NCBI RefSeq assembly: GCF_008000815.1
Contig: NZ_CP042806.1
Span: forward strand, 3,720,001 to 3,784,000
Length of the DNA: 64,000 bases
From: Terriglobus albidus
GTDB lineage: Bacteria; Acidobacteriota; Terriglobia; Terriglobales; Acidobacteriaceae
Direction: 5' to 3'
Shown here piece by piece: positions 1 through 64,000 of the stretch. The stretch's first letter is position 1; the number at the start of each line of letters is the position of its first letter. Both the position numbers and the translations under genes were made by a program. Below the pieces are notes generated by a model. It saw nothing but the letters and a program-made list of their open reading frames with translations. It was not told the origin of the DNA and ran no database searches.

Positions 1-1053
1 CTTGGCGGTTCGCGGTGGTACCACACCCACGCTATGGCTGAATCTGACTTGCATAAGGGCGCCTACACCGGGCAGTTCGGCTTCGTGTACGTCGATCCGG
101 CATCGGGTGACCCGGGTCATTATGACCAGGAACACTTTCTTGCCCTCCGCGACTGGGAGCCGTTCTTCTCCTCGACCATGGAAGATGATGACGATGAAGA
201 CGGCAAGCCGGCGCTTCAACCGGAAAAGCCAACCCGCGACCTGCCAGGCTCGCCAGGGCTAGAGGTCAGTTCCATGACCTACTCCATTAATGACAAGTCG
301 TTAGGAGCAGGCCACCCCATCCGGGTAAAACAAGGCGACCGGGTGCTCTTCCATCTCCTGAATGCCTCGGCGATCGAGAACCGGCGTATCGCCTTCGCTG
401 GCCACAAATTCCGGATCATTGCGATGGATGGCAATCCCGTCCCCACGCCAGTGGAGGTGGATGCAATCTTCCTGGGAGCCGGGGAACGTGTCTGTGCTGT
501 TGTGGAGATGAACAATCCGGGTGTGTGGATACTCGGCGCGACGAATGACATGATCCGCAACGCCGGCCTCGGCATCATCGTGGAGTACGCTAACCAGCAC
601 AAAAAGGCGGTCTGGGCCAAGCCAGGGCCTGCAAGCTGGGACTACACCATCTTTGGTAAGCCGGGAGCACCGGCACAGAAGCCGGACGCAGTGATCGACA
701 TGGTCTTCGAGAAGATGCCGTCAGGCATGGGAAAGTTCAATGCCTGGCTCATCAACGGCAAGCCATATCCACACGAGCGTGAGTTTGTTTTGGAGCAGGG
801 CAAGCGCTACCGCCTCATCTATCGCAATCGCACCGATGATGCCCATCCAATGCACCTGCATCGTCATCAGACGGAACTCGTAGAGATCAACGGGAAATGG
901 ACCCACGGTCTGATCAAAGACACGGTGGTAGTGCCGTATTTTGGCCGCGCCTCCGTAGATTTTGTCGCCGATCAGCCGGGGCTGACTCTGTTCCACTGCC
1001 ATATCCAGAACCATATGGATTACGGCTTCAAAGCTCTTTTCCGTTACGCCTAA
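1..1053 (+). CDS. Multicopper oxidase, C-terminal part (5' end outside window)
   Basis: Periplasmic or exported copper oxidase of the laccase/CueO/CopA type, oxidising phenols or Cu(I) with reduction of O2 to water. The reading frame is open from base 1, so the gene begins upstream; about 350 residues are visible. Copper ligand motifs are clear: WYHTHA at visible residues 6-11 (type 2/3 site), HPMHLH at 282-287, and HCH at 332-334 followed by H338 (type 1/3 site). The residue ten after the cysteine, the axial type 1 position, is F343, a non-coordinating residue as in high-potential laccases. An acidic DDDDED stretch lies near residue 62. It is not in an operon with the copCD genes at 11-12.5 kb, although a shared role in copper handling is possible. 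Substrate cannot be told from sequence. Confidence 0.93.
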   Translation, partial: LGGSRWYHTHAMAESDLHKGAYTGQFGFVYVDPASGDPGHYDQEHFLALRDWEPFFSSTMEDDDDEDGKPALQPEKPTRDLPGSPGLEVSSMTYSINDKSLGAGHPIRVKQGDRVLFHLLNASAIENRRIAFAGHKFRIIAMDGNPVPTPVEVDAIFLGAGERVCAVVEMNNPGVWILGATNDMIRNAGLGIIVEYANQHKKAVWAKPGPASWDYTIFGKPGAPAQKPDAVIDMVFEKMPSGMGKFNAWLINGKPYPHEREFVLEQGKRYRLIYRNRTDDAHPMHLHRHQTELVEINGKWTHGLIKDTVVVPYFGRASVDFVADQPGLTLFHCHIQNHMDYGFKALFRYA

Positions 1054-1188
1054 GCTTTTGCAGGAATGCAACCAACTCACCCATGGAAGCCATCTTTGGC
1101 GTCCATGAGAGACGGAACGGAACGCAAAACTCCAGAAGGTTTACACCTCGTAGGGCGCCCCCCGGAAGCAGGTGTCAGTTCCAGCATC

Positions 1189-1260
1189 ATGAAGACACTC
1201 GGCCTCGTGGTTCTCGTCATTCTGGTATCCATGGCGATCTGGTGGTTCTATCGCAACTAG
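1189..1260 (+). CDS. Possible 23-residue membrane microprotein
   Basis: A short frame beginning MKTLGLVVLVIL and ending WWFYRN encodes one hydrophobic helix with a Lys at the start and an Arg at the end, the usual shape of a single-pass small inner-membrane protein. The frame stays open upstream to 1066, but that part is not protein-like. A weak purine-rich stretch (ggaagcagg) lies upstream, somewhat far away. It follows the multicopper oxidase by about 135 bases and is immediately followed by a strong hairpin at 1262-1298, which fits the end of a transcript. Expression is unproven. Confidence 0.35.
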   Translation: MKTLGLVVLVILVSMAIWWFYRN

Positions 1261-1261
1261 G

Positions 1262-1298
1262 GTGTCAGTGATGACTGGTGTCAGTCATCGGATGACAC
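1262..1298 (+). terminator. Nested inverted repeat, possible transcript end
   Basis: GATGACTG (1270-1277) pairs perfectly with CAGTCATC (1282-1289) around a GTGT loop, and the outer GTGTCA (1262-1267) pairs with TGACAC (1293-1298). It starts two bases after the stop at 1260. There is no T-run, so it is not a textbook intrinsic terminator. It could equally be an mRNA-stabilising stem or an operator, since GTGTCAG also occurs as a direct repeat here. Confidence 0.4.
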
Positions 1299-1395
1299 GC
1301 CCGCAGGAGATGAACTCAGCGGTCTTCTCGTGAAGAGTAAAAGAAAACCTCCCGCAGTCTTTCTCCCGTCGTAGACGACCGTAAAGGAGGACGAC

Positions 1396-1893
1396 ATGCC
1401 AGAGAAAGCAACAACCGAACGGGCAAAGAACGATCTTCGTGAAGGAAAGTCTCCTTCAACCGCCGCTGGAGAATTTGTGCATGAGGAGATCGAGCATATT
1501 CGCGAAGGGAAACACGGTGCACGATCGCCGCAGCAGGCCATCGCCATCGGTCTCAGCAAAGCACGCAGAGCTGGAATTCCGCTTCCTCCTCCAGGAAAAG
1601 GACAAGCGAAGGAGAGCACCCGCAGATCCGCTGAGAGAGCGTACGAAAAAGGCCAGGAGGGAGCCGAACCGGCTTCTCCTAAACGATCTCGGACCAGGGA
1701 GCGGGTACTTCAGCGCGAATCGCACAGGTCCGTAACACGCGGAGCTCTCTCAAAGCAGGCAAAAACAGCTTCGAGCAAACGGACCTCAAAGAGCCGGCAT
1801 GAGGCAGCGATGAAGGCTGTAGCTACAAAGGGTAAGGATGGCCTTCGTAGCGCAGCTCGCAAGGCTGCGCGGACTCGCAGCAAGAAGGGATAG
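1396..1893 (+). CDS. DUF6496 family basic protein
   Basis: A 165-residue, strongly basic protein. Residues 1-60 match what I know of the DUF6496 family: a MPEKATTERAK start, the core EFVHEEIEHIREGKHGARS and then a QAIAIGLSKARRAG segment. The C-terminal half (about 65-165) is a low-complexity Lys/Arg/Ser/Ala tail resembling histone-H1-like nucleoid proteins. The start is well supported by an aaaggagg Shine-Dalgarno seven bases before the ATG. The family is of unknown function; nucleic-acid binding or a stress role is an inference from charge. It stands alone, between the oxidase region and the convergent GT41 gene. Confidence 0.82.
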   Translation: MPEKATTERAKNDLREGKSPSTAAGEFVHEEIEHIREGKHGARSPQQAIAIGLSKARRAGIPLPPPGKGQAKESTRRSAERAYEKGQEGAEPASPKRSRTRERVLQRESHRSVTRGALSKQAKTASSKRTSKSRHEAAMKAVATKGKDGLRSAARKAARTRSKKG

Positions 1894-1940
1894 CCCTAGT
1901 GTCGAGGCAGACGGACTGGCTCTAGTGTCCTAAGTCTAAA

Positions 1941-2003
1941 GTTGTCATCAAAAATGTTGTCATCCCGAACATTCGGGGTCCCCGGCGAACTTGTTCGCTG
2001 GGG
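1941..2003. repeat. REP-like palindromic segment
   Basis: Intergenic DNA with dense symmetry. GTTGTCATC occurs as a direct repeat (1941-1949 and 1956-1964). CCCGA and TCGGG form a small hairpin (about 1964-1977). A ten-pair stem (1980-1989 with 1994-2003, one G-T pair, loop cttg) follows directly. Adjacent hairpins built from CCCGAA and CCCCGGCGAA units look like a dispersed extragenic palindromic element. It could also serve as a terminator between the two convergent genes. No second copy was seen in this window. Confidence 0.45.
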
Positions 2004-2084
2004 TGATTCGTGAACGATCTGCTTTTTCAACGCTTCGGATGGCAAGGCTTCATAACTTATGTCGCGAACTTTAGATTCACCACG

Positions 2085-4148
2085 CTAGAAGGTCTCGGGG
2101 GGAAGTCCTGCGCACCAGCGTTTCCAGGCTGCGCGAAGTTTCTCCACGAGCACACCTGCAACTTGGTCATGTTGCCGCAACGCGCTATTCGCGAACATGG
2201 AAGGCAGTTCATGCCGTAATTGATTCAGTACGTGCAGGTTTTGCGTCCACGAGACGGCCTTCTGCACAAATTCATCCTGGTCGTGCGCAATGAACTCTGG
2301 AATACCTACATGAGATGCAATCGATGTCCCCACCCGGCCGGAGACGAGTTCGCTGCAGAGGGTAAGAGTCGGTATTCCCATGCACAGGGCATGGCTGGTG
2401 GTTGTGCTGCCGTTATATGGGAAGGTGTCAAGGCAGAGATCGGCCATCCTATACTGTTCCAGTTGTTCCAGCACAGATCGCGCATGCAGGAAGAGCAGGC
2501 GCTCCTGCGATATACCTTCAGCGATGAACCATGCCTTTACCGTCTCCGGAGGAGCCCCATTGGACATGGTTGCAAGGATCATCCGCGAACTCGGTACTGC
2601 CTTTAGGATCCTGGCCCACAATGCGATGTGAGGCTGGTTCAGCTTGTTGATACGTGCCAGGCAGCAGAAGTTGAAGTATCCGTTGGTCAGTGCGGGAAGT
2701 TCGTTTCGTTCAGGCGCTGGTTCATACGGTGCGAACGTCGTGGTAGCAGGTAGATAAAGAATTTTCTCGGAGAACTGCGACTGTTCGACGGAGGTGATCA
2801 GGTTCGCATCGCCAATAAAGTAGTCCATGGCGTCCAGCCCCGTCGTCGCTAGATAGCCAATCCAGCTCATCTGAAGCGGCGCGGGTTTGCGCGCGAAGGT
2901 CAGCATGCGATTGTCACCGCTATGACCGGAGAGGTCGAAGAGAACGTCGATAACGTCGGCGCGTATAGCGCGTGCAAGCGCCTCATCTGAGGCGGTAGCG
3001 GCTCCACGCCAGTAATCGAACAATTCCTTGTACTGCTCTGTAACTGGGTCGTACTGCCGGCTGACGTTGTAGGCATAGAGCTGCAGGTCTGTATGCTGCG
3101 TAAGCCGCTCGAGCGCAGGCATCAGGTAGCGGACAACCGGATGATTGCGCAGGTCGCCCGAGACAAAGCCTACCCGCAGAGTTCGGTCGGGCTCACGCGT
3201 GTTGAAATAGTTTCCCCATTGAGACTTCAACGGCGTTTCAAAACGTTCTGCGTAAATACGGTGTTCCGCCAGGATTGCAGCGGAAGTGCAGTTATCCCGT
3301 AGAGAAAGCGTGAACAGCAGATTGCTGTGCCCTTGGGCCAGATTGGGATCCAGCCGGATAGCATGGCGCAGCAGCATCTCTGTCTCGGCGACAAATCCAT
3401 GGTGCCCCATCAGCTCTCCCAGGTTAACGAAGGGAGGGGCAAAGGTTGAGTCGAGTTCAATGGCTCGCCGGTAATAAGCCTCTGCCTCAGGATAGCGGTG
3501 TTGTTTGCTTAGAAGTTGTCCGTAGTTATTCAGCAGGCGTACTTCCTGCGGCATGACTCGAACGGCGAATTGATAGTGCGGCTCGGCTTCCTCCAACTGC
3601 TCGCGCATGTTAAGGATATTCGCCAGGTTTACATGCGTCAGGCCGTGATCAGGATCCATGGTCAATACAAAACGCAACCTGGTCTCTGCTGCCGTCAGGT
3701 TACCCATCTCAAGCAGTGTGACGCCCAGATTGTAAAAAGGCTCAATGGAGTCCTGATGCAACGCAATTGCCCGCTCGTAATGGCGGATCGCCTCGCCATG
3801 GCGGCTGGCGCCCTTCAATGCATTGCCATAATTGTTCTGATACTGCCAATCGTCATGTAGATTTACAGGCGCCTGCTGATAGAGCGCAATGGCTGTGTTC
3901 AGATCACCGCGGGTAGCAATGGTGGCGGCAAGGATCTTCCAGGCAAGAGGGTGCTGTGGGTCGCGCGCATTCAAATTGCGAGCCAGTGCTTCAGCCTCTG
4001 CTAAACGGCCTTGAACGAAATACTGTTCCAGCGCCAGCAGCTCCTGGGGGGAGATCGCGCCAAAGTTAATAAGCCCTTGGGAAGAACGGGGTTGTGCGCC
4101 GGCAAAAGCGGATTTCAAAAGGGGAGTCCTCCGTGGATTCGTGCCCAT
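2085..4148 (-). CDS. TPR-GT41 (OGT/SPINDLY-like) glycosyltransferase
   Basis: Family GT41 protein that probably transfers a sugar from a nucleotide sugar (GlcNAc in eukaryotic OGT, fucose in plant SPINDLY) to Ser/Thr of proteins. Numbering from the longest frame (start 4208): tetratricopeptide repeats fill about residues 55-300 (for example YRRAIELDSTFAPPFVNLGE). The catalytic OGT domain runs from about 310 to 700 with GFVSGDLRNHP (H356, the conserved His), NKLNQPHIALWARIL and the acceptor/UDP loop DTFPYNGSTTTSHALCMG. Start is uncertain: ATG at 4148 is listed, an upstream in-frame ATG is at 4208, and a TTG at 4118 has the best Shine-Dalgarno (cggagg, eight bases upstream). It is a single gene, divergent from the fucosidase. 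The sugar donor cannot be read from the sequence. Confidence 0.88.
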   Translation of the reverse strand: MGTNPRRTPLLKSAFAGAQPRSSQGLINFGAISPQELLALEQYFVQGRLAEAEALARNLNARDPQHPLAWKILAATIATRGDLNTAIALYQQAPVNLHDDWQYQNNYGNALKGASRHGEAIRHYERAIALHQDSIEPFYNLGVTLLEMGNLTAAETRLRFVLTMDPDHGLTHVNLANILNMREQLEEAEPHYQFAVRVMPQEVRLLNNYGQLLSKQHRYPEAEAYYRRAIELDSTFAPPFVNLGELMGHHGFVAETEMLLRHAIRLDPNLAQGHSNLLFTLSLRDNCTSAAILAEHRIYAERFETPLKSQWGNYFNTREPDRTLRVGFVSGDLRNHPVVRYLMPALERLTQHTDLQLYAYNVSRQYDPVTEQYKELFDYWRGAATASDEALARAIRADVIDVLFDLSGHSGDNRMLTFARKPAPLQMSWIGYLATTGLDAMDYFIGDANLITSVEQSQFSEKILYLPATTTFAPYEPAPERNELPALTNGYFNFCCLARINKLNQPHIALWARILKAVPSSRMILATMSNGAPPETVKAWFIAEGISQERLLFLHARSVLEQLEQYRMADLCLDTFPYNGSTTTSHALCMGIPTLTLCSELVSGRVGTSIASHVGIPEFIAHDQDEFVQKAVSWTQNLHVLNQLRHELPSMFANSALRQHDQVAGVLVEKLRAAWKRWCAGLPPETF

Positions 4149-4421
4149 GGACTGCCCCACAGCATGGACAGGGAGAGTCAAGACTGTATGTAGCAATGCC
4201 ATGGCCATCGCCGGGGCACACTTCGTTGGAAGGCTCTTATCTTGAACCGAAGGGTTCTCTAATCTTCAAGAGGCCATGCAAGCTATTGATTTATAGGCAC
4301 ATAATGCGGACATCCTCTACCCGTTGGACCCCATGGCTCGGTTGGGAGAAGCGGTCATGATTTCACTCGTAAATTTGTTTTTTCATGTATGGTTTTCGTG
4401 TTGATTCATCGGAGGAAATCT

Positions 4422-6074
4422 GTGAGGGAAGTACGACCGCTGCGCCAAATCATCCATATCCTGGGTCTTCTGTTTCTGATCCTTGCTTCGTGTCCCATGG
4501 CAGGGGCCGCTGAGGATGACCCGGAAAAGGGATCGCTGAATAAGCCGGACAGGCTGGAATGGTTTCGCGACCAGGGTTTCGGTCTCTTTATTCACTGGAG
4601 TGTCGACAGCCAACTTGGCGTGGTGATCAGCCACTCGCTGGTTGGGGCCTCGCCTGAGTACACGGATCGCTTTTTCAACGAGCTGCCGAAGACCTTTGAC
4701 CCGGATCGTTTTCAACCGAAGGACTGGGCTCGCCTCGCGCATCTGGCAGGTATTCGCTACATGATGTTCACTACCAAACATCATTCGGGCTTCACGATGT
4801 TTGATAGCAAAACGACACCATTCGGTGTCATGCATACACCCTTTCATCGCGATATCACGCGAGAGGTCTTTGACGCCTTTCGTTCTGAGGGCATCTCGAC
4901 CGGCGTTTACTTCTCTCCGGATGATTTCTGGTGGCTGCACCAGAACGGTAAGACCATCCGCCGTTCCGTGCCAGATGTGCAACCGAGGAATAACCCGGGA
5001 CTGATGCAGTACGACCAGAGTCAGCTCAAAGAGCTGTTGACCAACTATGGCAAGGTCGACGAACTTTTTCTCGATGGTGAAGCCGCCGGCCTGCGGGATC
5101 TTGCATGGAAGCTCGATCCCAACATCATCGTGACGCGCGGCGCCATCAAAACTCCCGAACTGACTGTTCCTGGTATGCCGCTTCCTGGACCGTGGGAGAC
5201 CTGCATGACGATGGGAACCGCCTGGCAGTATCAGCCTCAGAACGAACACTACAAATCAGGCGGAGAGCTGATTCGCCTGCTGGTACAGACACGCGCCAAA
5301 GGAGGCAACTTCCTGCTGAACGTCGGGCCGAAACCGAATGGTGAGCTTCCGATCGAAGAAGAGGAGCGTCTCCGTGAAATGGCTCTCTGGATGTTCGTGA
5401 ACTCCGACGCGATCTATGCCGTGCGTCCCTGGGTCATTACCAACGAAGGCGATGTCTGGTTTACCAAAAAGAAAGACAACAGCGCGCTCTATGCCGTCGT
5501 TGAATCTAACACGCCATGGCCCCGTGCTACATGGAAGGAATTCACGCTTCATTCCGTTCGAGCGACCGACAAGACAGAGGTGAGTGTCCTCGGACAGAGT
5601 GACGAGGTCGTGGAGTATCACGCCGAAATTACTCCGAAATCGACATGGCATCAGGAGAAAGACGGACTCCATGTGCGAGTGCTGCAGGCACAACGGCTGC
5701 AGGATAATTTTCGCTGGCCAAATCCGGCCGTGATCAGAATTACAAACGTCGAGCCTGCTCTTAAGCCACCGCAGGTGCAGACAACCGGCTCAGTCGTGGG
5801 CACGTCGGGAGAAGAAACACTCGAAGGATCTGTCCTCGATATGGGTGACCAACCGTCTCTCGAAGTCACCTTCGAATATCGACCGGTCTCGGGAGAAGAT
5901 GTGAATTCACGGACGGCTGCCTGGACCGCAACCCCGACGCAGACGATCTCCAAACCAGGAGCATTTACAGCAAACCTCAAGGGACTGGATCCCAAGGGCG
6001 CGTATGAGTTCCGTGCCGTGATTCATCACCCGCTGCTGCCGCTCTATGGCGCAGAGCTGAAGATGAAGCGATAG
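4422..6074 (+). CDS. GH29 alpha-L-fucosidase, exported
   Basis: Hydrolyses alpha-L-fucosides, probably in the periplasm. The catalytic TIM barrel spans about residues 35-330: EWFRDQGFGLFIHWS at its start, FTTKHHSGFTMFDS, then GKVDELFLDGE with D218 at the family nucleophile position, and KGGNFLLNVGP at the end. A beta-rich C-terminal domain follows. I chose a GTG start at 4422 because GGAGGAAA lies six bases before it and it opens directly into a signal peptide (hydrophobic stretch ending SCPMAGAAE). The frame extends to an ATG at 4389 without a ribosome-binding site. The length of 550 residues is normal for GH29. It faces the Oar-like receptor gene, with a shared terminator between them, so fucosylated-glycan use may link them (inference). 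Confidence 0.9.
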   Translation: MREVRPLRQIIHILGLLFLILASCPMAGAAEDDPEKGSLNKPDRLEWFRDQGFGLFIHWSVDSQLGVVISHSLVGASPEYTDRFFNELPKTFDPDRFQPKDWARLAHLAGIRYMMFTTKHHSGFTMFDSKTTPFGVMHTPFHRDITREVFDAFRSEGISTGVYFSPDDFWWLHQNGKTIRRSVPDVQPRNNPGLMQYDQSQLKELLTNYGKVDELFLDGEAAGLRDLAWKLDPNIIVTRGAIKTPELTVPGMPLPGPWETCMTMGTAWQYQPQNEHYKSGGELIRLLVQTRAKGGNFLLNVGPKPNGELPIEEEERLREMALWMFVNSDAIYAVRPWVITNEGDVWFTKKKDNSALYAVVESNTPWPRATWKEFTLHSVRATDKTEVSVLGQSDEVVEYHAEITPKSTWHQEKDGLHVRVLQAQRLQDNFRWPNPAVIRITNVEPALKPPQVQTTGSVVGTSGEETLEGSVLDMGDQPSLEVTFEYRPVSGEDVNSRTAAWTATPTQTISKPGAFTANLKGLDPKGAYEFRAVIHHPLLPLYGAELKMKR

Positions 6075-6087
6075 GCGAAAACGTAAT

Positions 6088-6123
6088 AAAGCCTGCCCGG
6101 GAAGTTCTCCGGACAGGCTTTTT
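6088..6123. terminator. Bidirectional intrinsic terminator
   Basis: AAAGCCTG pairs with CAGGCTTT, with an inner CCGG/CCGG pairing and a run of T's after the right arm. It lies between the convergent fucosidase and TonB-receptor genes and can serve both. Confidence 0.85.
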
Positions 6124-6142
6124 GCTTCAAAGCCGCATGTTC

Positions 6143-9100
6143 TTAGAACTGGAACTTGCCGGCGAATTGAAGAATACGCTGTGCATTTCCAAACGCTACG
6201 CTGCTGATGGTTCCAAAGGTTGGCTGAGTGGTAACCGTTGCTGCTGGTGTGCCAAGCACCGGATGGTTCAGGACATTGAAGGCTTCAGCATCGAGCTTGA
6301 AGGAGAGGTTCTCGTGAATGGGGAAGATTCGGTGGATCGAGGTGTCCAGTCCCCAGGATTCCTGCCCCTGAAGAAAGTTACGGGGAGCATTTCCAAGAGT
6401 TCCAATAGCGGGTGTTTTGAAGGCGCAGGGATTGAACCATTGCGCCCGTGTGCGGGTGGGACCTGCTGGCGGTGAGCACAATGGGTTGCTGTCGACCGGG
6501 CCAGGCTTATAAGGGTCACCGACAAGGTCGGCGCGTTCATAGGTGGCGCCATTCCCAGTATTGGCAATGTCGCCTGCAGCGGTAACGTTGAAGTTCTGTC
6601 CGGAGCGGGCGGAGATGATGGCATTCACCTGCCAGTTGCCAACGACGTAGTCGCCTATCGTGTTTCCGGTAGAGAACCGCTTGTTCTTCCCGAAGGGAAG
6701 CTCATAAACGACATTCGCGGCAAGAATCTGAGGGATGTTGAAACCTGCAGGTCCTCGGCTGCCGCGCGGATTGTATGGATCTTCCGGGACTCCATTTTCG
6801 ACGCCGAAGTACCCGTCACTGCCCTCATTCAGGGTCTTGCTCCATGTATAGGCGACGGTGTATCCAAGTCCGTTGCTGAAGTGTCGCAGAAACGATGCCT
6901 GCAATGCATTGTAGGAAGCGTTTGCCCCCGAGTGATCCCACGACTTCTGCGGAACGGTGTAGGGAAACGGTTGGCCTGTGTTGGTTCCGCGTGCAGAGAA
7001 GGAGATGCAGGTTGAACAAGGAGTTCCGGTGTTGTAGTAACCGCCGATATCAAGGCGGTGTGACGAAGACCCAACGTAGTTGAGCGAGAAGACGGTGTGA
7101 GCTCCGAACTGCTGCTCAATACCGAAGTTGTACTGCTCAGAGTATGGATTCTCCCACTGCGGATCGACCATGTAGTTTACGTTCGACGAGCCGAAGGGAG
7201 TTGCCGCAGGAAGATTGCCGGAGTTGGCTGCAAACGGATCTTGAGCCGAGGTGTAGACAGTTCCAGGGGTATTGGTTCCGTTGATCTGCAGTGTGCCGGT
7301 ATCGGGCCATGATCCCTGGTAGTTCTGGGTCATTTGAATGATGGCTGCCCAGTTGTCATAGGTCATACCAAAGCCTCCGCGGATAGACATCTTATCGTTG
7401 ACGCGAAACGCGAAACCGATGCGGGGAGAGATATTGTCTTTGCTGCCGTGGAGAATCTTTCCTCCGGCAGCAACGCGGACGTGCGCGGGCAGCGTAGCGC
7501 TGGGAAGGCAGGGCGCATGCTTGCGGTCACTGCACAGCGGTGGCAGCTTCTGGATGATGTAGTCACCGGTATTGAAGTCGAAGTCTCCCGTTTCAGGCGA
7601 GCCTTGCAGACCGATGGACTCATCGGTGCCGAAGGCGGGAATGACGCTGCGGTCGTAACGAACACCAATGTTCAGCGTGAATGTGTGAGTGATCTTCCAA
7701 CTGTCCTGGAGATAGATGTTGGCGATACCTCCAGGGCGCTCGGTAAGAAAGACGTTACGTTTGTTTTCAGAGTTCGGATAGTCGAGAAGGAAGTCCGCCA
7801 GACCAAAACCTGACTGGGCCGCAATCTGTGCCGAAGTGATGTTCACGGGCGATCCGGGGTTAGCTCCAGGCTTTCCCGGAGTATTGCCAAAGTTACCTGT
7901 GGAAGCTCCGGTAAAGGTAACCGTTCCCTGGCGTAGCTGTGCCGTGTAGTTGACTTGGTCCCATCCGCCGCCCGCTTGTAGCTGATGATTGCCCATGGTG
8001 TGCATCACACTGCCCAGCCATTCATGAATGCTGGAAAGGTTTTTGGAGGGGCTGTTGACCTCTCCACCAGAGAAGCCGTTGGTAACGGTCTGGGTTACAA
8101 GCAGAGTTGCACCGCCGACAAATGAGTTGCACATATCGCCTGAGCAGCCATAAGTCTTCCAGAGATTGCGATCATTGAATTGCGTGACAGTGGTGTTCCC
8201 GACATGTGTGCGACCGTATTGAACCTGCATGCTGGTCGCGGGGCTGAAGACATGCATCCAGCTTGCACCATACTGTTCAGCGGGAATATCTGTTGAAGTG
8301 AAGAGCGTGGGAAGCGTGCTGGGCGATTCCTGGTTCCACTGTATGCCGGAATAGCGGAAGAAGATGAAATCCTTGGTGCCGAGGTGTTGATCGATGCGAC
8401 CTGTGTAGTTGTAGACCTTCTGGCGGGTCGGCTCGGTGATCTGATAGTTGTACTGAGTCGGAGCGATTCCCGGGATGACAATCGGCGTAGCGTTTCCGAA
8501 GACAGCCTTGACGAAGGCCAGCGAATAGCCGTTCATCTTTGCCGCGGGAATCTGGTTGCCCAGGAACGCCGGGCGATAGGGAACCGGTGCGTTGTTGCCA
8601 ACAGTCGGATCGTAAAGTTGGCACGGGGATACCTGCGCTTGTGTATCGCTGGCGGAACAGGTTCCACCCTTGTTCACGCCGGTGGAGGCGCTGGAGAAAT
8701 CGCCGTTGAGCTGTGCCTGCGTGGGAATCAGGATATTGGTCGATCCGGCCTTGGAGTAAAGCGTTCCTTCCATGCCAACCAGAAAGAACGTTTTATCGCG
8801 GCCGTCATAAAGCCATGGGATGCGAATAGGACCGCCGACCTGGCCTCCAAAGGTATTTAGGTGATACGACGGCGGAGCGGAGATGTAGGGTTTGGCATCA
8901 AAGCTGTTATTGCGGATGAACTCCCAGGCAGAACCATGAAGGCTGTTCGTTCCTGACTTCGTGACGATGTTCACCACGCCGCCAAGAGAACCGCCATAAA
9001 CGGCATCGTTGTGAGAGTTGATCTTGAACTCCTGGATGGTGTCGATAATGGGCGGGACTGCATAGGTGTTGTACCAGGCTTGGTTATCGTTCATCCCGTC

Positions 9101-9748
9101 CACGAGATAGATAGTGGAGCGGTTTCCGGCTCCGTTGATGGATGGAAAGGAATAGCTCGTCGTTCCCACTGCGGTGACCGCGGTGTTGCTCGCGCTATTG
9201 TTTTGGCCGGTGCTGACGGGAGTTACTCCCGGTGTCAGTGTAAGAAGTTGCGTAAAGTTGCGGCCATTGAGCGGAAGGTTATTGACGGCTTTTTCGTCGA
9301 TCACGGTGCCAAGCTGCGCGGTTGAACTCTCTACCTGCGCTCCGGTCGCCTCGACGGTAATGGTGTCGGTCACGCTTCCGGTTCGAAGCTCGGTATTGAT
9401 GGTCACCGCCTGGGCGACACCTACGTCAAAAGCCGCCACCGTCTGCGTCTGAAACGATGCGGCGGTGAAGGTGAGGGTGTAGCGAGCGGGCGGAATCGCC
9501 GTGAAGACATAGGCGCCTGAATCGTTGGTCACACTCTCACGGAGAACGTTTGTCTCAACGTTCCTCAGAACGACTCGGGCGCCTGGCAATGACGCGCCGG
9601 TGGGGTCGGTGACGTTTCCGTTCACCGAGGAGGAAGAGCTTTGCGCCCTGGCAAGGGCGGCGCTGATGAGAAGGATGGCTCCGCAAAATGCTGCCAAAAG
9701 TCTCTTGCGGGGTGATGTGCGTCGGCTCAGTGCTGCAATGGCTTGCAT
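6143..9748 (-). CDS. Oar-like TonB-dependent outer-membrane receptor (1)
   Basis: About 1,200-residue outer-membrane protein of the Acidobacteria/Myxococcus Oar type. A signal peptide (ending ALARAQ) is followed by a carboxypeptidase-regulatory-like beta-sandwich (GNVTDPTGASLPGARVVLRN), a plug domain (LPLNGRNFTQLLTLTPGV; GGVVNIVTKSGTNSLHGSA) and a long beta-barrel ending in an aromatic residue (LQFAGKFQF). Such receptors are predicted to import large substrates using TonB energy. No SusD-like lipoprotein is adjacent. The ATG at 9748 is preferred because gagg lies seven bases upstream; an ATG at 9754 is in the same frame. A sigma70-like promoter and palindromes are upstream (9796-9873). Proximity to the fucosidase suggests glycan uptake, but the substrate is unknown. 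Confidence 0.9.
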   Translation of the reverse strand: MQAIAALSRRTSPRKRLLAAFCGAILLISAALARAQSSSSSVNGNVTDPTGASLPGARVVLRNVETNVLRESVTNDSGAYVFTAIPPARYTLTFTAASFQTQTVAAFDVGVAQAVTINTELRTGSVTDTITVEATGAQVESSTAQLGTVIDEKAVNNLPLNGRNFTQLLTLTPGVTPVSTGQNNSASNTAVTAVGTTSYSFPSINGAGNRSTIYLVDGMNDNQAWYNTYAVPPIIDTIQEFKINSHNDAVYGGSLGGVVNIVTKSGTNSLHGSAWEFIRNNSFDAKPYISAPPSYHLNTFGGQVGGPIRIPWLYDGRDKTFFLVGMEGTLYSKAGSTNILIPTQAQLNGDFSSASTGVNKGGTCSASDTQAQVSPCQLYDPTVGNNAPVPYRPAFLGNQIPAAKMNGYSLAFVKAVFGNATPIVIPGIAPTQYNYQITEPTRQKVYNYTGRIDQHLGTKDFIFFRYSGIQWNQESPSTLPTLFTSTDIPAEQYGASWMHVFSPATSMQVQYGRTHVGNTTVTQFNDRNLWKTYGCSGDMCNSFVGGATLLVTQTVTNGFSGGEVNSPSKNLSSIHEWLGSVMHTMGNHQLQAGGGWDQVNYTAQLRQGTVTFTGASTGNFGNTPGKPGANPGSPVNITSAQIAAQSGFGLADFLLDYPNSENKRNVFLTERPGGIANIYLQDSWKITHTFTLNIGVRYDRSVIPAFGTDESIGLQGSPETGDFDFNTGDYIIQKLPPLCSDRKHAPCLPSATLPAHVRVAAGGKILHGSKDNISPRIGFAFRVNDKMSIRGGFGMTYDNWAAIIQMTQNYQGSWPDTGTLQINGTNTPGTVYTSAQDPFAANSGNLPAATPFGSSNVNYMVDPQWENPYSEQYNFGIEQQFGAHTVFSLNYVGSSSHRLDIGGYYNTGTPCSTCISFSARGTNTGQPFPYTVPQKSWDHSGANASYNALQASFLRHFSNGLGYTVAYTWSKTLNEGSDGYFGVENGVPEDPYNPRGSRGPAGFNIPQILAANVVYELPFGKNKRFSTGNTIGDYVVGNWQVNAIISARSGQNFNVTAAGDIANTGNGATYERADLVGDPYKPGPVDSNPLCSPPAGPTRTRAQWFNPCAFKTPAIGTLGNAPRNFLQGQESWGLDTSIHRIFPIHENLSFKLDAEAFNVLNHPVLGTPAATVTTQPTFGTISSVAFGNAQRILQFAGKFQF

Positions 9749-9795
9749 AGGCATGCCTCGCTACCTGGGAATCGATCTGCTTTGAAGCGGGGCGA

Positions 9796-9825
9796 ATCCT
9801 ACAAAGCTGTTAAAAAGCCTGTCAA
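9796..9825 (-). promoter_or_regulatory. Sigma70-like promoter of the Oar-like receptor
   Basis: On the minus strand, TTGACA (9825-9820, perfect -35) is separated by 18 bases from TAGGAT (9801-9796, -10), about 48 bases before the receptor start. Confidence 0.65.
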
Positions 9826-9832
9826 GGAAATT

Positions 9833-9873
9833 TTTTACTGATGGTGAAAAGTTTTCACTGATTAAAACGTTTG
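9833..9873. promoter_or_regulatory. Two palindromes upstream of the receptor promoter
   Basis: An odd perfect palindrome GTGAAAA-G-TTTTCAC (9844-9858) and an AAAC/GTTT palindrome (9865-9872, in the context taaaacgttt) lie just upstream of the -35 box. TTTTACTGAT and TTTTCACTGAT form an imperfect direct repeat. The second palindrome, with a central CG, resembles LacI-family (CcpA-like) operators. Position upstream of -35 would fit activator or looping control. Function is inferred. Confidence 0.5.
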
Positions 9874-9901
9874 AATGGGAGAGAGACGCCACAAACGTGA
9901 A

Positions 9902-9926
9902 AGAGCCCGGCGGATAGCCGGGCTCT
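9902..9926 (-). terminator. Terminator hairpin after the methyltransferase
   Basis: Perfect ten-pair stem AGAGCCCGGC (9902-9911) / GCCGGGCTCT (9917-9926) with loop ggata, twenty bases past the methyltransferase stop on the minus strand, followed by a short TTT. Confidence 0.75.
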
Positions 9927-9945
9927 GAGACATCAGATATTTCCG

Positions 9946-10764
9946 CTACTTCTTACGCGCTATGACCTTCAGGTACTGGTTTTTCACCAGCGTGTGGATA
10001 TCGGACTCAACAGCAACATTCGCGTCCGACCACAGTGTCACCAGGTCGCTATAAAGCGCTTCCTGTCCCGCTCCGTCCAGCTTGCTGAAAGCCACCTTGG
10101 TTGGACCAAAATAATTCCGGAAGAAGTCGACCGCGCCAGCCGGGCTTACCCGCATGTCGAAGTCGATGGGGACAAGTTCAGTCTCAATATCGGTGAAGTA
10201 AGGCTCCAGGCGTGACTTCACCGTAGCCTTATCGCCCCACATGACAGGCGGCAGAACTCCCGGAGGAGGTGGCACATGCTTTGTTGCGGTCCTGAACATC
10301 GCACCAGTAAAACCTTCGGGGTTCCAGTTGCCCATTGCCAACAGGCCACCAGGTTTCAGAACACGTGCCGATTCTAAGGCAACCAGCTCAGGCCGCGGAG
10401 CGAACATCGATCCGAACATCGTGGTCACCGCATCGAAGCTGGCGTCGGGATAGGGAAGCGCCTCGGCATCGCCTTCATCGAAGGCAATCGTCAGGTCTTC
10501 CGCGGCCGCACGTTCACGGGCCTGCTCTAGCAAATTGGTCGCGATATCAACGCCGGTAACCATACATCCGCGGCGCGCCAGGGGAATAGCCGTGTTGCCG
10601 GTGCCGCAGGCAACGTCAAGTACCTTACTGCCGGCAGGGATCGCGAGCCGGGAGATAAAGTCCTCTGCGCCGCCGGAAATGGTTTTGGCAACAAGACCAA
10701 AATCCCCGGCCATCCAGGTAGAGCGCATGGAAGCTTTGATTTGTTCAATGCTTGGGGCTGACAT
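9946..10764 (-). CDS. Class I SAM-dependent methyltransferase
   Basis: A 272-residue cytoplasmic methyltransferase of the UbiE/COQ5-like Methyltransf_11/25 group. Motif I is VLDVACGTGN at residues 48-57. The acidic end of strand 2 (GVDIA) and motif post-I (FDEGDAEALPYPDASFD) follow, then RVLKPGGLLAMGNW (motif III). The start has gaggtg five bases upstream. The C-terminal region (DFFRNYFGPTKVAF) is typical of a subgroup often annotated only as class I methyltransferase. The substrate is unknown; it is a monocistronic unit with its own terminator. Confidence 0.85.
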   Translation of the reverse strand: MSAPSIEQIKASMRSTWMAGDFGLVAKTISGGAEDFISRLAIPAGSKVLDVACGTGNTAIPLARRGCMVTGVDIATNLLEQARERAAAEDLTIAFDEGDAEALPYPDASFDAVTTMFGSMFAPRPELVALESARVLKPGGLLAMGNWNPEGFTGAMFRTATKHVPPPPGVLPPVMWGDKATVKSRLEPYFTDIETELVPIDFDMRVSPAGAVDFFRNYFGPTKVAFSKLDGAGQEALYSDLVTLWSDANVAVESDIHTLVKNQYLKVIARKK

Positions 10765-10966
10765 TGGTCACCTCGTACACGACATTGGGGCCGGCGAACT
10801 GGACGCAGCATTCCGGGAACAAGTTTCATGCAAGACGGAACGCCGGGTCGCAGCAGGGATGCTACCAGAAGAGAGAGGGAGGAGTCTCACATACAGAACC
10901 GCTATCGCGCGGTTACTCGGCCCTCGATGCTGAGGGAATCACGCCAACTCTAATTTCTTAGATTTA

Positions 10967-11044
<78 letters not shown>

Positions 11045-11259
11045 GCTTGCTTCTACTGCAAGTTGGATGGGATTCAGACTTGAGCATCATGCAGGCGCAG
11101 ACAGCTCTCATCCTAGTGGCCGGCTCTGGACTGGACTCCCACAGGAGGAACCGCCATCAACCAACGACAAGATTGAGTGTAACAGAAGATGGGCGGCTTG
11201 TGTCTATCTGATGGCAAAGATTCGAGATGGCTGTGGAAAGAAGGAGATAGCAGGCACAC

Positions 11260-12132
11260 TCACGCTGCCGGAGCTACGCTTCCGAGCCATGCCGAGAGCA
11301 GCAGAATGGCCAGCATTAGCACCGCCTCCATCCGCAAGGTGGAGCTGAGCTGGTGCATGGTTTGGTCGGTGGGAGGCTGTTGGAGGATACGCCGGTTTGT
11401 CGCTCCAAGAGCGAGTGCTGCCAGAACGAACAACAGCTTGATGCCGAGCAATAACGCCCATCGCGTATGCAGGGCGCCCTGGATGTCGGCGTCGACTCCG
11501 AGCCAGGTGTTCCAGATGCCGCTCACGACAATGAACACGATCGCTGTCGCCGACTGCAGGGAGAGCCGCTCGCCGTTTGCATGTTGCAGCTGCGTCTCTC
11601 GAAGCGAAGGAAGAAGCCTGGCCGACACCATGACGCCGCCCGCCCACACACCTGTTGCGGCCAAATGAACCCACTGTGCCAGTTCGCGCAGGGAGTAATT
11701 TCCGTCAGACGCAGCGTGACCGGATGCTGATCGGAACAGGGAGAGCGCAAAGAGAGATGCTGCGATCAGCGTAAACCGTAACCGTCGAGGTGAGGGAATC
11801 AGTGCGGCCGCCGCAGTCGCTACTGCAGCAATGGCCTGTGGCAGTAGAATCCATCCGGCGTGGGTCGAGAGCACATCGCGGAACTGGGGCGTGAGTTCGG
11901 CGAAGCTGGCAGCCCCCGTCATACCGGCCGTTAATACAACCAGCTGTACCGGTTGTACGGCTGCCATCAGCAAGGCAGCCAGTCCGATTAACAGAAAGAG
12001 CTTCCTGTCATACACGGCAGGAAGCGTCTTCCAGGTAAATGCGGCGAGGGCCCCCAGACTAAGGCTGAAGGCCACATCGGCTATTCCGTTTGCCAGAACA
12101 TGCAGCGCCAGCAGCTGTCCTTCAGAAAGCAC
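11260..12132 (-). CDS. copD: CopD-family copper resistance membrane protein
   Basis: A 290-residue polytopic inner-membrane protein with about eight hydrophobic segments, thought to move copper across the membrane together with CopC. The CopD domain is in the C-terminal half (HLAATGVWAGGVMVS; SGIWNTWLGVDADIQG; LLGIKLLFVLAALALGATNRR). Start is GTG at 12132, two bases after the copC stop, so the two are co-translated. The 216 bases between its end and tRNA-Asp hold no clear gene. CopC-CopD adjacency is the main support for the copper role. Confidence 0.85.
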   Translation of the reverse strand: MLSEGQLLALHVLANGIADVAFSLSLGALAAFTWKTLPAVYDRKLFLLIGLAALLMAAVQPVQLVVLTAGMTGAASFAELTPQFRDVLSTHAGWILLPQAIAAVATAAAALIPSPRRLRFTLIAASLFALSLFRSASGHAASDGNYSLRELAQWVHLAATGVWAGGVMVSARLLPSLRETQLQHANGERLSLQSATAIVFIVVSGIWNTWLGVDADIQGALHTRWALLLGIKLLFVLAALALGATNRRILQQPPTDQTMHQLSSTLRMEAVLMLAILLLSAWLGSVAPAA

Positions 12133-12134
12133 GT

Positions 12135-12494
12135 CTACTTCACCGTGAACTTGTACTCACCTTGCATTTTATGTCCATCGGGAGCAACGGAAACCCAATG
12201 CACCAGGTAATCGCCAGGTGTCAGCTTGGGCACCTCAAGCGTGAGTGTCTTGGGATCTCCCGCAACGCCCGCCGACTTCTCTGTACCGACCGTCGCGCCC
12301 TTCTCGTCCGTCAGCGCTAGCGAGCTGAACTTTGCTTCGACAGGCTCCGAGAAAGTAACAACGACCTTCGCAGGAGCGGGACCCGCGGAGTCGGCTGCGG
12401 GCAGCATCACTTTAGGATGGGCATGGGCCATGGCCACTGGGACGCAGGCTGTTACCGTCATTGCGAGACCAAGAACACATGTTTTCAGATTCAC
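12135..12494 (-). CDS. copC: CopC-domain periplasmic copper-binding protein
   Basis: A 119-residue exported protein: signal peptide up to about residue 23-25 (CVPVAMAHA), then a CopC/YobA beta-sandwich. Mature CopC binds Cu(II) through an N-terminal His and a DxH motif; here HPKV directly follows the predicted cleavage region and DGHKMQGEYKF at the C-terminus gives the DxH. Canonical segments are VVTFSEPVEAKFS and LTPGDYLVHWVSVAPDGH. It is the first gene of a copC-copD pair; a 115-bp MITE-like element sits just upstream and may carry or disturb its promoter. Confidence 0.92.
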   Translation of the reverse strand: MNLKTCVLGLAMTVTACVPVAMAHAHPKVMLPAADSAGPAPAKVVVTFSEPVEAKFSSLALTDEKGATVGTEKSAGVAGDPKTLTLEVPKLTPGDYLVHWVSVAPDGHKMQGEYKFTVK

Positions 12495-12513
12495 GACTGA
12501 TATCTCTCCCTTT

Positions 12514-12628
12514 TAGAGCATTTTCTCTGTTGCTGTGTATCCCGAAAATGGCGTACAGCGGCGTTTTTATTGCGGAAAACCCCATAGATGCGGAGTCCCT
12601 ACACTAGACCTACAGGGACAACGCTCTA
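12514..12628. mobile_element. 115-bp MITE-like element with terminal inverted repeats
   Basis: The left end TAGAGCATTTTCTCTGTTG (12514-12532) matches the reverse complement of the right end at 15 of 19 positions. Both ends begin with TA, consistent with the TA target duplication of IS630/Tc1-mariner-type elements. There is internal symmetry (GTCCCT/AGGGAC near the right end; GTTTT/AAAAC in the middle) and no coding capacity. The right-end TAG is the stop codon of the neighbouring gene at 12626. Copy number cannot be judged from one window. Confidence 0.55.
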
Positions 12629-13456
12629 GCTGGCAAGCATAGTGAATTCGGCGATGTAGAGCTGGTTGCCCGCGCCGCGGAACTGCAGCCAGAGCTTATA
12701 GGTTCCGGCTTCCTTAATGGCGACGTGCAGCATAAGCTCTCCCGGAGATGAGGCGGAATCTGGCATCTCCGGTGTTGGTTTAGACATATCCATGTCGCCG
12801 TCCATCGCCATTGGATGAACATGAACGTAACTCAGATCCCTGTCACTCAGAAAGACCGCATGTGCCGGAACTCCGAGGTACGGATGAAGGTCCTTCGCCG
12901 GCTTACCGTCTTTCAGGATCTCGACGTCGATCATCTCCATCCGCCCGGCATGCAGCCGGACTGTGGAAAGGTCTACCTCGTACGGACCAACCTGGACTCC
13001 CATGCCCGTCGACGGAAGCTTGCGAGAGGCGGACGCAGTCTGGCCGATGGGCAGTTCAAACCGGAAGACCTGGTGATTCAGCTTATTGGGCTCTCCATCG
13101 GCGTACACGTGATAAAGCGCGGCACGCGGAAACTTCTGCGTGATCAGAAAGTGGCCGGTAGGTGAGAGCTGCGGATGAATGTGCAGAAAGGTCTTGAAGT
13201 CGTCGCTGACAAGAACGACATGAAGCTTCTGCGTCATCTCCACCTGATATTGCTTGATCGGCATCTGCGACTTCGGTGGTGTCATCCAGAAGTCGAGCTT
13301 CTGCTCAAGTGGGCTGCCTGCGGAGGTCGCTTTCAGATATCCGTCCGTCTGTGCGACTTCGCCCTGCAGGGCTGAAACGCCCTTCAGCGTCTCCGCTCGC
13401 GACGGAGCGGAACAGACTGCCAGACTAAGAAGAAATGCGACAACAGTGACTCTCAT
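12626..13456 (-). CDS. Exported His-rich protein, possibly copper-related
   Basis: A 276-residue protein with a clear signal peptide (MRVTVVAFLLSLAVCSAPSRA). I do not recognise a named domain with certainty. Two similar beta-rich halves each carry a His cluster: TFLHIHPQLSPTGHF in the first and LSYVHVHPMAMDGDMDMS in the second, both following an aromatic/aliphatic strand. His-Met-Asp clusters of this sort suit copper or other transition metal binding. It lies upstream of copC on the same strand, supporting a copper role by context only. Its stop codon lies in the terminal repeat of the MITE-like element, so the native C-terminus may have been altered. Family resemblance to YtkA/FixH-like periplasmic beta proteins is possible. 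Confidence 0.75.
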   Translation of the reverse strand: MRVTVVAFLLSLAVCSAPSRAETLKGVSALQGEVAQTDGYLKATSAGSPLEQKLDFWMTPPKSQMPIKQYQVEMTQKLHVVLVSDDFKTFLHIHPQLSPTGHFLITQKFPRAALYHVYADGEPNKLNHQVFRFELPIGQTASASRKLPSTGMGVQVGPYEVDLSTVRLHAGRMEMIDVEILKDGKPAKDLHPYLGVPAHAVFLSDRDLSYVHVHPMAMDGDMDMSKPTPEMPDSASSPGELMLHVAIKEAGTYKLWLQFRGAGNQLYIAEFTMLAS

Positions 13457-13921
13457 ACAAACCCCGGAAAGGATGAATGGATCGGCGCTGCAATGTAAAT
13501 CTGTTGCCCGGGCTGGGCGTTGTGAGCGAGGTACACGGCAGAACTTACCGTGATTTTGCTGTGACTATAGCGCAGAAACCATCTGCTTACAAATTGGCAC
13601 CGCAACTCATCGAGTGATTGAAAAACCTACTCTCTTGATAGAAGAACTTTCCTTGACACGATTTCTCCTCTGACCATAGGCTTGCTTCATCAAGAGACAG
13701 CTCTGCTACTGCTATTTTTCCATGCCATCTTCCTTTCTCGCATGGCAGGCACAGGTGTAATTCGCCCGGGTTTTCAAGAAGAATTCCAGGCTTAGATAGC
13801 CGGATCAACCCTTTAGAAGTCCGTAGTTCCGTCGTACACGCTCCAGAACGATAACGATTTTCACTTGCGTCGCTGCGAGGCAGGCGCACTTCTATTTGCA
13901 TTCAGGGAGTTTTCGAAGATC
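13457..13921. other. 465-bp divergent intergenic region
   Basis: Lies between two divergently transcribed genes and should hold both promoters. On the plus strand TTGACA (13653-13658) and TAGGCT (13677-13682) are 18 bases apart, a possible promoter for the M20-like lipoprotein with a roughly 230-base leader. The rest is comparatively AT-rich with no convincing gene; a minus-strand frame at 13587-13901 has no protein-like features. Confidence 0.5.
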
Positions 13922-15637
13922 ATGCGATCCAGGTTGATGGCTGTGTGTTTGATCGGTCTGCTGGTAGGACCGATAGCGTGCAACAAGAAAGAAACCAAGA
14001 CGTCGTCGGCGACCGGCAAGCCAAAACTAGGAATCAATCCGAATGGCACTGGTAACGCTGGGCCCGATGAGAGCAAAGCGCCGCCCGAGTTGAAGAAGGT
14101 ATTCGATTACATCGACGCTCATATCGACGAGCATGTCGAGAACCTGCAGAAATGGATTCAGCAGCCTTCCATCTCGAATTCCGGCGAAGGTATTCCGGAA
14201 TCGGCTGAGATGGTGAAGGGCTTCTTCGATAAGCTCGGCTGCCAGACCACCCGCGTGATCGATGTAGGCATTACCGAGTACGGCTCTCCGGGAAACCCGG
14301 TCGTGTATGCCAAGTGCGACGAGGGCGCGCCGAAGACGGTTGCGATCTATTGGCAGTACGACACCATGCCGGTCACACAGCCCGACCTATGGGTTGCACC
14401 TCCGTTTGAAGGCCGCATTATTCCTGGGAAGGATGCCGGTCTGCCGAATATTCCGCGTGTCATGATCGGCCGCGGAGCCACCAACTCAAAGGGGCCTGAG
14501 ATGGCTCAGCTGAACGCTCTGATGGCGTACAAGCAGGTCAACGGCAAGCTGCCCGTGAACCTGATCTTTATCGCCGAGGGTGATGAAGAGCGCATGGATA
14601 TCGGTCTGCGCAAGTTCTTCCAGGATCACTCCGATCTGCTGAAGGAAGCGGATGCACTGTATGCCGGCGGCCCCTCCGAGGGCTGCGTCTATGTGGAGCT
14701 CACCACCAGCGGCACCAAGTGGGGCCGCGGCCCGACAGTCAGCGATGTGCACGGCGTGATGAAGCGTACAACCGACTCACCGGCATGGCGCCACATCCAT
14801 ATGCTGGCTTCGCTCACCTCGTTTGATGGCAACACGCCTCTGATCCAGGGCTTCTTTGACAACATGGAGAAGCCGACCCCGGCGCAGATGGACGAGCTCA
14901 AGAAGCGCGCCGCGAATACAAACCTGGAGCAGATGGCAAAGAACCAAGGCGTTGCCCGCTATATGTCTGACGATCCGGTCGAAGTTCTGAAGGATGGCCG
15001 CTTTGGCACCAGCTTCAACCTCGACGGTATCTGGGGCGGCAATATGTACGCCGGAGGCGCAGGCGCTATTCTGCCCAACAAGATCACCTCGAAGCATAAC
15101 TTCCGTTATGTGCCGAAGATGAACGGCCCGGATCTGATCAAGAAGCTTCGCGCCCAGCTGGATAAGAATGGCTATAAGGACGTAGAGATCAAACTCATCG
15201 GCGATGTGCCTTGGTCGCGCGGATCGTCGTCGGACACCGATATCTCCAACGCGCATAAGAAGGCAGGCGAATTGCTCGGTGTCACCGCCGATCGCAATGG
15301 CCCGTTCATGATGGCATCGCACTACAACTTCCTCGGTGAAGACAAGCCCCTGGGTGTTTCGCAGGCGGAAGCGACCGGCGGCTACTGGCCCTCGTACCTC
15401 TTCGCCGATGGAGAGGTCGGCCAGAAGGTCGGCAGCATCTCCATTCCGATGGGTATGGGCGCTCGCGGTGGACAGGGGGGACGCGCTCACGCCGCCAACG
15501 AGTACTATGCGGTTGAAGGTTCCAAGTGGGATAACGGTATGGCTGGAGCCGAGAAACTGGTCGCGGCCAGTATGTACTACTACTCTCAGATCACGACGGT
15601 TCCACCGAAGCCGAAGACCTCCGCGGCCTCGAAGTAA
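13922..15637 (+). CDS. M20-fold lipoprotein with altered metal site (paralogue A)
   Basis: A 571-residue lipoprotein: the signal sequence ends GPIAC, with C20 as lipid anchor. I start at ATG 13922 rather than 13865, because this gives a proper lipoprotein signal. The fold is that of M20 (carnosinase/DapE-like) peptidases. YWQYDTMP (144-150) aligns with the usual HxDxxP, GRGATNSKG (N188) with RGATDDKG, EGDEE (219-223) with the catalytic EExE, and RAHAANEYY with the last His. Thus the first ligand His is Gln (Q145) and the bridging Asp is Asn, while D147, the Glu pair and the last His remain. Either metal binding differs or the enzyme does not use the standard mechanism. Highly similar to the gene at 27555. 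It directly precedes an ABC exporter operon, separated by a 12-pair hairpin. Confidence 0.85.
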   Translation: MRSRLMAVCLIGLLVGPIACNKKETKTSSATGKPKLGINPNGTGNAGPDESKAPPELKKVFDYIDAHIDEHVENLQKWIQQPSISNSGEGIPESAEMVKGFFDKLGCQTTRVIDVGITEYGSPGNPVVYAKCDEGAPKTVAIYWQYDTMPVTQPDLWVAPPFEGRIIPGKDAGLPNIPRVMIGRGATNSKGPEMAQLNALMAYKQVNGKLPVNLIFIAEGDEERMDIGLRKFFQDHSDLLKEADALYAGGPSEGCVYVELTTSGTKWGRGPTVSDVHGVMKRTTDSPAWRHIHMLASLTSFDGNTPLIQGFFDNMEKPTPAQMDELKKRAANTNLEQMAKNQGVARYMSDDPVEVLKDGRFGTSFNLDGIWGGNMYAGGAGAILPNKITSKHNFRYVPKMNGPDLIKKLRAQLDKNGYKDVEIKLIGDVPWSRGSSSDTDISNAHKKAGELLGVTADRNGPFMMASHYNFLGEDKPLGVSQAEATGGYWPSYLFADGEVGQKVGSISIPMGMGARGGQGGRAHAANEYYAVEGSKWDNGMAGAEKLVAASMYYYSQITTVPPKPKTSAASK

Positions 15638-15656
15638 GTCTCAACCAACGTAACGA

Positions 15657-15690
15657 CCTCCAGCAGCGTCTTTCGTGGCGCTGCTGGAGG
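15657..15690 (+). other. Strong hairpin between lipoprotein and ABC genes
   Basis: Perfect 12-pair stem CCTCCAGCAGCG (15657-15668) / CGCTGCTGGAGG (15679-15690), ten-base loop, twenty bases after the stop of the lipoprotein gene and 25 bases before the ABC ATPase. No T-run follows, so it may be a partial terminator, RNA stabiliser or processing site that sets different expression levels in one transcript. Confidence 0.6.
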
Positions 15691-15715
15691 CCCATACACA
15701 GAAAGAGACATCGTC

Positions 15716-16471
15716 ATGACCCCTGTGATTTCCGTTCGTAACCTGACGAAGACCTATCACGTCGGCGAGCATCAGGTCCATGCTTTGCGCTCGATCTCGC
15801 TGGATGTCTATCCGGGCGAGTTCGTTTCCGTGATTGGACCTTCCGGTTCCGGTAAGTCGACGCTGATGCATATCCTCGGTTGTCTCGATCAGCCGACCAG
15901 CGGGCAATACTTTCTCGATGGCCGAGATGTCTCCCGTCTGAGCGATGACGAGATCTCACTCGTCCGGAATAGGCAGATTGGTTTTGTCTTTCAGGGATTC
16001 AATCTGCTTACCCGGACCTCGGCTTTGGAAAACGTAGAGCTCCCGTTGCTGTATGGGACAGGGAATGTCTCCGCGGCAGAACGCCGGAAGCGAGCTATGG
16101 CCGCACTGGAATCTGTGGGGCTGGAATCGCGTTGGGACCACCATACTAATCAGCTTTCAGGCGGGCAGCAGCAGCGTGTCGCTATTGCGCGCGCGCTCCT
16201 CAATAATCCATCTATCCTGCTGGCCGATGAGCCCACCGGCAACCTCGACAGTAAAACATCGATCGAAGTGATGGAGATCTTCCAGTCGCTGCAGCGTGAG
16301 CGGGGCATCACCATCGTGCTTATCACTCACGAACTGGACGTAGCCGCCTACGGCTCTCGCATCATGACCTTTAAAGATGGCAACATTCTTTCAGACGTAG
16401 CGAATGACAGCCGGCGCCACGCCAGCGGAGAACTGGAGAACCTTCCGGTCCCTGTAGAAGGAGTGCTGTAG
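15716..16471 (+). CDS. ABC transporter ATPase (MacB/LolD type)
   Basis: A 251-residue cytoplasmic nucleotide-binding subunit. Walker [10 protein letters not shown] is at 41-49, the Q-loop is in VFQGFNLL, the signature is [15 protein letters not shown], Walker B is [13 protein letters not shown] and the H-loop is in LITHELDVA. The [22 protein letters not shown] opening and the LPLLYG segment are typical of the MacB/LolD/FtsE group, which drives mechanotransmission across the periplasm rather than transport through the membrane. It overlaps the first permease by one base and is the only ATPase for three permeases. Confidence 0.95.
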
Positions 16472-17934
16472 TGGTTTTCCCCAACGCGCTCGTGATTGCG
16501 TGGAAGGCGCTGCGCCGCAACCGGATGCAGACTGCCTTGACTATGTTGGGCATGACCATCGGTGTGGCCACTGTGCTGACGATGATCGCCCTTGGCAGCG
16601 GAGCACAAAAGGCAATTCAGGATCAGGTCAAGGCAGCCGGTATGAATATGCTGCTGGTCACCGCAGGGAACTACCAGGCCCAGCGGGAGCGGCCGCCGGA
16701 TGATGCAATCGAGATGGGGCGTCTCCACAATCCAGAGACCGGAATGAAGCCACATCTTCAGTTTGCGATGTTCCATCCGGAAGACGATCCGTTTGCAGTG
16801 CACGACCATCCGACCTCGCGCCAGCGTCTTGGTGACTCCGAGGCAGGCCTGGGAGCGGCAGCAACGCTGACGCTCGATGACGCGGAAGCTGTCCGCAAGA
16901 TCAAAGGCGTACAGTACGCGGTCGAGGGCGTCCACGAAAACGTGCATGTCTCCAGCGGCGATACGCGCTGGTTTACTCGCGTGCATGGCGATGGCAGTGC
17001 GCTACCGGAGATCCGCAGGTCCTGGAAGTTCACACATGGCGGATTCTTCAGCGCAAGGCAGCAGCGGAATAAGGAACAGGTGGTCGTTCTGGGGAGCATC
17101 GTCGCGGAGAAGCTCTTTGGAGATAAAAGTCCTGTCGGCGAAACAGTTACCTTGTGGAAGCAGCCGTTCAAGGTCGTAGGCGTGGTCACCAGCGCGAACT
17201 GGATGGTGACTCCTGAAGCTGGGGATGACCAGTTTGATGCGGTCTATATCCCGGTAACGACCATGCAAAGTCTGCTGAATCTCTCCAAGCTCAATGACAT
17301 TACGGTGACGACCGAATCCACTGGAGATGTGACGCGCGTCGCCAAGACGATTACAACCGTATTGCGCTCGCGTCACGGCATCGATACCAGTCATCCCGAC
17401 GACTTCACGGTGACCAGCCAGGCAAGTAAAGCTCTCCTCAAAGGCGGCCTTCGTCCGGACGTGGCGCAGGCTGTCACCGGAAATGTCGGTGGTCTGGAAA
17501 AGGTTACGCTTGATCAGCTTGGAAAAACGCTCGACAAGTCCAGTAAGACGATGACCGCCTTGCTGGCCAGCATCGCGACGGTGTCGTTGATTGTTGGCGG
17601 CATCGGCATCATGAACATCATGATGCTCTCGGTCACGGAGCGCACCCGCGAGATAGGCATTCGCCGTGCGGTCGGTGCACGTGAGAAGGAAGTATTGATG
17701 CAGTTTATCTATGAGTCAGTCACGCTCAGCGTCGTTGGTGGCCTGCTGGGCATTTTGATAGGAGTCGTTGCTGCCATCTCGATCTCGCACGTTGTGCAAT
17801 GGTCAACCAGCATCTCACCGCTTTCGATTGTGCTGTCGTTCGGCATCTCCGCGGCTGTCGGCATCTTCTTCGGCTACTATCCCGCTCGGGAAGCATCGCG
17901 TGTCGCACCTTTGACGTCGTTGAGGTTTGAGTAA
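16471..17934 (+). CDS. MacB/FtsX-type ABC permease 1
   Basis: A 487-residue permease with one N-terminal helix (LTMLGMTIGVATVLTMIALGSG), a large periplasmic MacB-PCD domain (about 45-330) and the C-terminal FtsX domain with three helices (VSLIVGGIGIMNIMMLSVTERTREIGIRRA and two further segments). Start is GTG at 16471, overlapping the ATPase stop by one base, with gaaggag seven bases upstream. It ends TAATG into the next permease. It is much closer to permease 3 than to permease 2, sharing the long QDQVKAAGMN region and the DDQFDAVYIPVTT segment, so these two look like a duplication. Confidence 0.93.
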   Translation: MVFPNALVIAWKALRRNRMQTALTMLGMTIGVATVLTMIALGSGAQKAIQDQVKAAGMNMLLVTAGNYQAQRERPPDDAIEMGRLHNPETGMKPHLQFAMFHPEDDPFAVHDHPTSRQRLGDSEAGLGAAATLTLDDAEAVRKIKGVQYAVEGVHENVHVSSGDTRWFTRVHGDGSALPEIRRSWKFTHGGFFSARQQRNKEQVVVLGSIVAEKLFGDKSPVGETVTLWKQPFKVVGVVTSANWMVTPEAGDDQFDAVYIPVTTMQSLLNLSKLNDITVTTESTGDVTRVAKTITTVLRSRHGIDTSHPDDFTVTSQASKALLKGGLRPDVAQAVTGNVGGLEKVTLDQLGKTLDKSSKTMTALLASIATVSLIVGGIGIMNIMMLSVTERTREIGIRRAVGAREKEVLMQFIYESVTLSVVGGLLGILIGVVAAISISHVVQWSTSISPLSIVLSFGISAAVGIFFGYYPAREASRVAPLTSLRFE

Positions 17935-19295
17935 TGGTAATCAGGAAAAGCTTCAAGATTGCGGTCAAGGCTCTCAAGACCAATAAGCTGCGTACCGGCC
18001 TTGCCATGTTGGGGATGACGATCGGTGTCGCCGCTGTGCTGACCATGTTCGCTCTTGGTACCGGAGCGCAGCAGTCTGTCTCCAAGGATGTAAAGTCCGC
18101 CGGCACGACCCTCATCAACGTACGTGCGGGCAACTTTACGCGCGGTGGAGAAGAGTCCAAAATCGCATCCGGCCTTGGTTCAGCGACAACGCTGATCGCT
18201 GACGACGCAGAGGCTATCCGCTCGCAGGTGCAGGGCGTCGGTTATGTCTCTCCCTTGACACGTATGCGAGGGTGGGTTGCCTACGGCAGCGACAAGACCT
18301 ATACCCAGGTCTATGGCGTCGGCGTGGACTACGCCGAGATGTATGACTGGAACTTTGAAAAAGGGAAGTTCTTCAAGAAGGGCGCCGTGGATGATGCCGA
18401 GAATGTAGTTGTCATCGGCGCCACCTTGCGGGATAACCTCTTTGCCGATGCCAATCCCATTGGGGAAGAGATCGAGATCCACGGTGAAAAGTTCAAGGTG
18501 AAGGGAGTCTTCTCCACCAGCGACGAAGAGCAGTCGCAGATGGCCATCATTCCCTATACCAAGCTACAGAAGATGCTTGGCATCAACTATCTATCGAACA
18601 TCATGGTGTCGGCGGAAGAGGCTGGCAAGGCTTCCGATGTCGCCAAAGATATCGTTCCCTTGCTGCGTTCGCGTCACAGGCTGGAATCGGCTCCCAAATC
18701 CTCAACCTCTGCCGGTCTGGGTCTGGGTGGGCTACAAGGCGCTGCGATGAGCGGAACGCCAGATGACTTCACCGTCAAGACACAGGCCTCGGAAGCCCTG
18801 ACCAAGGGGCTGAATACCTCGGTCGCGGCCTTCATCCTCGCCAATATGCCGCAGATGGACCAGGTGAACATGCAGGAGATGTCCGGCACCCTGAACCGTG
18901 CCGGGCAGACAATGACAGCTCTGCTGGCGGCGATCGCTACCATCTCACTGATTGTCGGCGGCATCGGCATCATGAACATCATGCTCGTCTCGGTCACGGA
19001 ACGGACACGCGAGATCGGGATTCGCCGCGCTGTCGGGGCGCGCTCCTACGACGTGCTGATGCAATTCCTCGTCGAAGCCATTACCCTTGGCCTGGCGGGG
19101 GGCATCCTTGGAATCATTCTTGGATTTCTTGCCTCGTTCACCATCACGCGAACGCTGCAGTGGGATGCCACGGTATCCTCAACTGCCGTTGCCCTGGCAT
19201 TTGGCATCGCTGCAGCCACTGGCGTCTTCTTCGGCTTTTATCCGGCTCGCCGCGCCTCGAAACTGAATCCGATTGATGCCCTGCGCTTCGAGTAA
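17934..19295 (+). CDS. MacB/FtsX-type ABC permease 2
   Basis: A 453-residue permease with the same architecture: N-terminal helix (GLAMLGMTIGVAAVLTMFAL), periplasmic MacB-PCD domain, FtsX domain (SLIVGGIGIMNIMLVSVTER). Its start overlaps the stop of permease 1 by one base (TAATG), so translation is coupled. Its periplasmic domain differs most from the other two, lacking the DDQFDAVYxP region and containing a Gly-rich stretch (GLGLGGLQGAAMSG). This suggests it supplies a different partner or substrate contact in a heterodimer. Confidence 0.93.
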   Translation: MVIRKSFKIAVKALKTNKLRTGLAMLGMTIGVAAVLTMFALGTGAQQSVSKDVKSAGTTLINVRAGNFTRGGEESKIASGLGSATTLIADDAEAIRSQVQGVGYVSPLTRMRGWVAYGSDKTYTQVYGVGVDYAEMYDWNFEKGKFFKKGAVDDAENVVVIGATLRDNLFADANPIGEEIEIHGEKFKVKGVFSTSDEEQSQMAIIPYTKLQKMLGINYLSNIMVSAEEAGKASDVAKDIVPLLRSRHRLESAPKSSTSAGLGLGGLQGAAMSGTPDDFTVKTQASEALTKGLNTSVAAFILANMPQMDQVNMQEMSGTLNRAGQTMTALLAAIATISLIVGGIGIMNIMLVSVTERTREIGIRRAVGARSYDVLMQFLVEAITLGLAGGILGIILGFLASFTITRTLQWDATVSSTAVALAFGIAAATGVFFGFYPARRASKLNPIDALRFE

Positions 19296-19301
19296 GACGG
19301 C

Positions 19302-20792
19302 ATGACAGACCTCTCCTCGCTCCGCAAGAGCACGGCCATTGCCTGGCGATCGCTGCAGCGCAATAAGCTGCAGACGATTCTTACGATGGTCGGCATGACG
19401 ATCGGCGTAGCCACGGTGCTGACCATGATTGCCCTGGGCAGCGGAGCACAGGCTGCAATTCAGGATCAGGTTCGCGCCGCTGGCATGAACGTGATCGTCG
19501 TTAGCGCCGGAAACTACAAGATGCAGCAGCAGTGGACGAGCCAGGGCGAGGCTGAGGAACCGGCCGCCTACGTTCCAGGCCGTTATCGTGCCCGATTTCG
19601 CACGATGACGTGGCAGCCATCGTCTCCTGCCATGCTGATGAGGGTCTACCAGCCGGGGACGAATCCGCAACAGGATATCGCTCATGGTGGCGAGAACGCC
19701 GCAGGGCTCGGAGCTTCTGACAAGCTCAGCCTTTCCGATGCGGATGCAATCGCCGATCTGAGTGGTGTTCAGTTCGTTTCGCCTGGAGTTACAGAGAACG
19801 TAGTCGTCAAAGCCGGTGATGCTACCTGGTACACACACATCCATGGAGAAGGGAAGGATTTGCCTTCGATCCGGAGAGCATGGATCTTTCCGAAGGGACG
19901 GTTCTTCTCAAAGAGTGAGATCGCAAATGCTGCGAACGCTATCGTAGTTGGAAGTATGGTGGCGGAGAAGCTCTTCGGGAGCGTGAATCCAGTAGGTAAG
20001 GATGTCACGATCCGGGGCGGAAGTTTTCGTGTTGTCGGAGTCGTAGATAGCGGTAGCTGGATGGTGCCGGCAGCGGTCGGTGACGATCAGTTCGATGCCG
20101 TCTATATGCCGGTAACGACAGGGCAGAACCTGCTTGGTAAGCGGAGGCTCGACTCAATCACGGTATCCACGGTCTCTACCGGCGACGTCACACGGGTAAC
20201 GAAAAACATTGCCACCCTCCTTCGGCAGCGTCATAGATTGGCGCACGAAGATCCGGATGACTTCATTGTCTCCAGCCAGGCTCGCAAATCGCTGGCGCGT
20301 GGAGGCATGCGAACCGATATCGCGCGTGCCATCACAGGAAATGTCACCAATCTCGACAAGGTGACGCTGGAACAGTTGGGGAAGACCCTCGATCGGGCCA
20401 GCCGTACCATGACGGCGCTGCTGGCAAGTATCGCTTCGGTTTCGTTGATCGTCGGCGGTATCGGCATCATGAACATCATGCTGCTCTCCGTGACCGAGCG
20501 CACCAAGGAGATCGGCATCCGGCGAGCAGTGGGCGCACGGTCGAATGAGGTAATGCTGCAGTTCCTGATGGAAGCGGTGACACTGAGTCTTACAGGAGGA
20601 GCACTCGGCATTCTGTTTGGAGTGCTGGCCTCTGGCTCCATTACCAGGGTGGTTGCGTGGTCGACCAGTATCTCCCCGCTCGCGATTCTGGTTTCGTTCG
20701 GCGTCTCCGCAGCCGTGGGTATCCTGTTCGGATACTACCCCGCGCGAGAAGCCTCACGCGTGACACCAATGACATCGCTTCGTTACGAGTAA
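19302..20792 (+). CDS. MacB/FtsX-type ABC permease 3
   Basis: A 496-residue permease, six bases after permease 2, with an N-terminal helix (LTMVGMTIGVATVLTMIALG), a periplasmic MacB-PCD domain (about 45-340) and C-terminal FtsX helices. It is a close paralogue of permease 1 throughout, including VAEKLFG, DDQFDAVYMPVTT and the C-terminal YYPAREASRV. An extra segment of about 25 residues near 70-100 (EPAAYVPGRYRARFR) is absent from permease 1. It is the last gene of the operon, followed by a strong terminator. No MacA-like adaptor is present nearby; a TolC-family gene is 17 kb away. Confidence 0.93.
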   Translation: MTDLSSLRKSTAIAWRSLQRNKLQTILTMVGMTIGVATVLTMIALGSGAQAAIQDQVRAAGMNVIVVSAGNYKMQQQWTSQGEAEEPAAYVPGRYRARFRTMTWQPSSPAMLMRVYQPGTNPQQDIAHGGENAAGLGASDKLSLSDADAIADLSGVQFVSPGVTENVVVKAGDATWYTHIHGEGKDLPSIRRAWIFPKGRFFSKSEIANAANAIVVGSMVAEKLFGSVNPVGKDVTIRGGSFRVVGVVDSGSWMVPAAVGDDQFDAVYMPVTTGQNLLGKRRLDSITVSTVSTGDVTRVTKNIATLLRQRHRLAHEDPDDFIVSSQARKSLARGGMRTDIARAITGNVTNLDKVTLEQLGKTLDRASRTMTALLASIASVSLIVGGIGIMNIMLLSVTERTKEIGIRRAVGARSNEVMLQFLMEAVTLSLTGGALGILFGVLASGSITRVVAWSTSISPLAILVSFGVSAAVGILFGYYPAREASRVTPMTSLRYE

Positions 20793-20880
20793 GAGATCTC
20801 TAAGCTGCCGGGTGCCCGCCCTCGCAACGCTAGGGTGGGTAATGGATGCCGCAATCTTCCAACAAAGATTTGTCTCCAAC

Positions 20881-20918
20881 AGGAAAACTCGCGGAGTTGA
20901 ACCTCCGCGAGTTTTCCT
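20881..20918. terminator. Strong bidirectional intrinsic terminator
   Basis: Perfect 16-pair stem AGGAAAACTCGCGGAG (20881-20896) / CTCCGCGAGTTTTCCT (20903-20918), loop ttgaac, followed by GTTTTT on the plus strand. It closes the ABC operon and, in reverse, the convergent amidohydrolase gene. Confidence 0.92.
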
Positions 20919-20928
20919 GTTTTTCGTA

Positions 20929-22512
20929 TCACTTTGCTGGTTTGGTCAGAGTCGGGTACTTGACGCCAAGTTGATCGAGGTAAGTGGGATACTTCGACGC
21001 ATCGTAGTAGTACTTCTGCATCTCTGCCCGATACTTCTCCATCGTGGCCTTGTTCATAAAAGTTGCGGGCTTGTCCTCCGGCCGAACAAGAGACTTGTAC
21101 TTTACCGTTTTGGTCTGGACGTTGATGAAGTAGTCTTTTGCCGCAGCTATAAGCTCAGGTTTGGTCATCAGGTCATAGAGAGTCATCGCCTGCACTTTGG
21201 CGCCGGCAACGACGCCTTTGTGTGCGATAGGCGTTGCCATAGCGATGGCGTTAGCCCAGTTATGTCCGGGAAGGCCGGGAATATTGGCTGGATACGAGAG
21301 AACGATGGTCGGCACGTTCCATGAGATATCACCGATATCGTCGGACGGGCCGCTTTCTGAACTCGCCGTGGGCGACGGTGGGCGCGGTGTACGTAGCTCG
21401 GTGTCCAGACCGCTCTCCTGAGCTCCGATTTCGTGCTGTAGCGCTTTCGCCAGTGCCTGGTCATCGGCAGACCATACCGGTAACCCGATCTGTGTCGCAT
21501 TGGCATTCAGATCCTCGGCCATCGGTTTGTTGTAGTGTCCTGGCCATGCGGAGCCGAGGATGGTTTCGTCCCATGTGGTCTGCGTCATCAGGGCTGCGCC
21601 CTGGGCCATGCGGTCGCCATCTGACCAAAGGCCCTTGATGTGGTCATAGTCGAGCTCGCGGAAGTAATACCAGACAGCGGCCGACTGCGGAACGACATTA
21701 GGCTGGTCGCCGCCATTGGTGATGACGTAGTGCGAGCGCTGCTGAGGGCGGAGATGCTCACGGTGGAAGTTCCAGCCAGCATCCATAAGCTCAACAGCAT
21801 CAAGGGCAGACTTGCCCCGCCATGGAGCGGCCGCCGCATGGGCTGACTCTCCATGGAAGTTGTACTGAAGTGAGATCAGTCCGGTCTGTCCGCCCTCACC
21901 CCAGCGAGCACCCAGGTTGGTGCCGACGTGAGCAAAGAGAACAGCGTCAACATCCTTAAAGTAGCCGTCACGGACGTAATAGGCTTTTGCGCCGAGAAGC
22001 TCTTCCGCAACCCCCGGCCAGATTTTGATGGTGCCGGAGAGGTGGTTCTTCTCCATCTGTTCCTTAACCGCAAGCGCCGCGAGGATGTTGAGCGGAACGC
22101 CGGAGTTATGGCCCTCACCGTGTCCTGGAGCTCCCGGAATCAGTGGTTCATGCCAGGCAACGCCGGGCTTCTGTGATGCCTGTGGGATGCAGTCAATATC
22201 GGAACCGAGAGCGATCACCGGCTTACCGGAACCCCAGCTTGCCATCCACGCCGTTGGAATACCGGCGATGCCGCGTTCGACTTTGAATCCATTCTTCTCA
22301 AGGATCTCGGTCAAGTACTTCGATGTCTCGAACTCCTGAAACCCAAGCTCGCCATAGGAGAAGACGGTATCGACCATCACCTGCGCCAACTTCGCCTTCT
22401 TATCGACATGTTGAGCAAGGGCTGTCTTCTCCGGGGTTAAAGAGTTCTGGCCGGGGCTGATGCCCGCGGCCAGAAAGGTAAGAATTGCCGGACTGCTAAG
22501 TTTGAACTTCAC
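20929..22512 (-). CDS. AbgB-like M20D amidohydrolase, exported
   Basis: A 527-residue enzyme resembling aminobenzoyl-glutamate utilisation protein B, cleaving amide bonds of N-acyl amino acids. I chose GTG at 22512 (ggag upstream, then a signal-like KFKLSSPAILTFLAAG); longer frames run into the preceding receptor gene. Motifs are GSDIDCIPQ, GHGEGHNSG, the catalytic pair in GVAEELLGAK, GESAHAAAAPWRG in the lid domain, and GDISWNVPT with PGHNW near the C-terminus. In most M20D enzymes the metal-binding motif is GCGHD/N; here the Cys position is Glu. A C-terminal extension of about 70 residues ends the protein. It follows the receptor gene by 34 bases on the same strand, so the two are probably co-transcribed. 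Confidence 0.87.
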   Translation of the reverse strand: MKFKLSSPAILTFLAAGISPGQNSLTPEKTALAQHVDKKAKLAQVMVDTVFSYGELGFQEFETSKYLTEILEKNGFKVERGIAGIPTAWMASWGSGKPVIALGSDIDCIPQASQKPGVAWHEPLIPGAPGHGEGHNSGVPLNILAALAVKEQMEKNHLSGTIKIWPGVAEELLGAKAYYVRDGYFKDVDAVLFAHVGTNLGARWGEGGQTGLISLQYNFHGESAHAAAAPWRGKSALDAVELMDAGWNFHREHLRPQQRSHYVITNGGDQPNVVPQSAAVWYYFRELDYDHIKGLWSDGDRMAQGAALMTQTTWDETILGSAWPGHYNKPMAEDLNANATQIGLPVWSADDQALAKALQHEIGAQESGLDTELRTPRPPSPTASSESGPSDDIGDISWNVPTIVLSYPANIPGLPGHNWANAIAMATPIAHKGVVAGAKVQAMTLYDLMTKPELIAAAKDYFINVQTKTVKYKSLVRPEDKPATFMNKATMEKYRAEMQKYYYDASKYPTYLDQLGVKYPTLTKPAK

Positions 22513-22546
22513 GTCTACGTTCTCCGTGTAGGGTGTGGTTGCGCGG

Positions 22547-25500
22547 CTAGTACAGGATACGCAGGCTGAACTGCAGATCGCGTGGTGTATATGCCTGAGT
22601 AAGGGCGCCGAATCCGGTTGCGCCAAACTGCAAGCCAGTTGTCAGCGGGTTGAAGAAGTTGGGATGATTCAACAGATTAAAGGACTCGGCACGGAACTGT
22701 CCTCTTAGATGCTCAAGGATCGGGAACTCTCGGGAGAGAGTCAGATCTAATTGGGTGAACTTCGGGCCTACGACAATATTACGGCCGGCATTTCCAAAGC
22801 GGGTTGTCGGCGCAAGGGAGAATGCTGCGGTGTTGAACCACTGCGCGACAGTCTTCGGACCTGCGTTCGGGTCCTGTCCTGCCACAATATTGGGACGATC
22901 AGCGTTCCCGAAAGAGCGGCTGTTGTTGGTGGAGCTGTTGGTGATGGTGAACGGACGTCCTGTCTGGAACTGGAAGATACCAGACACCTGCCATCCACCA
23001 GCAATCGCGCCGCTTACGCCGGAGTTGAGCCACTTCTTACCCTTGCCGAACGGGAGCTGAGCAACCGGACTGAAGACAAGGCGGTGAGCTACATTGAAGT
23101 CGGATACTGCGCGCTCGGCCCTCAGGTTGTAGATGTTCTGCGGTGCACCGGAAGAGGTGGATCCGGAACCGATGCCACCGCCGCCATCGATAGACTTACC
23201 CCATGTGTATGACAGGATGAACGTCACGCCGTTCGCATAGGACTGTTTCAGACTGTTCTGCCATGAGTGGAATTCAGAGTTGGAACGCGTGTCCTGGCTT
23301 GAGACCGTTGAGAAGTTCGCGAAAGGACGCATCGTCTGCGTCGTGGTCGCGCCTTGTGCCAGATTGTTTACGTTGATCTGGTTGAGGTTGATGCTGAGAG
23401 GAAGCTTGGTGCCCTTTGAGCCGAAGTAAGTGGTTTCAAAGACCATGCTCTTGGCAAATGACTGCTGGAGACCAAAGCTCCATTCGTTGATATACGGTGT
23501 CCGATAGTTCGCGTTTACTGAGAGCGGCGAGAGTGATGGGGAGCAGGATGTCTGCGTACCGGTGGCGCAGGAGGTAGCGGCTCCTGCGAACGGAGCGTCC
23601 AGCGAAATCGTATTAATCGAGCTGGCGGTGCTTGACGTCGAGGTCGAGGTTCCGATGATGCGATAAGGATACTGAGTACCAAAGTTCAGGAACTGGTTGT
23701 AGAGAAGCGGGGTGTTGTAAAAAGCCCCAAACGCTCCCTTGACGACGGTCTTGTCGCCAGAAAACGGCTGCCACGAAAAACCGAGTCGCGGTGCCCAGTT
23801 GTTCCAGTCGTAGTTATAGAGATGCTTGAAGGCGCCGTTACGTGAGTCCGTAAAGGTTTGACTGGCGATGTCGAAACGCGAGACTGTGCCATTCGGCGTA
23901 TAGACCGGAGTATCCATCTCCCAGCGCAAACCGACATTGAGGGTGAGTTTCGGAGTAATGCGGTAGTCGTCCTGCACGAAGACATGGTTCCCAAAGAAGT
24001 TCAGGTAGACCACAGGTGCAGTCGTACCGATGGTAGACGTGTAGCTCAGACCGAGAAGAAGATCCGCCATGGAGTCTCCCACGGAACCAAGGTGGCTTCC
24101 GCCGTTCGCCGATACGATATTCGCATCATTGACAGAGAATGCACCACGACCGGACGAAGTGAGGAGGTTGATGGAGCGGGCCAGCAACAGATCGATACCT
24201 GCCTTGACCGTATGCTTGCCATGGGTCCAGCTGATGGCGTCTACGATCTGGTAGTGACTGTCCCAGCGGTTTTGGGGCAGGTTGGTGGCGCCGCCGATGG
24301 TGGCGAAACCGGAGATGGCGGTATTCGGAAGGCCGCTATTGTTCGCATAACCAGCCTGAGTGAAGTACGGTCCTCCCGGAAGTCCCGAATACGATGACCC
24401 AATCGCGGTGTTGTCTTCCTGAATACGAGGCTGCTGCAAACGTTGATAGCCTGCGCGGAACTCATTCAACAGGCTCGGTGTGAGTATGCGAGTGTAGGTC
24501 AGGTTGATCAGCGTTGAGATCTGGTTGGTGTAGCAGCCGAACTTCGGTACGACGTAAGAAGAGCAGAGCGAGTTGGATGGCTCGAAGGCTGGATCCTTGA
24601 AGATATTGAAGCTGCCGCTCAGTCCGTCCTTTTCCGTCAGCTTGTGATCCACACGGATGGTGTACTCATCCATGTTTTCGGAGCGGGTCTCCTGGAAGTT
24701 GTAGTTGTTGGTCGGATAGCTTCCTAGCGCAGTTGCGAGGGACGGCGTGGGAAAGCCCAGCTTTGCGATCGCCTGGCCTGCTGCGGCTCCTGTGGAGCCC
24801 CACTGACCGCGCTGCGTGCCCGAGAGCAATGTCGTCAGGTTATAGCAGCCGGTACCGCAATTTGCGGCGAGAGCTGTGCCGGTACGCGGGTTATACAGAG
24901 TCTTGCCGACGTTGAATACACCGTTCAACATGTCCGCGGTCGGTACCGTAGCGACGGCAGTCACCGCCTGGCGGATACGCTGGCCTTCATAACCAAAGAA
25001 GAAAAAGGTGTGATCCTTCCAGATGGGACCGCCAATGGTTCCGCCAAAGGTGTTCTGCTTGTACGACGGTTTCTTCGCGCCAGCCTGGGTAAAGTAGGGC
25101 TTCGCGTCGGTGATCTCATTCCGGATGAACTCATATGCCGATCCGTGGAAGGCATTGGTGCCGGACTTGGAGATGACGACGACCTGTCCACCGGCCATGC
25201 GGCCGTACTCCGCCGGATACACACCAGTAAGCAGGCGGAACTCCTGAATGGTTTCTACGGATGGACGGTAGGAGGGCTGCGCTACGCCCATGTCATTGTT
25301 GAAGATTCCGTTGAAGGTGAACTGATTCGAGATCTCAGAGGCGCCGGCGATGTTGATACCACCGCGGAAGCCGAGCGTCGAATTCTGTGCGGGCTGATAG
25401 GCAGCGGGCGAGAGCAGTGCTAGCGAATAGAACTGGCGGTTCGCCAGGGGCAGCTCTACGACCTGTTTGTTATCGACGAGGGTTCCGTTTGAGGAGCTTT

Positions 25501-25915
25501 GCGTCTGCAGCAGCGGTTCCGCGGCCTCTACGTTGACGGTGTCATTGACGCCGCCGACCGTGAGAGAGATGGGGAGTTCCGGGGTATCGCCGACGTTCAG
25601 CGTAAGCCCCGTCAGGGTCTTGGTGCTGAATCCGTTCATCGTCGTCGTGACTTCATAAGAACCGGGTTGAAGGTTCGTGACGGTGTAGAGTCCGTTTGGA
25701 TCGGTGATAGTTGTACGGACGGCGCCGGTACCAGTATTTTTCACGGTCACGGTAGCGCCTGAGATCGTTGCGCCCTGAGAGTCTTCTACGTGTCCCGTCA
25801 GCGTCGCATTGACTGTCTGCGCCGACGCGGACTGCAGGAACGTAACTGCAAACAGCAACAACAACGACAGGGAGATAGAGATAGACGGGTAGCGTCTACG
25901 TCCAAGTGACGACAT
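22547..25915 (-). CDS. Oar-like TonB-dependent outer-membrane receptor (2)
   Basis: A 1,122-residue receptor: signal peptide (ending LQSASAQ), carboxypeptidase-regulatory-like domain (GHVEDSQGATISGATVTVKN), plug (LPLANRQFYSLALLSPAA; GGQVVVISKSGTNAFHGSA) and a long beta-barrel ending in LQFSLRILY. Start ATG 25915 has tggaggc four to five bases upstream. The barrel is rich in Ser/Thr/Gly, as usual for this group. It is followed by an AbgB-like amidohydrolase on the same strand and faces a DUF885 lipoprotein gene. This suggests that it imports the amide- or peptide-like substrate that these hydrolases cut (inference from neighbourhood). Confidence 0.92.
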   Translation of the reverse strand: MSSLGRRRYPSISISLSLLLLFAVTFLQSASAQTVNATLTGHVEDSQGATISGATVTVKNTGTGAVRTTITDPNGLYTVTNLQPGSYEVTTTMNGFSTKTLTGLTLNVGDTPELPISLTVGGVNDTVNVEAAEPLLQTQSSSNGTLVDNKQVVELPLANRQFYSLALLSPAAYQPAQNSTLGFRGGINIAGASEISNQFTFNGIFNNDMGVAQPSYRPSVETIQEFRLLTGVYPAEYGRMAGGQVVVISKSGTNAFHGSAYEFIRNEITDAKPYFTQAGAKKPSYKQNTFGGTIGGPIWKDHTFFFFGYEGQRIRQAVTAVATVPTADMLNGVFNVGKTLYNPRTGTALAANCGTGCYNLTTLLSGTQRGQWGSTGAAAGQAIAKLGFPTPSLATALGSYPTNNYNFQETRSENMDEYTIRVDHKLTEKDGLSGSFNIFKDPAFEPSNSLCSSYVVPKFGCYTNQISTLINLTYTRILTPSLLNEFRAGYQRLQQPRIQEDNTAIGSSYSGLPGGPYFTQAGYANNSGLPNTAISGFATIGGATNLPQNRWDSHYQIVDAISWTHGKHTVKAGIDLLLARSINLLTSSGRGAFSVNDANIVSANGGSHLGSVGDSMADLLLGLSYTSTIGTTAPVVYLNFFGNHVFVQDDYRITPKLTLNVGLRWEMDTPVYTPNGTVSRFDIASQTFTDSRNGAFKHLYNYDWNNWAPRLGFSWQPFSGDKTVVKGAFGAFYNTPLLYNQFLNFGTQYPYRIIGTSTSTSSTASSINTISLDAPFAGAATSCATGTQTSCSPSLSPLSVNANYRTPYINEWSFGLQQSFAKSMVFETTYFGSKGTKLPLSINLNQINVNNLAQGATTTQTMRPFANFSTVSSQDTRSNSEFHSWQNSLKQSYANGVTFILSYTWGKSIDGGGGIGSGSTSSGAPQNIYNLRAERAVSDFNVAHRLVFSPVAQLPFGKGKKWLNSGVSGAIAGGWQVSGIFQFQTGRPFTITNSSTNNSRSFGNADRPNIVAGQDPNAGPKTVAQWFNTAAFSLAPTTRFGNAGRNIVVGPKFTQLDLTLSREFPILEHLRGQFRAESFNLLNHPNFFNPLTTGLQFGATGFGALTQAYTPRDLQFSLRILY

Positions 25916-26166
25916 GCAATGCCTCCAGAATGTGTTAAACGTGCAGCAGAGTGGCTGTGGGATGGTTCGTTTTCTGGTTACGGACGACTCGTGCGACTAC
26001 AGGAAAAGCCAGCAGTACTTCGCAGATACAGAAGTCAAACGACGAGAGACACTACGCCGGGTACGCCGAAAAGAGAAAAGAATGCGGCCAGATGCGCCTC
26101 GGCGTTCTTGCAAACAGCTATTTAGACTTTTCTGTAATGTCCCGGATGAACTATCTATAACAAAGG

Positions 26167-26207
26167 TTTACACAACCGTAAAATTCGACTTTCCTATCAC
26201 GTGATAG
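26167..26207. promoter_or_regulatory. Operator-like palindromes at the DUF885 gene start
   Basis: TTTAC-N6-GTAAA (26167-26182) is followed eleven bases later by a perfect 14-bp palindrome CTATCACGTGATAG (26194-26207). The proposed GTG start codon (26201) lies inside the palindrome, and no Shine-Dalgarno precedes it. This suggests direct repression at the translation/transcription start, or a leaderless mRNA. The 285-base region also contains the promoter of the divergent receptor gene. Confidence 0.55.
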
Positions 26208-27466
26208 CTAAATTCAAAAAATCCCGTAACCCCTTTTGGGTCATGCTGCTGTTAGGTCTGACATGGCAGAACAACGGCTGCCGGTCTGCCGGGCACAACA
26301 CAGAACCGGCGGAACAGTACCTCAAACTTGCCGTCTCGCTCAGCGAACGAGATCCCGATTTTCTCGATTTCTATACGGGGCCCGAACCGTTGGCGCGGGC
26401 CGCGAAAACTCCCCTCCCATCACTGGAGCAGATCGAGCAGAATGCGAAGCACCTGCAGACACGGCTTCCCAACAGCGGGTTAGGCGCCGAGCGCATTGCT
26501 TTCCTGAATCAACAGCTCAACGCCATGAATCAGCGTGTACGCCAGCTACGCGGTGCGATAGCTGGATTCGATGAAGAGAGTCGGAATTATTTTGGAGTCG
26601 TAGCGCCTCCGGATACCGATGCCGCACAGAGGGCAAAGGTGCGATCCGAAATCGCGGTCCTGATCGGCCCCGGAGCGAAAGCATATAGCGCCTACGAGGC
26701 GGCGTTTGTCGTACCGGCGAAGCAGGTTCCAGTAGTCTTCGAGGCGGCTTTGAAGGTCTGCCGTGAACGGACACTGGCACGTATCCCGATGCCGGCAGGG
26801 GAGCATATTGACGTGACCTATGTTGTCAATAAGCCCTGGGCGGGCTTCAGCCGCTATCTGGGCAATGCCCATAGCCAGATTCAGGTCAATCTTGGATTTC
26901 CGCAGACGCTCGATCGACTGCTTGACCTTGCCTGCCATGAGGGGTATCCCGGCCATCATGTCTTCAACACGCTACGTGAAGAAGCTCTGGTGAAGCAGCG
27001 TCATCAACAGGAATGGGCGGTGCAGCCTACTTTTTCTCCACAATCGTTCGTCAGTGAAGCCGCAGCCAGCTATGCGCCCCAGATGGTGCTGGACGACGCA
27101 GCGCGGGTACAGATCGAGCGTGATGTTTTGTTTCCCATCGCCGGTCTGCCACAGCGCGACATCAAGCGCTACATCCGCGTCGAAGAGCTTATAGCGATGC
27201 TGCATACCGGTGAGCCGGAGATCGCTCGCGAATATCTGGACGGCCGTTTGGAATTTGCCCGCGCGCTGTCGCGATTGGAAGAAGAGTTGCTGATGGAGCA
27301 TGGAGAGACCATGCTGACCTACCTGAACGAATACCGCAGTTATATGCTCACGTACACGGTCGGTCTGGACAGGGTAGCGAAGTACGTCAACGCCGCAGGT
27401 CCGGAGAATCGCTGGCAGCGCTATACCGCTCTTATGACCTCTTCCGTAACCAGTCTTCCTGAGTAA
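26201..27466 (+). CDS. DUF885 family lipoprotein (putative metallo-hydrolase)
   Basis: A 421-residue protein with the DUF885 signature ACHEGYPGHHVF (H246, E247, H252), a HExxxxHH-type zinc-ligand motif. The N-terminus KKSRNPFWVMLLLGLTWQNNGC is a lipoprotein signal with lipidated Cys about residue 27. Start is GTG 26201 because the basic KFKKSR segment precedes the hydrophobic stretch; ATG at 26243 would lose it. No Shine-Dalgarno is evident. DUF885 proteins are believed to be metallopeptidase-like, and their biochemical role is poorly known. It lies upstream of the second M20-like lipoprotein, 88 bases apart, likely in one transcript. Confidence 0.85.
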   Translation: MIAKFKKSRNPFWVMLLLGLTWQNNGCRSAGHNTEPAEQYLKLAVSLSERDPDFLDFYTGPEPLARAAKTPLPSLEQIEQNAKHLQTRLPNSGLGAERIAFLNQQLNAMNQRVRQLRGAIAGFDEESRNYFGVVAPPDTDAAQRAKVRSEIAVLIGPGAKAYSAYEAAFVVPAKQVPVVFEAALKVCRERTLARIPMPAGEHIDVTYVVNKPWAGFSRYLGNAHSQIQVNLGFPQTLDRLLDLACHEGYPGHHVFNTLREEALVKQRHQQEWAVQPTFSPQSFVSEAAASYAPQMVLDDAARVQIERDVLFPIAGLPQRDIKRYIRVEELIAMLHTGEPEIAREYLDGRLEFARALSRLEEELLMEHGETMLTYLNEYRSYMLTYTVGLDRVAKYVNAAGPENRWQRYTALMTSSVTSLPE

Positions 27467-27554
27467 GTGCGCTTGACCGCAAGTGTGAAACGGCCTTAGA
27501 GTCTACCCAACCGGCACTCAACCTGGCCGACCTGCTTACCGAGGACAATCGAAT

Positions 27555-29216
27555 ATGTTTCTGAAGCGCACGCCGTTGTGTCTTTTGGCATCCCTTGTTG
27601 TCTTTACGGGATGCAGCAAGAAGAACTCCAGTACTCCAACTTCTGCGAGTAAGCCGAAGCTCGGTATCCGGGCTCAGGCTGATGAGACAGTTCGTCCCGA
27701 TCTAAGCAAGACGCCGTCGGAACTGAAGAAGGTTTACGACTATATCGATGCCAACATCGATGATCACGTGCTCGACTTCCAGCACTGGATTCAGCAACCC
27801 TCGATCTCAAACTCGGGCGAAGGTATTCCTGAATCGGCCGAGATGGTCAAAGGTATGTTCGACAAACTGGGATGCCAGAGCACCCGCGTCTACGATGTCG
27901 GCATCACGGAATACGGATCACCGGGTAATCCGGTGGTCTACGCAAAATGCGATGAAGGCGCCCCCAAAACGCTGGTCATCTACTGGATGTACGACACGAT
28001 GCCGGTGACGCAGCCGGACCTGTGGGTGGCTCCTCCGTTTGAAGGCCGCCTGGTCGACGGAAAGACTGCCGGTATCGATCCATCGTTCAAGAAGGTCTTG
28101 ATCGGCCGCGGCGCGGTGAACTCCAAAGGGCCGCAGCTGGCGCAGCTTGAAGCCTTCATGTCGATGAAGAAGGTACTGGGCAAGCTCCCCGTCAACCTGA
28201 TCTTCGTCGCGGAAGGCGATGAAGAGCGCATGGATATTGGCCTGCGTAAGTTCATGAAAGACCATCCGGATCTCTTCAAGGGCTCTGACGCGATGCTGCG
28301 CTTCGCCGGCCAGAGTGCGGGTGGAGGAGCCAACATCTCCGGGGGCTCAGAGGGGTGCGTCTATGTGGAACTGACGACCAGCGGAAAGAGCTGGGGCCGC
28401 GGACCGACTGTGTCTGACATCCACGGATCATACAAGCGCTCCGTCGACTCTCCGGCGTGGCGCCACATCAAGATGCTCGGGTCCTTGATCTCCGACGACG
28501 GCAACACGCCGAAGATCGACGGGTTCTTCGAGAACATGCAACCGCTCACCAACCAGGAGACCGATTTGCTAAAGGGCTCCGCCGGAAAGATGAATGTGAA
28601 GTCCGCCGCTGACAACCTCGGCGTGGCGAGGTTTATCTCCGACGATCCCTTCACGATTCAGAAGATGTCGCGCTACGGCACCAGCTTCAATCTCGATGGC
28701 ATCTGGGGCGGCAATATGTATGCTGGCGGCGCCGGCGCGATCTTGCCGAACAAGATCACCTCGAAGCACAACTTCCGCTACATCCCGAACATGAAGGGAA
28801 CCGATATCGTGAAGAAGCTTCGCGCGCAACTCGACAAGAACGGCTACAAAGATGTCGAGGTCAAGCTGATCGGTGATGTGCCCTGGGCGAAGATGAGCTA
28901 CGACTCCGATATTGCCAAAGCCATTATGCAGACCTTCGATGAGTTCGGCATCAACTATCAGAAGCCCCTGGAGCAGGAGACCATCCTTGGCGGTTACTGG
29001 CCTGCCTACTTGTTTTCCAATCAGGAGGTCGGCGATCGCGTTGTCGATGTGAAGATGCCGATCGCGGCTGGTGGCGCTGGCATGGGAGGCCGCGCCCATG
29101 CCGCCAACGAGTACTACATCATCGAAGGCTCCGGAAAGGTCTATGGCCTTGCCGGTGCAGAGAAGTCGGTTGCCGCAACAATCTGGCACTTTGCCAATAC
29201 GCCGAAAGGGAAGTGA
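27555..29216 (+). CDS. M20-fold lipoprotein with altered metal site (paralogue B)
   Basis: A 553-residue lipoprotein; the signal ends VVFTGC with C20 as anchor, then a Ser/Thr linker. It is a close paralogue of the gene at 13922: the WIQQPSISNSGEGIPE, EYGSPGNPVVYAKCDEG and GGNMYAGGAGAILPNK blocks are shared. The same two metal-site changes are seen, with a different residue at the first: YWMYDTMP (M145 for His; in A it is Gln) and RGAVNSKG (N189 for bridging Asp). D147, EGDEE (220-224) and the terminal GRAHAANEYY are kept. A small Gly-rich insertion (SAGGGANISGG) distinguishes it from A. ATG has gagga upstream. It is followed at once by a 19-pair hairpin, then a carboxylesterase. Confidence 0.85.
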   Translation: MFLKRTPLCLLASLVVFTGCSKKNSSTPTSASKPKLGIRAQADETVRPDLSKTPSELKKVYDYIDANIDDHVLDFQHWIQQPSISNSGEGIPESAEMVKGMFDKLGCQSTRVYDVGITEYGSPGNPVVYAKCDEGAPKTLVIYWMYDTMPVTQPDLWVAPPFEGRLVDGKTAGIDPSFKKVLIGRGAVNSKGPQLAQLEAFMSMKKVLGKLPVNLIFVAEGDEERMDIGLRKFMKDHPDLFKGSDAMLRFAGQSAGGGANISGGSEGCVYVELTTSGKSWGRGPTVSDIHGSYKRSVDSPAWRHIKMLGSLISDDGNTPKIDGFFENMQPLTNQETDLLKGSAGKMNVKSAADNLGVARFISDDPFTIQKMSRYGTSFNLDGIWGGNMYAGGAGAILPNKITSKHNFRYIPNMKGTDIVKKLRAQLDKNGYKDVEVKLIGDVPWAKMSYDSDIAKAIMQTFDEFGINYQKPLEQETILGGYWPAYLFSNQEVGDRVVDVKMPIAAGGAGMGGRAHAANEYYIIEGSGKVYGLAGAEKSVAATIWHFANTPKGK

Positions 29217-29218
29217 CG

Positions 29219-29261
29219 ATGATCCCACGTTCAAAGATGATGTCTTTGAGCGTGGGATCAT
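29219..29261 (+). other. 19-pair hairpin after the M20-like lipoprotein B gene
   Basis: ATGATCCCACG (29219-29229), T, TCAAAGA pairs with TCTTTGA, G, CGTGGGATCAT (29243-29261) around loop TGATG. The only non-Watson-Crick pair is T-G. It begins three bases after the stop codon. There is no T-run; it would be a very stable 3' stem on the mRNA. Confidence 0.7.
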
Positions 29262-29336
29262 TCAATGGTTTGAGCCACGCATGGCTCAGGTGCCTTTGTG
29301 TGTATCGGTGTGCTACCGTAGCTCCCGAGGTTCCTC

Positions 29337-30929
29337 ATGGGATTTGCACGCTCTCTGTTTTCGCTCACCGCAACCTTTATCCTTGGAGCATCAGCCTTCG
29401 CAGCAATCGGACCGCAGGTCAAAACGGCCAGTGGCGTTGTTGAAGGAGAACCAACAACAGACGGCAAGGTCATGTCCTACAAAGGCATTCCTTTTGCGGC
29501 TCCTCCGGTAGGGAAACTGCGTTGGGCGCCGCCTGCGCCTGTTGAGCCATGGACCGGTGTACGCTCCGCGCACGACTTCGGATATCACTGCGTGCAATCC
29601 GCCAGTTATGCAGACATGGCTTTTCACGATCCGGGTGCGTCGGAAGATTGCCTGACCCTCAATGTATGGACTCCCGCTGCCTCTGAGACCAGCAAGCTGC
29701 CGGTCATGGTGTGGATCTATGGTGGGGGCTTCTCGGGCGGCAGTACATCGGAACGCCGGCAGGACGGCCAGTATCTTGCCCATCGCAACGTCGTTGTTGT
29801 CTCCATGAACTACCGGCTCGGCATCTTCGGCTTCTTCGTGCATCCGGAACTGACGGCGGAGTCTCCGAATCATGCTTCAGGGAACTACGGTCTTCTGGAC
29901 CAGGCATCAGCCATCCAGTGGGTGAAGCAGAATATCGCAGCGTTTGGTGGAGACCCCTCGAACATCACCATCTTTGGTGAATCGGCAGGCTCGATGTCTG
30001 TCAGCGCGCAGATGGCCTCACCACTCTCAAAAGATCTTATTCAGAAAGCAATCGGCGAGAGCGGAAGCGTGATGACCACCGGCACCTTCCCGATCGAGAG
30101 CCGTGAGCAACGGGAGAAGACGGACTCCGCCTTCGCACTTACGACCTATGGCACGGCGAAGCTTGCGGAACTGCGGCGTATTCCCACAGAAGACATCATT
30201 CGCCCCATCATGGCAACGAGGCCCGGACCTTCTTTCCGCCCGGTCGTCGATGGGTACTTCTTCCCGAAGCCTCCGGCGGAGATCTATGCCGCGGGAGAGC
30301 AAGCCCATATTCCACTGCTCGCAGGATGGAATGCGGATGAGGCTCGTGGAGGGGTGGTTGGTGGAAACAATCGCTTCAGCGCCGAAGGTTTCGCTGCACA
30401 GGCGAATCGTGAGTTCCCAACACAGTCTGCGGAGTTCCTGAAGCTCTACAGCACTGCAACTCCTGAAGACGCAGTGGCGTCTGCCTCCGACTACGCCGGC
30501 GACCGCTTCATCGCCTACTCGACTTGGAAATGGCTGGAAGCGCACACGACTACCGGAACGAAACCGGTCTATCGCTATAAGTTTGCTCTACCGAATCCGG
30601 GTGACCGTTACCACACGCCTGCGGTAGGCGCGTTTCACTCTGACGATATTGAGTATGTCTTCGGGACACTGGACTCCCGTCTGGAGGTTGTTGTGCGCCC
30701 CGAAGATCGCAAGCTCTCAGAGCAGATGCAGGACTACTGGACAAACTTTGCGCGCACCGGCGATCCCAATGGAGCAGGATTGCCAAAGTGGCCCGTATAC
30801 GGCCCGAGCCAGTGGCAGGTGATGGTTCTGGATAAGAACTCAGCAGCGAAGGCCGATTCGCATCGTGACCGCTATCTGTTCCTCGATAACGTATGGAGTA
30901 AAGCGCAGCCTGCGGCCAGACCGCAATGA
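29337..30929 (+). CDS. Type-B carboxylesterase, exported
   Basis: A 530-residue alpha/beta-hydrolase of the carboxylesterase/PnbA family. Signal peptide (LFSLTATFILGASAFA). Oxyanion loop VWIYGGGFSGGS, nucleophile elbow GESAGS with S216, acidic residue likely in GWNADEARGG, and catalytic His in GAFHSDDIEYVFG. The N-terminal GVVEGEPTTDGKVMSYKGIPFA and SEDCLTLNVW blocks are diagnostic. It probably cleaves carboxyl esters in the periplasm; the natural substrate is unknown. It follows the M20-like lipoprotein by 120 bases including a strong hairpin, and is the last gene before tRNA-Val. Confidence 0.93.
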   Translation: MGFARSLFSLTATFILGASAFAAIGPQVKTASGVVEGEPTTDGKVMSYKGIPFAAPPVGKLRWAPPAPVEPWTGVRSAHDFGYHCVQSASYADMAFHDPGASEDCLTLNVWTPAASETSKLPVMVWIYGGGFSGGSTSERRQDGQYLAHRNVVVVSMNYRLGIFGFFVHPELTAESPNHASGNYGLLDQASAIQWVKQNIAAFGGDPSNITIFGESAGSMSVSAQMASPLSKDLIQKAIGESGSVMTTGTFPIESREQREKTDSAFALTTYGTAKLAELRRIPTEDIIRPIMATRPGPSFRPVVDGYFFPKPPAEIYAAGEQAHIPLLAGWNADEARGGVVGGNNRFSAEGFAAQANREFPTQSAEFLKLYSTATPEDAVASASDYAGDRFIAYSTWKWLEAHTTTGTKPVYRYKFALPNPGDRYHTPAVGAFHSDDIEYVFGTLDSRLEVVVRPEDRKLSEQMQDYWTNFARTGDPNGAGLPKWPVYGPSQWQVMVLDKNSAAKADSHRDRYLFLDNVWSKAQPAARPQ

Positions 30930-30994
30930 TGGATGAAGGAATGTAAAGACGAGGCAGTCATCCACACAAATTTGCGATAAACTTATGGAGGAAT

Positions 30995-31071
<77 letters not shown>

Positions 31072-31168
31072 TTCCCCAACAATCGATTGCAGCCAAGACG
31101 AAAGTCTTCCGTATTGAGGTGCGCTCCAGCTAAGATGCTGGGAACGTCACGTACGGACGACCCCAAGC

Positions 31169-32326
31169 TTGCAACGATTCCGCCTTACACGTCACCAGAG
31201 CGCTTCGAACAAAACACCGCGACAGATCAATCTGTCGCTGGTCTTCAATCTTGTCCGCACACGCCAACCCGTCTCCAGAGCCGAACTCTCGCGTCTCTCC
31301 GGTCTGCAGCGCAGTACGGTCTCGCTGATCGTAGAAGAACTGATCTCGGGTGGGTGGATCATTGAAGGCGAAGTCGGCCGCTTGCCTCGTGGGCGACGTC
31401 CAACCTTCCTTCAGGTGAATGACAAACGCGCTGTCCTGGCACTCGATATTCATCCGGCACAGACAACGCTCGGTATCGTCGATCTTGGCGGCCGGGTGAT
31501 TTCGCAGAGCATTGTCCCACTCCCCGATGACTCCAAGCTGGCGATGAACGCCATCATCAAGGCCGTCAAACGCATGGTAGATACACATCCGGAACGCGCC
31601 CTGGACGGCATCGGCATCTGTGTCCCGGGCCGTGCTGACCTTGATCAGCAGAAGCTGATCTTTGCTCCGAACCTCCATTGGCCGGTGCTGGCTGTTAAGC
31701 AGCGCATCGAGCGAGCCACGGGGCTGCGCGTTGAGATGGACAATGTCGCTAACGCATGCGCTCTCTCCGAGGTCTGGTTTGGAGAAAGCGATGGGATGCA
31801 CGATCTTGTCGTTGTGAACGTTGCAGAGGGAATCGGCACAGGCATCTTCGCCAACGGTCGGCTTCTCCGCGGTGAGGCTGGTATGGCCGGCGAGTTCGGT
31901 CATGTGCAGATGGAAGAGGGCGGACCGGCATGTGCCTGCGGTAGCCATGGCTGCTGGGAAGTCACCGCTTCTAACCGTGCAGCACTGCGCTATTACGAGC
32001 AGCAGGGAGGCGGCAGCCGTCTTGCTGCCTTCGATACCCTGTTGCATCTGGCGCAGATCGGAGAAGAGCACGCCGTTGCCGCCATCCAGACAATGGCCCG
32101 CTGCCTCGGCAGGGGGCTGCGCATGATAGCCTCAGGCCTTGCGCCAAGCGAGATCGTGATCGTTGGTGATATCACCACGGTCTGGCAACTGGTCTCACCG
32201 GTTATCGAAGAAGAGATGCGGCGGAATGCTTTCCACAGCGGTCCCAGGCTTCGTCCGGCATTCGAGGGAAGTCTGGCGCGTCTGCGTAGCGCCGTGGCTC
32301 TCGTAATGAATGACCGTGCGTTGTAG
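31169..32326 (+). CDS. ROK family transcriptional regulator (NagC/XylR-like)
   Basis: A 385-residue regulator with an N-terminal winged helix (about 30-75: VSRAELSRLSGLQRSTVSLI) and a C-terminal sugar-kinase-like ROK domain (DIHPAQTTLGIVDLGG; GIGICVPGRAD; GEFGHVQMEEGG). The zinc motif of ROK proteins is present as CACGSHGCWE. Members repress sugar-utilisation genes and respond to free or phosphorylated sugars. No ATG is available in frame before the HTH; TTG at 31169 is the only plausible initiator, as an in-frame stop lies at 31115. Its DNA target is not identifiable; no sugar catabolic genes are adjacent. Confidence 0.9.
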   Translation: MQRFRLTRHQSASNKTPRQINLSLVFNLVRTRQPVSRAELSRLSGLQRSTVSLIVEELISGGWIIEGEVGRLPRGRRPTFLQVNDKRAVLALDIHPAQTTLGIVDLGGRVISQSIVPLPDDSKLAMNAIIKAVKRMVDTHPERALDGIGICVPGRADLDQQKLIFAPNLHWPVLAVKQRIERATGLRVEMDNVANACALSEVWFGESDGMHDLVVVNVAEGIGTGIFANGRLLRGEAGMAGEFGHVQMEEGGPACACGSHGCWEVTASNRAALRYYEQQGGGSRLAAFDTLLHLAQIGEEHAVAAIQTMARCLGRGLRMIASGLAPSEIVIVGDITTVWQLVSPVIEEEMRRNAFHSGPRLRPAFEGSLARLRSAVALVMNDRAL

Positions 32327-32331
32327 GGTAT

Positions 32332-32916
32332 TTATTTGACGGTCACAGCCCCATCGACATCCACAACCAGCGTTCCCTGCTCAATCAGCATGGAGTGAAT
32401 CTTCAAGCGCTCCAACGCCAGCATATATCCGGTTGAGGTGCCTGATTTTGTCAGCGCCTGGCGCAACAGATCGGCGGCATTGACCTTCATGTTCTGCGGC
32501 AACTTGCGGCTAAGAAAGGGAACCAGAAGAAAGCCCAACTCCTTTGAGGTGCTGAGCTGGTCGATGTGAGTATCGCGGAAGCCGATGGTCTCACCTTCGG
32601 CCTCCGGCAGCATGGATACATCGGCATCCGTCGTCAATCCCACACCGATACAAGCGCCGCGCAACCCAGCGCCAACGCGGGACCTTGTGTGGACGGTGAC
32701 GATGATGCGGTCATCTTTGAAGCTGACGTGGGGTTTTTCAGCATAGACGTAGCAGGCTGAAGCAGCATCGCCGCGCAGATAGTAGCGGCCATCGGGTGTA
32801 TTGAATAACTGTTGTTTTAGGGTGCGCTCCAATGCATCGGCTGAGATCTTCAGCTCAATGGCATGAGCGCTTACCGCCATTGCCAGCAGGAAGAGAACAA
32901 CGATCCGTCGCTTCAC
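32332..32916 (-). CDS. Exported protein of unknown function
   Basis: A 194-residue protein with a signal peptide (MKRRIVVLFLLAMAVSAHA). The mature part alternates short strands and amphipathic segments (LKISADALERTLKQQLF; VDVDGAVTVK at the end), reminiscent of YceB/DUF1439-like periplasmic lipid-binding folds, but I see no diagnostic motif. Two Cys (SACYVY and RGACIG) could form a disulfide. It is convergent with the ROK regulator, five bases apart, and about 80 bases from the peptidoglycan-binding gene on the same strand. Confidence 0.7.
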   Translation of the reverse strand: MKRRIVVLFLLAMAVSAHAIELKISADALERTLKQQLFNTPDGRYYLRGDAASACYVYAEKPHVSFKDDRIIVTVHTRSRVGAGLRGACIGVGLTTDADVSMLPEAEGETIGFRDTHIDQLSTSKELGFLLVPFLSRKLPQNMKVNAADLLRQALTKSGTSTGYMLALERLKIHSMLIEQGTLVVDVDGAVTVK

Positions 32917-32994
32917 TCTTCAAGACTATCGTGCCCAAACGCAGATCGGGAGAACCGAAGGCTCTCTCGATCGTAAATCTTCCGGAAACGGGTC

Positions 32995-33411
32995 TTATCT
33001 CGATCCGAGCGTCGACACTGTGTTATCAGAGGCTGTAGCCGGGGTCTCCTGATGTGGTCCGAGGCCCAGCTTGATCAACGCGCGAGAGTCCGGAACCAGC
33101 TTGGTCTGCCAGCCATTGTCAGATTGCAGCTTCTGCATTGCGGCTTCCGTTGAAGAATCCCAGTGGCCGCTCGGGTCGCCATTCAGGTAACCCGCCTTGA
33201 TCAGGGCCTGTTGGATTTCGGCGGCCCGGTTGTCAGCAATGCCACGCTGGCCAGGCTTGAACGTGGTATGCCGTATCGTTCCCGGCTTGCTTGATTTCTT
33301 CTGGACATGTGGAGCCGTTGGACCCCGCCGTGAACGCATCATCGCGTGGGATGGGACAACGGTAACGACTGCAAGCGTAACGATAAATAAGACTTGGGAA
33401 ATACGCATCAT
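32995..33411 (-). CDS. Exported peptidoglycan-binding-domain protein
   Basis: A 138-residue protein with a signal peptide (MMRISQVLFIVTLAVVTVVPSHA), a basic linker (RSRRGPTAPHVQKKSSKPG) and a PG_binding_1-type three-helix domain (AAEIQQALIKAGYLNGDPSG, then STEAAMQKLQSDNGW). The ATG at 33411 has aggtg six bases upstream; the frame is open to 33525 but that extension is unlikely. It likely anchors to cell-wall glycan; no catalytic domain is attached. Confidence 0.85.
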   Translation of the reverse strand: MMRISQVLFIVTLAVVTVVPSHAMMRSRRGPTAPHVQKKSSKPGTIRHTTFKPGQRGIADNRAAEIQQALIKAGYLNGDPSGHWDSSTEAAMQKLQSDNGWQTKLVPDSRALIKLGLGPHQETPATASDNTVSTLGSR

Positions 33412-33510
33412 TCCAACACCTGCAACGCCTGGTATCAGGCGATTTTCCAATTCTGTCTGACCTTGATTTGCTTTCAAGGTTACTGACAAAGTAAACCCTC
33501 GGCAACAGAA

Positions 33511-33552
33511 AAAGAAGCGGCGCAAAGGGCGGATTTCCCGTTTTGCGCCGCT
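33511..33552 (-). terminator. Intrinsic terminator of the htrA-like gene
   Basis: Stem AGCGGCGCAAA (33516-33526) / TTTGCGCCGCT (33542-33552), followed on the minus strand by TCTTTTTC. Confidence 0.88.
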
Positions 33553-33575
33553 GTGTTCTGCGAGTGGATTGCAGG

Positions 33576-35171
33576 CTACGGCAGGGTACCGCCCACGTAA
33601 TTGTTGCCGCCAGTCGGAGAGTTCGGCGTACGAACCAGGAAGGCCACATCATCGCCCGACTTCAGGCTCTTGATGGCTGCCTGGAAGCTGGCCATATCGG
33701 TTACCGGCTTGCGGTTAATCTCAACGATTATCTGTCCACGACCCAGTCCGATCTCGTCTGCAAACGATCCCGGCTTCAGGGCGGAAACGACAACTCCACC
33801 TTTGATGCCGAGCTTAGTTGCCAAGTTGTTCGGCAGAGCACTGACGGTCAGGCCCAGCTTATCGGCAGAGACATCAGAAGATTGAGCCTCTTGTGAGTCG
33901 TCCTGCCCATTGCCATTGAGATCGGCGAAGATCTTCGAGCGGTCGCCAATAGAAACCGTTGTCGAGGCGGCCTTCCCATCGCGCAGATAGCCCAGCTTGA
34001 CTGTCGATCCCGGGCGGCGGGCTGCGATGTCGTTCACCAGGTCATCGCCGTCCTTGATCTTCCGGCCGTCGATCGACTCGATCACGTCACCCGGCTGCAG
34101 GCCGGCCTTCTCCGCCGGTCCGCCCTTGCTGACAGTGCTGACAATGACGCCAGAACCGTACATGCGGGCGACCGCCGAGGGGATGTTCGACTGGAAGCTG
34201 ATTCCGATCGATCCACGGGTCACCTTATGTTCCGGTCCGATGAGCATGTTGTAGACATTGACCACGGTGTTCGCCGGCATGGCGAAGCCGACACCCTGGG
34301 AACCCATCGACTGCGTGTAGATCGCGGTATTGATGCCGACGACAGCGCCCGTCATATCCACCAGCGGACCACCGGAGTTACCCGGGTTGATGGCCGCATC
34401 GGTCTGAATGAAGCGCTGAAACTGATTTTGCGCAAAACCGCTCTGCGAGGGTTCGTTAATCTGACGGCCCTTTGCGGAGATGATACCGGCCGATACCGTC
34501 TGCGACAGACCGAACGGGCTGCCGATCGCCAGCACCCAGTCGCCGACCTGTGCGCCTTCGCTGTTTCCGAGCTTGATGGTCGGAAGGGGAGTCGTAGCGT
34601 CGATCTTGATGACCGCGATATCGGTGTCCTTATCCGTGCCAATCACCTTGGCCGGACGTCCCGGCTCGCTCTCCGAATCGGTCGATAGCTTGACGAAGAT
34701 CTTGTCGGCTTTCTCCACCACGTGATTATTGGTGATGATGTAGCCCTTCGAATCGACGATAAAGCCGGAGCCCAGAGCTCTGCGCTCGCCGCCCGCGCCA
34801 TCATCGTCATCGTCATCACCACCGCCAGGATTTCCGCCGAAGAACCGGTTAAAGAAGTCCTGCATATCCTGCTGATCCTGACTGCCATTACCGGTACCAC
34901 GACGACGGCGTTGGGCAGCCTGCTTCGGCAGGCTCTCGGTGTTGATATTGACCACCGCGGGTCCAACCATCTTGGCAATCTTCGCAAAGCCATTGCCCAC
35001 GCTCTGGGGCTCAGGAATACGCAGAGGCGTCGCGTCGGAGGACTCCTGAGCTTCTTTGCCATGAACCTTTGCGGTCAGAACCGAGCCGGCCACAATGCCG
35101 ACCGACAGCGTTGCAAGCAACGCGAAGGTCGAAGTCAGACGACGGGCCTGAATCCGTTCCCACAGTGACAT
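33576..35171 (-). CDS. Do/HtrA-family periplasmic serine protease
   Basis: Membrane-anchored or exported quality-control protease of 531 residues. Numbering from the upstream ATG at 35183: hydrophobic segment 18-38, protease domain about 60-290 with catalytic H154 (ITNNHVV), D188 (DTDIAVIK) and S270 (NPGNSGGPL), then two PDZ domains (GLQPGDVIESIDG and GFADEIGLGRGQIIVEI-like blocks). The LA loop carries a run of six Asp flanked by Gly (about 120-132). The ATG at 35171 has GGAGA six bases upstream and is preferred over 35183. It is a monocistronic gene with its own terminator. Confidence 0.95.
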   Translation of the reverse strand: MSLWERIQARRLTSTFALLATLSVGIVAGSVLTAKVHGKEAQESSDATPLRIPEPQSVGNGFAKIAKMVGPAVVNINTESLPKQAAQRRRRGTGNGSQDQQDMQDFFNRFFGGNPGGGDDDDDDGAGGERRALGSGFIVDSKGYIITNNHVVEKADKIFVKLSTDSESEPGRPAKVIGTDKDTDIAVIKIDATTPLPTIKLGNSEGAQVGDWVLAIGSPFGLSQTVSAGIISAKGRQINEPSQSGFAQNQFQRFIQTDAAINPGNSGGPLVDMTGAVVGINTAIYTQSMGSQGVGFAMPANTVVNVYNMLIGPEHKVTRGSIGISFQSNIPSAVARMYGSGVIVSTVSKGGPAEKAGLQPGDVIESIDGRKIKDGDDLVNDIAARRPGSTVKLGYLRDGKAASTTVSIGDRSKIFADLNGNGQDDSQEAQSSDVSADKLGLTVSALPNNLATKLGIKGGVVVSALKPGSFADEIGLGRGQIIVEINRKPVTDMASFQAAIKSLKSGDDVAFLVRTPNSPTGGNNYVGGTLP

Positions 35172-35347
35172 CTTTTTCTCCATGTAGTGTTGTTTCCCTC
35201 AAAAAAGCACGCGCGCGAAAGCCACCACGCAATACGCCAGTATATCGCCGAAAATGGGCATTTTTGGTGCCTCGCGCCATTCACAGGTTTAGACGCTGAT
35301 TAACCCGAAAGGCGTTTTGTGCAATTCGAACGAGTGGTCTGGCCACG

Positions 35348-36544
35348 TTACCTGGCTGCATCCAGCAAAATCAACAAAACACGGCGCAACGCCAGCTCTC
35401 GCCCAGCGGGATCAAACCACTCACCGTGAGTATGGATTCCCCCGGCGATTCCACCGGCGCCTACCGCAATCGCCTCCCGCCCCAGGGCCAACGGGACGTT
35501 CGCGTCGGTCGAACCGATGCGGAGCTCCGTCCGCAGACGCAGGTGGCGGTCGACCGCGTGGATGGTCTCGAGCAGGGCGGCCTCTTTGGAAAGGGCTCCT
35601 GCAGGGCGGTCGCCGATGGTCGCCACCTGAAGGCTCAGTCTGCGGTCGCCGGCGTCGTCATTTGCTTCCAGAACAGCATCTTCAAGCGCCCGATGGACCT
35701 GGACCTCCAAAGAGATCAGTTGGTCGATATCGACAGAGCGCAGATCAATGAGGCAGCTCGCACGCTCAGGAACGGAGGTGACGGACATTCCGCCCTCAAT
35801 ACGCCCGATATTCCAGGTGGTGCGCGGCTGGCGCGGAAGTTCGATTCGCTCCATTGCAGCGATCGCCTTGCTCAGCACGACAATCGGGTTGGGAGCCCCT
35901 GCCTCTGTCCAGGAGTGCCCGCCCGGACCGGTAACGGTGGCCTGAAGTCTGCGGCTGCCGATGGCTCCGACGACCACATTCTCAGTCCCTGCTCCTTCCA
36001 GGCAGATGGTGGAGCGGATGCGTCCGGCATACTCAGAACGAAAGAAGAGGTGACGCATGCCGCGCAGATTTCCTTCCGCTTCCTCCCCGACATTGGCTGC
36101 AAACAGGATGGTGTGCCCCGGTATAAGCTGTGCTGCCTTCATGGCAGCGGCTACCGCCAGAAGGCCTGTGAGTCCGGCGACGTTGTCCGCAGCGCCCGGA
36201 GCATAGACCCGCCCCTCCTCCAGCCGCGGCTCCGGCAGCATTTCATCGGGAAAGATGGTATCCAGGTGAGCCGAAAGCATGGTGATCGGCCCATTCCGGA
36301 CCTTTCCCGGGAGCTCTCCCAGGACATTTCCTTCGGCATCGATCTGAATCTGCTCCAGGCCAAGTTCGGCAAACCGGTCCCGGACCCACGCGGCCCGCTG
36401 CTCTTCCTTATAAGGAGGAGCAGGAATTCGCAGCATCTCCATCTGCCAGGCAAGCAGTCGCTGTTCCTGAAGATGCAGCCACTGAAAGGCGGCGTGGACG
36501 CCACGCAGACCTGCCAGTTCTGTAATCCTCTGGTTTGCGCGCAT
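35348..36544 (-). CDS. M20 family metallopeptidase (PepT-like)
   Basis: A 398-residue cytoplasmic di-zinc peptidase, probably an aminopeptidase acting on short peptides. Canonical residues are all present: SAHLDTIFP (first His and Asp), GAADNVAGL (bridging Asp), GEEAEGN (catalytic Glu pair) and GGIHTHGEWFD near the C-terminus (last His). The dimerisation or lid domain lies at about 185-300 (GPGGHSWTEAG). It starts at ATG 36544, overlapping the TGA of truA by one base (TGATG), with gaggtg upstream, so it is translationally coupled to truA. It is a useful contrast to the two lipoproteins whose metal sites are altered. Confidence 0.9.
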   Translation of the reverse strand: MRANQRITELAGLRGVHAAFQWLHLQEQRLLAWQMEMLRIPAPPYKEEQRAAWVRDRFAELGLEQIQIDAEGNVLGELPGKVRNGPITMLSAHLDTIFPDEMLPEPRLEEGRVYAPGAADNVAGLTGLLAVAAAMKAAQLIPGHTILFAANVGEEAEGNLRGMRHLFFRSEYAGRIRSTICLEGAGTENVVVGAIGSRRLQATVTGPGGHSWTEAGAPNPIVVLSKAIAAMERIELPRQPRTTWNIGRIEGGMSVTSVPERASCLIDLRSVDIDQLISLEVQVHRALEDAVLEANDDAGDRRLSLQVATIGDRPAGALSKEAALLETIHAVDRHLRLRTELRIGSTDANVPLALGREAIAVGAGGIAGGIHTHGEWFDPAGRELALRRVLLILLDAAR

Positions 36545-37338
36545 CAATATTGCACCTCAACCAGGAAGAGGCCTCTCGCTGGGGCCGTCGGTCCCGAGAT
36601 CGATCGGTTGCGGGCTGCCAGAATCTCAGGCATCTGCGATGCTGACATCCGCCCGCACCCCATCTCAACGAAGGTGCCAACCAGGTTCCGGACCATGTGG
36701 TGCAGAAAGCCATTTCCGTTGACCCGGTAGATCAGGAGGTCGCCTTCACGCCTCCACTCCGAAGTGGAGATGGTTCGCACCATCGTCGGCGGAGTGGCGC
36801 CCTGGCGAACGGAGACATCCGGATCGTTCGCGGCAAACGAACTGAAGTCCATCTCACCAATTACGGTTGTGGCTGCCTGCTGCATCGGACCAATATCCAG
36901 CGGCCAGCGGCAGTCCCATACATATCGGGCGAGGAGGGGAGAGCAGATGCGCTCATGGCGTGTCCCGGCATCGCGCCGGACGAAGATGCGGTACTCATAG
37001 GTCTTACCGCACGCCGAATGTCGCGCGTGGAAATCTTGCGGCATGACCTCTGCCTGGGTCACTCGCACACTCGTGGGTAGAGCCCGGTTCAAAGCCCGCA
37101 GCAGGTTCTGTTGGGGAATGCCCGCTTCCAGATCGAAGGTCGCTACCTGACCCAGGGCGTGCACACCGGCATCGGTTCTACCGGAACCCTGCGGCAGAAC
37201 CTCTTCTCCTGTGACCTTCCGGATGGCTTCGGAGAGCAGCCCCTGAACGGTCCGCAACCCCGGCTGTACCTGCCAGCCATGAAAGTCGCCGCCGTCGTAA
37301 CTCAGGGTCAGCTTCCAGGTGTTCCGGGAAAAGGCCAT
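36544..37338 (-). CDS. truA: tRNA pseudouridine(38-40) synthase TruA
   Basis: Converts uridines 38, 39 and 40 of tRNA anticodon stems to pseudouridine. The LTLSYDGGDFHGWQ opening, the catalytic Asp in GRTDAGVHALGQVATF, the HARHSACGKTYEYRI block and the C-terminal GNGFLHHMVRNLVGT are diagnostic. ATG 37338 is preferred; the frame reaches a GTG at 37371. It is co-translated with the downstream PepT-like peptidase. Length of 264 residues is normal. Confidence 0.97.
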   Translation of the reverse strand: MAFSRNTWKLTLSYDGGDFHGWQVQPGLRTVQGLLSEAIRKVTGEEVLPQGSGRTDAGVHALGQVATFDLEAGIPQQNLLRALNRALPTSVRVTQAEVMPQDFHARHSACGKTYEYRIFVRRDAGTRHERICSPLLARYVWDCRWPLDIGPMQQAATTVIGEMDFSSFAANDPDVSVRQGATPPTMVRTISTSEWRREGDLLIYRVNGNGFLHHMVRNLVGTFVEMGCGRMSASQMPEILAARNRSISGPTAPARGLFLVEVQY

Positions 37339-37659
37339 CTTTGCACGGTAACATGCTGACGCATGTGTCACTTGCTATACTCGTCGCTATCCGCCAAAGG
37401 CCATGTCCGTCGCTTCCAACGAACTCCACGGAACCTACAGGAACCTGTTTACGTATCAGCCCCTGAACCAGTCGTGGAATGATTTCAATGATTTCGTAAC
37501 CGGAAGCCACTCTGAAACATCTGTCACTTTGTATCCGTACAACACTTACACCGAGAAAAGGGAATAGCAGTACCACCCTCTCGCCAACCCGGAACTGCGA
37601 CCCGAAAAACTAAGGCAGACCGGCGACCCTAAACGATCGCATTAGCTGGAGAGCGCAAC
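37339..37659. other. 321-bp divergent intergenic region (truA / TolC-family)
   Basis: Plus strand: an extended -10 TGCTATACT (37373-37381) could start a transcript for the TolC-family gene with a 270-base leader. An inverted repeat ACATGC/GCATGT lies just upstream of it (37351-37366). A tandem nine-base repeat AATGATTTC occurs at 37478-37495. No gene is evident. Confidence 0.4.
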
Positions 37660-39723
37660 GTGAATTTGAGACATCTGCAAGCCACAGCGAGCATTGCTTT
37701 GCTCCTGATGGGACCCGCAGCACAGTACGCTGCCGCACAGCAGCAGCAGACCGTCCCCGGAGGCGGAACGCCCGCGCAGGCACAGGCCAACGCCACTCTT
37801 CCGGCGGTACCGGAGCCGAAGCTTACGGAGCCCTTTAACCTGCGCGATACCGCCCGGGACTATTCCAAGCCCAAGAGCCACCTTTTCAAGCCCTGGGATC
37901 CTTATACCCCCATCAACGTCGGGGAGCCTCGTCTCGGCAACACGCCGCGGCTCGAGCAGCTTCTGCGCGATGGCAAAATGTACCTTTCTCTCTCCGATGC
38001 CGTCATGCTGGCGCTGGAGAATAACTATGACATCGCCATCTTCCGCCTGAATCTCGATATCGCGGACACGGATATTCTGCGCGCCCGCGCCGGCTCTACG
38101 TTGCGCGGCGTCTCTTCCGGTCTGGTATCGAATACGCTCGGCGGAACAACGACAACCATCACAGGGGGCGGCGGTCCTGGCGGTACCAGCACCGCGGCTG
38201 GAGCTGCCGGTGCAGGCGCCTCAGGCCTGGTGCTTACCACCAACGGCGCCGGTCCAACGCCGCAGGCGCTGGACCCGGTGCTGACCGGCACGCTGCAGTT
38301 TGAGCGCGCACGGACTCCACAGACGACCAACTTCATCACCGGAACGTTCTCGCTGAACCAAGCGACGGATAGCTACAACTTCGGCTACTCGCAAGGCTTC
38401 ATCACGGGCACTCAGGCGACCATAAGCTTCAACAACTCACGCACCAGCAACAACAGTAGCCGTAGCGTATTCAGTCCACAGCTCCAGTCCACCTTCCAGC
38501 TCCGTCTGCAGCAGCACCTGTTGCAGGGCTTCGGACCGGGTGTGAATGGGCGGTTCATCGTGCAGGCGAAGAACAACCGTCGCATTGTGGACTCTGCGTT
38601 TCGCCAGCAGCTCATCTCGACCGTAACGCAGATTGAGAGCATCTACTGGGCTCTGGTTTCGGCGTATGAGGATGTGCAGGCAAAGACCCGTGCGCTTGAT
38701 CAATCGACAAAGCTCGCATCCGATAATCGCAAGCAGCTTGAGATCGGCACCCTGGCTCCTCTCGATGTTGTGAACTCTGACTCTGCTGTTTCGACGGATA
38801 AGCAGGCTCTAATCACATCGCAGTCGAACCTTGAGTATCAGCAGTTGCTGATCAAGCAAGCCATCGCCCGCAATACCAATGATCCTCAGGTTGCCGCGGC
38901 TCCTGTGATTCCTACCGATCGCGTCAGTCTCGACCGTCTTCCGGAAGAGGATGTGCAGATTGAAGACCTGGTGAAGCAGGCCTACGTCAACAATCCGCAG
39001 ATCGAACAGGCCATGCTGGCCATGAAAAATAACGAGATCTCGATCAAGGCACTGAAGAACGGTCTACTGCCGACGGTGGATGTCTTCGGGTTCTACGGAG
39101 CCGCTGCAATCGGCGGCGCGTGGAACCCGGTCTGCGCCGGTGGTGCGCAGACCGGATGCCAGGGCCTCGCGCAGCGTGGCTACGGCGGTACATTCTCGGA
39201 TCTGTTCAACTCCACAAACCCAGATAAAGCTGTTGGCCTCTCGGTCAACATTCCGATCCGCAACCGGGTCGCCCAGGCTGACCAGGCGCGTTCCCAGATG
39301 GAACTTCGCCAGTCGCAAATGCGTCTGCAGCAGCTCTACACGCAGATTCGTATGCTGGTTACCAACGCGCAGTTCGCACTCACCAATGACCGTGCGGCGG
39401 TTGTGGCTGCCCAGGCTGCCCGTGACTTCCAGGCACAGTCGCTGGACTCCGAGGAGAAGAAGTACCGCCTCGGGGCTTCGACCACGGCTAACGTTCTCCA
39501 GCAGGAGCGTAACCTCGCTACTGCAGAGAACAGCCTGATCTCGTCGACGGCAGCCTATGCCCGTGACCGTGCCTCTCTCTATCAGTTGCTGGCGAATACG
39601 CTGGACCGTTACGGAATCTCGATTACGGATGCTGCGACCGGCACCATGAACCAGGCTCCGGTAATCCCCGGACTGACGGCTCCGAAGGCCCCGGAACCGC
39701 CCAAGCCGCTCACTCCGCAGTAG
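37660..39723 (+). CDS. TolC-family outer-membrane efflux protein
   Basis: A 687-residue outer-membrane channel subunit; three copies would form a trans-periplasmic tunnel for tripartite pumps. GTG start at 37660 has GGAGAG six bases upstream. Signal peptide ends YAAAQ, then a Pro-rich linker. The OEP repeats are long helical hairpins (QLISTVTQIESIYWALVSAYEDVQAKTRAL; QADQARSQMELRQSQMRLQQ, given here as fragments) with a Gly/Thr-rich insertion at about 160-205. A Pro/Lys-rich tail ends the protein. No pump genes are adjacent; the MacB-like set at 15.7-20.8 kb lacks an outer channel and could use it (speculative). Confidence 0.9.
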   Translation: MNLRHLQATASIALLLMGPAAQYAAAQQQQTVPGGGTPAQAQANATLPAVPEPKLTEPFNLRDTARDYSKPKSHLFKPWDPYTPINVGEPRLGNTPRLEQLLRDGKMYLSLSDAVMLALENNYDIAIFRLNLDIADTDILRARAGSTLRGVSSGLVSNTLGGTTTTITGGGGPGGTSTAAGAAGAGASGLVLTTNGAGPTPQALDPVLTGTLQFERARTPQTTNFITGTFSLNQATDSYNFGYSQGFITGTQATISFNNSRTSNNSSRSVFSPQLQSTFQLRLQQHLLQGFGPGVNGRFIVQAKNNRRIVDSAFRQQLISTVTQIESIYWALVSAYEDVQAKTRALDQSTKLASDNRKQLEIGTLAPLDVVNSDSAVSTDKQALITSQSNLEYQQLLIKQAIARNTNDPQVAAAPVIPTDRVSLDRLPEEDVQIEDLVKQAYVNNPQIEQAMLAMKNNEISIKALKNGLLPTVDVFGFYGAAAIGGAWNPVCAGGAQTGCQGLAQRGYGGTFSDLFNSTNPDKAVGLSVNIPIRNRVAQADQARSQMELRQSQMRLQQLYTQIRMLVTNAQFALTNDRAAVVAAQAARDFQAQSLDSEEKKYRLGASTTANVLQQERNLATAENSLISSTAAYARDRASLYQLLANTLDRYGISITDAATGTMNQAPVIPGLTAPKAPEPPKPLTPQ

Positions 39724-39743
39724 TCCATCAGCAGCGCATAACC

Positions 39744-39771
39744 AGAAGCCCAGCTTGACGGCTGGGCTTCT
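39744..39771 (+). terminator. Intrinsic terminator of the TolC-family gene
   Basis: Perfect 11-pair stem AGAAGCCCAGC (39744-39754) / GCTGGGCTTCT (39761-39771), loop ttgacg, followed by TCATT. Confidence 0.85.
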
Positions 39772-39786
39772 TCATTAAATAAGAGA

Positions 39787-39811
39787 GGGCCGCCCCGGCG
39801 CGAGGCGGCCC
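39787..39811. other. GC-rich hairpin after the terminator
   Basis: GGGCCGCC (39787-39794) pairs with GGCGGCCC (39804-39811), nine-base loop. No T-run; possibly a back-up terminator or RNA structure. Confidence 0.5.
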
Positions 39812-40005
39812 GCAGAGGGTTCAACATCCAAAGAGCGCTCCACGAATCTCCGTAATCAATCCCCAACAGGATTCGTAAGCGTTCCCAGTTGCATGGAAGC
39901 GTACGCCCGATCGTTGCAATGGTTGTCACACTCGTGTCACTTTCACCACGCCGAAAGACTTGCAAAGCGGAACAAGGATTTCGCAAACCAACTATCCTAG
40001 AATCG

Positions 40006-42135
40006 ATGTCTCACGAGCCAAACGCCCTCGCCGCTGCCTCCTCCGCTTATCTTCGTTCCGCCATCAACCAGCCGGTTCGGTGGCATGAGTGGAGCCCCGC
40101 AGCCTTTGCGCTCGCTGTGGAACAAAACAAGCCGATCCTTCTCGACATCGGCGCGGTATGGTGCCACTGGTGCCATGTAATGGATCGTGAGTCGTATGAG
40201 AACGATCAGACTGCCGCGGTCATCAATGAGCACTACATCGCCATCAAGGTCGACCGGGATGAGCGTCCCGATGTGGATGCCCGCTACCAGGCGGCTATCT
40301 CTGCGATCAGCGGGCAGGGAGGCTGGCCATTAACCGCCTTCCTTACACCCGATGGCAGGCCCTTCTTTGGCGGCACCTACTTTCCTCCGCAGGATCAGTT
40401 CGGCAGGCCTGGATTTCAGCACGTTCTCCTCACCATGGCCTCCGCCTTCCAGCAGAAGCGCGATGAGGTAGACGACTCGGCCGCTTCGGTCATGGCGGCG
40501 ATTGAGCACAATGAGACCTTCTCCGGGCGGTCCTCTCGCATTACACCGGAGCTGACTGCCAAGCTCACCTCCGCCATTACAGACATGTACGACCAGCGCT
40601 ACGGCGGCTTTGGGTCCCAGCCAAAGTTTCCGCATTCGACCGCGATCGATCTACTACTGGACAGCGCGCTTCGTCCTGGCGCCGACGAGAAAATCGCCGC
40701 ATCGGCGCTCGGTACGCTTAGCGCCATGTCAAGAGGCGGGATCTATGACCATCTCGCCGGCGGCTTCCATCGTTATTCGGTCGATGAGCAGTGGATCGTT
40801 CCGCACTTCGAGAAAATGCTCTACGATAACGCCGGCCTGCTGGCGAACTACGCCCATGCCTTCCAGAGTTTTGCGGAACCTGATGCTGCCCGTGTTGCGC
40901 GCGAGACCATCGTGTGGGTCGATACCTGGCTCTCTGACCGCGAACGTGGTGGTTTCTACGCCTCCCAGGATGCCGATATCAACCTGGATGACGACGGCGA
41001 CTACTTTACCTGGACGCTGGACGAAGCCCGCTCTGTCCTCACCGCCGAAGAGCTGAAGGTCGCAGCTCCGTTCTACGACATTGGCGATGTGGGCGATATG
41101 CACCACAACCCGGCGAAAAACGTGCTCCATGTAAAGCATCTGTTGGGCCAAGTGGCGCAACGGGCGGGAGTGCCGCTGGAGCAGGCAACATCGCTCCTGC
41201 GTTCCGCAAAGCAGAAGTTATATGCAGCCCGGTTGCAGCGCCCAACGCCTTATATTGACCGGACAATCTATACCGGCTGGAACGGCATGATGATCTCGGC
41301 CTACATTGCGGCCGGCAGGGCGCTGGCGATTCCGGCGGTGACTGCCTTCGCGCTGAAATCACTGGATCGTATTCTGGCAGAGGCTTGGAATCCCGGAGTG
41401 GGACTGTCACATGTGGTCGCCTATGCTGACGGCACATCCGCGCCGAAGCCTGTTCCCTCGACCCTGGACGACTACGCCTTTCTGGCGACATCCTGCCTGG
41501 ATGCATGGGAATGCAGCGGAAACCTGAAGTATTACCTTGGAGCAAAAAGCCTCGCGGAGTATGTCGTCGCGAACTTCTGGGACGTGACGGGGCTTGGGTT
41601 CTTTGATACACCACTCACTGACGAACCGGCGCTCGGGGCGCTTTCAGCCCAGCGGAAGCCGTTGCAGGATGCTCCGGCCCCGGCGGCAAACCCAACCGTG
41701 GCTTCGTTGCTGGTGCGGCTCGAAGAGCTCTCCGGGAAACAGGAGTACCGGGATATGGCCTTTGATACGTTGGAGACCTTCGGCGGTATTGTGGAGCACT
41801 TCGGCCTCTATGCCGCCAGCTATGGCTTGGCTCTTCAGCGCCTGGTCCAGCCGGCTGCGCAGGTAGTAATCCTGGGAGACGATGACGCCGCGAAAATGCT
41901 GGAGGCTGCGGCGCTGACCCGTTACTCCGTTTCCAAGAGCGTCATCCGCCTCTCGTACGCGCAGCTTTCCGCGCTCCCGGAGACTCTGGCAGAGACGATT
42001 CCCAACCTGCCCGGCATCGAGTCCGGGAAGAGCGTCGCGATTGTCTGTGCGGCTAAAACATGCCATCCGCCTGTTACTGATCCGGAGAGCCTTCTGGAGC
42101 TTTTGAACCGATCGCTACTGCCCGCCTCCCGGTAA
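40006..42135 (+). CDS. DUF255 / YyaL-SSP411-like thioredoxin-domain protein
   Basis: A 709-residue protein: N-terminal thioredoxin-like DUF255 domain (about 15-175) with WCHWCHVMDRESYEN (C53, C56), then an (alpha/alpha)6-barrel like N-acylglucosamine 2-epimerase (GGFHRYSVDEQWIVPHFEKM; TGWNGMMISAYIAAGRAL). The biochemical role is unsettled. No signal peptide, so cytoplasmic. ATG 40006 is used; the frame is open to 39889 but that part has no conserved sequence. A Shine-Dalgarno is lacking; TATCCT eight bases before the ATG could be a -10 box of a leaderless transcript. Its end overlaps the convergent MscS gene by 21 bases. Confidence 0.9.
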   Translation: MSHEPNALAAASSAYLRSAINQPVRWHEWSPAAFALAVEQNKPILLDIGAVWCHWCHVMDRESYENDQTAAVINEHYIAIKVDRDERPDVDARYQAAISAISGQGGWPLTAFLTPDGRPFFGGTYFPPQDQFGRPGFQHVLLTMASAFQQKRDEVDDSAASVMAAIEHNETFSGRSSRITPELTAKLTSAITDMYDQRYGGFGSQPKFPHSTAIDLLLDSALRPGADEKIAASALGTLSAMSRGGIYDHLAGGFHRYSVDEQWIVPHFEKMLYDNAGLLANYAHAFQSFAEPDAARVARETIVWVDTWLSDRERGGFYASQDADINLDDDGDYFTWTLDEARSVLTAEELKVAAPFYDIGDVGDMHHNPAKNVLHVKHLLGQVAQRAGVPLEQATSLLRSAKQKLYAARLQRPTPYIDRTIYTGWNGMMISAYIAAGRALAIPAVTAFALKSLDRILAEAWNPGVGLSHVVAYADGTSAPKPVPSTLDDYAFLATSCLDAWECSGNLKYYLGAKSLAEYVVANFWDVTGLGFFDTPLTDEPALGALSAQRKPLQDAPAPAANPTVASLLVRLEELSGKQEYRDMAFDTLETFGGIVEHFGLYAASYGLALQRLVQPAAQVVILGDDDAAKMLEAAALTRYSVSKSVIRLSYAQLSALPETLAETIPNLPGIESGKSVAIVCAAKTCHPPVTDPESLLELLNRSLLPASR

Positions 42136-43053
42136 CACTGTCGTCGGCGCCGAGGGAAGCGTGGGGTCCTGCGCGTTGATGATGACGGTGCTGGAAGGAA
42201 TACCGAGCCGGATCTGGTTCTTCTCGAAGCCAAGTAGAATTCGCCGCCGCAACTCGCGCAGCACGCCATCCTTCTGGTTGGCCCGCACCTTGGTATTTAC
42301 CAGGTACATGACCTCATTGCCGTTAATCTTGTCCACTCCCAGGACCTTCGGATCTTCAATCGTCACCTGGGCGAAGGCGGTGTCTTTGCGGACTTCCATT
42401 GCCAGTTGGCCCAGCAATTCCACGACTCTGTCGGGATTTTCGCTGGCATCGACGCTTACGTGCAGCGAAGCGACGGAGTAGTCGCGCGACAGGTTCTGGA
42501 CCGTCGTGATCTGTGAGTTGGGAATGATGTTTTGGGTTCCGTCGCCGTCACGCAGGATGGTGCAGCGCAAGCTCATATCTTCGACTGTTCCGGTAAGCCC
42601 AGCCATCTTAACTGAATCGCCGACATTGAACTGGTCTTCCATCAGGATGAAGATTCCGTTCAGCATGTCTTTGAAGATCGACTGCGCGCCGAAAGAGATG
42701 CCGAGTCCGACGACTCCGACAGACGCCAGCAGCGGCTTCAGGTCGATATCGAAGATCGGCAAAATCTGCAGCAGCACGTAGAAGCCTATGGCGGTGTACG
42801 CCGTAGTCCTCAGTACGGAGGACATGGTGCGCAACTGCGAGGCGCGTTGCGAGTTGCCCACCTGCCGGTCAGCCATGCGCCGCATACGTCTAACAAAGAA
42901 GAGGGTGATGCGCTGCAGGATGAAGCCGAAGATCAAAATGAACGCGACCTTCGGCAGATCGTGATGGACGAAATCACTTGCCTGCTCATGCCAGTTGCGT
43001 CCTATCTGCAGGGTACGAACTTCTTGCGGGGCGAAGATCGAAAGGTGCATCAT
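42115..43053 (-). CDS. MscS-family mechanosensitive channel
   Basis: A 312-residue inner-membrane channel. Two or three transmembrane helices (VAFILIFGFILQRITLFFV; TAYTAIGFYVLLQILPIF; LLASVGVVGLGISFGAQSIF, the pore-lining TM3), followed by the MscS beta-domain (GIFILMEDQFNVGDSVKM) and alpha/beta domain with a C-terminal Pro-rich tail. It probably releases solutes at low osmolarity. ATG 43053, with an ATG at 43050 also in frame. Its 3' end overlaps the DUF255 gene; its start faces the small exported protein 40 bases away. Confidence 0.93.
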   Translation of the reverse strand: MMHLSIFAPQEVRTLQIGRNWHEQASDFVHHDLPKVAFILIFGFILQRITLFFVRRMRRMADRQVGNSQRASQLRTMSSVLRTTAYTAIGFYVLLQILPIFDIDLKPLLASVGVVGLGISFGAQSIFKDMLNGIFILMEDQFNVGDSVKMAGLTGTVEDMSLRCTILRDGDGTQNIIPNSQITTVQNLSRDYSVASLHVSVDASENPDRVVELLGQLAMEVRKDTAFAQVTIEDPKVLGVDKINGNEVMYLVNTKVRANQKDGVLRELRRRILLGFEKNQIRLGIPSSTVIINAQDPTLPSAPTTVLPGGGQ

Positions 43054-43093
43054 AAGCTTCTATTTCATCACGGCGGTTTCGAAGGGGGTTCCC

Positions 43094-43465
43094 ATGAAAG
43101 TCACGCGTATTCTGCTTCTCAGTCTGCTTATGACGGCCGCAGTGGCCCAGCAGGGCGGCAATACCGGTGGCTCGCGCGGAGCCCGGCCTGGGCCACCGAC
43201 GACGATACCGGATGTCACGATGGGAGCGCCGGATGACCGCCCAGGCACCTTCGACGCGACCATGGAGAATCAGCGGGCCAAGATGCGTAACGAAGACCGG
43301 CAGAAACGGCTGGTGGAAGACACGCAGAAGCTGCTGACGCTGGCCAATCAGTTGAAGGAAGAGGTAGACAAGTCCAGCAAAGACACCATGTCGATCACCG
43401 TCATCAAGAAGGCTGAGGAGATCGAGAAGCTGGCTAAGTCGGTCAAGGAGCGGATGAAGGGGTAA
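43094..43465 (+). CDS. Small exported helical protein, unknown
   Basis: A 123-residue protein; ATG 43094 follows gaaggggg by about five bases, and the signal peptide is MKVTRILLLSLLMTAAVAQ. After a Gly/Pro-rich linker, the C-terminal 70 residues are charged and mainly helical (NEDRQKRLVEDTQKLLTLAN, KEEVDKSS, KKAEEIEKLAKSVKERM), probably a coiled coil. The family is unrecognised. It is divergent from mscS with only 40 bases between starts, so their promoters overlap. Confidence 0.75.
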   Translation: MKVTRILLLSLLMTAAVAQQGGNTGGSRGARPGPPTTIPDVTMGAPDDRPGTFDATMENQRAKMRNEDRQKRLVEDTQKLLTLANQLKEEVDKSSKDTMSITVIKKAEEIEKLAKSVKERMKG

Positions 43466-43649
43466 CAGCGCTCCCAAGTTGGCGACTAGGACACCGCGAG
43501 CAGGCAAGCAAAGAGATACATGATCGTAAACAGGAGTCCGCGGCGCATCAAAGTCCTTCGAAAACGGCGTATCGACCCTCAGGGGGAGTCATCGGCAATC
43601 GTAGGATTTGCAATAGGGGCAAAGGGTTACAATCGAGAAGCAGAATACG

Positions 43650-45821
43650 ATGCCTCGCAACGCCGCAGCAGCTACGACCCCGAAGCAGGCCGCCGATTAC
43701 GGTGGCCTGAGCGCCGAGCAACTCGTCGAGTTCTACCGGTATATGTATCTGTCGCGGCGCATTGACGACCGCGAAATTCTGCTGAAACGACAACAGAAAA
43801 TCTTCTTCCAGATCTCCTGCGCCGGCCATGAGGCCCTGCAGGTCGCGGCCGGTTTTGCCCTGAAGCCCGGCTACGATTGGTTTGTGCCGTACTACCGCGA
43901 CCGTGCCATCAGCCTGGTGCTGGGGCAGACCGCGGAGGATCAGCTCCTGCAGGCGGTCGGCGCTGCAACCGATCCCCAAAGTGGGGGACGGCAGATGCCC
44001 TCCCACTGGACCAGCAAAAAGCTCCATATCGTCAGCCCATCGTCCGCAACCGCGACCCAGTGCCTGCACGCGGTCGGCATAGCAGAGGCGGGGCGATACT
44101 TCAGCAATCATCCGGAAGCGGCAGCAAAGGTTGACGGAGACTACCGTCAGTTTAAGGATGTCGTTTTTTATAACGACGAGGTTGCTTATACCTCGATCGG
44201 CGAAGGTTCCACCTCGCAGGGCGAGTTCTGGGAGGCGCTGAATACAGCTTCGAATAACAAGCTTCCGGTGTTGTTTCTGGTGGAAGACAACGGCTACGCC
44301 ATCTCCACGCCGGTCGAATGCAATACGCCGGGCGGAAATATCTCGCATCTGGTAGCGAACTTCCCGAACTTCTTCTTTGCAGAGATCGATGGCACCGACG
44401 CTGTTGCCAGCTATCGTGCTTTGGCTGAGGCTGTGGCCTGGTGCCGCAGCGGCAAAGGGCCGGCGCTGGTGCATGGCCATGTGATTCGGCCATATTCCCA
44501 CTCACTCTCGGACGACGAACGTCTCTACCGTACCGCGGCGGAGCTCGAGGCCGACGCTCTTCGCGATCCCATCTCGAAGATGCAGGCATTCCTGATCCAG
44601 GAGGGGATTCTGGACCAGGAGGGTGTTGCTGCGCTGGAGAAGGTCGTCGACGAAGAGGTGCAGCGTGCGGCGGACGCCGCTCTGGCTGCTCCGCTGCCGT
44701 CGGGAGATTCGATCCTGGTCCACCAGTACTCCGAAGACCTGGATCCCAGATCTCCGGCCTTTGCCACGGAGCCACGGCAGACCGACGCTTCCGAACGAAC
44801 CATGGCCGACCTGATCAATCTCTGCCTGCACGACGAGATGCGGCACGACGAACGCATTGTCGTCTTCGGCGAGGATGTGGCCGATGCCAGTCGCGAAGAC
44901 GGGCTGCGGAGCGGAGAACTCAAGGGGAAGGGCGGAGTCTTCAAGCTGACTTACGGCCTGCAAAAGGCGTTTGGTGGCGACCGCTGCTTCAACTCTCCGC
45001 TCGCCGAGGCCAATATTGTCGGTCGAGGGATTGGAATGGCGGTCCGGGGCCTGAAGCCCGTGGTTGAGATCCAGTTCTTCGACTACATCTGGCCGGCGGT
45101 TCACCAGATGCGCAACGAGCTGAGCGTGATGCGCTGGCGCTCGAACGGCGCCTACTCTGCGCCGATGGTCATCCGCTGCCCGATCGGGGGATATCTGACT
45201 GGTGGTTCGATCTATCATTCCCAGTCGGGTGAGAGCATCTTTACCCATACTCCCGGGGTTCGCGTGGTGATGCCGTCCAACGCCCTCGACGCCAACGGCC
45301 TGTTGCGCACTGCCATCCGCTGCGATGACCCCGTGCTCTTTTTGGAGCATAAGCGGCTCTATCGCGAGGCCTATGGCCGCGCTTCCAATCCGGGGCCGGA
45401 TTACATGGTTCCGTTCGGCAAGGCGAAGATCGTGAAGCCGGGCAAGCATCTTACCGTCGTCACCTACGGCGCTGTTGTGCCGCGTTCGCTCCAGGCCGTA
45501 CAGAAGCTGGAGCGGGAGAAGGGAATCAGCGTTGAGGTAATCGACCTGCGCTCCCTGTCGCCCTACGACTGGGAGGCCATCGCCGAATCGGTCCGGAAGA
45601 CCAACCGCGTCCTGGTCGCTCACGAGGACATGATCAGTTGGGGCTACGGCGCAGAGATCGCAGCCCGCATCGCTGACGAGCTCTTCCACGATCTGGATGC
45701 GCCTGTCCGCCGTGTGGCTGGAATGGATACCTTTGTCGCCTATCAGCCGGTGCTGGAAGACATCATCCTGCCCCAGCCGGAGAAGATTTACGCCGCGATG
45801 AAAGATCTGGTTGAGTTTTAG
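43650..45821 (+). CDS. Fused E1 alpha-beta 2-oxoacid dehydrogenase
   Basis: A 723-residue thiamine-diphosphate enzyme joining the alpha (about 1-345) and beta (about 385-723) chains of 2-oxoisovalerate/pyruvate-type E1. It decarboxylates branched-chain or other 2-oxoacids and passes the acyl group to E2. Alpha part: [16 protein letters not shown]-like tract, [17 protein letters not shown] and [10 protein letters not shown]. The usual GDG of the thiamine/Mg2+ motif is GEG here. Beta part: [29 protein letters not shown], and the C-terminal transketolase domain ([17 protein letters not shown]). No E2 or E3 gene is adjacent. Such fusions are known in Bacteroidetes and Acidobacteria. Confidence 0.9.
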
Positions 45822-45905
45822 GCGAGCCTTAGTTATTTCGGTAAAAAGTCGTTTCAAACGGCAACTTGTGGGATAGATTGGGTTTCTTCCCCCACAGGTG
45901 CTGCC

Positions 45906-48041
45906 ATGTTTCGCTCCGACTCTGCCTTCCGTACACTCTGTTCCGCCGCACTATGTGGCGTGTTGCTCTGCCAGCCTTTGCTGGCGGAGAGATCGGTTTC
46001 CAATAAAGCGAAAACTGCGGGCACTATCGCCGCGCAGGACCGCGCACGTTATGCCCTGAGCCGGTTTACCTTCGGCCCTCGTCCAGGCGAGATCGAAGCC
46101 GTGGAAAAAACCGGCCTGGATCGGTGGTTTGACCAGCAACTCCATCCGGAAAAACTGGATGACACAGCAATGCTGATTCGGCTGGACCAATATCCAGCCA
46201 TGAAGCTGTCTACAGCGGAATTGATGCGGCGCTTTCCGAGTCCGCAGATGATTCGCGTCATGGATCGGACCGGCGCATCTCTCCCCAGCGATCCCATCGA
46301 ACGGGCGATCTACCGCAGCCAGATCGAGCAGTACAGACTACGGACGGCAGCGCAAGAGAAGGGACAGAGTCCTGATGCGATGCAGCCGCAGAACGAGATG
46401 GCTGCAGGCGAAGACAATCCCAGCAAACGGGAAGCACGGCTGCAGGCTGCAGGCATTGCTCCTGGGCAGCCGCAGCGCCTGGTGAAGGAGCTTGTAGCTC
46501 TTTCGCCGCAGGAGCGCTTCCAGAAGATTCTCGCGATGAACACGAGTGATCTGATGGCGCTCCGCATCGCCGGCCCGCAGCGTCTTTCTTCACTGGTGGA
46601 GGGCATGACGCCAGAGCAGAAGGAGACACTGGCGGCACTTGGCGGAACGCCGCGGCTTGTCGGGGCAGAGCTGATGGAGCAACGGCTCATCCGTGAGATC
46701 TACTCGACCCATCAGGTCGAAGAGGTCATGACGAACTTCTGGATGAATCACTTCAATGTGTACGTCCGCAAGAACGCGCAGGAGCCGTACTACCTTCCGA
46801 GCTATGAGCGCGATGTGATTCGTCCACGCGCATTGGGGAACTTCGAGGACTTGCTGGTAGCCGTAGCTAGAAGTCCTGCCATGCTGGTCTATCTCGACAA
46901 CTTCCAGAGCACTGGCCCCAACTCTGTCGCGGCTAGCCAGGGAGGCTTTCAGCGGACAGCGGCGCAACAAAACGCTCCGCGTGGGCTGAATGAAAACTAC
47001 GCGCGAGAGCTGATGGAACTGCACACGCTGGGAGTGAATGGCGGATATACGCAGAAAGACGTCACCGAAGTAGCAAAGGTTTTTACTGGATGGACGCTCG
47101 ATCCGGGCTTCCGGTCGAAACAGCTCCGCAGTGGTGTCTTCGGCCGGGGACGTGGGCAGCAGGCAGCGCAACAGGTCGGTATGAGCATCGCATCCGCCAA
47201 TAGTTTTGCTTTTCTTGAACGCCGGCACGAGCCTGGCTCGAAGACCGTGATGGGTGTCACCATCAAGGAGAATGGAGAGAAAGAGGGGCTCGAGGTGCTG
47301 CACATGCTGGCAAACAGCCCGGCAACCGCACACTTCATCAGTCAGAAACTCGCGGAGCGCTTTGTCAGCGACCATCCGGATCCAGGATTGGTCGAGAAGA
47401 TGGCAGCCAGCTTCACTCGCTCCCATGGAGAGATCAAGTCTGTACTGAAGACGATGTTCGATGCGCCTGAATTCTGGGCGAAATCGAACGAAGGCGCCAA
47501 ATTCAAAACTCCGGAAGAGTTCCTGGTGAGCGCCGTTCGTGCAACCGGCGCCGAGGTAAGTAATCCGCTGCCTTTGGTTCAGGCCATGAACTCGCTTGGT
47601 ATGCCGCTCTACGGAGCGCAGCCGCCAACGGGTTACAAGTGGGACCAGGAGACATGGTTGAACACCGCAGCCCTGGTCAACCGTATGAACTTTGGCATCC
47701 GGCTTGGGCACAGCCTGCCGGGGGTGGCTGTCGGCGATCCATCGGGAGAGCAGCAATCAGAAGAGGCGAAGGAACAGGCGCTGGAGAAGGCCCTCCTGGG
47801 GAGGGCGGCCGGTGAGGGGACGCGTAAGACAGTCCTTGCTCAGTTCCGCAATCCTGAGCTGCAGGCCCAGGCTGAAAAGAGTCTTGCCGCTACTGAGGAA
47901 GAGGCGCAGAACAACGGAATGGCGCCGGCGGGCGTGCCTTCGCGCCGCTCCCGTGCTGGAGCTACAGTCTCCATTCTGGATGACCAAACTGCGAATATGA
48001 TTGGTCTCCTGATTGGATCGCCTGAGTTCCAGAGGAGATAG
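45906..48041 (+). CDS. DUF1800 family exported protein
   Basis: A 711-residue protein with a signal peptide (LCSAALCGVLLCQPLLAE). DUF1800 blocks: RYALSRFTFGPRPGEIEAV near the N-terminus, NFWMNHFNVYVRK, LNENYARELMELHTLGV, YTQKDVTEVAKVFTGWTLD and EFWAKSNEGAKFKTPEEFLV. An Ala/Glu-rich insertion of about 110 residues (100-210) is less conserved. Function is unknown. It is followed 71 bases later by a DUF1501 gene; this pairing is conserved in Planctomycetes and Acidobacteria and suggests that the two act together, perhaps in secretion or cell-surface processing. Confidence 0.92.
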   Translation: MFRSDSAFRTLCSAALCGVLLCQPLLAERSVSNKAKTAGTIAAQDRARYALSRFTFGPRPGEIEAVEKTGLDRWFDQQLHPEKLDDTAMLIRLDQYPAMKLSTAELMRRFPSPQMIRVMDRTGASLPSDPIERAIYRSQIEQYRLRTAAQEKGQSPDAMQPQNEMAAGEDNPSKREARLQAAGIAPGQPQRLVKELVALSPQERFQKILAMNTSDLMALRIAGPQRLSSLVEGMTPEQKETLAALGGTPRLVGAELMEQRLIREIYSTHQVEEVMTNFWMNHFNVYVRKNAQEPYYLPSYERDVIRPRALGNFEDLLVAVARSPAMLVYLDNFQSTGPNSVAASQGGFQRTAAQQNAPRGLNENYARELMELHTLGVNGGYTQKDVTEVAKVFTGWTLDPGFRSKQLRSGVFGRGRGQQAAQQVGMSIASANSFAFLERRHEPGSKTVMGVTIKENGEKEGLEVLHMLANSPATAHFISQKLAERFVSDHPDPGLVEKMAASFTRSHGEIKSVLKTMFDAPEFWAKSNEGAKFKTPEEFLVSAVRATGAEVSNPLPLVQAMNSLGMPLYGAQPPTGYKWDQETWLNTAALVNRMNFGIRLGHSLPGVAVGDPSGEQQSEEAKEQALEKALLGRAAGEGTRKTVLAQFRNPELQAQAEKSLAATEEEAQNNGMAPAGVPSRRSRAGATVSILDDQTANMIGLLIGSPEFQRR

Positions 48042-48112
48042 GAAGAATCTTCTGCCCGGCGAGAGAAATACTCCGGATACGGGTCAAAAACTAACGTAGA
48101 GAGGTTCTGGCG

Positions 48113-49354
48113 ATGCGGATAACAAGGCGTGGATTCGTGAAGGGTGGCGCATTGGCGCTGGTCGGTACGTCGACGATCCCAAGTTTTTTGACGCGTTCTG
48201 TGATGGCAGAGGTTACAACCGCGTCGGCGAACAAGAAGAAGCTCGTCGTGCTCTTCCAGCGTGGCGCAGCGGATGGTTTGAATATCGTTGTGCCATATCG
48301 CGAGAAGAACTACTACACGATGCGTCCGTCGCTTGCTATCAAGCCGGAACAGATTCTGGATCTGGATGGCTTCTTCGGCCTGCATCCATCGATGGCGTCC
48401 TTCAAGCCGCTTTATGAGCAGGGACATCTCGCAATCGTGCATGCAACGGGATCGCCCGATATGACACGGTCTCACTTTGATGCTCAGGACTTCATGGAGA
48501 GCGGTACGCCAGGCCTGAAGGCCACGGCCGATGGTTGGCTGAATCGGGCATTGCAGGAGGAGAAGCTGCGTGAGGAATCTCCTTTCCGTGCTGTTGCTTT
48601 AGGCGGTCAGGTTCCGCGTACGCTGCAGGGCAAGCTGCCTGCAATCGCCATCAGTAATCTGCAGGACTTCTCCGTCGGTGGACGCGGTCCCAATCCATCT
48701 CCTATGTCGAATGCGTTTCAACAGATGTACGCCGACAGTGTCGACGCTGTACTGCATGGCACGGGGCAGGAGACCTTCGAAGCTGTTCGCATGTTGAAGT
48801 CGGCAGATCCGGCGCACTACACGCCTGCAAATGGAGCAGCATACCCAAATACACCCTTCGGTAACAGCATGAAGCAGATTGCACAGTTACTGAAGGCAAA
48901 TCTCGGCGTCGAAGCAGCATTCGCGGATATCGGTGATTGGGACACGCATCAGAATCAGGGGAATGTGAATGGACGCCTTGCGAATCGTCTCAAAGAGTTT
49001 TCTGATTCGATTGCTGCCTTCTGGAAGGACATGGGCGACGATACCGAGAACATCACGCTGGTTACGATGTCTGAATTCGGGCGCACGGCGCGCCAGAATG
49101 GCACAGGCGGCACGGATCATGGTCACGGCAATGTAATGTTCGTTCTCGGCGGAAACGTAAAGGGCGGTAAGGTCTATGGCAGATGGCCCGGTCTTGAAAA
49201 CGAGCAGTTGAATGAGGGCCGTGATCTGGCGGTGACCACGGACTTCCGTCGCGTTCTGGGTGAGGCAGCGTACAAAACGCTGGGAGCGAAAGATCTGAAG
49301 CTCGTTTTCCCAAATGCGAACGTGCAATCGCAACAGTTCTTAAACTTTTTGTGA
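48113..49354 (+). CDS. DUF1501 family protein with Tat signal
   Basis: A 413-residue protein related to the sulfatase/alkaline-phosphatase fold. The N-terminus RRGFVKGGALALVG is a twin-arginine signal, implying export in folded form, perhaps with a metal. DUF1501 blocks: VVLFQRGAADGLNIVVPY, DFMESGTPG, WDTHQNQGNVNGRLA, LVTMSEFGRTARQNGTGGTDHGHGN (shown here as separate parts). The conserved THxN, EFGR and DHG motifs are likely metal ligands. Start ATG 48113 has gagagg upstream. It is likely in an operon with the DUF1800 gene. Confidence 0.93.
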   Translation: MRITRRGFVKGGALALVGTSTIPSFLTRSVMAEVTTASANKKKLVVLFQRGAADGLNIVVPYREKNYYTMRPSLAIKPEQILDLDGFFGLHPSMASFKPLYEQGHLAIVHATGSPDMTRSHFDAQDFMESGTPGLKATADGWLNRALQEEKLREESPFRAVALGGQVPRTLQGKLPAIAISNLQDFSVGGRGPNPSPMSNAFQQMYADSVDAVLHGTGQETFEAVRMLKSADPAHYTPANGAAYPNTPFGNSMKQIAQLLKANLGVEAAFADIGDWDTHQNQGNVNGRLANRLKEFSDSIAAFWKDMGDDTENITLVTMSEFGRTARQNGTGGTDHGHGNVMFVLGGNVKGGKVYGRWPGLENEQLNEGRDLAVTTDFRRVLGEAAYKTLGAKDLKLVFPNANVQSQQFLNFL

Positions 49355-49502
49355 GTCTTAGTCGTTAACTGGGATATCACATGTGTGTGAGACAACTTTT
49401 TCGGATCACAAGCGTCTGATGAAGTGTTGTCAATCAACACAGTCTGGGTTACCGACTACGACCTAGGCTTCCATAATCCGCACCATCACTCCCTCCCATT
49501 TG

Positions 49503-49526
49503 GGGCTCCCAGAGTATCGGGGGCCC
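49503..49526. other. Hairpin in convergent intergenic region
   Basis: GGGCTCCC (49503-49510) pairs with GGGGGCCC (49519-49526, one T-G pair). It lies in the 241-base gap between the DUF1501 and DoxX genes, which ends both; no T-run. Nothing else coding is seen in the gap. Confidence 0.45.
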
Positions 49527-49595
49527 TCACTTCTTAAGGACACAGTGATATGTCATGGAGAAGAGCGCTTCTGCTCACAGAACGTCTGAGTCTAA

Positions 49596-50012
49596 TTAGT
49601 CCAGACCGATGCGATGATCCGTTGCCATAACGCCGGGACCATACGTAGCCAGCATCAGAGCAATCACAAGGCAGGAGAGAGCGTACTGCGAGCCTGCAAA
49701 GCCTTTGTGGATCGTCACCAGGCCAATCGCGAAGCCCATGTTGATTGCAGCGAGAATCGCCCAGAAACGAGTGAGAAGTCCAAGGATCAGGCACAGCCCG
49801 CCGACGAACTCCGTGATAGCTGAGACATAGCCAAGCCAATACGGCATGCCGAGCGAATGCACAAAGGCTGCGTGATGGTTCATGGCAGAGAGCGCAGGTG
49901 CTCCATGCGATGGAATCACCTTGCCCCATCCCCAATACATCAGGCCAATGCCCAGCGTGAGACGGAGCAGAAGAGCGGCGGTCGGTTGCAGGCCATCGAG
50001 CCATTTACTCAT
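49596..50012 (-). CDS. DoxX family membrane protein
   Basis: A 138-residue protein with four hydrophobic segments (LLLRLTLGIGLMYWGWGK; LGYVSAITEFVGGLCLILG; FWAILAAINMGFAIGLV; LSCLVIALMLATYGPG). The pattern of Gly-rich first helix and ITEFVGG is typical of DoxX/DoxD-type proteins, which are linked to respiratory or thiol redox stress. Start ATG 50012 has agagg at some distance. It is divergent from the Rieske gene. Confidence 0.88.
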   Translation of the reverse strand: MSKWLDGLQPTAALLLRLTLGIGLMYWGWGKVIPSHGAPALSAMNHHAAFVHSLGMPYWLGYVSAITEFVGGLCLILGLLTRFWAILAAINMGFAIGLVTIHKGFAGSQYALSCLVIALMLATYGPGVMATDHRIGLD

Positions 50013-50103
50013 GTGGTTAGTTAACCTCTCTTTGCGTACACCTGTCAGTGTGAAAACAACAGAAGGGAACCCGGTTCGTTAGCATGGAGTGGAGAGGTTG
50101 TTT

Positions 50104-50418
50104 ATGTCGCAGTGGGTCAGATTGTGTTCGATCAGGGAAGCGCCGGAGGAAGGCAAAGCGATGCAGGTGACGACAGCCAATGGCGTCGATGTCTGCTTGG
50201 CGAGGTTGGACGGCGAACTGCGCGCTCTGGACAACTGGTGCCCGCACCGGCGTGGCCCTCTGGGGGAAGGCTGGGTCGAAGGTGGAGCGATCGTGTGCCC
50301 GTGGCATGCCTGGGCCTTCGACCTGAAGACAGGCGTAGCTCATCCGCCCGAGCGGGCAAGCGTGGAAGCTCTCGCTCTAAAGACGGAAGGTGACGATCTG
50401 CTTGTTGATCTTGCGTGA
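50104..50418 (+). CDS. Rieske [2Fe-2S] ferredoxin-like protein
   Basis: A 104-residue small Rieske protein. Cluster ligands: CPHRRGPLGEG (Cys, His) and CPWHAWAFD (Cys, His), 17-20 residues apart. No membrane segment, so soluble, similar to NirD or dioxygenase ferredoxins. ATG 50104 has GGAGAGG seven bases upstream; the frame extends to 50089. The redox partner is unknown. A terminator-like stem lies downstream (50474-50510). Confidence 0.93.
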   Translation: MSQWVRLCSIREAPEEGKAMQVTTANGVDVCLARLDGELRALDNWCPHRRGPLGEGWVEGGAIVCPWHAWAFDLKTGVAHPPERASVEALALKTEGDDLLVDLA

Positions 50419-50473
50419 ATGCAACGCAGCTAGAACGTCGTTTCACCAGGAATAGCGGTTTTCCTCTGGAAAA

Positions 50474-50510
50474 TGCAGGGTCCCGAGCATCTTCGGGCTC
50501 CATGCTTTTT
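50474..50510 (+). terminator. Terminator or attenuator before carA
   Basis: Imperfect stem GCA-GGGTCCCGA / TCGGGCTCC-ATGC, followed by TTTTT (50506-50510). It ends the Rieske transcript or, if the carA promoter is upstream, attenuates carA, whose ATG is 52 bases further on. Confidence 0.55.
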
Positions 50511-50561
50511 AGGCGGGGGAAAAGCTGATAAAATCGATTGAATCCACTCCTTGGAGAGGCG

Positions 50562-51698
50562 ATGCAAGCCATCCTGGCGCTCGAAGACGGGCGCATCTTT
50601 CGCGGCAAGGGCTTCGGCGCGAAGGCCGAATGCTACGGAGAGGTCGTTTTCAATACATCGCTGACCGGATATCAGGAGATCTTTACCGATCCCTCGTATG
50701 CCGGGCAGATCGTTGTCTTGACGAACCCGCAAATCGGGAACTACGGCACCACGCCCAGCGACGCAGAAGCGTCGCGTCCTTACATTGAGGGCCTGGTTGT
50801 TCGTGAGTTTTCTCCTATCAGTTCCAACTGGCGTTCCACGCAGGTCACCGATGAATACCTGGAACGCTATAACGTACCTGTCATCTCCGATATCGATACG
50901 CGCGCCGTGGTTCGCCATCTGCGCACCAACGGTGTCATGCGCGGCGTTGTCTCGACGCTGGAGACGGATCCGGACAAGCTCATTGCCAAAGCACGTGCCA
51001 TCAAAAAGATGGATGGTACGGATCTGGCTTCAGTAGTCACGACCAAGTCTGTCTACGAGTTTGATGCCGACGATCCACGCAACCAGGCCGGCGATCCATT
51101 GCTGCCGCAGGCGCGCGATGCCAAAGGCGAGCTCCTGCACGTGGTGGCGTATGACTTCGGCATCAAGCAGAACATCCTGCGTATGCTCACGCGCGAAGGC
51201 TGTCGTGTGACGGTGGTTCCGGCGACTACACCTGCGGAAGAGGTGCTGGCGATGAATCCAGACGGTGTCTTCTTCTCGAATGGCCCCGGAGACCCGGAGC
51301 CGCTGAACTACGCCATCGAGAATGCGCAGAAGCTCAAGGGCAAGACGCCGATGTTCGGTATCTGCCTTGGGCACCAGATCTTCGGTCTGGCGCTGGGCGG
51401 CAAGACCTACAAGCTGAAGTTCGGTCATCATGGCGGCAATCATCCGATCATGAACAAAGAGACCAGCAAGGTCGAGATCACCGCGCAGAATCACAACTTC
51501 AATGTCGACCCGGCAAGTCTGCCCGCCGACGTTGCCGTAACTCACGTGAATCTGAACGACGATACGCTTGCCGGCCTGAAGCACAAGACCGATCCGATGT
51601 TCAGCGTGCAGTATCACCCGGAAGCAAGCCCCGGGCCGCACGACTCGCATTATCTCTTCCAGGACTTCCGCAAGATGATGGAGGAGTGGAAGAAGTGA
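50562..51698 (+). CDS. carA: Carbamoyl-phosphate synthase small subunit
   Basis: Glutaminase subunit of carbamoyl-phosphate synthase, supplying ammonia for arginine and pyrimidine synthesis. ATG 50562 has GGAGAGG three to four bases upstream and starts at the conserved [19 protein letters not shown]. The N-terminal CPSase_sm_chain domain ([22 protein letters not shown]) is followed by a class I glutamine amidotransferase with catalytic Cys in [16 protein letters not shown] and His/Glu in [13 protein letters not shown]. 378 residues, the usual length. Its stop overlaps the next small ORF (GTGA). Confidence 0.98.
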
Positions 51699-52009
51699 TT
51701 CGGAGCCTGACAAAGACGGCGGTGGTGTTCTTTCTAGCCTCCGCCGTTTTTGCAGGCGGAAAGTCGAGATCACTTTTCTGCGTTCCGGTCTCACCGGCAG
51801 CGCGGGGCTCCTGGGTCGCCAAAGCTGAACTGGCGCTGGATACGGGCCTCAAAACAGTTCACTACTACAGAGCTCGTGCAATCACCGGGGAGCAGGTGCT
51901 CGAGCTAACGAATAACCCCGAAGAAAAAGGCCGCTGCGAGAACGAACTGGATGCGGCCACACGTTGGTTGACAGCGCAGGCAGTGCCCTGCGCTGTCAAG
52001 CTGAGTTAG
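51695..52009 (+). CDS. Small exported protein between carA and carB
   Basis: A 104-residue protein starting at GTG 51695, which overlaps the carA TGA by GTGA, with ggaggag upstream, so coupled to carA. The N-terminus [22 protein letters not shown] looks like a signal peptide, unusual for a gene between two cytoplasmic enzymes. The mature part ([39 protein letters not shown]) has three cysteines (LFC, GRCE, VPCA) and no recognised family. It is followed by carB 13 bases later. Probably real because of coupling and spacing. Confidence 0.75.
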
Positions 52010-52022
52010 GAAGAGAGACGCA

Positions 52023-55310
<3,288 letters not shown>

Positions 55311-55327
55311 CCCAACCTGACTTCATG

Positions 55328-55364
55328 AAAAAGGGGCGTGAGCACAAGCTCACGCCCCTTTTTT
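55328..55364. terminator. Strong bidirectional terminator after carB
   Basis: Stem AAGGGGCGTGAG (55331-55342) / CTCACGCCCCTT (55349-55360), flanked by A's and a TTTTTT run. Serves carB and the convergent membrane-protein gene. Confidence 0.95.
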
Positions 55365-55378
55365 GTTTTGCAGAAAAA

Positions 55379-55870
55379 TCAGGCCTCTTCTTTCGGAAGA
55401 GCGAAGCTCGCACCGATCGAGTAGGAGATCATCGATAGGGGGATCCAGCTACCGACGGCGAAGCCATATCCGCCCATCAGGCCGCTTGGGTTGGAGATAT
55501 CGAAGAAGGTCCGGTAGAGCTTCTCCAGTGCTCCGCAGCCATCGCACAGACCAGGCCCGGTAGGAAGATCCAGAACATAGACGCACAGAATCGAAAACAT
55601 CAGCAAGCCGGCGATCCAGATGTAGCGTGCGACTTCGTTCTTCGTCACCTTTGCGGTCGCAAAGCCGGTGATGATGGCGGCCAGAAAGATAACGGCTGTA
55701 CAGAGCAGCTTCGGTTGAGTTGCATTTGGATCGGGCTTTGACAGCCCAAAAACACTGACCACCACAACAACCACAAGAAACGCCAGGAATGTATGCGTTG
55801 CGAACCAGAGGGCCTCAAACCCCAGGTCCGTCGCAGACTTCCCCCCTACATCTTCGATGTCCTCTGCCAT
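55379..55870 (-). CDS. Membrane protein of unknown function, four helices
   Basis: A 163-residue protein; ATG 55870 has ggaag upstream (longer frame to 55927 is less likely). Four hydrophobic segments: FLAFLVVVVVVSVFGLS, LLCTAVIFLAAIITGFA, YIWIAGLLMFSILCVYVL and a C-terminal GYGFAVGSWIPLSMISYSIG. Between helices 3 and 4, GLCDGCG places two Cys close together on one face of the membrane. Family not recognised. It is divergent from the DapA-like gene. Confidence 0.75.
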   Translation of the reverse strand: MAEDIEDVGGKSATDLGFEALWFATHTFLAFLVVVVVVSVFGLSKPDPNATQPKLLCTAVIFLAAIITGFATAKVTKNEVARYIWIAGLLMFSILCVYVLDLPTGPGLCDGCGALEKLYRTFFDISNPSGLMGGYGFAVGSWIPLSMISYSIGASFALPKEEA

Positions 55871-56008
55871 GCCGCGAGCTTCCGTCTCCCGAAATGATCT
55901 ATTTGGCTTCCATACACGGTACGACATTGAGGGAAGCGATGGAAATAGCCTTTCGTGGTATTGCTCTTGATGCCGTTAACCGGTACAAAGCGCATTAAAA
56001 TAAAAGTC

Positions 56009-57022
56009 ATGCTGCTCGATGGATTGCATATCCCTGCCACAACTCCGTTTTATTCCGATGGCCGTGTATACCTGCGTAAGCTGGAGCACAATGTAGCGCG
56101 CTATTCCATGACTCCTGCTGCCGGCATCGCGATTCTTGCCGGGCCGGGCGAAGCGGAGATGCTGGATGACACAGAGACCCGGGATGTGCTGGCTGCAGCC
56201 GTGGGCGCCGCTGCTCCCGAGAAAGTCCTTTGGGCTGGCGTTAGCCGCCCTGGTGTAGCTGCCACACTGGATCTGATCCATTACGCGGCAGGCCTTGGTT
56301 ACGACGTGGCTCTGGTTCGCGTTCCTGCGGTTGAGGCGTCTGTGTACTTCAGGGCCGTCGCAGATGCCAGCGGGCTTCCTGTCGTAATCTTCGATCCAGA
56401 ATCAGCACTCACCGCGGAAGAGGTTTCCCGGCTGTCGCTCCATGCCAGGATCTTAGGCATTGTGAGTGGAAGCAGCGATATCGCTGCGGTGATTGTTGCG
56501 TCGGCCAAAGCTCCACGTCGCGATGTCGTGGTCACTCCGGTATTCTCGGCCGTAACAGGGCGGATGCAGGCAACCAAGAGTACGGAAGCTGCAACCTTTG
56601 TGAGCGCCGGCAGCCTGGCGGATGGGGGCGCTGCCGTCGCGGTTGCTCCGCCGAAGCCGTCACTCAAGACACGCACGCGCAACGTAGGCTTCCAGGTCCT
56701 TTCCTCCTCAGATGCCGGCATGGTCGATGCACTGGCCGCAAGAGCGCAGGGACTATTAACGACCTTTACGGCCAGCGCGCCGCAGGCATGTCATGAGGTC
56801 TACGCCGCGTGGAAAGACGGCGACCCCAAACTGGCTGCCGAGAAACAGGCCCGCATTGCTGCGCCTGCTGCTGAGATTGTTGGGGGATTGGGAATCGCGG
56901 GTGTGAAGTATGCCGCGGAGCTGACTGGATATTACGGCGGTAAGCCGCGTCTGCCACGTCTGCCGCTCACCGCTGACCAGCGGGAAGAGGTAGAGCGCCG
57001 GATGTACGGAATCCGCAGCTAG
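56009..57022 (+). CDS. DapA-superfamily protein lacking the Schiff-base Lys
   Basis: A 337-residue TIM-barrel protein of the dihydrodipicolinate synthase / N-acetylneuraminate lyase group. LLDGLHIPATTPFYSDGRV fits the family N-terminus. The family's GIKE motif, whose Lys forms the Schiff base, is GIVSGSSD here (V152), and the upstream Tyr-containing YN.P motif reads VVIFDPES. Both catalytic residues are thus missing or changed, so aldolase chemistry is unlikely. ATG 56009 follows no good Shine-Dalgarno; the frame extends to 55955. Its stop overlaps the stop of cpoB on the other strand (CTAG). Function is unknown. Confidence 0.8.
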   Translation: MLLDGLHIPATTPFYSDGRVYLRKLEHNVARYSMTPAAGIAILAGPGEAEMLDDTETRDVLAAAVGAAAPEKVLWAGVSRPGVAATLDLIHYAAGLGYDVALVRVPAVEASVYFRAVADASGLPVVIFDPESALTAEEVSRLSLHARILGIVSGSSDIAAVIVASAKAPRRDVVVTPVFSAVTGRMQATKSTEAATFVSAGSLADGGAAVAVAPPKPSLKTRTRNVGFQVLSSSDAGMVDALAARAQGLLTTFTASAPQACHEVYAAWKDGDPKLAAEKQARIAAPAAEIVGGLGIAGVKYAAELTGYYGGKPRLPRLPLTADQREEVERRMYGIRS

Positions 57023-57993
57023 CGGCTGGCCTTCAGTCCGTTCAGCTTTGCCTTGGCCTGGTTCGCCTCAGGCGTGCCAGGGTAACGGGCAATCAGCGCA
57101 CGCAACTCGCGAGCTCCGGCAGCCTCCTGTCGTGTGGCGATCAATGCGTAGCCCTTATGCAGGTGAGAGAGAGCAGTCTTGTTGTTGCCTGGATACTGCT
57201 CCAGCACCTTGTCATAGAACTTGATCGCGGTAGGGAACTTCCCGGCGCGATAGTCGATCTCGCCCAGGTAGAAGTTCGCATTCCCAGCCAGGGCGTTATC
57301 CGGGTAATACTGGATAACCCGGCTGAACTCGGCTGACGCCAAAGCATACTTGGCTGCGACGTAGTCCCCATATGCGGTCTGGTAGAGATCAGCCACGGGT
57401 GGCGCTGCGTCGGCCACAGGCTGGGCGGCCGGAGTGTCCGTAGGCTGTGTCTGAGTCATTGGCGTTCCGGGGGCGGGCTTACCCTTCCGCGAAGGAACCA
57501 CCGGCGCCGGAGGCGTGTATGGGGTCATATCGGGTGCCGGATTCGTTCCCGCAGGCGCCGCGGTATTTCCACCGGAAGGTACGCCGTTATCCAGCTTCGC
57601 ATTGATGGACTGCTGCTGATTCTGGACATCCGTCAGCGACTTTTCCATGCGGCCGAGACGAGCCTTCAATTCATCCAGGGCGTCGTTCAGGGCCTGCACC
57701 TGGCTGTTGATCTGGTCAGATTTGCCGCTCTGGGCTTCGGCGCTGGCGGTCACCTGCTTGTGCAGTCCATCCACGGTGACAGACATACGGTTGACGGAGT
57801 CGGCTGTCTGCTGCACCAGGTCCCGCAGGACTCCCATGCGCTCGTCATTGGCCTGCTGCAGCCGTGCAACGGCGTCCTGCAACGCCTGTACCTGGGTCTG
57901 CAGTTGCACCATGTCTTTATTCACGGCGAAGGCTGGGGGGACGAAAAGAGAGCAGGTCAGCAGGGCTACAGGTGCAAGACGTGTAAGCTTCAT
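57019..57993 (-). CDS. cpoB: CpoB/YbgF-like Tol-Pal accessory protein
   Basis: A 324-residue periplasmic protein that couples Tol-Pal constriction to peptidoglycan synthesis in other bacteria. ATG 57993 has gagg eight bases upstream and gives a signal peptide (LAPVALLTCSLFVPPAFA). A long coiled coil at about 25-140 (QTQVQALQDAVARLQQANDE) is followed by a Pro/Thr-rich linker and C-terminal TPRs (DLYQTAYGDYVAAKYALASA; FYLGEIDYRAGKFPTAIKFY). The frame opens upstream to 58284, but that part overlaps pal. Last gene of the tol-pal cluster. Confidence 0.9.
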   Translation of the reverse strand: MKLTRLAPVALLTCSLFVPPAFAVNKDMVQLQTQVQALQDAVARLQQANDERMGVLRDLVQQTADSVNRMSVTVDGLHKQVTASAEAQSGKSDQINSQVQALNDALDELKARLGRMEKSLTDVQNQQQSINAKLDNGVPSGGNTAAPAGTNPAPDMTPYTPPAPVVPSRKGKPAPGTPMTQTQPTDTPAAQPVADAAPPVADLYQTAYGDYVAAKYALASAEFSRVIQYYPDNALAGNANFYLGEIDYRAGKFPTAIKFYDKVLEQYPGNNKTALSHLHKGYALIATRQEAAGARELRALIARYPGTPEANQAKAKLNGLKASR

Positions 57994-58084
57994 GACGGTT
58001 TCCTCAAACGCTTTTGACGCGGAAAAGGCGCTTGCCGCGAGCAAGCGCCTCTCCGGGTTGTTGATCCAGTCTACGACGGCCAGC

Positions 58085-58831
58085 CTAGCGGTCCAGCGAG
58101 AACTGCGCACGGCGGTTCTGCTGCCAGCACGACTCGGTCTGCTCGGTGCAGAACTGCTTTTCCTTGCCGTAGCTGATGACGCGCATCCGCGATGGCGCAA
58201 TACCGGCATTGACCAGCGCGGTCTTGGCGGCATTGGCGCGATTTTCGCCCAGGGCGAGGTTGTACTCAGCCGAACCACGCTCATCGCAGTAGCCGCCGAT
58301 CACGACCTTGATCGCCGGGTGGGCGGCCAGGTAGCTGGCAGAAGTAGTGATGGAAGACTGCGCCTCGGTGCGGACATCGTAGCTGTCGTAGTCGAAGAAG
58401 ATGTCCTGGACATTCCGCGCAAACTCGGCATCCGAACCCATATCCGCGTTGCCCGTGGGCGCGCTCGGGGTCTCCGGAACGCGTACGGTTACGCGGACGT
58501 TGGCCTCAGCCGAACCACTGTCGCCACGAGCAACCAGATGGAAGTTCGTGGAGCTCGACGGAGTTACGGTCTGGGTTCCGTTCACGTTGACCGCACCGAT
58601 TCCGTCAATCGACACGGAGGTAGCGTTCGTTGTACGCCAGTTCAGCACGACCGACTGACCAAGATCGATGGCCAGCGGTTCAGCCGAAATGGTGGCTGTC
58701 GGAGCAGGCGTAGCCGGGACTTCCGGAGCGGTATAAGGTGGGGGGGCAGAAGCCTTCTTATGGCAGCCAGCAGCGCCGAAAGCCAGCGCGATCGCCAGGA
58801 CAGTCATCTTGCGGAGTGCGGGTACGTTCAT
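58085..58831 (-). CDS. pal: Peptidoglycan-associated lipoprotein Pal with Ig-like insert
   Basis: A 248-residue outer-membrane lipoprotein; signal ends FGAAGC (C23). The OmpA/Pal domain (about 130-248) carries VVIGGYCDERGSAEYNLALG and the NRRAQFSL end, with two Cys near the C-terminus (EKQFC, ESC) as in many delta-proteobacterial and acidobacterial Pals. Between lipobox and OmpA domain sits an Ig-like or bacterial adhesion-like beta domain (about 50-125: ISAEPLAIDLGQSVVLNW, TNATSVSIDGIGAVNVNG). This is unusual, because most Pals have only a short linker there. ggaggaa is about nine bases before ATG. Confidence 0.95.
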   Translation of the reverse strand: MNVPALRKMTVLAIALAFGAAGCHKKASAPPPYTAPEVPATPAPTATISAEPLAIDLGQSVVLNWRTTNATSVSIDGIGAVNVNGTQTVTPSSSTNFHLVARGDSGSAEANVRVTVRVPETPSAPTGNADMGSDAEFARNVQDIFFDYDSYDVRTEAQSSITTSASYLAAHPAIKVVIGGYCDERGSAEYNLALGENRANAAKTALVNAGIAPSRMRVISYGKEKQFCTEQTESCWQQNRRAQFSLDR

Positions 58832-58950
58832 CGGAAATCTTTCCTCCTGCCTCGGCGCGTTCGAATCGGCCGGGTCCTACACTTTGTTTTGATTCAAAAC
58901 TGTTGGTAAGTTGCTGCAAAGCAAATAGAAAAAACAGGTGCCAGCCGAGG

Positions 58951-60312
58951 TTACTTCCAACTCCAGTTTGGCATGTCATTACCGCCGTTTGTAGTCAGGC
59001 GGCGTTTCTGTGTTCCGTCAGCCAGCATGCTCCAGATTTCCATCTTGCCGCTGGCGGTACTGGCATAAACGATATGGCGTCCATCAGGCGACCACGACGG
59101 GAAGTCGCAGCGGCCGCTATCATGCGTCACTTGAACCCAGCGGTAGGAGCCGCCGGCGCCAGGTGCGACCTCCTGCACATAAATGTCCTGTCCTCCTGGA
59201 GCGCCAGGTCCGTATTTCCGGTTCCACGCAAAAGTAAGGAATTGCCCGTTCGGCGACCATGACGGAGAAGTCGCGTATCCGATGTCCGTCAGGCGAGTCA
59301 CACCGGCTCCATCGGCGTCCATGATGTAGACCTGGGGTAGACCGCTGCGCCCACTGATCCAGGCGATCTGGGCATTTGTCCGGGGGTTCCACACCGGCGA
59401 GACATCTGGACCACGGAAGGAGGTCAGACGATGCGCTCCGTTACCATTGGCGTCCGTCTCCCAGATCTCCGGGTCACCGGTGCGTGAACTCGAGAAGGCG
59501 AGGCTATTGCCTGTTGAAGCCCAGGCGGGTGAAAGATTGGTTCCGCCAAAGCTGGGGAAGTTCACGACACGTCCCAGAACCAGCGAATACATCCGAATTC
59601 CCCAGCCATCTTTGCCAAGAGAGGAGAAGGCGATACGGGTGCCGTCAGGCGAGATGCGGGGCGACAGGGAAACCGTGCCCAGATGCGTGATCTGGTGCTG
59701 GTTTGAGCCGTCGTAATCCATCATCCAGATCTCTTTCGTTCCACCGGCCTGGTGAACGTAAACGATCTTGGTCTCCGCGATTCCGGGGATACCGCCGCCA
59801 AGACGGAAGATAATCTCGTCGGCGAAGCGGTGTGCGATCTGCCGGGCCGAGTCATCGGTGGCGTCTTCGCTGTACTGCTTGGCCAGGACCTGAGGATACT
59901 GGACGTTCTTGGTGTCAAAGAGCCATCCGTTGACGACCAGCTTGCCGGACTGCACGGTAGCCGAACCGAAGGCGACCATGGCGGCGCTGACCGGAGCGGG
60001 CGACCACTGCTGCACGTTCATCTCGCTGGGAGCTCCAGGCATCGCCTGGGGCATCAGACTCTTCGAGACTAGGTCGAAGATGCCGGCATTGGAGAGATCG
60101 GCATAGAAGACCGAATCGAAGGTGTGTTTCAGCGCAGCGGAATCGCCCGATCCCTGTTTGAAATCGGCGGCGGCGATGCGGATTTTATCGACGCCGGTGC
60201 TGGTCTCGGTCTTGAACCAGTCCTGGGCGTGGGCGGGGACCACCGTTGTGACGACTGCGGCCACGAACGCTAGAAGAACGTTGAACTTACGCGACGGACT
60301 TTGCATTCTCAT
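58951..60312 (-). CDS. tolB: TolB periplasmic beta-propeller protein
   Basis: A 453-residue protein of the Tol-Pal system, binding Pal. Signal peptide ends VVPAHAQ. The N-terminal TolB domain (about 30-185) is followed by a six-blade propeller with repeated WSPDG/SPDGTRIAFSS motifs (LSPRISPDGTRIAFSS; SPSWSPNGQFLTFAW; DFPSWSPDGRHIVYAST). The start may be ATG 60312 or ATG 60306. Between tolA/tonB-like and pal, as expected. Length is normal. Confidence 0.95.
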   Translation of the reverse strand: MRMQSPSRKFNVLLAFVAAVVTTVVPAHAQDWFKTETSTGVDKIRIAAADFKQGSGDSAALKHTFDSVFYADLSNAGIFDLVSKSLMPQAMPGAPSEMNVQQWSPAPVSAAMVAFGSATVQSGKLVVNGWLFDTKNVQYPQVLAKQYSEDATDDSARQIAHRFADEIIFRLGGGIPGIAETKIVYVHQAGGTKEIWMMDYDGSNQHQITHLGTVSLSPRISPDGTRIAFSSLGKDGWGIRMYSLVLGRVVNFPSFGGTNLSPAWASTGNSLAFSSSRTGDPEIWETDANGNGAHRLTSFRGPDVSPVWNPRTNAQIAWISGRSGLPQVYIMDADGAGVTRLTDIGYATSPSWSPNGQFLTFAWNRKYGPGAPGGQDIYVQEVAPGAGGSYRWVQVTHDSGRCDFPSWSPDGRHIVYASTASGKMEIWSMLADGTQKRRLTTNGGNDMPNWSWK

Positions 60313-60355
60313 CCTATGGTATGACGGAACTTAATCCGGTTTGATGCGGTAATCC

Positions 60356-61144
60356 TCAATGGGGCTGGTAATGAAAGGTGTACTCCACCGTAATGTGGTC
60401 GCCCGCGGGCAGGGGTCCGAAGCCGTCCACACGTTCCAGGGCGTGCAAAGCTGAGGCGTCGAGCGACGGTGAGCCCGAGCGTTGTCCCATGCGGACGTTG
60501 GTTGGGGTACCGTCCCGCAAGATATCGAAGATGATGGTGACGCTGCGTCCCACTGAGGTGACGGGATCAGCCTCTCGCGTGAACCAGTTCTGCGCTACAG
60601 TGCGGTTCACGACATTAACGTAATAGGCATAGCGGGCACCGAAAGCAGAATCCTGAACAGCAACGGACGCGGTTCCATTGGTCACCTGCATGGTCGACTG
60701 CTGAATCCGGATACCTGATGTCTCACCGGTTTGCGCCACATTTGGCTTTGGTGGCGGCATTGGTTGCGGATGTTTTGGAGGAGCAGGCGTGTCCTGCTGA
60801 GCGACCTTAGGCGGCTTTGGCGGCTGTTTCACCGGAATCGGAATCTCATCCGGCTTCGGCGGTGCAACAGTCTGCGGTGTAGGCTCTTTCGGCGCCGGAC
60901 TAGGCGCGTCCGATGTCAGCACCTGATCTTTGTCGAAGCGCTGCGTCGAAGGCAGAGGAATCGCCGTGACCATCGTCGCCTGAATCGCTCCTGCCTGAGC
61001 CGTGGCCGCACCCCAGTTCGATCCGCGATGGACCAGGAAGCCCGCAGCGACGACGCCGCCAAGTACAAGAGCATGCACAATCACCGACCCGGCGAGATTA
61101 CCGCCGAGTGCGTCTGGCTCTGTCCATGTGTGATCGTTCGGCAT
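60356..61144 (-). CDS. TonB/TolA-like energy transducer
   Basis: A 262-residue protein with one N-terminal membrane segment (GSVIVHALVLGGVVAAGFLV), a long Pro/Lys-rich periplasmic region (about 85-150: PIPVKQPPKPPKVAQQDTP) and a C-terminal TonB-type domain (about 175-262: YYVNVVNRTVAQNWFTR; TVEYTFHYQPH). Its place after tolQ-tolR and before tolB is that of TolA; the Pro-rich spacer and C-terminal domain are more TonB-like, as usual outside gamma-proteobacteria. Links the inner-membrane motor to Pal/TolB. Confidence 0.9.
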   Translation of the reverse strand: MPNDHTWTEPDALGGNLAGSVIVHALVLGGVVAAGFLVHRGSNWGAATAQAGAIQATMVTAIPLPSTQRFDKDQVLTSDAPSPAPKEPTPQTVAPPKPDEIPIPVKQPPKPPKVAQQDTPAPPKHPQPMPPPKPNVAQTGETSGIRIQQSTMQVTNGTASVAVQDSAFGARYAYYVNVVNRTVAQNWFTREADPVTSVGRSVTIIFDILRDGTPTNVRMGQRSGSPSLDASALHALERVDGFGPLPAGDHITVEYTFHYQPH

Positions 61145-61147
61145 GGT

Positions 61148-61558
61148 CTACTTCTCGATCGGTTGGGTCACGATGCTGATGTTGGTAATCCCTGCCCGTT
61201 TCACGGCGTCCATCACCGAGGCGAAGGCGCCAAAGGGAACACGTTCGTCTGCGCGCAGGTAGATGATCTTCTTCGCAGGGTTAGCTGATCCGTTGCGAAG
61301 AAGTGTGGGAAGGTCGTTGATGTTAACCTGCTTGTCCTGCAGAAAGACGATCTGATCTTTGTTGATCGTTACGACCTGCCGCTCCTCAGTGACCTGGTTG
61401 ACGGAGCGGGTCTTAGGCACAGCGACATCGATCCCAGACTGCAGTACCGGTGCGGTCAGCATGAAGATGAGCAGCAGCACCAGCACGACGTCAATCAACG
61501 GCGTCATGTTGATCTCTGCGAGGGAGGTTTGCGTTCTACCGCCGTTGGAGAAGGCCAT
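61148..61558 (-). CDS. tolR: TolR/ExbD-family biopolymer transport protein
   Basis: A 136-residue protein with a short cytoplasmic N-terminus, one membrane helix (LIDVVLVLLLIFMLTAPVL) containing the conserved proton-pathway Asp (in TPLIDVVL), and a periplasmic domain. Downstream of tolQ by 12 bases and three bases from the TonB/TolA-like gene, so one transcript. Confidence 0.95.
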   Translation of the reverse strand: MAFSNGGRTQTSLAEINMTPLIDVVLVLLLIFMLTAPVLQSGIDVAVPKTRSVNQVTEERQVVTINKDQIVFLQDKQVNINDLPTLLRNGSANPAKKIIYLRADERVPFGAFASVMDAVKRAGITNISIVTQPIEK

Positions 61559-61570
61559 ATCGCTCTCTCC

Positions 61571-62368
61571 TTAGTACTGCCGCACCCGGCGCTCTTCCAC
61601 CTGAGGAGCAGCGGGCTGAGACATGGCGGCGTTCTCGATCGCTGAGAGAAGCTCGCGTGCGAAATCATCCATGCGCGAACCGAACTCCCGCAGACGGGCA
61701 GTGAACTGGTTGTAGCCGATAACGGCCGGAATTGCGACGACCAGACCGGCAGCGGTCGTAATCAGAGCCTCAGAGATACCGGGCGCCACGGCGCGCAGTG
61801 TCGCCGCACCCTGAGTGCCAAGGCCGTGGAAGGCATCGATGATACCCATCACCGTTCCGAACAGACCAACGAAGGGGGCGATGGCAGCAATGGTTGCCAG
61901 CCATGTCAGCCGCGACTCCATGCGGGTCAGTGCCTCAGAAGAAGCGGTCTGTGCCGCACGCTCCAGGGCCACAGGGTTCCGCGGAAGTCCACGGCCGCCG
62001 GTCTGACGCTGGTACTCTTCGTTGATCTCGGTAAAGACAATAACGAGGGGCGAGGGCTTGAACTGTTCGGCTACCGTGGCAATCTCGCTAAGACGCTGAG
62101 ATTTGCGAAAGGCGCGGACAAAGCGCTGAGACTGTGTCTGGGCGCGGCGGAAGCTAGACCATTTCGCGAGGATAATGGCCCAGGAAAAGACACTCGCGAA
62201 GGTCAGCAGCACCAGCACAGCCAAAGCGACCGGACCGGAGTTGTGGAGCATCTCGAGCAGCGCGGAACCGCCGGCTCCCGTGGGAGGAAGCGGTGCGGCC
62301 TGCTGATCGGCGGTCTCCTGCATGCGCAGGAGAAAAGAGGCTAGGAGATGTACGTGGGTCATCGTCAT
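61571..62368 (-). CDS. tolQ: TolQ/ExbB-family proton channel
   Basis: A 265-residue inner-membrane motor subunit. Helix 1 (GPVALAVLVLLTFASVFSWAI), a cytoplasmic segment (about 75-135), then two helices (IAPFVGLFGTVMGIIDAFHG and EALITTAAGLVVAIPAVIGYN) lining the proton path with the conserved Thr/Gly residues. Start ATG 62368 (another at 62362); the frame opens to 62824 but overlaps recN on the opposite strand and has no family similarity there. First gene of the tol-pal cluster. Confidence 0.93.
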   Translation of the reverse strand: MTMTHVHLLASFLLRMQETADQQAAPLPPTGAGGSALLEMLHNSGPVALAVLVLLTFASVFSWAIILAKWSSFRRAQTQSQRFVRAFRKSQRLSEIATVAEQFKPSPLVIVFTEINEEYQRQTGGRGLPRNPVALERAAQTASSEALTRMESRLTWLATIAAIAPFVGLFGTVMGIIDAFHGLGTQGAATLRAVAPGISEALITTAAGLVVAIPAVIGYNQFTARLREFGSRMDDFARELLSAIENAAMSQPAAPQVEERRVRQY

Positions 62369-62463
62369 CACAAAATGCTTATTCTCAGTGTAAACGCGCA
62401 AATTGGGCAGAAGTTGGATGAGGTTCCCAGTTTGGTGCATGCGTTTGTTATGCTCAGGCTGCC

Positions 62464-64000
62464 ATGCTGTTGGAATTACGAGCCGAAAACTATGCCGTAA
62501 TGGACCACGCCGTGGCCGGATTCGGTCCCGGCCTGAATCTTCTGACCGGCGAAACCGGCGCCGGCAAGTCCATTCTGATTGATGCGCTTGCGCTGCTGAT
62601 GGGCGGTAAAGCGTCCAGTGACGTCGTCCGTCACGGCGCCGACAAAGCAGTGGTGAGCTGTGTCTTTGAGACCACACCCGGAGCGGAAGTGCTTCTTGAG
62701 GAAAACGGAATCGACATCGAGTCCGACGAGATTCTGCTTCGCCGAGAGATTGCCCTGAACGGCAAAGGACGCGTCTGGGTGAATAACCAGCCCGCAACCG
62801 TCGCCGTACTGCGGCAGCTTGCACCGGAACTCGCCCTGATCCATGCCCAGAGCGACACGCTGGCAGCCTTTGACCAGGCGCAGCAACGCGGGCTTCTCGA
62901 CCGCTATTTGGGAGAAGGCGGCTCCGTCTTTTCTGACGTAAGCGCTGCCTATGCGACCTGGAATGAGGCCAGCTCGCGCCTTCGCGAGCTGGAAGGAGAC
63001 GAGCAGGACCGCTTGCGGTCGGCCGATCTCTGGAGCTTTCAGGCGAAGGAGATCGAGGAAGCCGGCCTCACCAGCCCCGACGAGGACACCGCTCTTGAGA
63101 CCGAAAAACGTGTTCTGGCGAACTCCGAGAAGCTTTACTCCTGCGCCATGACCGCGCTCGATCTCCTGTATGAAGGAGAAGGAGCGGCCGCGTCGAAACT
63201 AGGAGCGGCGCTTCGCCAGGTTGAGGAACTCGCCCGGTTTGATAGCAGGTTCGCCGACTCGGCGCAGCAGCTCGCAGGCGCCAAGGCGTCTGTTGAAGAT
63301 GTTGGAGCGCTGGTGCGCGACTACGCCGAAGGAATCAATGCCTCTCCCCAGCGCCTGGAGGAGATTGAGGATCGCCTGGCTCATCTCGATCGGCTGAAGC
63401 GTAAGTACGGCCGCACGCTGGCTGAAGTCATCGCACACGGGCAGGAAGTCACCCGCAAGCTGGGTGAGATCGAAAACCGGGACGAGCTCGTCAAGCAGGT
63501 CCGCAAGCAGTTGGAGGCGGCAGCCTTGGAGTATCGTCTCGTCGCGGGACGGCTGACGGCCGAACGCAAGAGCGCCGCTGCTCGCCTGGAGAAGGTTGCT
63601 GAGAAGCAGATCAACGATCTCGCCATGAAGGTCCGCTTCGAGGTAAAGGTCACCTGGGAAGAAGACGAGGGCGCGTGGACGGTGCACGGCTGGGACAATA
63701 TCTCGTTCCTTATCGCGACCAACGTGGGGGCGCCTCTGGCTCCATTGACAGAGATCGCCTCCGGCGGCGAGATGTCGCGTGTCATGCTGGCGCTGAAGGT
63801 ATCGGTCGAGGACGGTGTCAGCAAGCTGCGTAAGAAGACGCCGTTGCCGCGCACATTGATCTTTGACGAAATCGATATCGGCATCGGTGGACGAGCAGCC
63901 GAGGCCGTGGGACGCAAGCTCAAGCAGCTCAGCAAAGGCCAGCAGGTACTCTGCATTACGCACCTGCCTCAGATCGCGGCCTTCGCCGATACACACCTGG
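62464..64000 (+). CDS. recN: DNA repair protein RecN, 3' end outside window
   Basis: SMC-like ATPase in double-strand-break repair; 512 residues are visible of roughly 550 expected, the frame being open at base 64000. Walker A GETGAGKS is at residues 34-41 (in LNLLTGETGAGKSILIDAL). The middle is charged, coiled-coil (about 160-370). The ABC signature region LTEIASGGEMSRVMLALK and Walker B TLIFDEIDIGIGG precede the D-loop/ITHLPQIAAFAD at the edge. ATG 62464; TATGCT ten bases upstream might be a -10, with little or no leader. Divergent from tolQ with 95 bases between starts. Confidence 0.97.
   Translation, partial: MLLELRAENYAVMDHAVAGFGPGLNLLTGETGAGKSILIDALALLMGGKASSDVVRHGADKAVVSCVFETTPGAEVLLEENGIDIESDEILLRREIALNGKGRVWVNNQPATVAVLRQLAPELALIHAQSDTLAAFDQAQQRGLLDRYLGEGGSVFSDVSAAYATWNEASSRLRELEGDEQDRLRSADLWSFQAKEIEEAGLTSPDEDTALETEKRVLANSEKLYSCAMTALDLLYEGEGAAASKLGAALRQVEELARFDSRFADSAQQLAGAKASVEDVGALVRDYAEGINASPQRLEEIEDRLAHLDRLKRKYGRTLAEVIAHGQEVTRKLGEIENRDELVKQVRKQLEAAALEYRLVAGRLTAERKSAAARLEKVAEKQINDLAMKVRFEVKVTWEEDEGAWTVHGWDNISFLIATNVGAPLAPLTEIASGGEMSRVMLALKVSVEDGVSKLRKKTPLPRTLIFDEIDIGIGGRAAEAVGRKLKQLSKGQQVLCITHLPQIAAFADTHL

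Follow-up and report, generated by a model that had tools for sequence, protein, structure and literature searches.

An M20-fold clade of putative lipoproteins with one predicted metal half-site altered, encoded beside a MacB/LolD-type transporter in Terriglobus albidus

The closest described relatives of the two proteins considered here are the carnosinase-like M20 dipeptidases (human CN1 and CN2, yeast Dug1p) and Sso-CP2, which among the matches listed gave fold Z scores of 31.7–32.8 with the model of one of them, P0001. They have in common with the clade of these proteins the two-domain layout, the catalytic Glu, the dimer-domain His, and the C-terminal His with its partner Glu. According to the available part of PMC6271292, CN2 binds metal through His99, Asp132, Asp195, Glu167 and His445; the second metal is held by His99, Asp132 and Asp195, whereas the clade has at these places Met or Gln, Asn and no conserved acid. 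In the M28 family, the one Zn of human glutaminyl cyclase has Asp159, Glu202 and His330 as its ligands (excerpts of PMC11312887), the second site being empty, and GPAA1, argued to be a single-zinc protein, has Pro at the place of the first His (excerpts of PMC11312887 and PMC7522609). Concerning transporters, MacAB, LolCDE and ADOP have the same make-up, an ATPase plus MacB_PCD/FtsX permeases, as the neighbors of the genes studied. MacB usually works with MacA, while the transporter found here is encoded with an M20 lipoprotein.

The window, i.e., the whole stretch of DNA that was analyzed, comprises 64,000 nt of Terriglobus albidus (GCF_008000815.1, NZ_CP042806.1:3,720,001-3,784,000, forward strand). 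Its relevant features are collected in Table 1 with window-relative coordinates. The start of P0001 was taken as the ATG at 13922, and the TTG at 13865, upstream, was not used.

Table 1. Features of the window around the two M20-fold genes.
Feature	Position	Strand	Evidence
P0001, M20-fold putative lipoprotein, Gln type	13922..15637	+	intact ORF, PF01546 1.9e-12
ABC ATPase, MacB/LolD type, directly after P0001	15716..16471	+	PF00005 6.3e-35; NCBIfam MacB 258 bits, LolD 242 bits, both below cut-offs
MacB-type permease 1 (MacB_PCD + FtsX)	16471..17934	+	domain matches
MacB-type permease 2	17934..19295	+	domain matches
MacB-type permease 3	19302..20792	+	domain matches
Oar-like outer-membrane beta-barrel receptor, CarboxypepD_reg domain	22547..25915	-	PF25183 2.7e-230
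HEGYPGHH-motif protein, putative metallopeptidase	26201..27466	+	no family match
P0002, M20-fold putative lipoprotein, Met type (M145, N189; Cys20)	27555..29216	+	intact ORF, PF01546

P0001 and P0002 are 63% identical, and both are M20-fold proteins by homology and by fold. Their PF01546 scores (47.9 and 49.3 bits, respectively) exceeded the Pfam cut-off of 24.6, while the NCBIfam cut-offs of the dipeptidase subfamilies PRK06446 (135 and 172 versus 369) and PRK08201 (112 and 119 versus 441) were not reached. PF04389 (M28) was absent from their matches at E up to 0.001, and a PHROGs search gave a single weak match for P0001 and none for P0002. The AlphaFold2 model of P0001 (pLDDT 87.5, pTM 0.86; the models are metal-free monomers) had Sso-CP2 (4mmo) as its best fold match among those listed (Z 32.8, rmsd 3.4, 422 aligned), with the carnosinases listed giving Z 32.4–32.6. 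Cys20 is the putative lipobox cysteine in both proteins (read by eye in P0001), which are probably cell-envelope-anchored lipoproteins.

The key residues of P0001 are Q145, D147, N188, E222, E223, H277, R395 and H523. Residues 143-147 read YWQYD in P0001 and YWMYD in P0002, and the bridging-Asp motif reads GRGATNSKG (Asn188) and GRGAVNSKG (Asn189), respectively. In the alignment to solved carnosinases, Gln/Met145 corresponds to CN2 His99, Asn188/Asn189 to Asp132, Glu222/Glu223 to Glu166/Glu167, and His523 (P0001 numbering) to His445. This confirmed an earlier note on this DNA, which had claimed that the first His of the HxD motif is replaced by Gln145 or Met145, and the bridging Asp by Asn; the translations also agree with it that D147, EGDEE and the C-terminal His of (G)RAHAANE are retained in both proteins. 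The note counted two metal-site substitutions, which are both real, but overlooked a third: the counterpart of CN2 Asp195 is gone as well, P0001 having a segment 13 residues shorter and P0002 a loop without acid. Judging from the alignment, all three ligands of one metal (CN2 His99/Asp132/Asp195) are changed in both proteins. From the canonical five-ligand set (His, bridging Asp, Glu, Asp/Glu, His) only Glu223 and His523 remain; the other half-site (Asn188/Glu223/His523) is retained, plus the catalytic Glu222, Asp147 and His277. The PepT-like P0003, at 35348, proved on inspection to be canonical, as had been said, with H-x-D, GAADN, GEE, Glu for Asp195 and the C-terminal His, its bridging Asp being shifted by one column in the automatic alignment.

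The site loss is, as far as aligned sequences tell, a trait of a large clade and not of two paralogues alone. In the 81 aligned rows of the core, two of which (L001 and L002) are the window proteins, column 145 holds 49 Met, 31 Gln and one gap, and column 188 holds Asn in 81/81. Glu is present in 81/81 at each of columns 222 and 223, and the filled rows hold Asp147 in 80/80, His277 in 79/79 and His523 in 73/73. The contrast drawn from the two paralogues, between a fixed Asn and a varying His position, was thus borne out by the column counts, but they do not represent two independent losses, because the sister clade has Met too (18/18 rows at column 145). In a tree of 124 rows, all 107 non-His rows lay on one side of one branch (99% SH-aLRT). 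Supported branches show at least five exchanges between Met and Gln; Met145, common to the sister clade, is probably ancestral, a direction that we infer. In thinned sets (42 core and 23 sister rows), 40 of 538 scored columns were invariant in each group separately, D147, N188, E222, E223, H277, R395 and H523 among them. Considering the non-His rows with column 523 filled (n = 105), Glu223 and His523 were both present in 99, both missing in 6, and never found one without the other.

The strongest functional clue, which had escaped the note, is that a MacB/LolD-type transporter is dedicated to the core M20 genes. The neighbors are MacB-type in having an ABC ATPase and permeases with MacB_PCD and FtsX domains, although the ATPase and permease 1, which were the two scanned, scored below the curated cut-offs of MacB, LolD and ADOP. 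Such a transporter lay in the same gene run as the core M20 gene in 42/48 loci, some Proteobacteria included (≤2.5 kb downstream in 39/48, elsewhere in the run in 3 more), it being understood that the 48 loci are not independent, as many come from closely related species. It was missing from 6/48 core loci, within the stretch examined, and from 16/16 sister loci, so the altered site is not dependent on the transporter; no transporter of similar strength turned up at 17 loci from relatives further away. A Sphingomonas natans permease scored 494.7 bits against MacB-type permease 1 of the window, versus 107 bits for the best piece when the latter was compared with its own genome outside the operon. 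Concerning the other neighbors, the HEGYPGHH gene occurs ≤2.5 kb upstream of the M20 gene in 23/51 loci, its product matching nothing of note in Pfam, NCBIfam or PDB, and gene maps place the Oar-like receptor gene in the same run in some relatives.

The explanation that we prefer, with a probability of about 0.5, is that the proteins of the P0001/P0002 clade are lipoprotein hydrolases or transferases of a non-canonical kind, probably with one metal, which cooperate with the MacB/LolD-type transporter. Computation showed that the site is lost, that this loss runs through one clade, that the rest of the active site is under constraint and that the genes are linked; metal binding, the acid/base role of Glu222 and substrate hand-over are what we infer. 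One metal, perhaps weakly bound, would be held by Glu223 and His523, and perhaps by the Asn188 carbonyl. As in the single-zinc M28 glutaminyl cyclase, acid/base catalysis would fall to a Glu, here Glu222; its substrate would be amide-like and would be passed to, or taken from, the transporter. By our own mapping, through the ligand set shared by M20 and M28, the kept half-site may be equated with the single-zinc site of glutaminyl cyclase, next to the catalytic Glu: the clade has the Glu, the His and the catalytic Glu, with Asn in place of Asp. Glutaminyl cyclase and GPAA1 differ, however, in belonging to another family and in having Asp as bridging residue, and glutaminyl cyclase retains the residues of its empty site.

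5-Nitroanthranilate aminohydrolase is an M20-fold enzyme with one metal; a literature search on it gave nothing usable, and it was not used as evidence. The M20 enzymes crystallized with one metal, DapE and acetylcitrulline deacetylase, have the full ligand set, and the site that zinc occupies in mono-zinc DapE is presumably the one lost in this clade. By their titles, the entries concerned are 3isz and 4o23 (DapE) and 2f7v (the deacetylase); no text on the ligands of mono-zinc DapE was found in the literature search. Some observations count against a one-metal site. The strong ligands of the half-site are just one Glu and one His, Asn being possibly too weak, and some relatives have lost more: haloarchaeal L115 and L118 retain Glu222 and His277 with no metal ligand left, so the fold can persist metal-free, and L097 has also lost the catalytic Glu.

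The main competitor, somewhat less probable, is that the M20 fold serves as a non-catalytic binding or adaptor lipoprotein of the MacB-type transporter, either a MacA stand-in or a solute-binding protein. It would account for the changed ligands with Asn for the bridging Asp, the strong transporter linkage and the ligand-free haloarchaeal proteins, and it agrees with the fact that the families present in at least 2 of the 63 neighbors scanned did not include HlyD-type adaptors (one was seen, at L050). A pure binder would, however, be expected to drift at some of its active-site residues, whereas Glu222, Glu223, His277, Arg395 and His523 are invariant in the thinned sets of both subclades, the sister clade having the transporter in 0/16 loci. 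A broader proposal, to be taken as tentative, is that of an envelope system found in Acidobacteriota and in some Proteobacteria, whose dedicated MacB-type transporter, with no regular MacA-like gene seen nearby, would have a converted peptidase (with one metal or none, and Asn for the bridging Asp) as its catalytic head or as its lipoprotein partner; instead of hydrolyzing, this protein would capture peptides or carry out a synthetic or transfer reaction.

It seems improbable that these proteins are ordinary two-metal M20 peptidases, with other residues filling in as ligands or with Asn188 converted post-translationally to Asp. The remaining active site and the fold are conserved, and the core rows offer the conserved carboxylates Asp147, Asp221 and Glu253; nevertheless, the His99 place is Met or Gln in all filled core rows and Glu253 is Lys in 23/23 thinned sister rows. 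In the aligned Gln and Met core rows, the Asp195 place has no conserved acid or His: Asp, Glu or His occurs before the end of this segment in only 8/30 Gln rows (seven with Glu in the position preceding the Asp195 place, one with His two before it) and 10/44 Met rows, mostly not at that place, and sister rows often have Asp further along (SQD). A different His/Asp pair supplying the ligands, which the note had named as refuting its view, is thus not the general rule, though the seven rows with Glu, from species other than that of the window, may have a partial second site. Concerning conversion to Asp, the residue after Asn188 is Ser or Gln (one Thr) and never Gly in the core alignment, so spontaneous deamidation is not favored. 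The short Asp195 loop occurs in 22/30 Gln rows versus 3/44 Met rows; its link to Gln145 is suggestive only, as 5 independent pairs on supported branches (sign test median p 0.25) cannot reach significance. Finally, a decay of duplicated peptidase genes, which could explain lost ligands and the two to four copies in 17/61 core loci (stretch examined, window included), can practically be discarded, as the note had maintained, because it is contradicted by the purifying selection on P0001 and P0002 (dN/dS 0.025–0.127 in seven pairs), the fixation of Asn188, the single branch, not scattered, of the non-His rows, and the lack of reported internal stops among the best 24 matches listed (E 1.4e-217 or better).

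Searches on M20 pseudoenzymes, M20 in Acidobacteria and MacB with M20 in Acidobacteria gave no paper on the clade among the results listed, and those on one-metal M20 enzymes and M20 non-peptidase homologues gave none either, few subscription journals being covered. In the available part of a review of inactive metallopeptidases (PMC11266112), 'M20' appears only within reference identifiers. Gln or Met with Asn is usual in this clade, which agrees in part with the other outcome that the note had set against its view, but no characterized member was found that would make it a known active subfamily. The 'other chemistry' advanced there may hold for P0001 and P0002, and the role of the clade proteins is probably not that of ordinary peptidases. 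If one metal suffices, they would be the M20 counterpart of the one-zinc M28 branch that holds glutaminyl cyclase and would show which residues the fold requires for one-metal chemistry. Should they use no metal, they would instead be a large family of pseudoenzymes linked to a transporter. In both cases, the function of a dedicated MacB-type transporter, one that occurs in more than one phylum, becomes directly approachable through the gene linkage. In public records, metallo-hydrolase is the name given to three plasmid-borne relatives whose sites are altered, although it implies a full metal site, which is missing.

Gln and Met types occur in tandem at several loci (e.g., L012-L016, L048). 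Other operons contain the Gln type only (L024, L046, L049) or the Met type only (L037, L058, L064), so pairing of both within one operon is not required, and an obligate Gln-Met heterodimer within the operon was ruled out.

Sequence and profile alignments with CN1, CN2, Dug1p and Sso-CP2 served to map the site onto the two M20-fold proteins of the window, P0001 and P0002. For carnosinase CN2, PMC6271292 gives His445, Asp132 and Glu167 as ligands of metal 1, Asp132, His99 and Asp195 as ligands of metal 2, and Glu166 as the catalytic Glu. P0001 and P0002 carry Gln and Met, respectively, at the place of His99, Asn at that of Asp132, and no acid at that of Asp195. Glu222, Glu223 and His523 (P0001 numbers, used hereafter) correspond to CN2 Glu166, Glu167 and His445 and are all kept, and so are Asp147 and the dimer-domain His277. 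With these residues kept, the changes mean that the metal-2 triad is lost and that metal 1 is deprived of the bridging carboxylate only. The Asp195 segment holds some D, E or H in 8/30 rows with Gln145 and in 10/44 core rows with Met145, and seven of the Gln rows have Glu one position ahead of the Asp195 place. The predicted model of P0001 (pLDDT 87.5, pTM 0.86; 93–95 in the ten-residue blocks holding active-site residues) gave Z values of 31.7–32.8 against Sso-CP2, CN1, CN2 and Dug1p, and that of the sister protein L077 displayed the same fold (pLDDT 82.4; Z 36.2 against Sso-CP2).

Relatives were gathered from a scan of genome contigs (60 loci) and from 297 genomes of the phylum. The 119 matches came to 102 once copies were removed: 81 core rows (>300 bits; P0001, P0002 and some cut-off rows included), 18 sister rows (200–300 bits), L003, which is the canonical paralogue from the window's own genome, and two incomplete core sequences (second gene of L034, and L061) excluded from the counts. 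Among the core rows, position 145 was Met in 49, Gln in 31 and a gap in one; Asn188, Glu222 and Glu223 were each found in 81/81, Asp147 in 80/80 filled rows, His277 in 79/79 and His523 in 73/73 (8 gaps). All 18 sister rows had Met145, and 17 had Asn188 (X in one); further sister members with Met, Asn, Glu, Glu, His were from Pseudomonadota (L121–L124), Gemmatimonadota (L116) and Bacillota (L117). Thinning at 85% identity left 42 core and 23 sister rows, and 40/538 scored columns were invariant in each group, including Asp147, Asn188, Lys190, Glu222, Glu223, His277, Arg395 and His523. Position 253 was Glu throughout the thinned core set and Lys throughout the thinned sister set; rows with the canonical first His had Arg (13) or Lys (4) there. 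In seven pairs, dN/dS was 0.025–0.127, with dS 1.2–2.0 for all except the two closest. The Gln145/Met145 and Asn substitutions pointed out in the earlier note are real, as borne out by the clade-wide column counts and the low dN/dS: the altered site is clade-wide and under selection.

The core is patchy: among the matches listed, E ≤1.4e-217 was reached in 12/297 genomes of the phylum and in 2/4 of the window's genus. In Pseudomonadota, matches at E ≤1e-40 were present in 5/299 genomes, including the one used as centre. Two MAG contigs titled Cyanobacteria (L044) and Acidimicrobiia (L058) are probably mistitled, since their M20 genes are identical to genes of genomes from the window's own phylum.

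A quick tree of 124 rows was built omitting the five trait columns; P0003 (canonical M20 gene), rows <430 residues and any row with X in a trait column were excluded, and the window proteins were present twice (again as L001 and L002). Long branches and their joins were flagged, and placement of single long rows is unsure. One branch (support 99) separated 17/17 His rows from the other 107. Explaining the Gln label took 7 changes, and well-supported branches force at least 5. The count is directionless, but Met is probably the older state, because the sister rows are all Met. Column 523 was filled in 105 of the non-His rows; Glu223 and His523 occurred together in 99 of these and were both missing from 6. 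This pattern fits a joint metal-ligand role; the 6 rows represent few lineages.

The gene run lies in a 6.4-Mb genome in a single contig (13.9–29.2 kb of the window); among named relatives in the scan, Terriglobus albidus came closest (97% at P0001). By eye, the N-termini of P0001 and P0002 are signal-like, each with Cys20, and both are putative lipoproteins.

Features of the window and of degenerate relatives (residues in the order 145, 188, 222, 223, 523; positions of L115 and L118 are those of their loci)
Feature	Position	Strand	Remark
CopD-type gene and 276-residue protein	11260-13456	-	divergent from P0001 gene
P0001	13922-15637	+	Gln145
Inverted repeat	15650-15697		between P0001 and ATPase genes
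MacB/LolD-type ABC ATPase, three MacB-type permeases	15716-20792	+
M20D amidohydrolase	20929-22626	-	TIGR01891, 168.8 bits, over cut-off; between two parts of run
Oar-like receptor		-
HEGYPGHH-motif protein	26201-27466	+	often adjoins M20 genes
P0002	27555-29216	+	Met145
Inverted repeat	29219-29261
L095, L096			N, D, E, Q, F
L101			N, Q, E, Q, Y
L097			N, E, R, Q, F
L115, haloarchaeal plasmid	4001-5473		Met, Lys, Glu, Ile/Leu, Glu
L118, haloarchaeal plasmid	4001-5245		Met, Lys, Glu, Ile/Leu, Glu

The core loci number 61 with the window; the 48 in which ≥2.5 kb of sequence follows the last M20 gene were counted, and the other 13 were excluded. An ABC/MacB gene of the window's kind began ≤2.5 kb downstream on the same strand in 39/48. 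The remaining nine were the window itself, where the Gln gene has the transporter and the Met gene is last; L022 and L040, whose transporter genes lie in the same run but upstream; and L006, L011, L019, L020, L021 and L030, where no transporter was found in the available stretch. The transporter is thereby in the gene run of 42/48 core loci, many from closely related species. The M20 stop and ATPase start overlap by four bases in several relatives (e.g., L012, L013, L015, L037). The same search gave 0/16 in sister loci and nothing similarly strong among 17 loci from canonical or other relatives (weaker ABC matches of 38–93 bits in L144–L147 and L157; a 57-bit MacB-like match in L156). The cassette looks dedicated, because the linked genes of Sphingomonas natans match the window's permease (494.7 bits) and ATPase (333.8 bits) better than do the highest-scoring copies elsewhere in the window's own genome (107 bits per piece, matches being split, and 280 bits), the scores coming from two programs with slightly different scoring. 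It also occurs in Croceicoccus (L050), a Rhizobiales genome (L056) and Solimonas (L052). No description of the M20-transporter link was found among the papers listed in literature searches on M20 pseudoenzymes, M20 in Acidobacteria, one-metal M20, MacB with M20 in Acidobacteria, M20 non-peptidase homologues and DapE mono-zinc ligands, which covered few subscription journals.

The HEGYPGHH protein starts ≤2.5 kb upstream in 23/51 loci with enough upstream DNA; it had no match of note in Pfam, NCBIfam or PDB, and its motif is reminiscent of DUF885. HupE/UreJ-type permease genes, possible metal transporters, were seen in 7/63 scanned neighbours, six being placed upstream of the M20 gene (L029, L037, L043, L055, L059, L064). 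The CopD-type gene and the 276-residue protein, which is rich in His and Met, probably secreted and unmatched in Pfam, also occur in several Terriglobus-like relatives. The inverted repeats (19-nt arms), directly 3′ of each M20 gene, are possibly transcript-end or mRNA-stability hairpins.

Concerning function, the data agree with two readings: an enzyme with one metal, or a weakly held one, in the kept half-site (Asn188, Glu223, His523), and a binder employing the old cleft. The enzyme is favoured, because neither the general base nor any residue of the half-site varies in the thinned core and sister sets, with or without the transporter. Human glutaminyl cyclase (M28) holds one zinc on Asp159, Glu202 and His330 (PMC11312887), and a case has been made for GPAA1, whose first His place holds Pro, as a one-zinc enzyme (PMC7522609). 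By analogy, the M20 proteins of this clade may perform similar chemistry. The main difference from this M28 precedent, the Asn at the bridging Asp place, makes tight metal binding by a one-metal enzyme less likely. The clade is a variant of the known M20 fold family whose core genes are strongly linked to those of a transporter, and its enzyme function is putative.

Four more relatives (L095, L096, L097, L101) show other kinds of degeneration, sharing Asn at the first His, Gln at the second Glu and Phe/Tyr at the C-terminal His. L115 and L118, annotated as metallo-hydrolases, have every metal ligand gone, but in both the catalytic Glu and the dimer-domain His are still present. Among the tree's 17 His rows, two (L098, L099) combine the first His with Asn for the bridging Asp at 188 and have no Glu-Glu pair.
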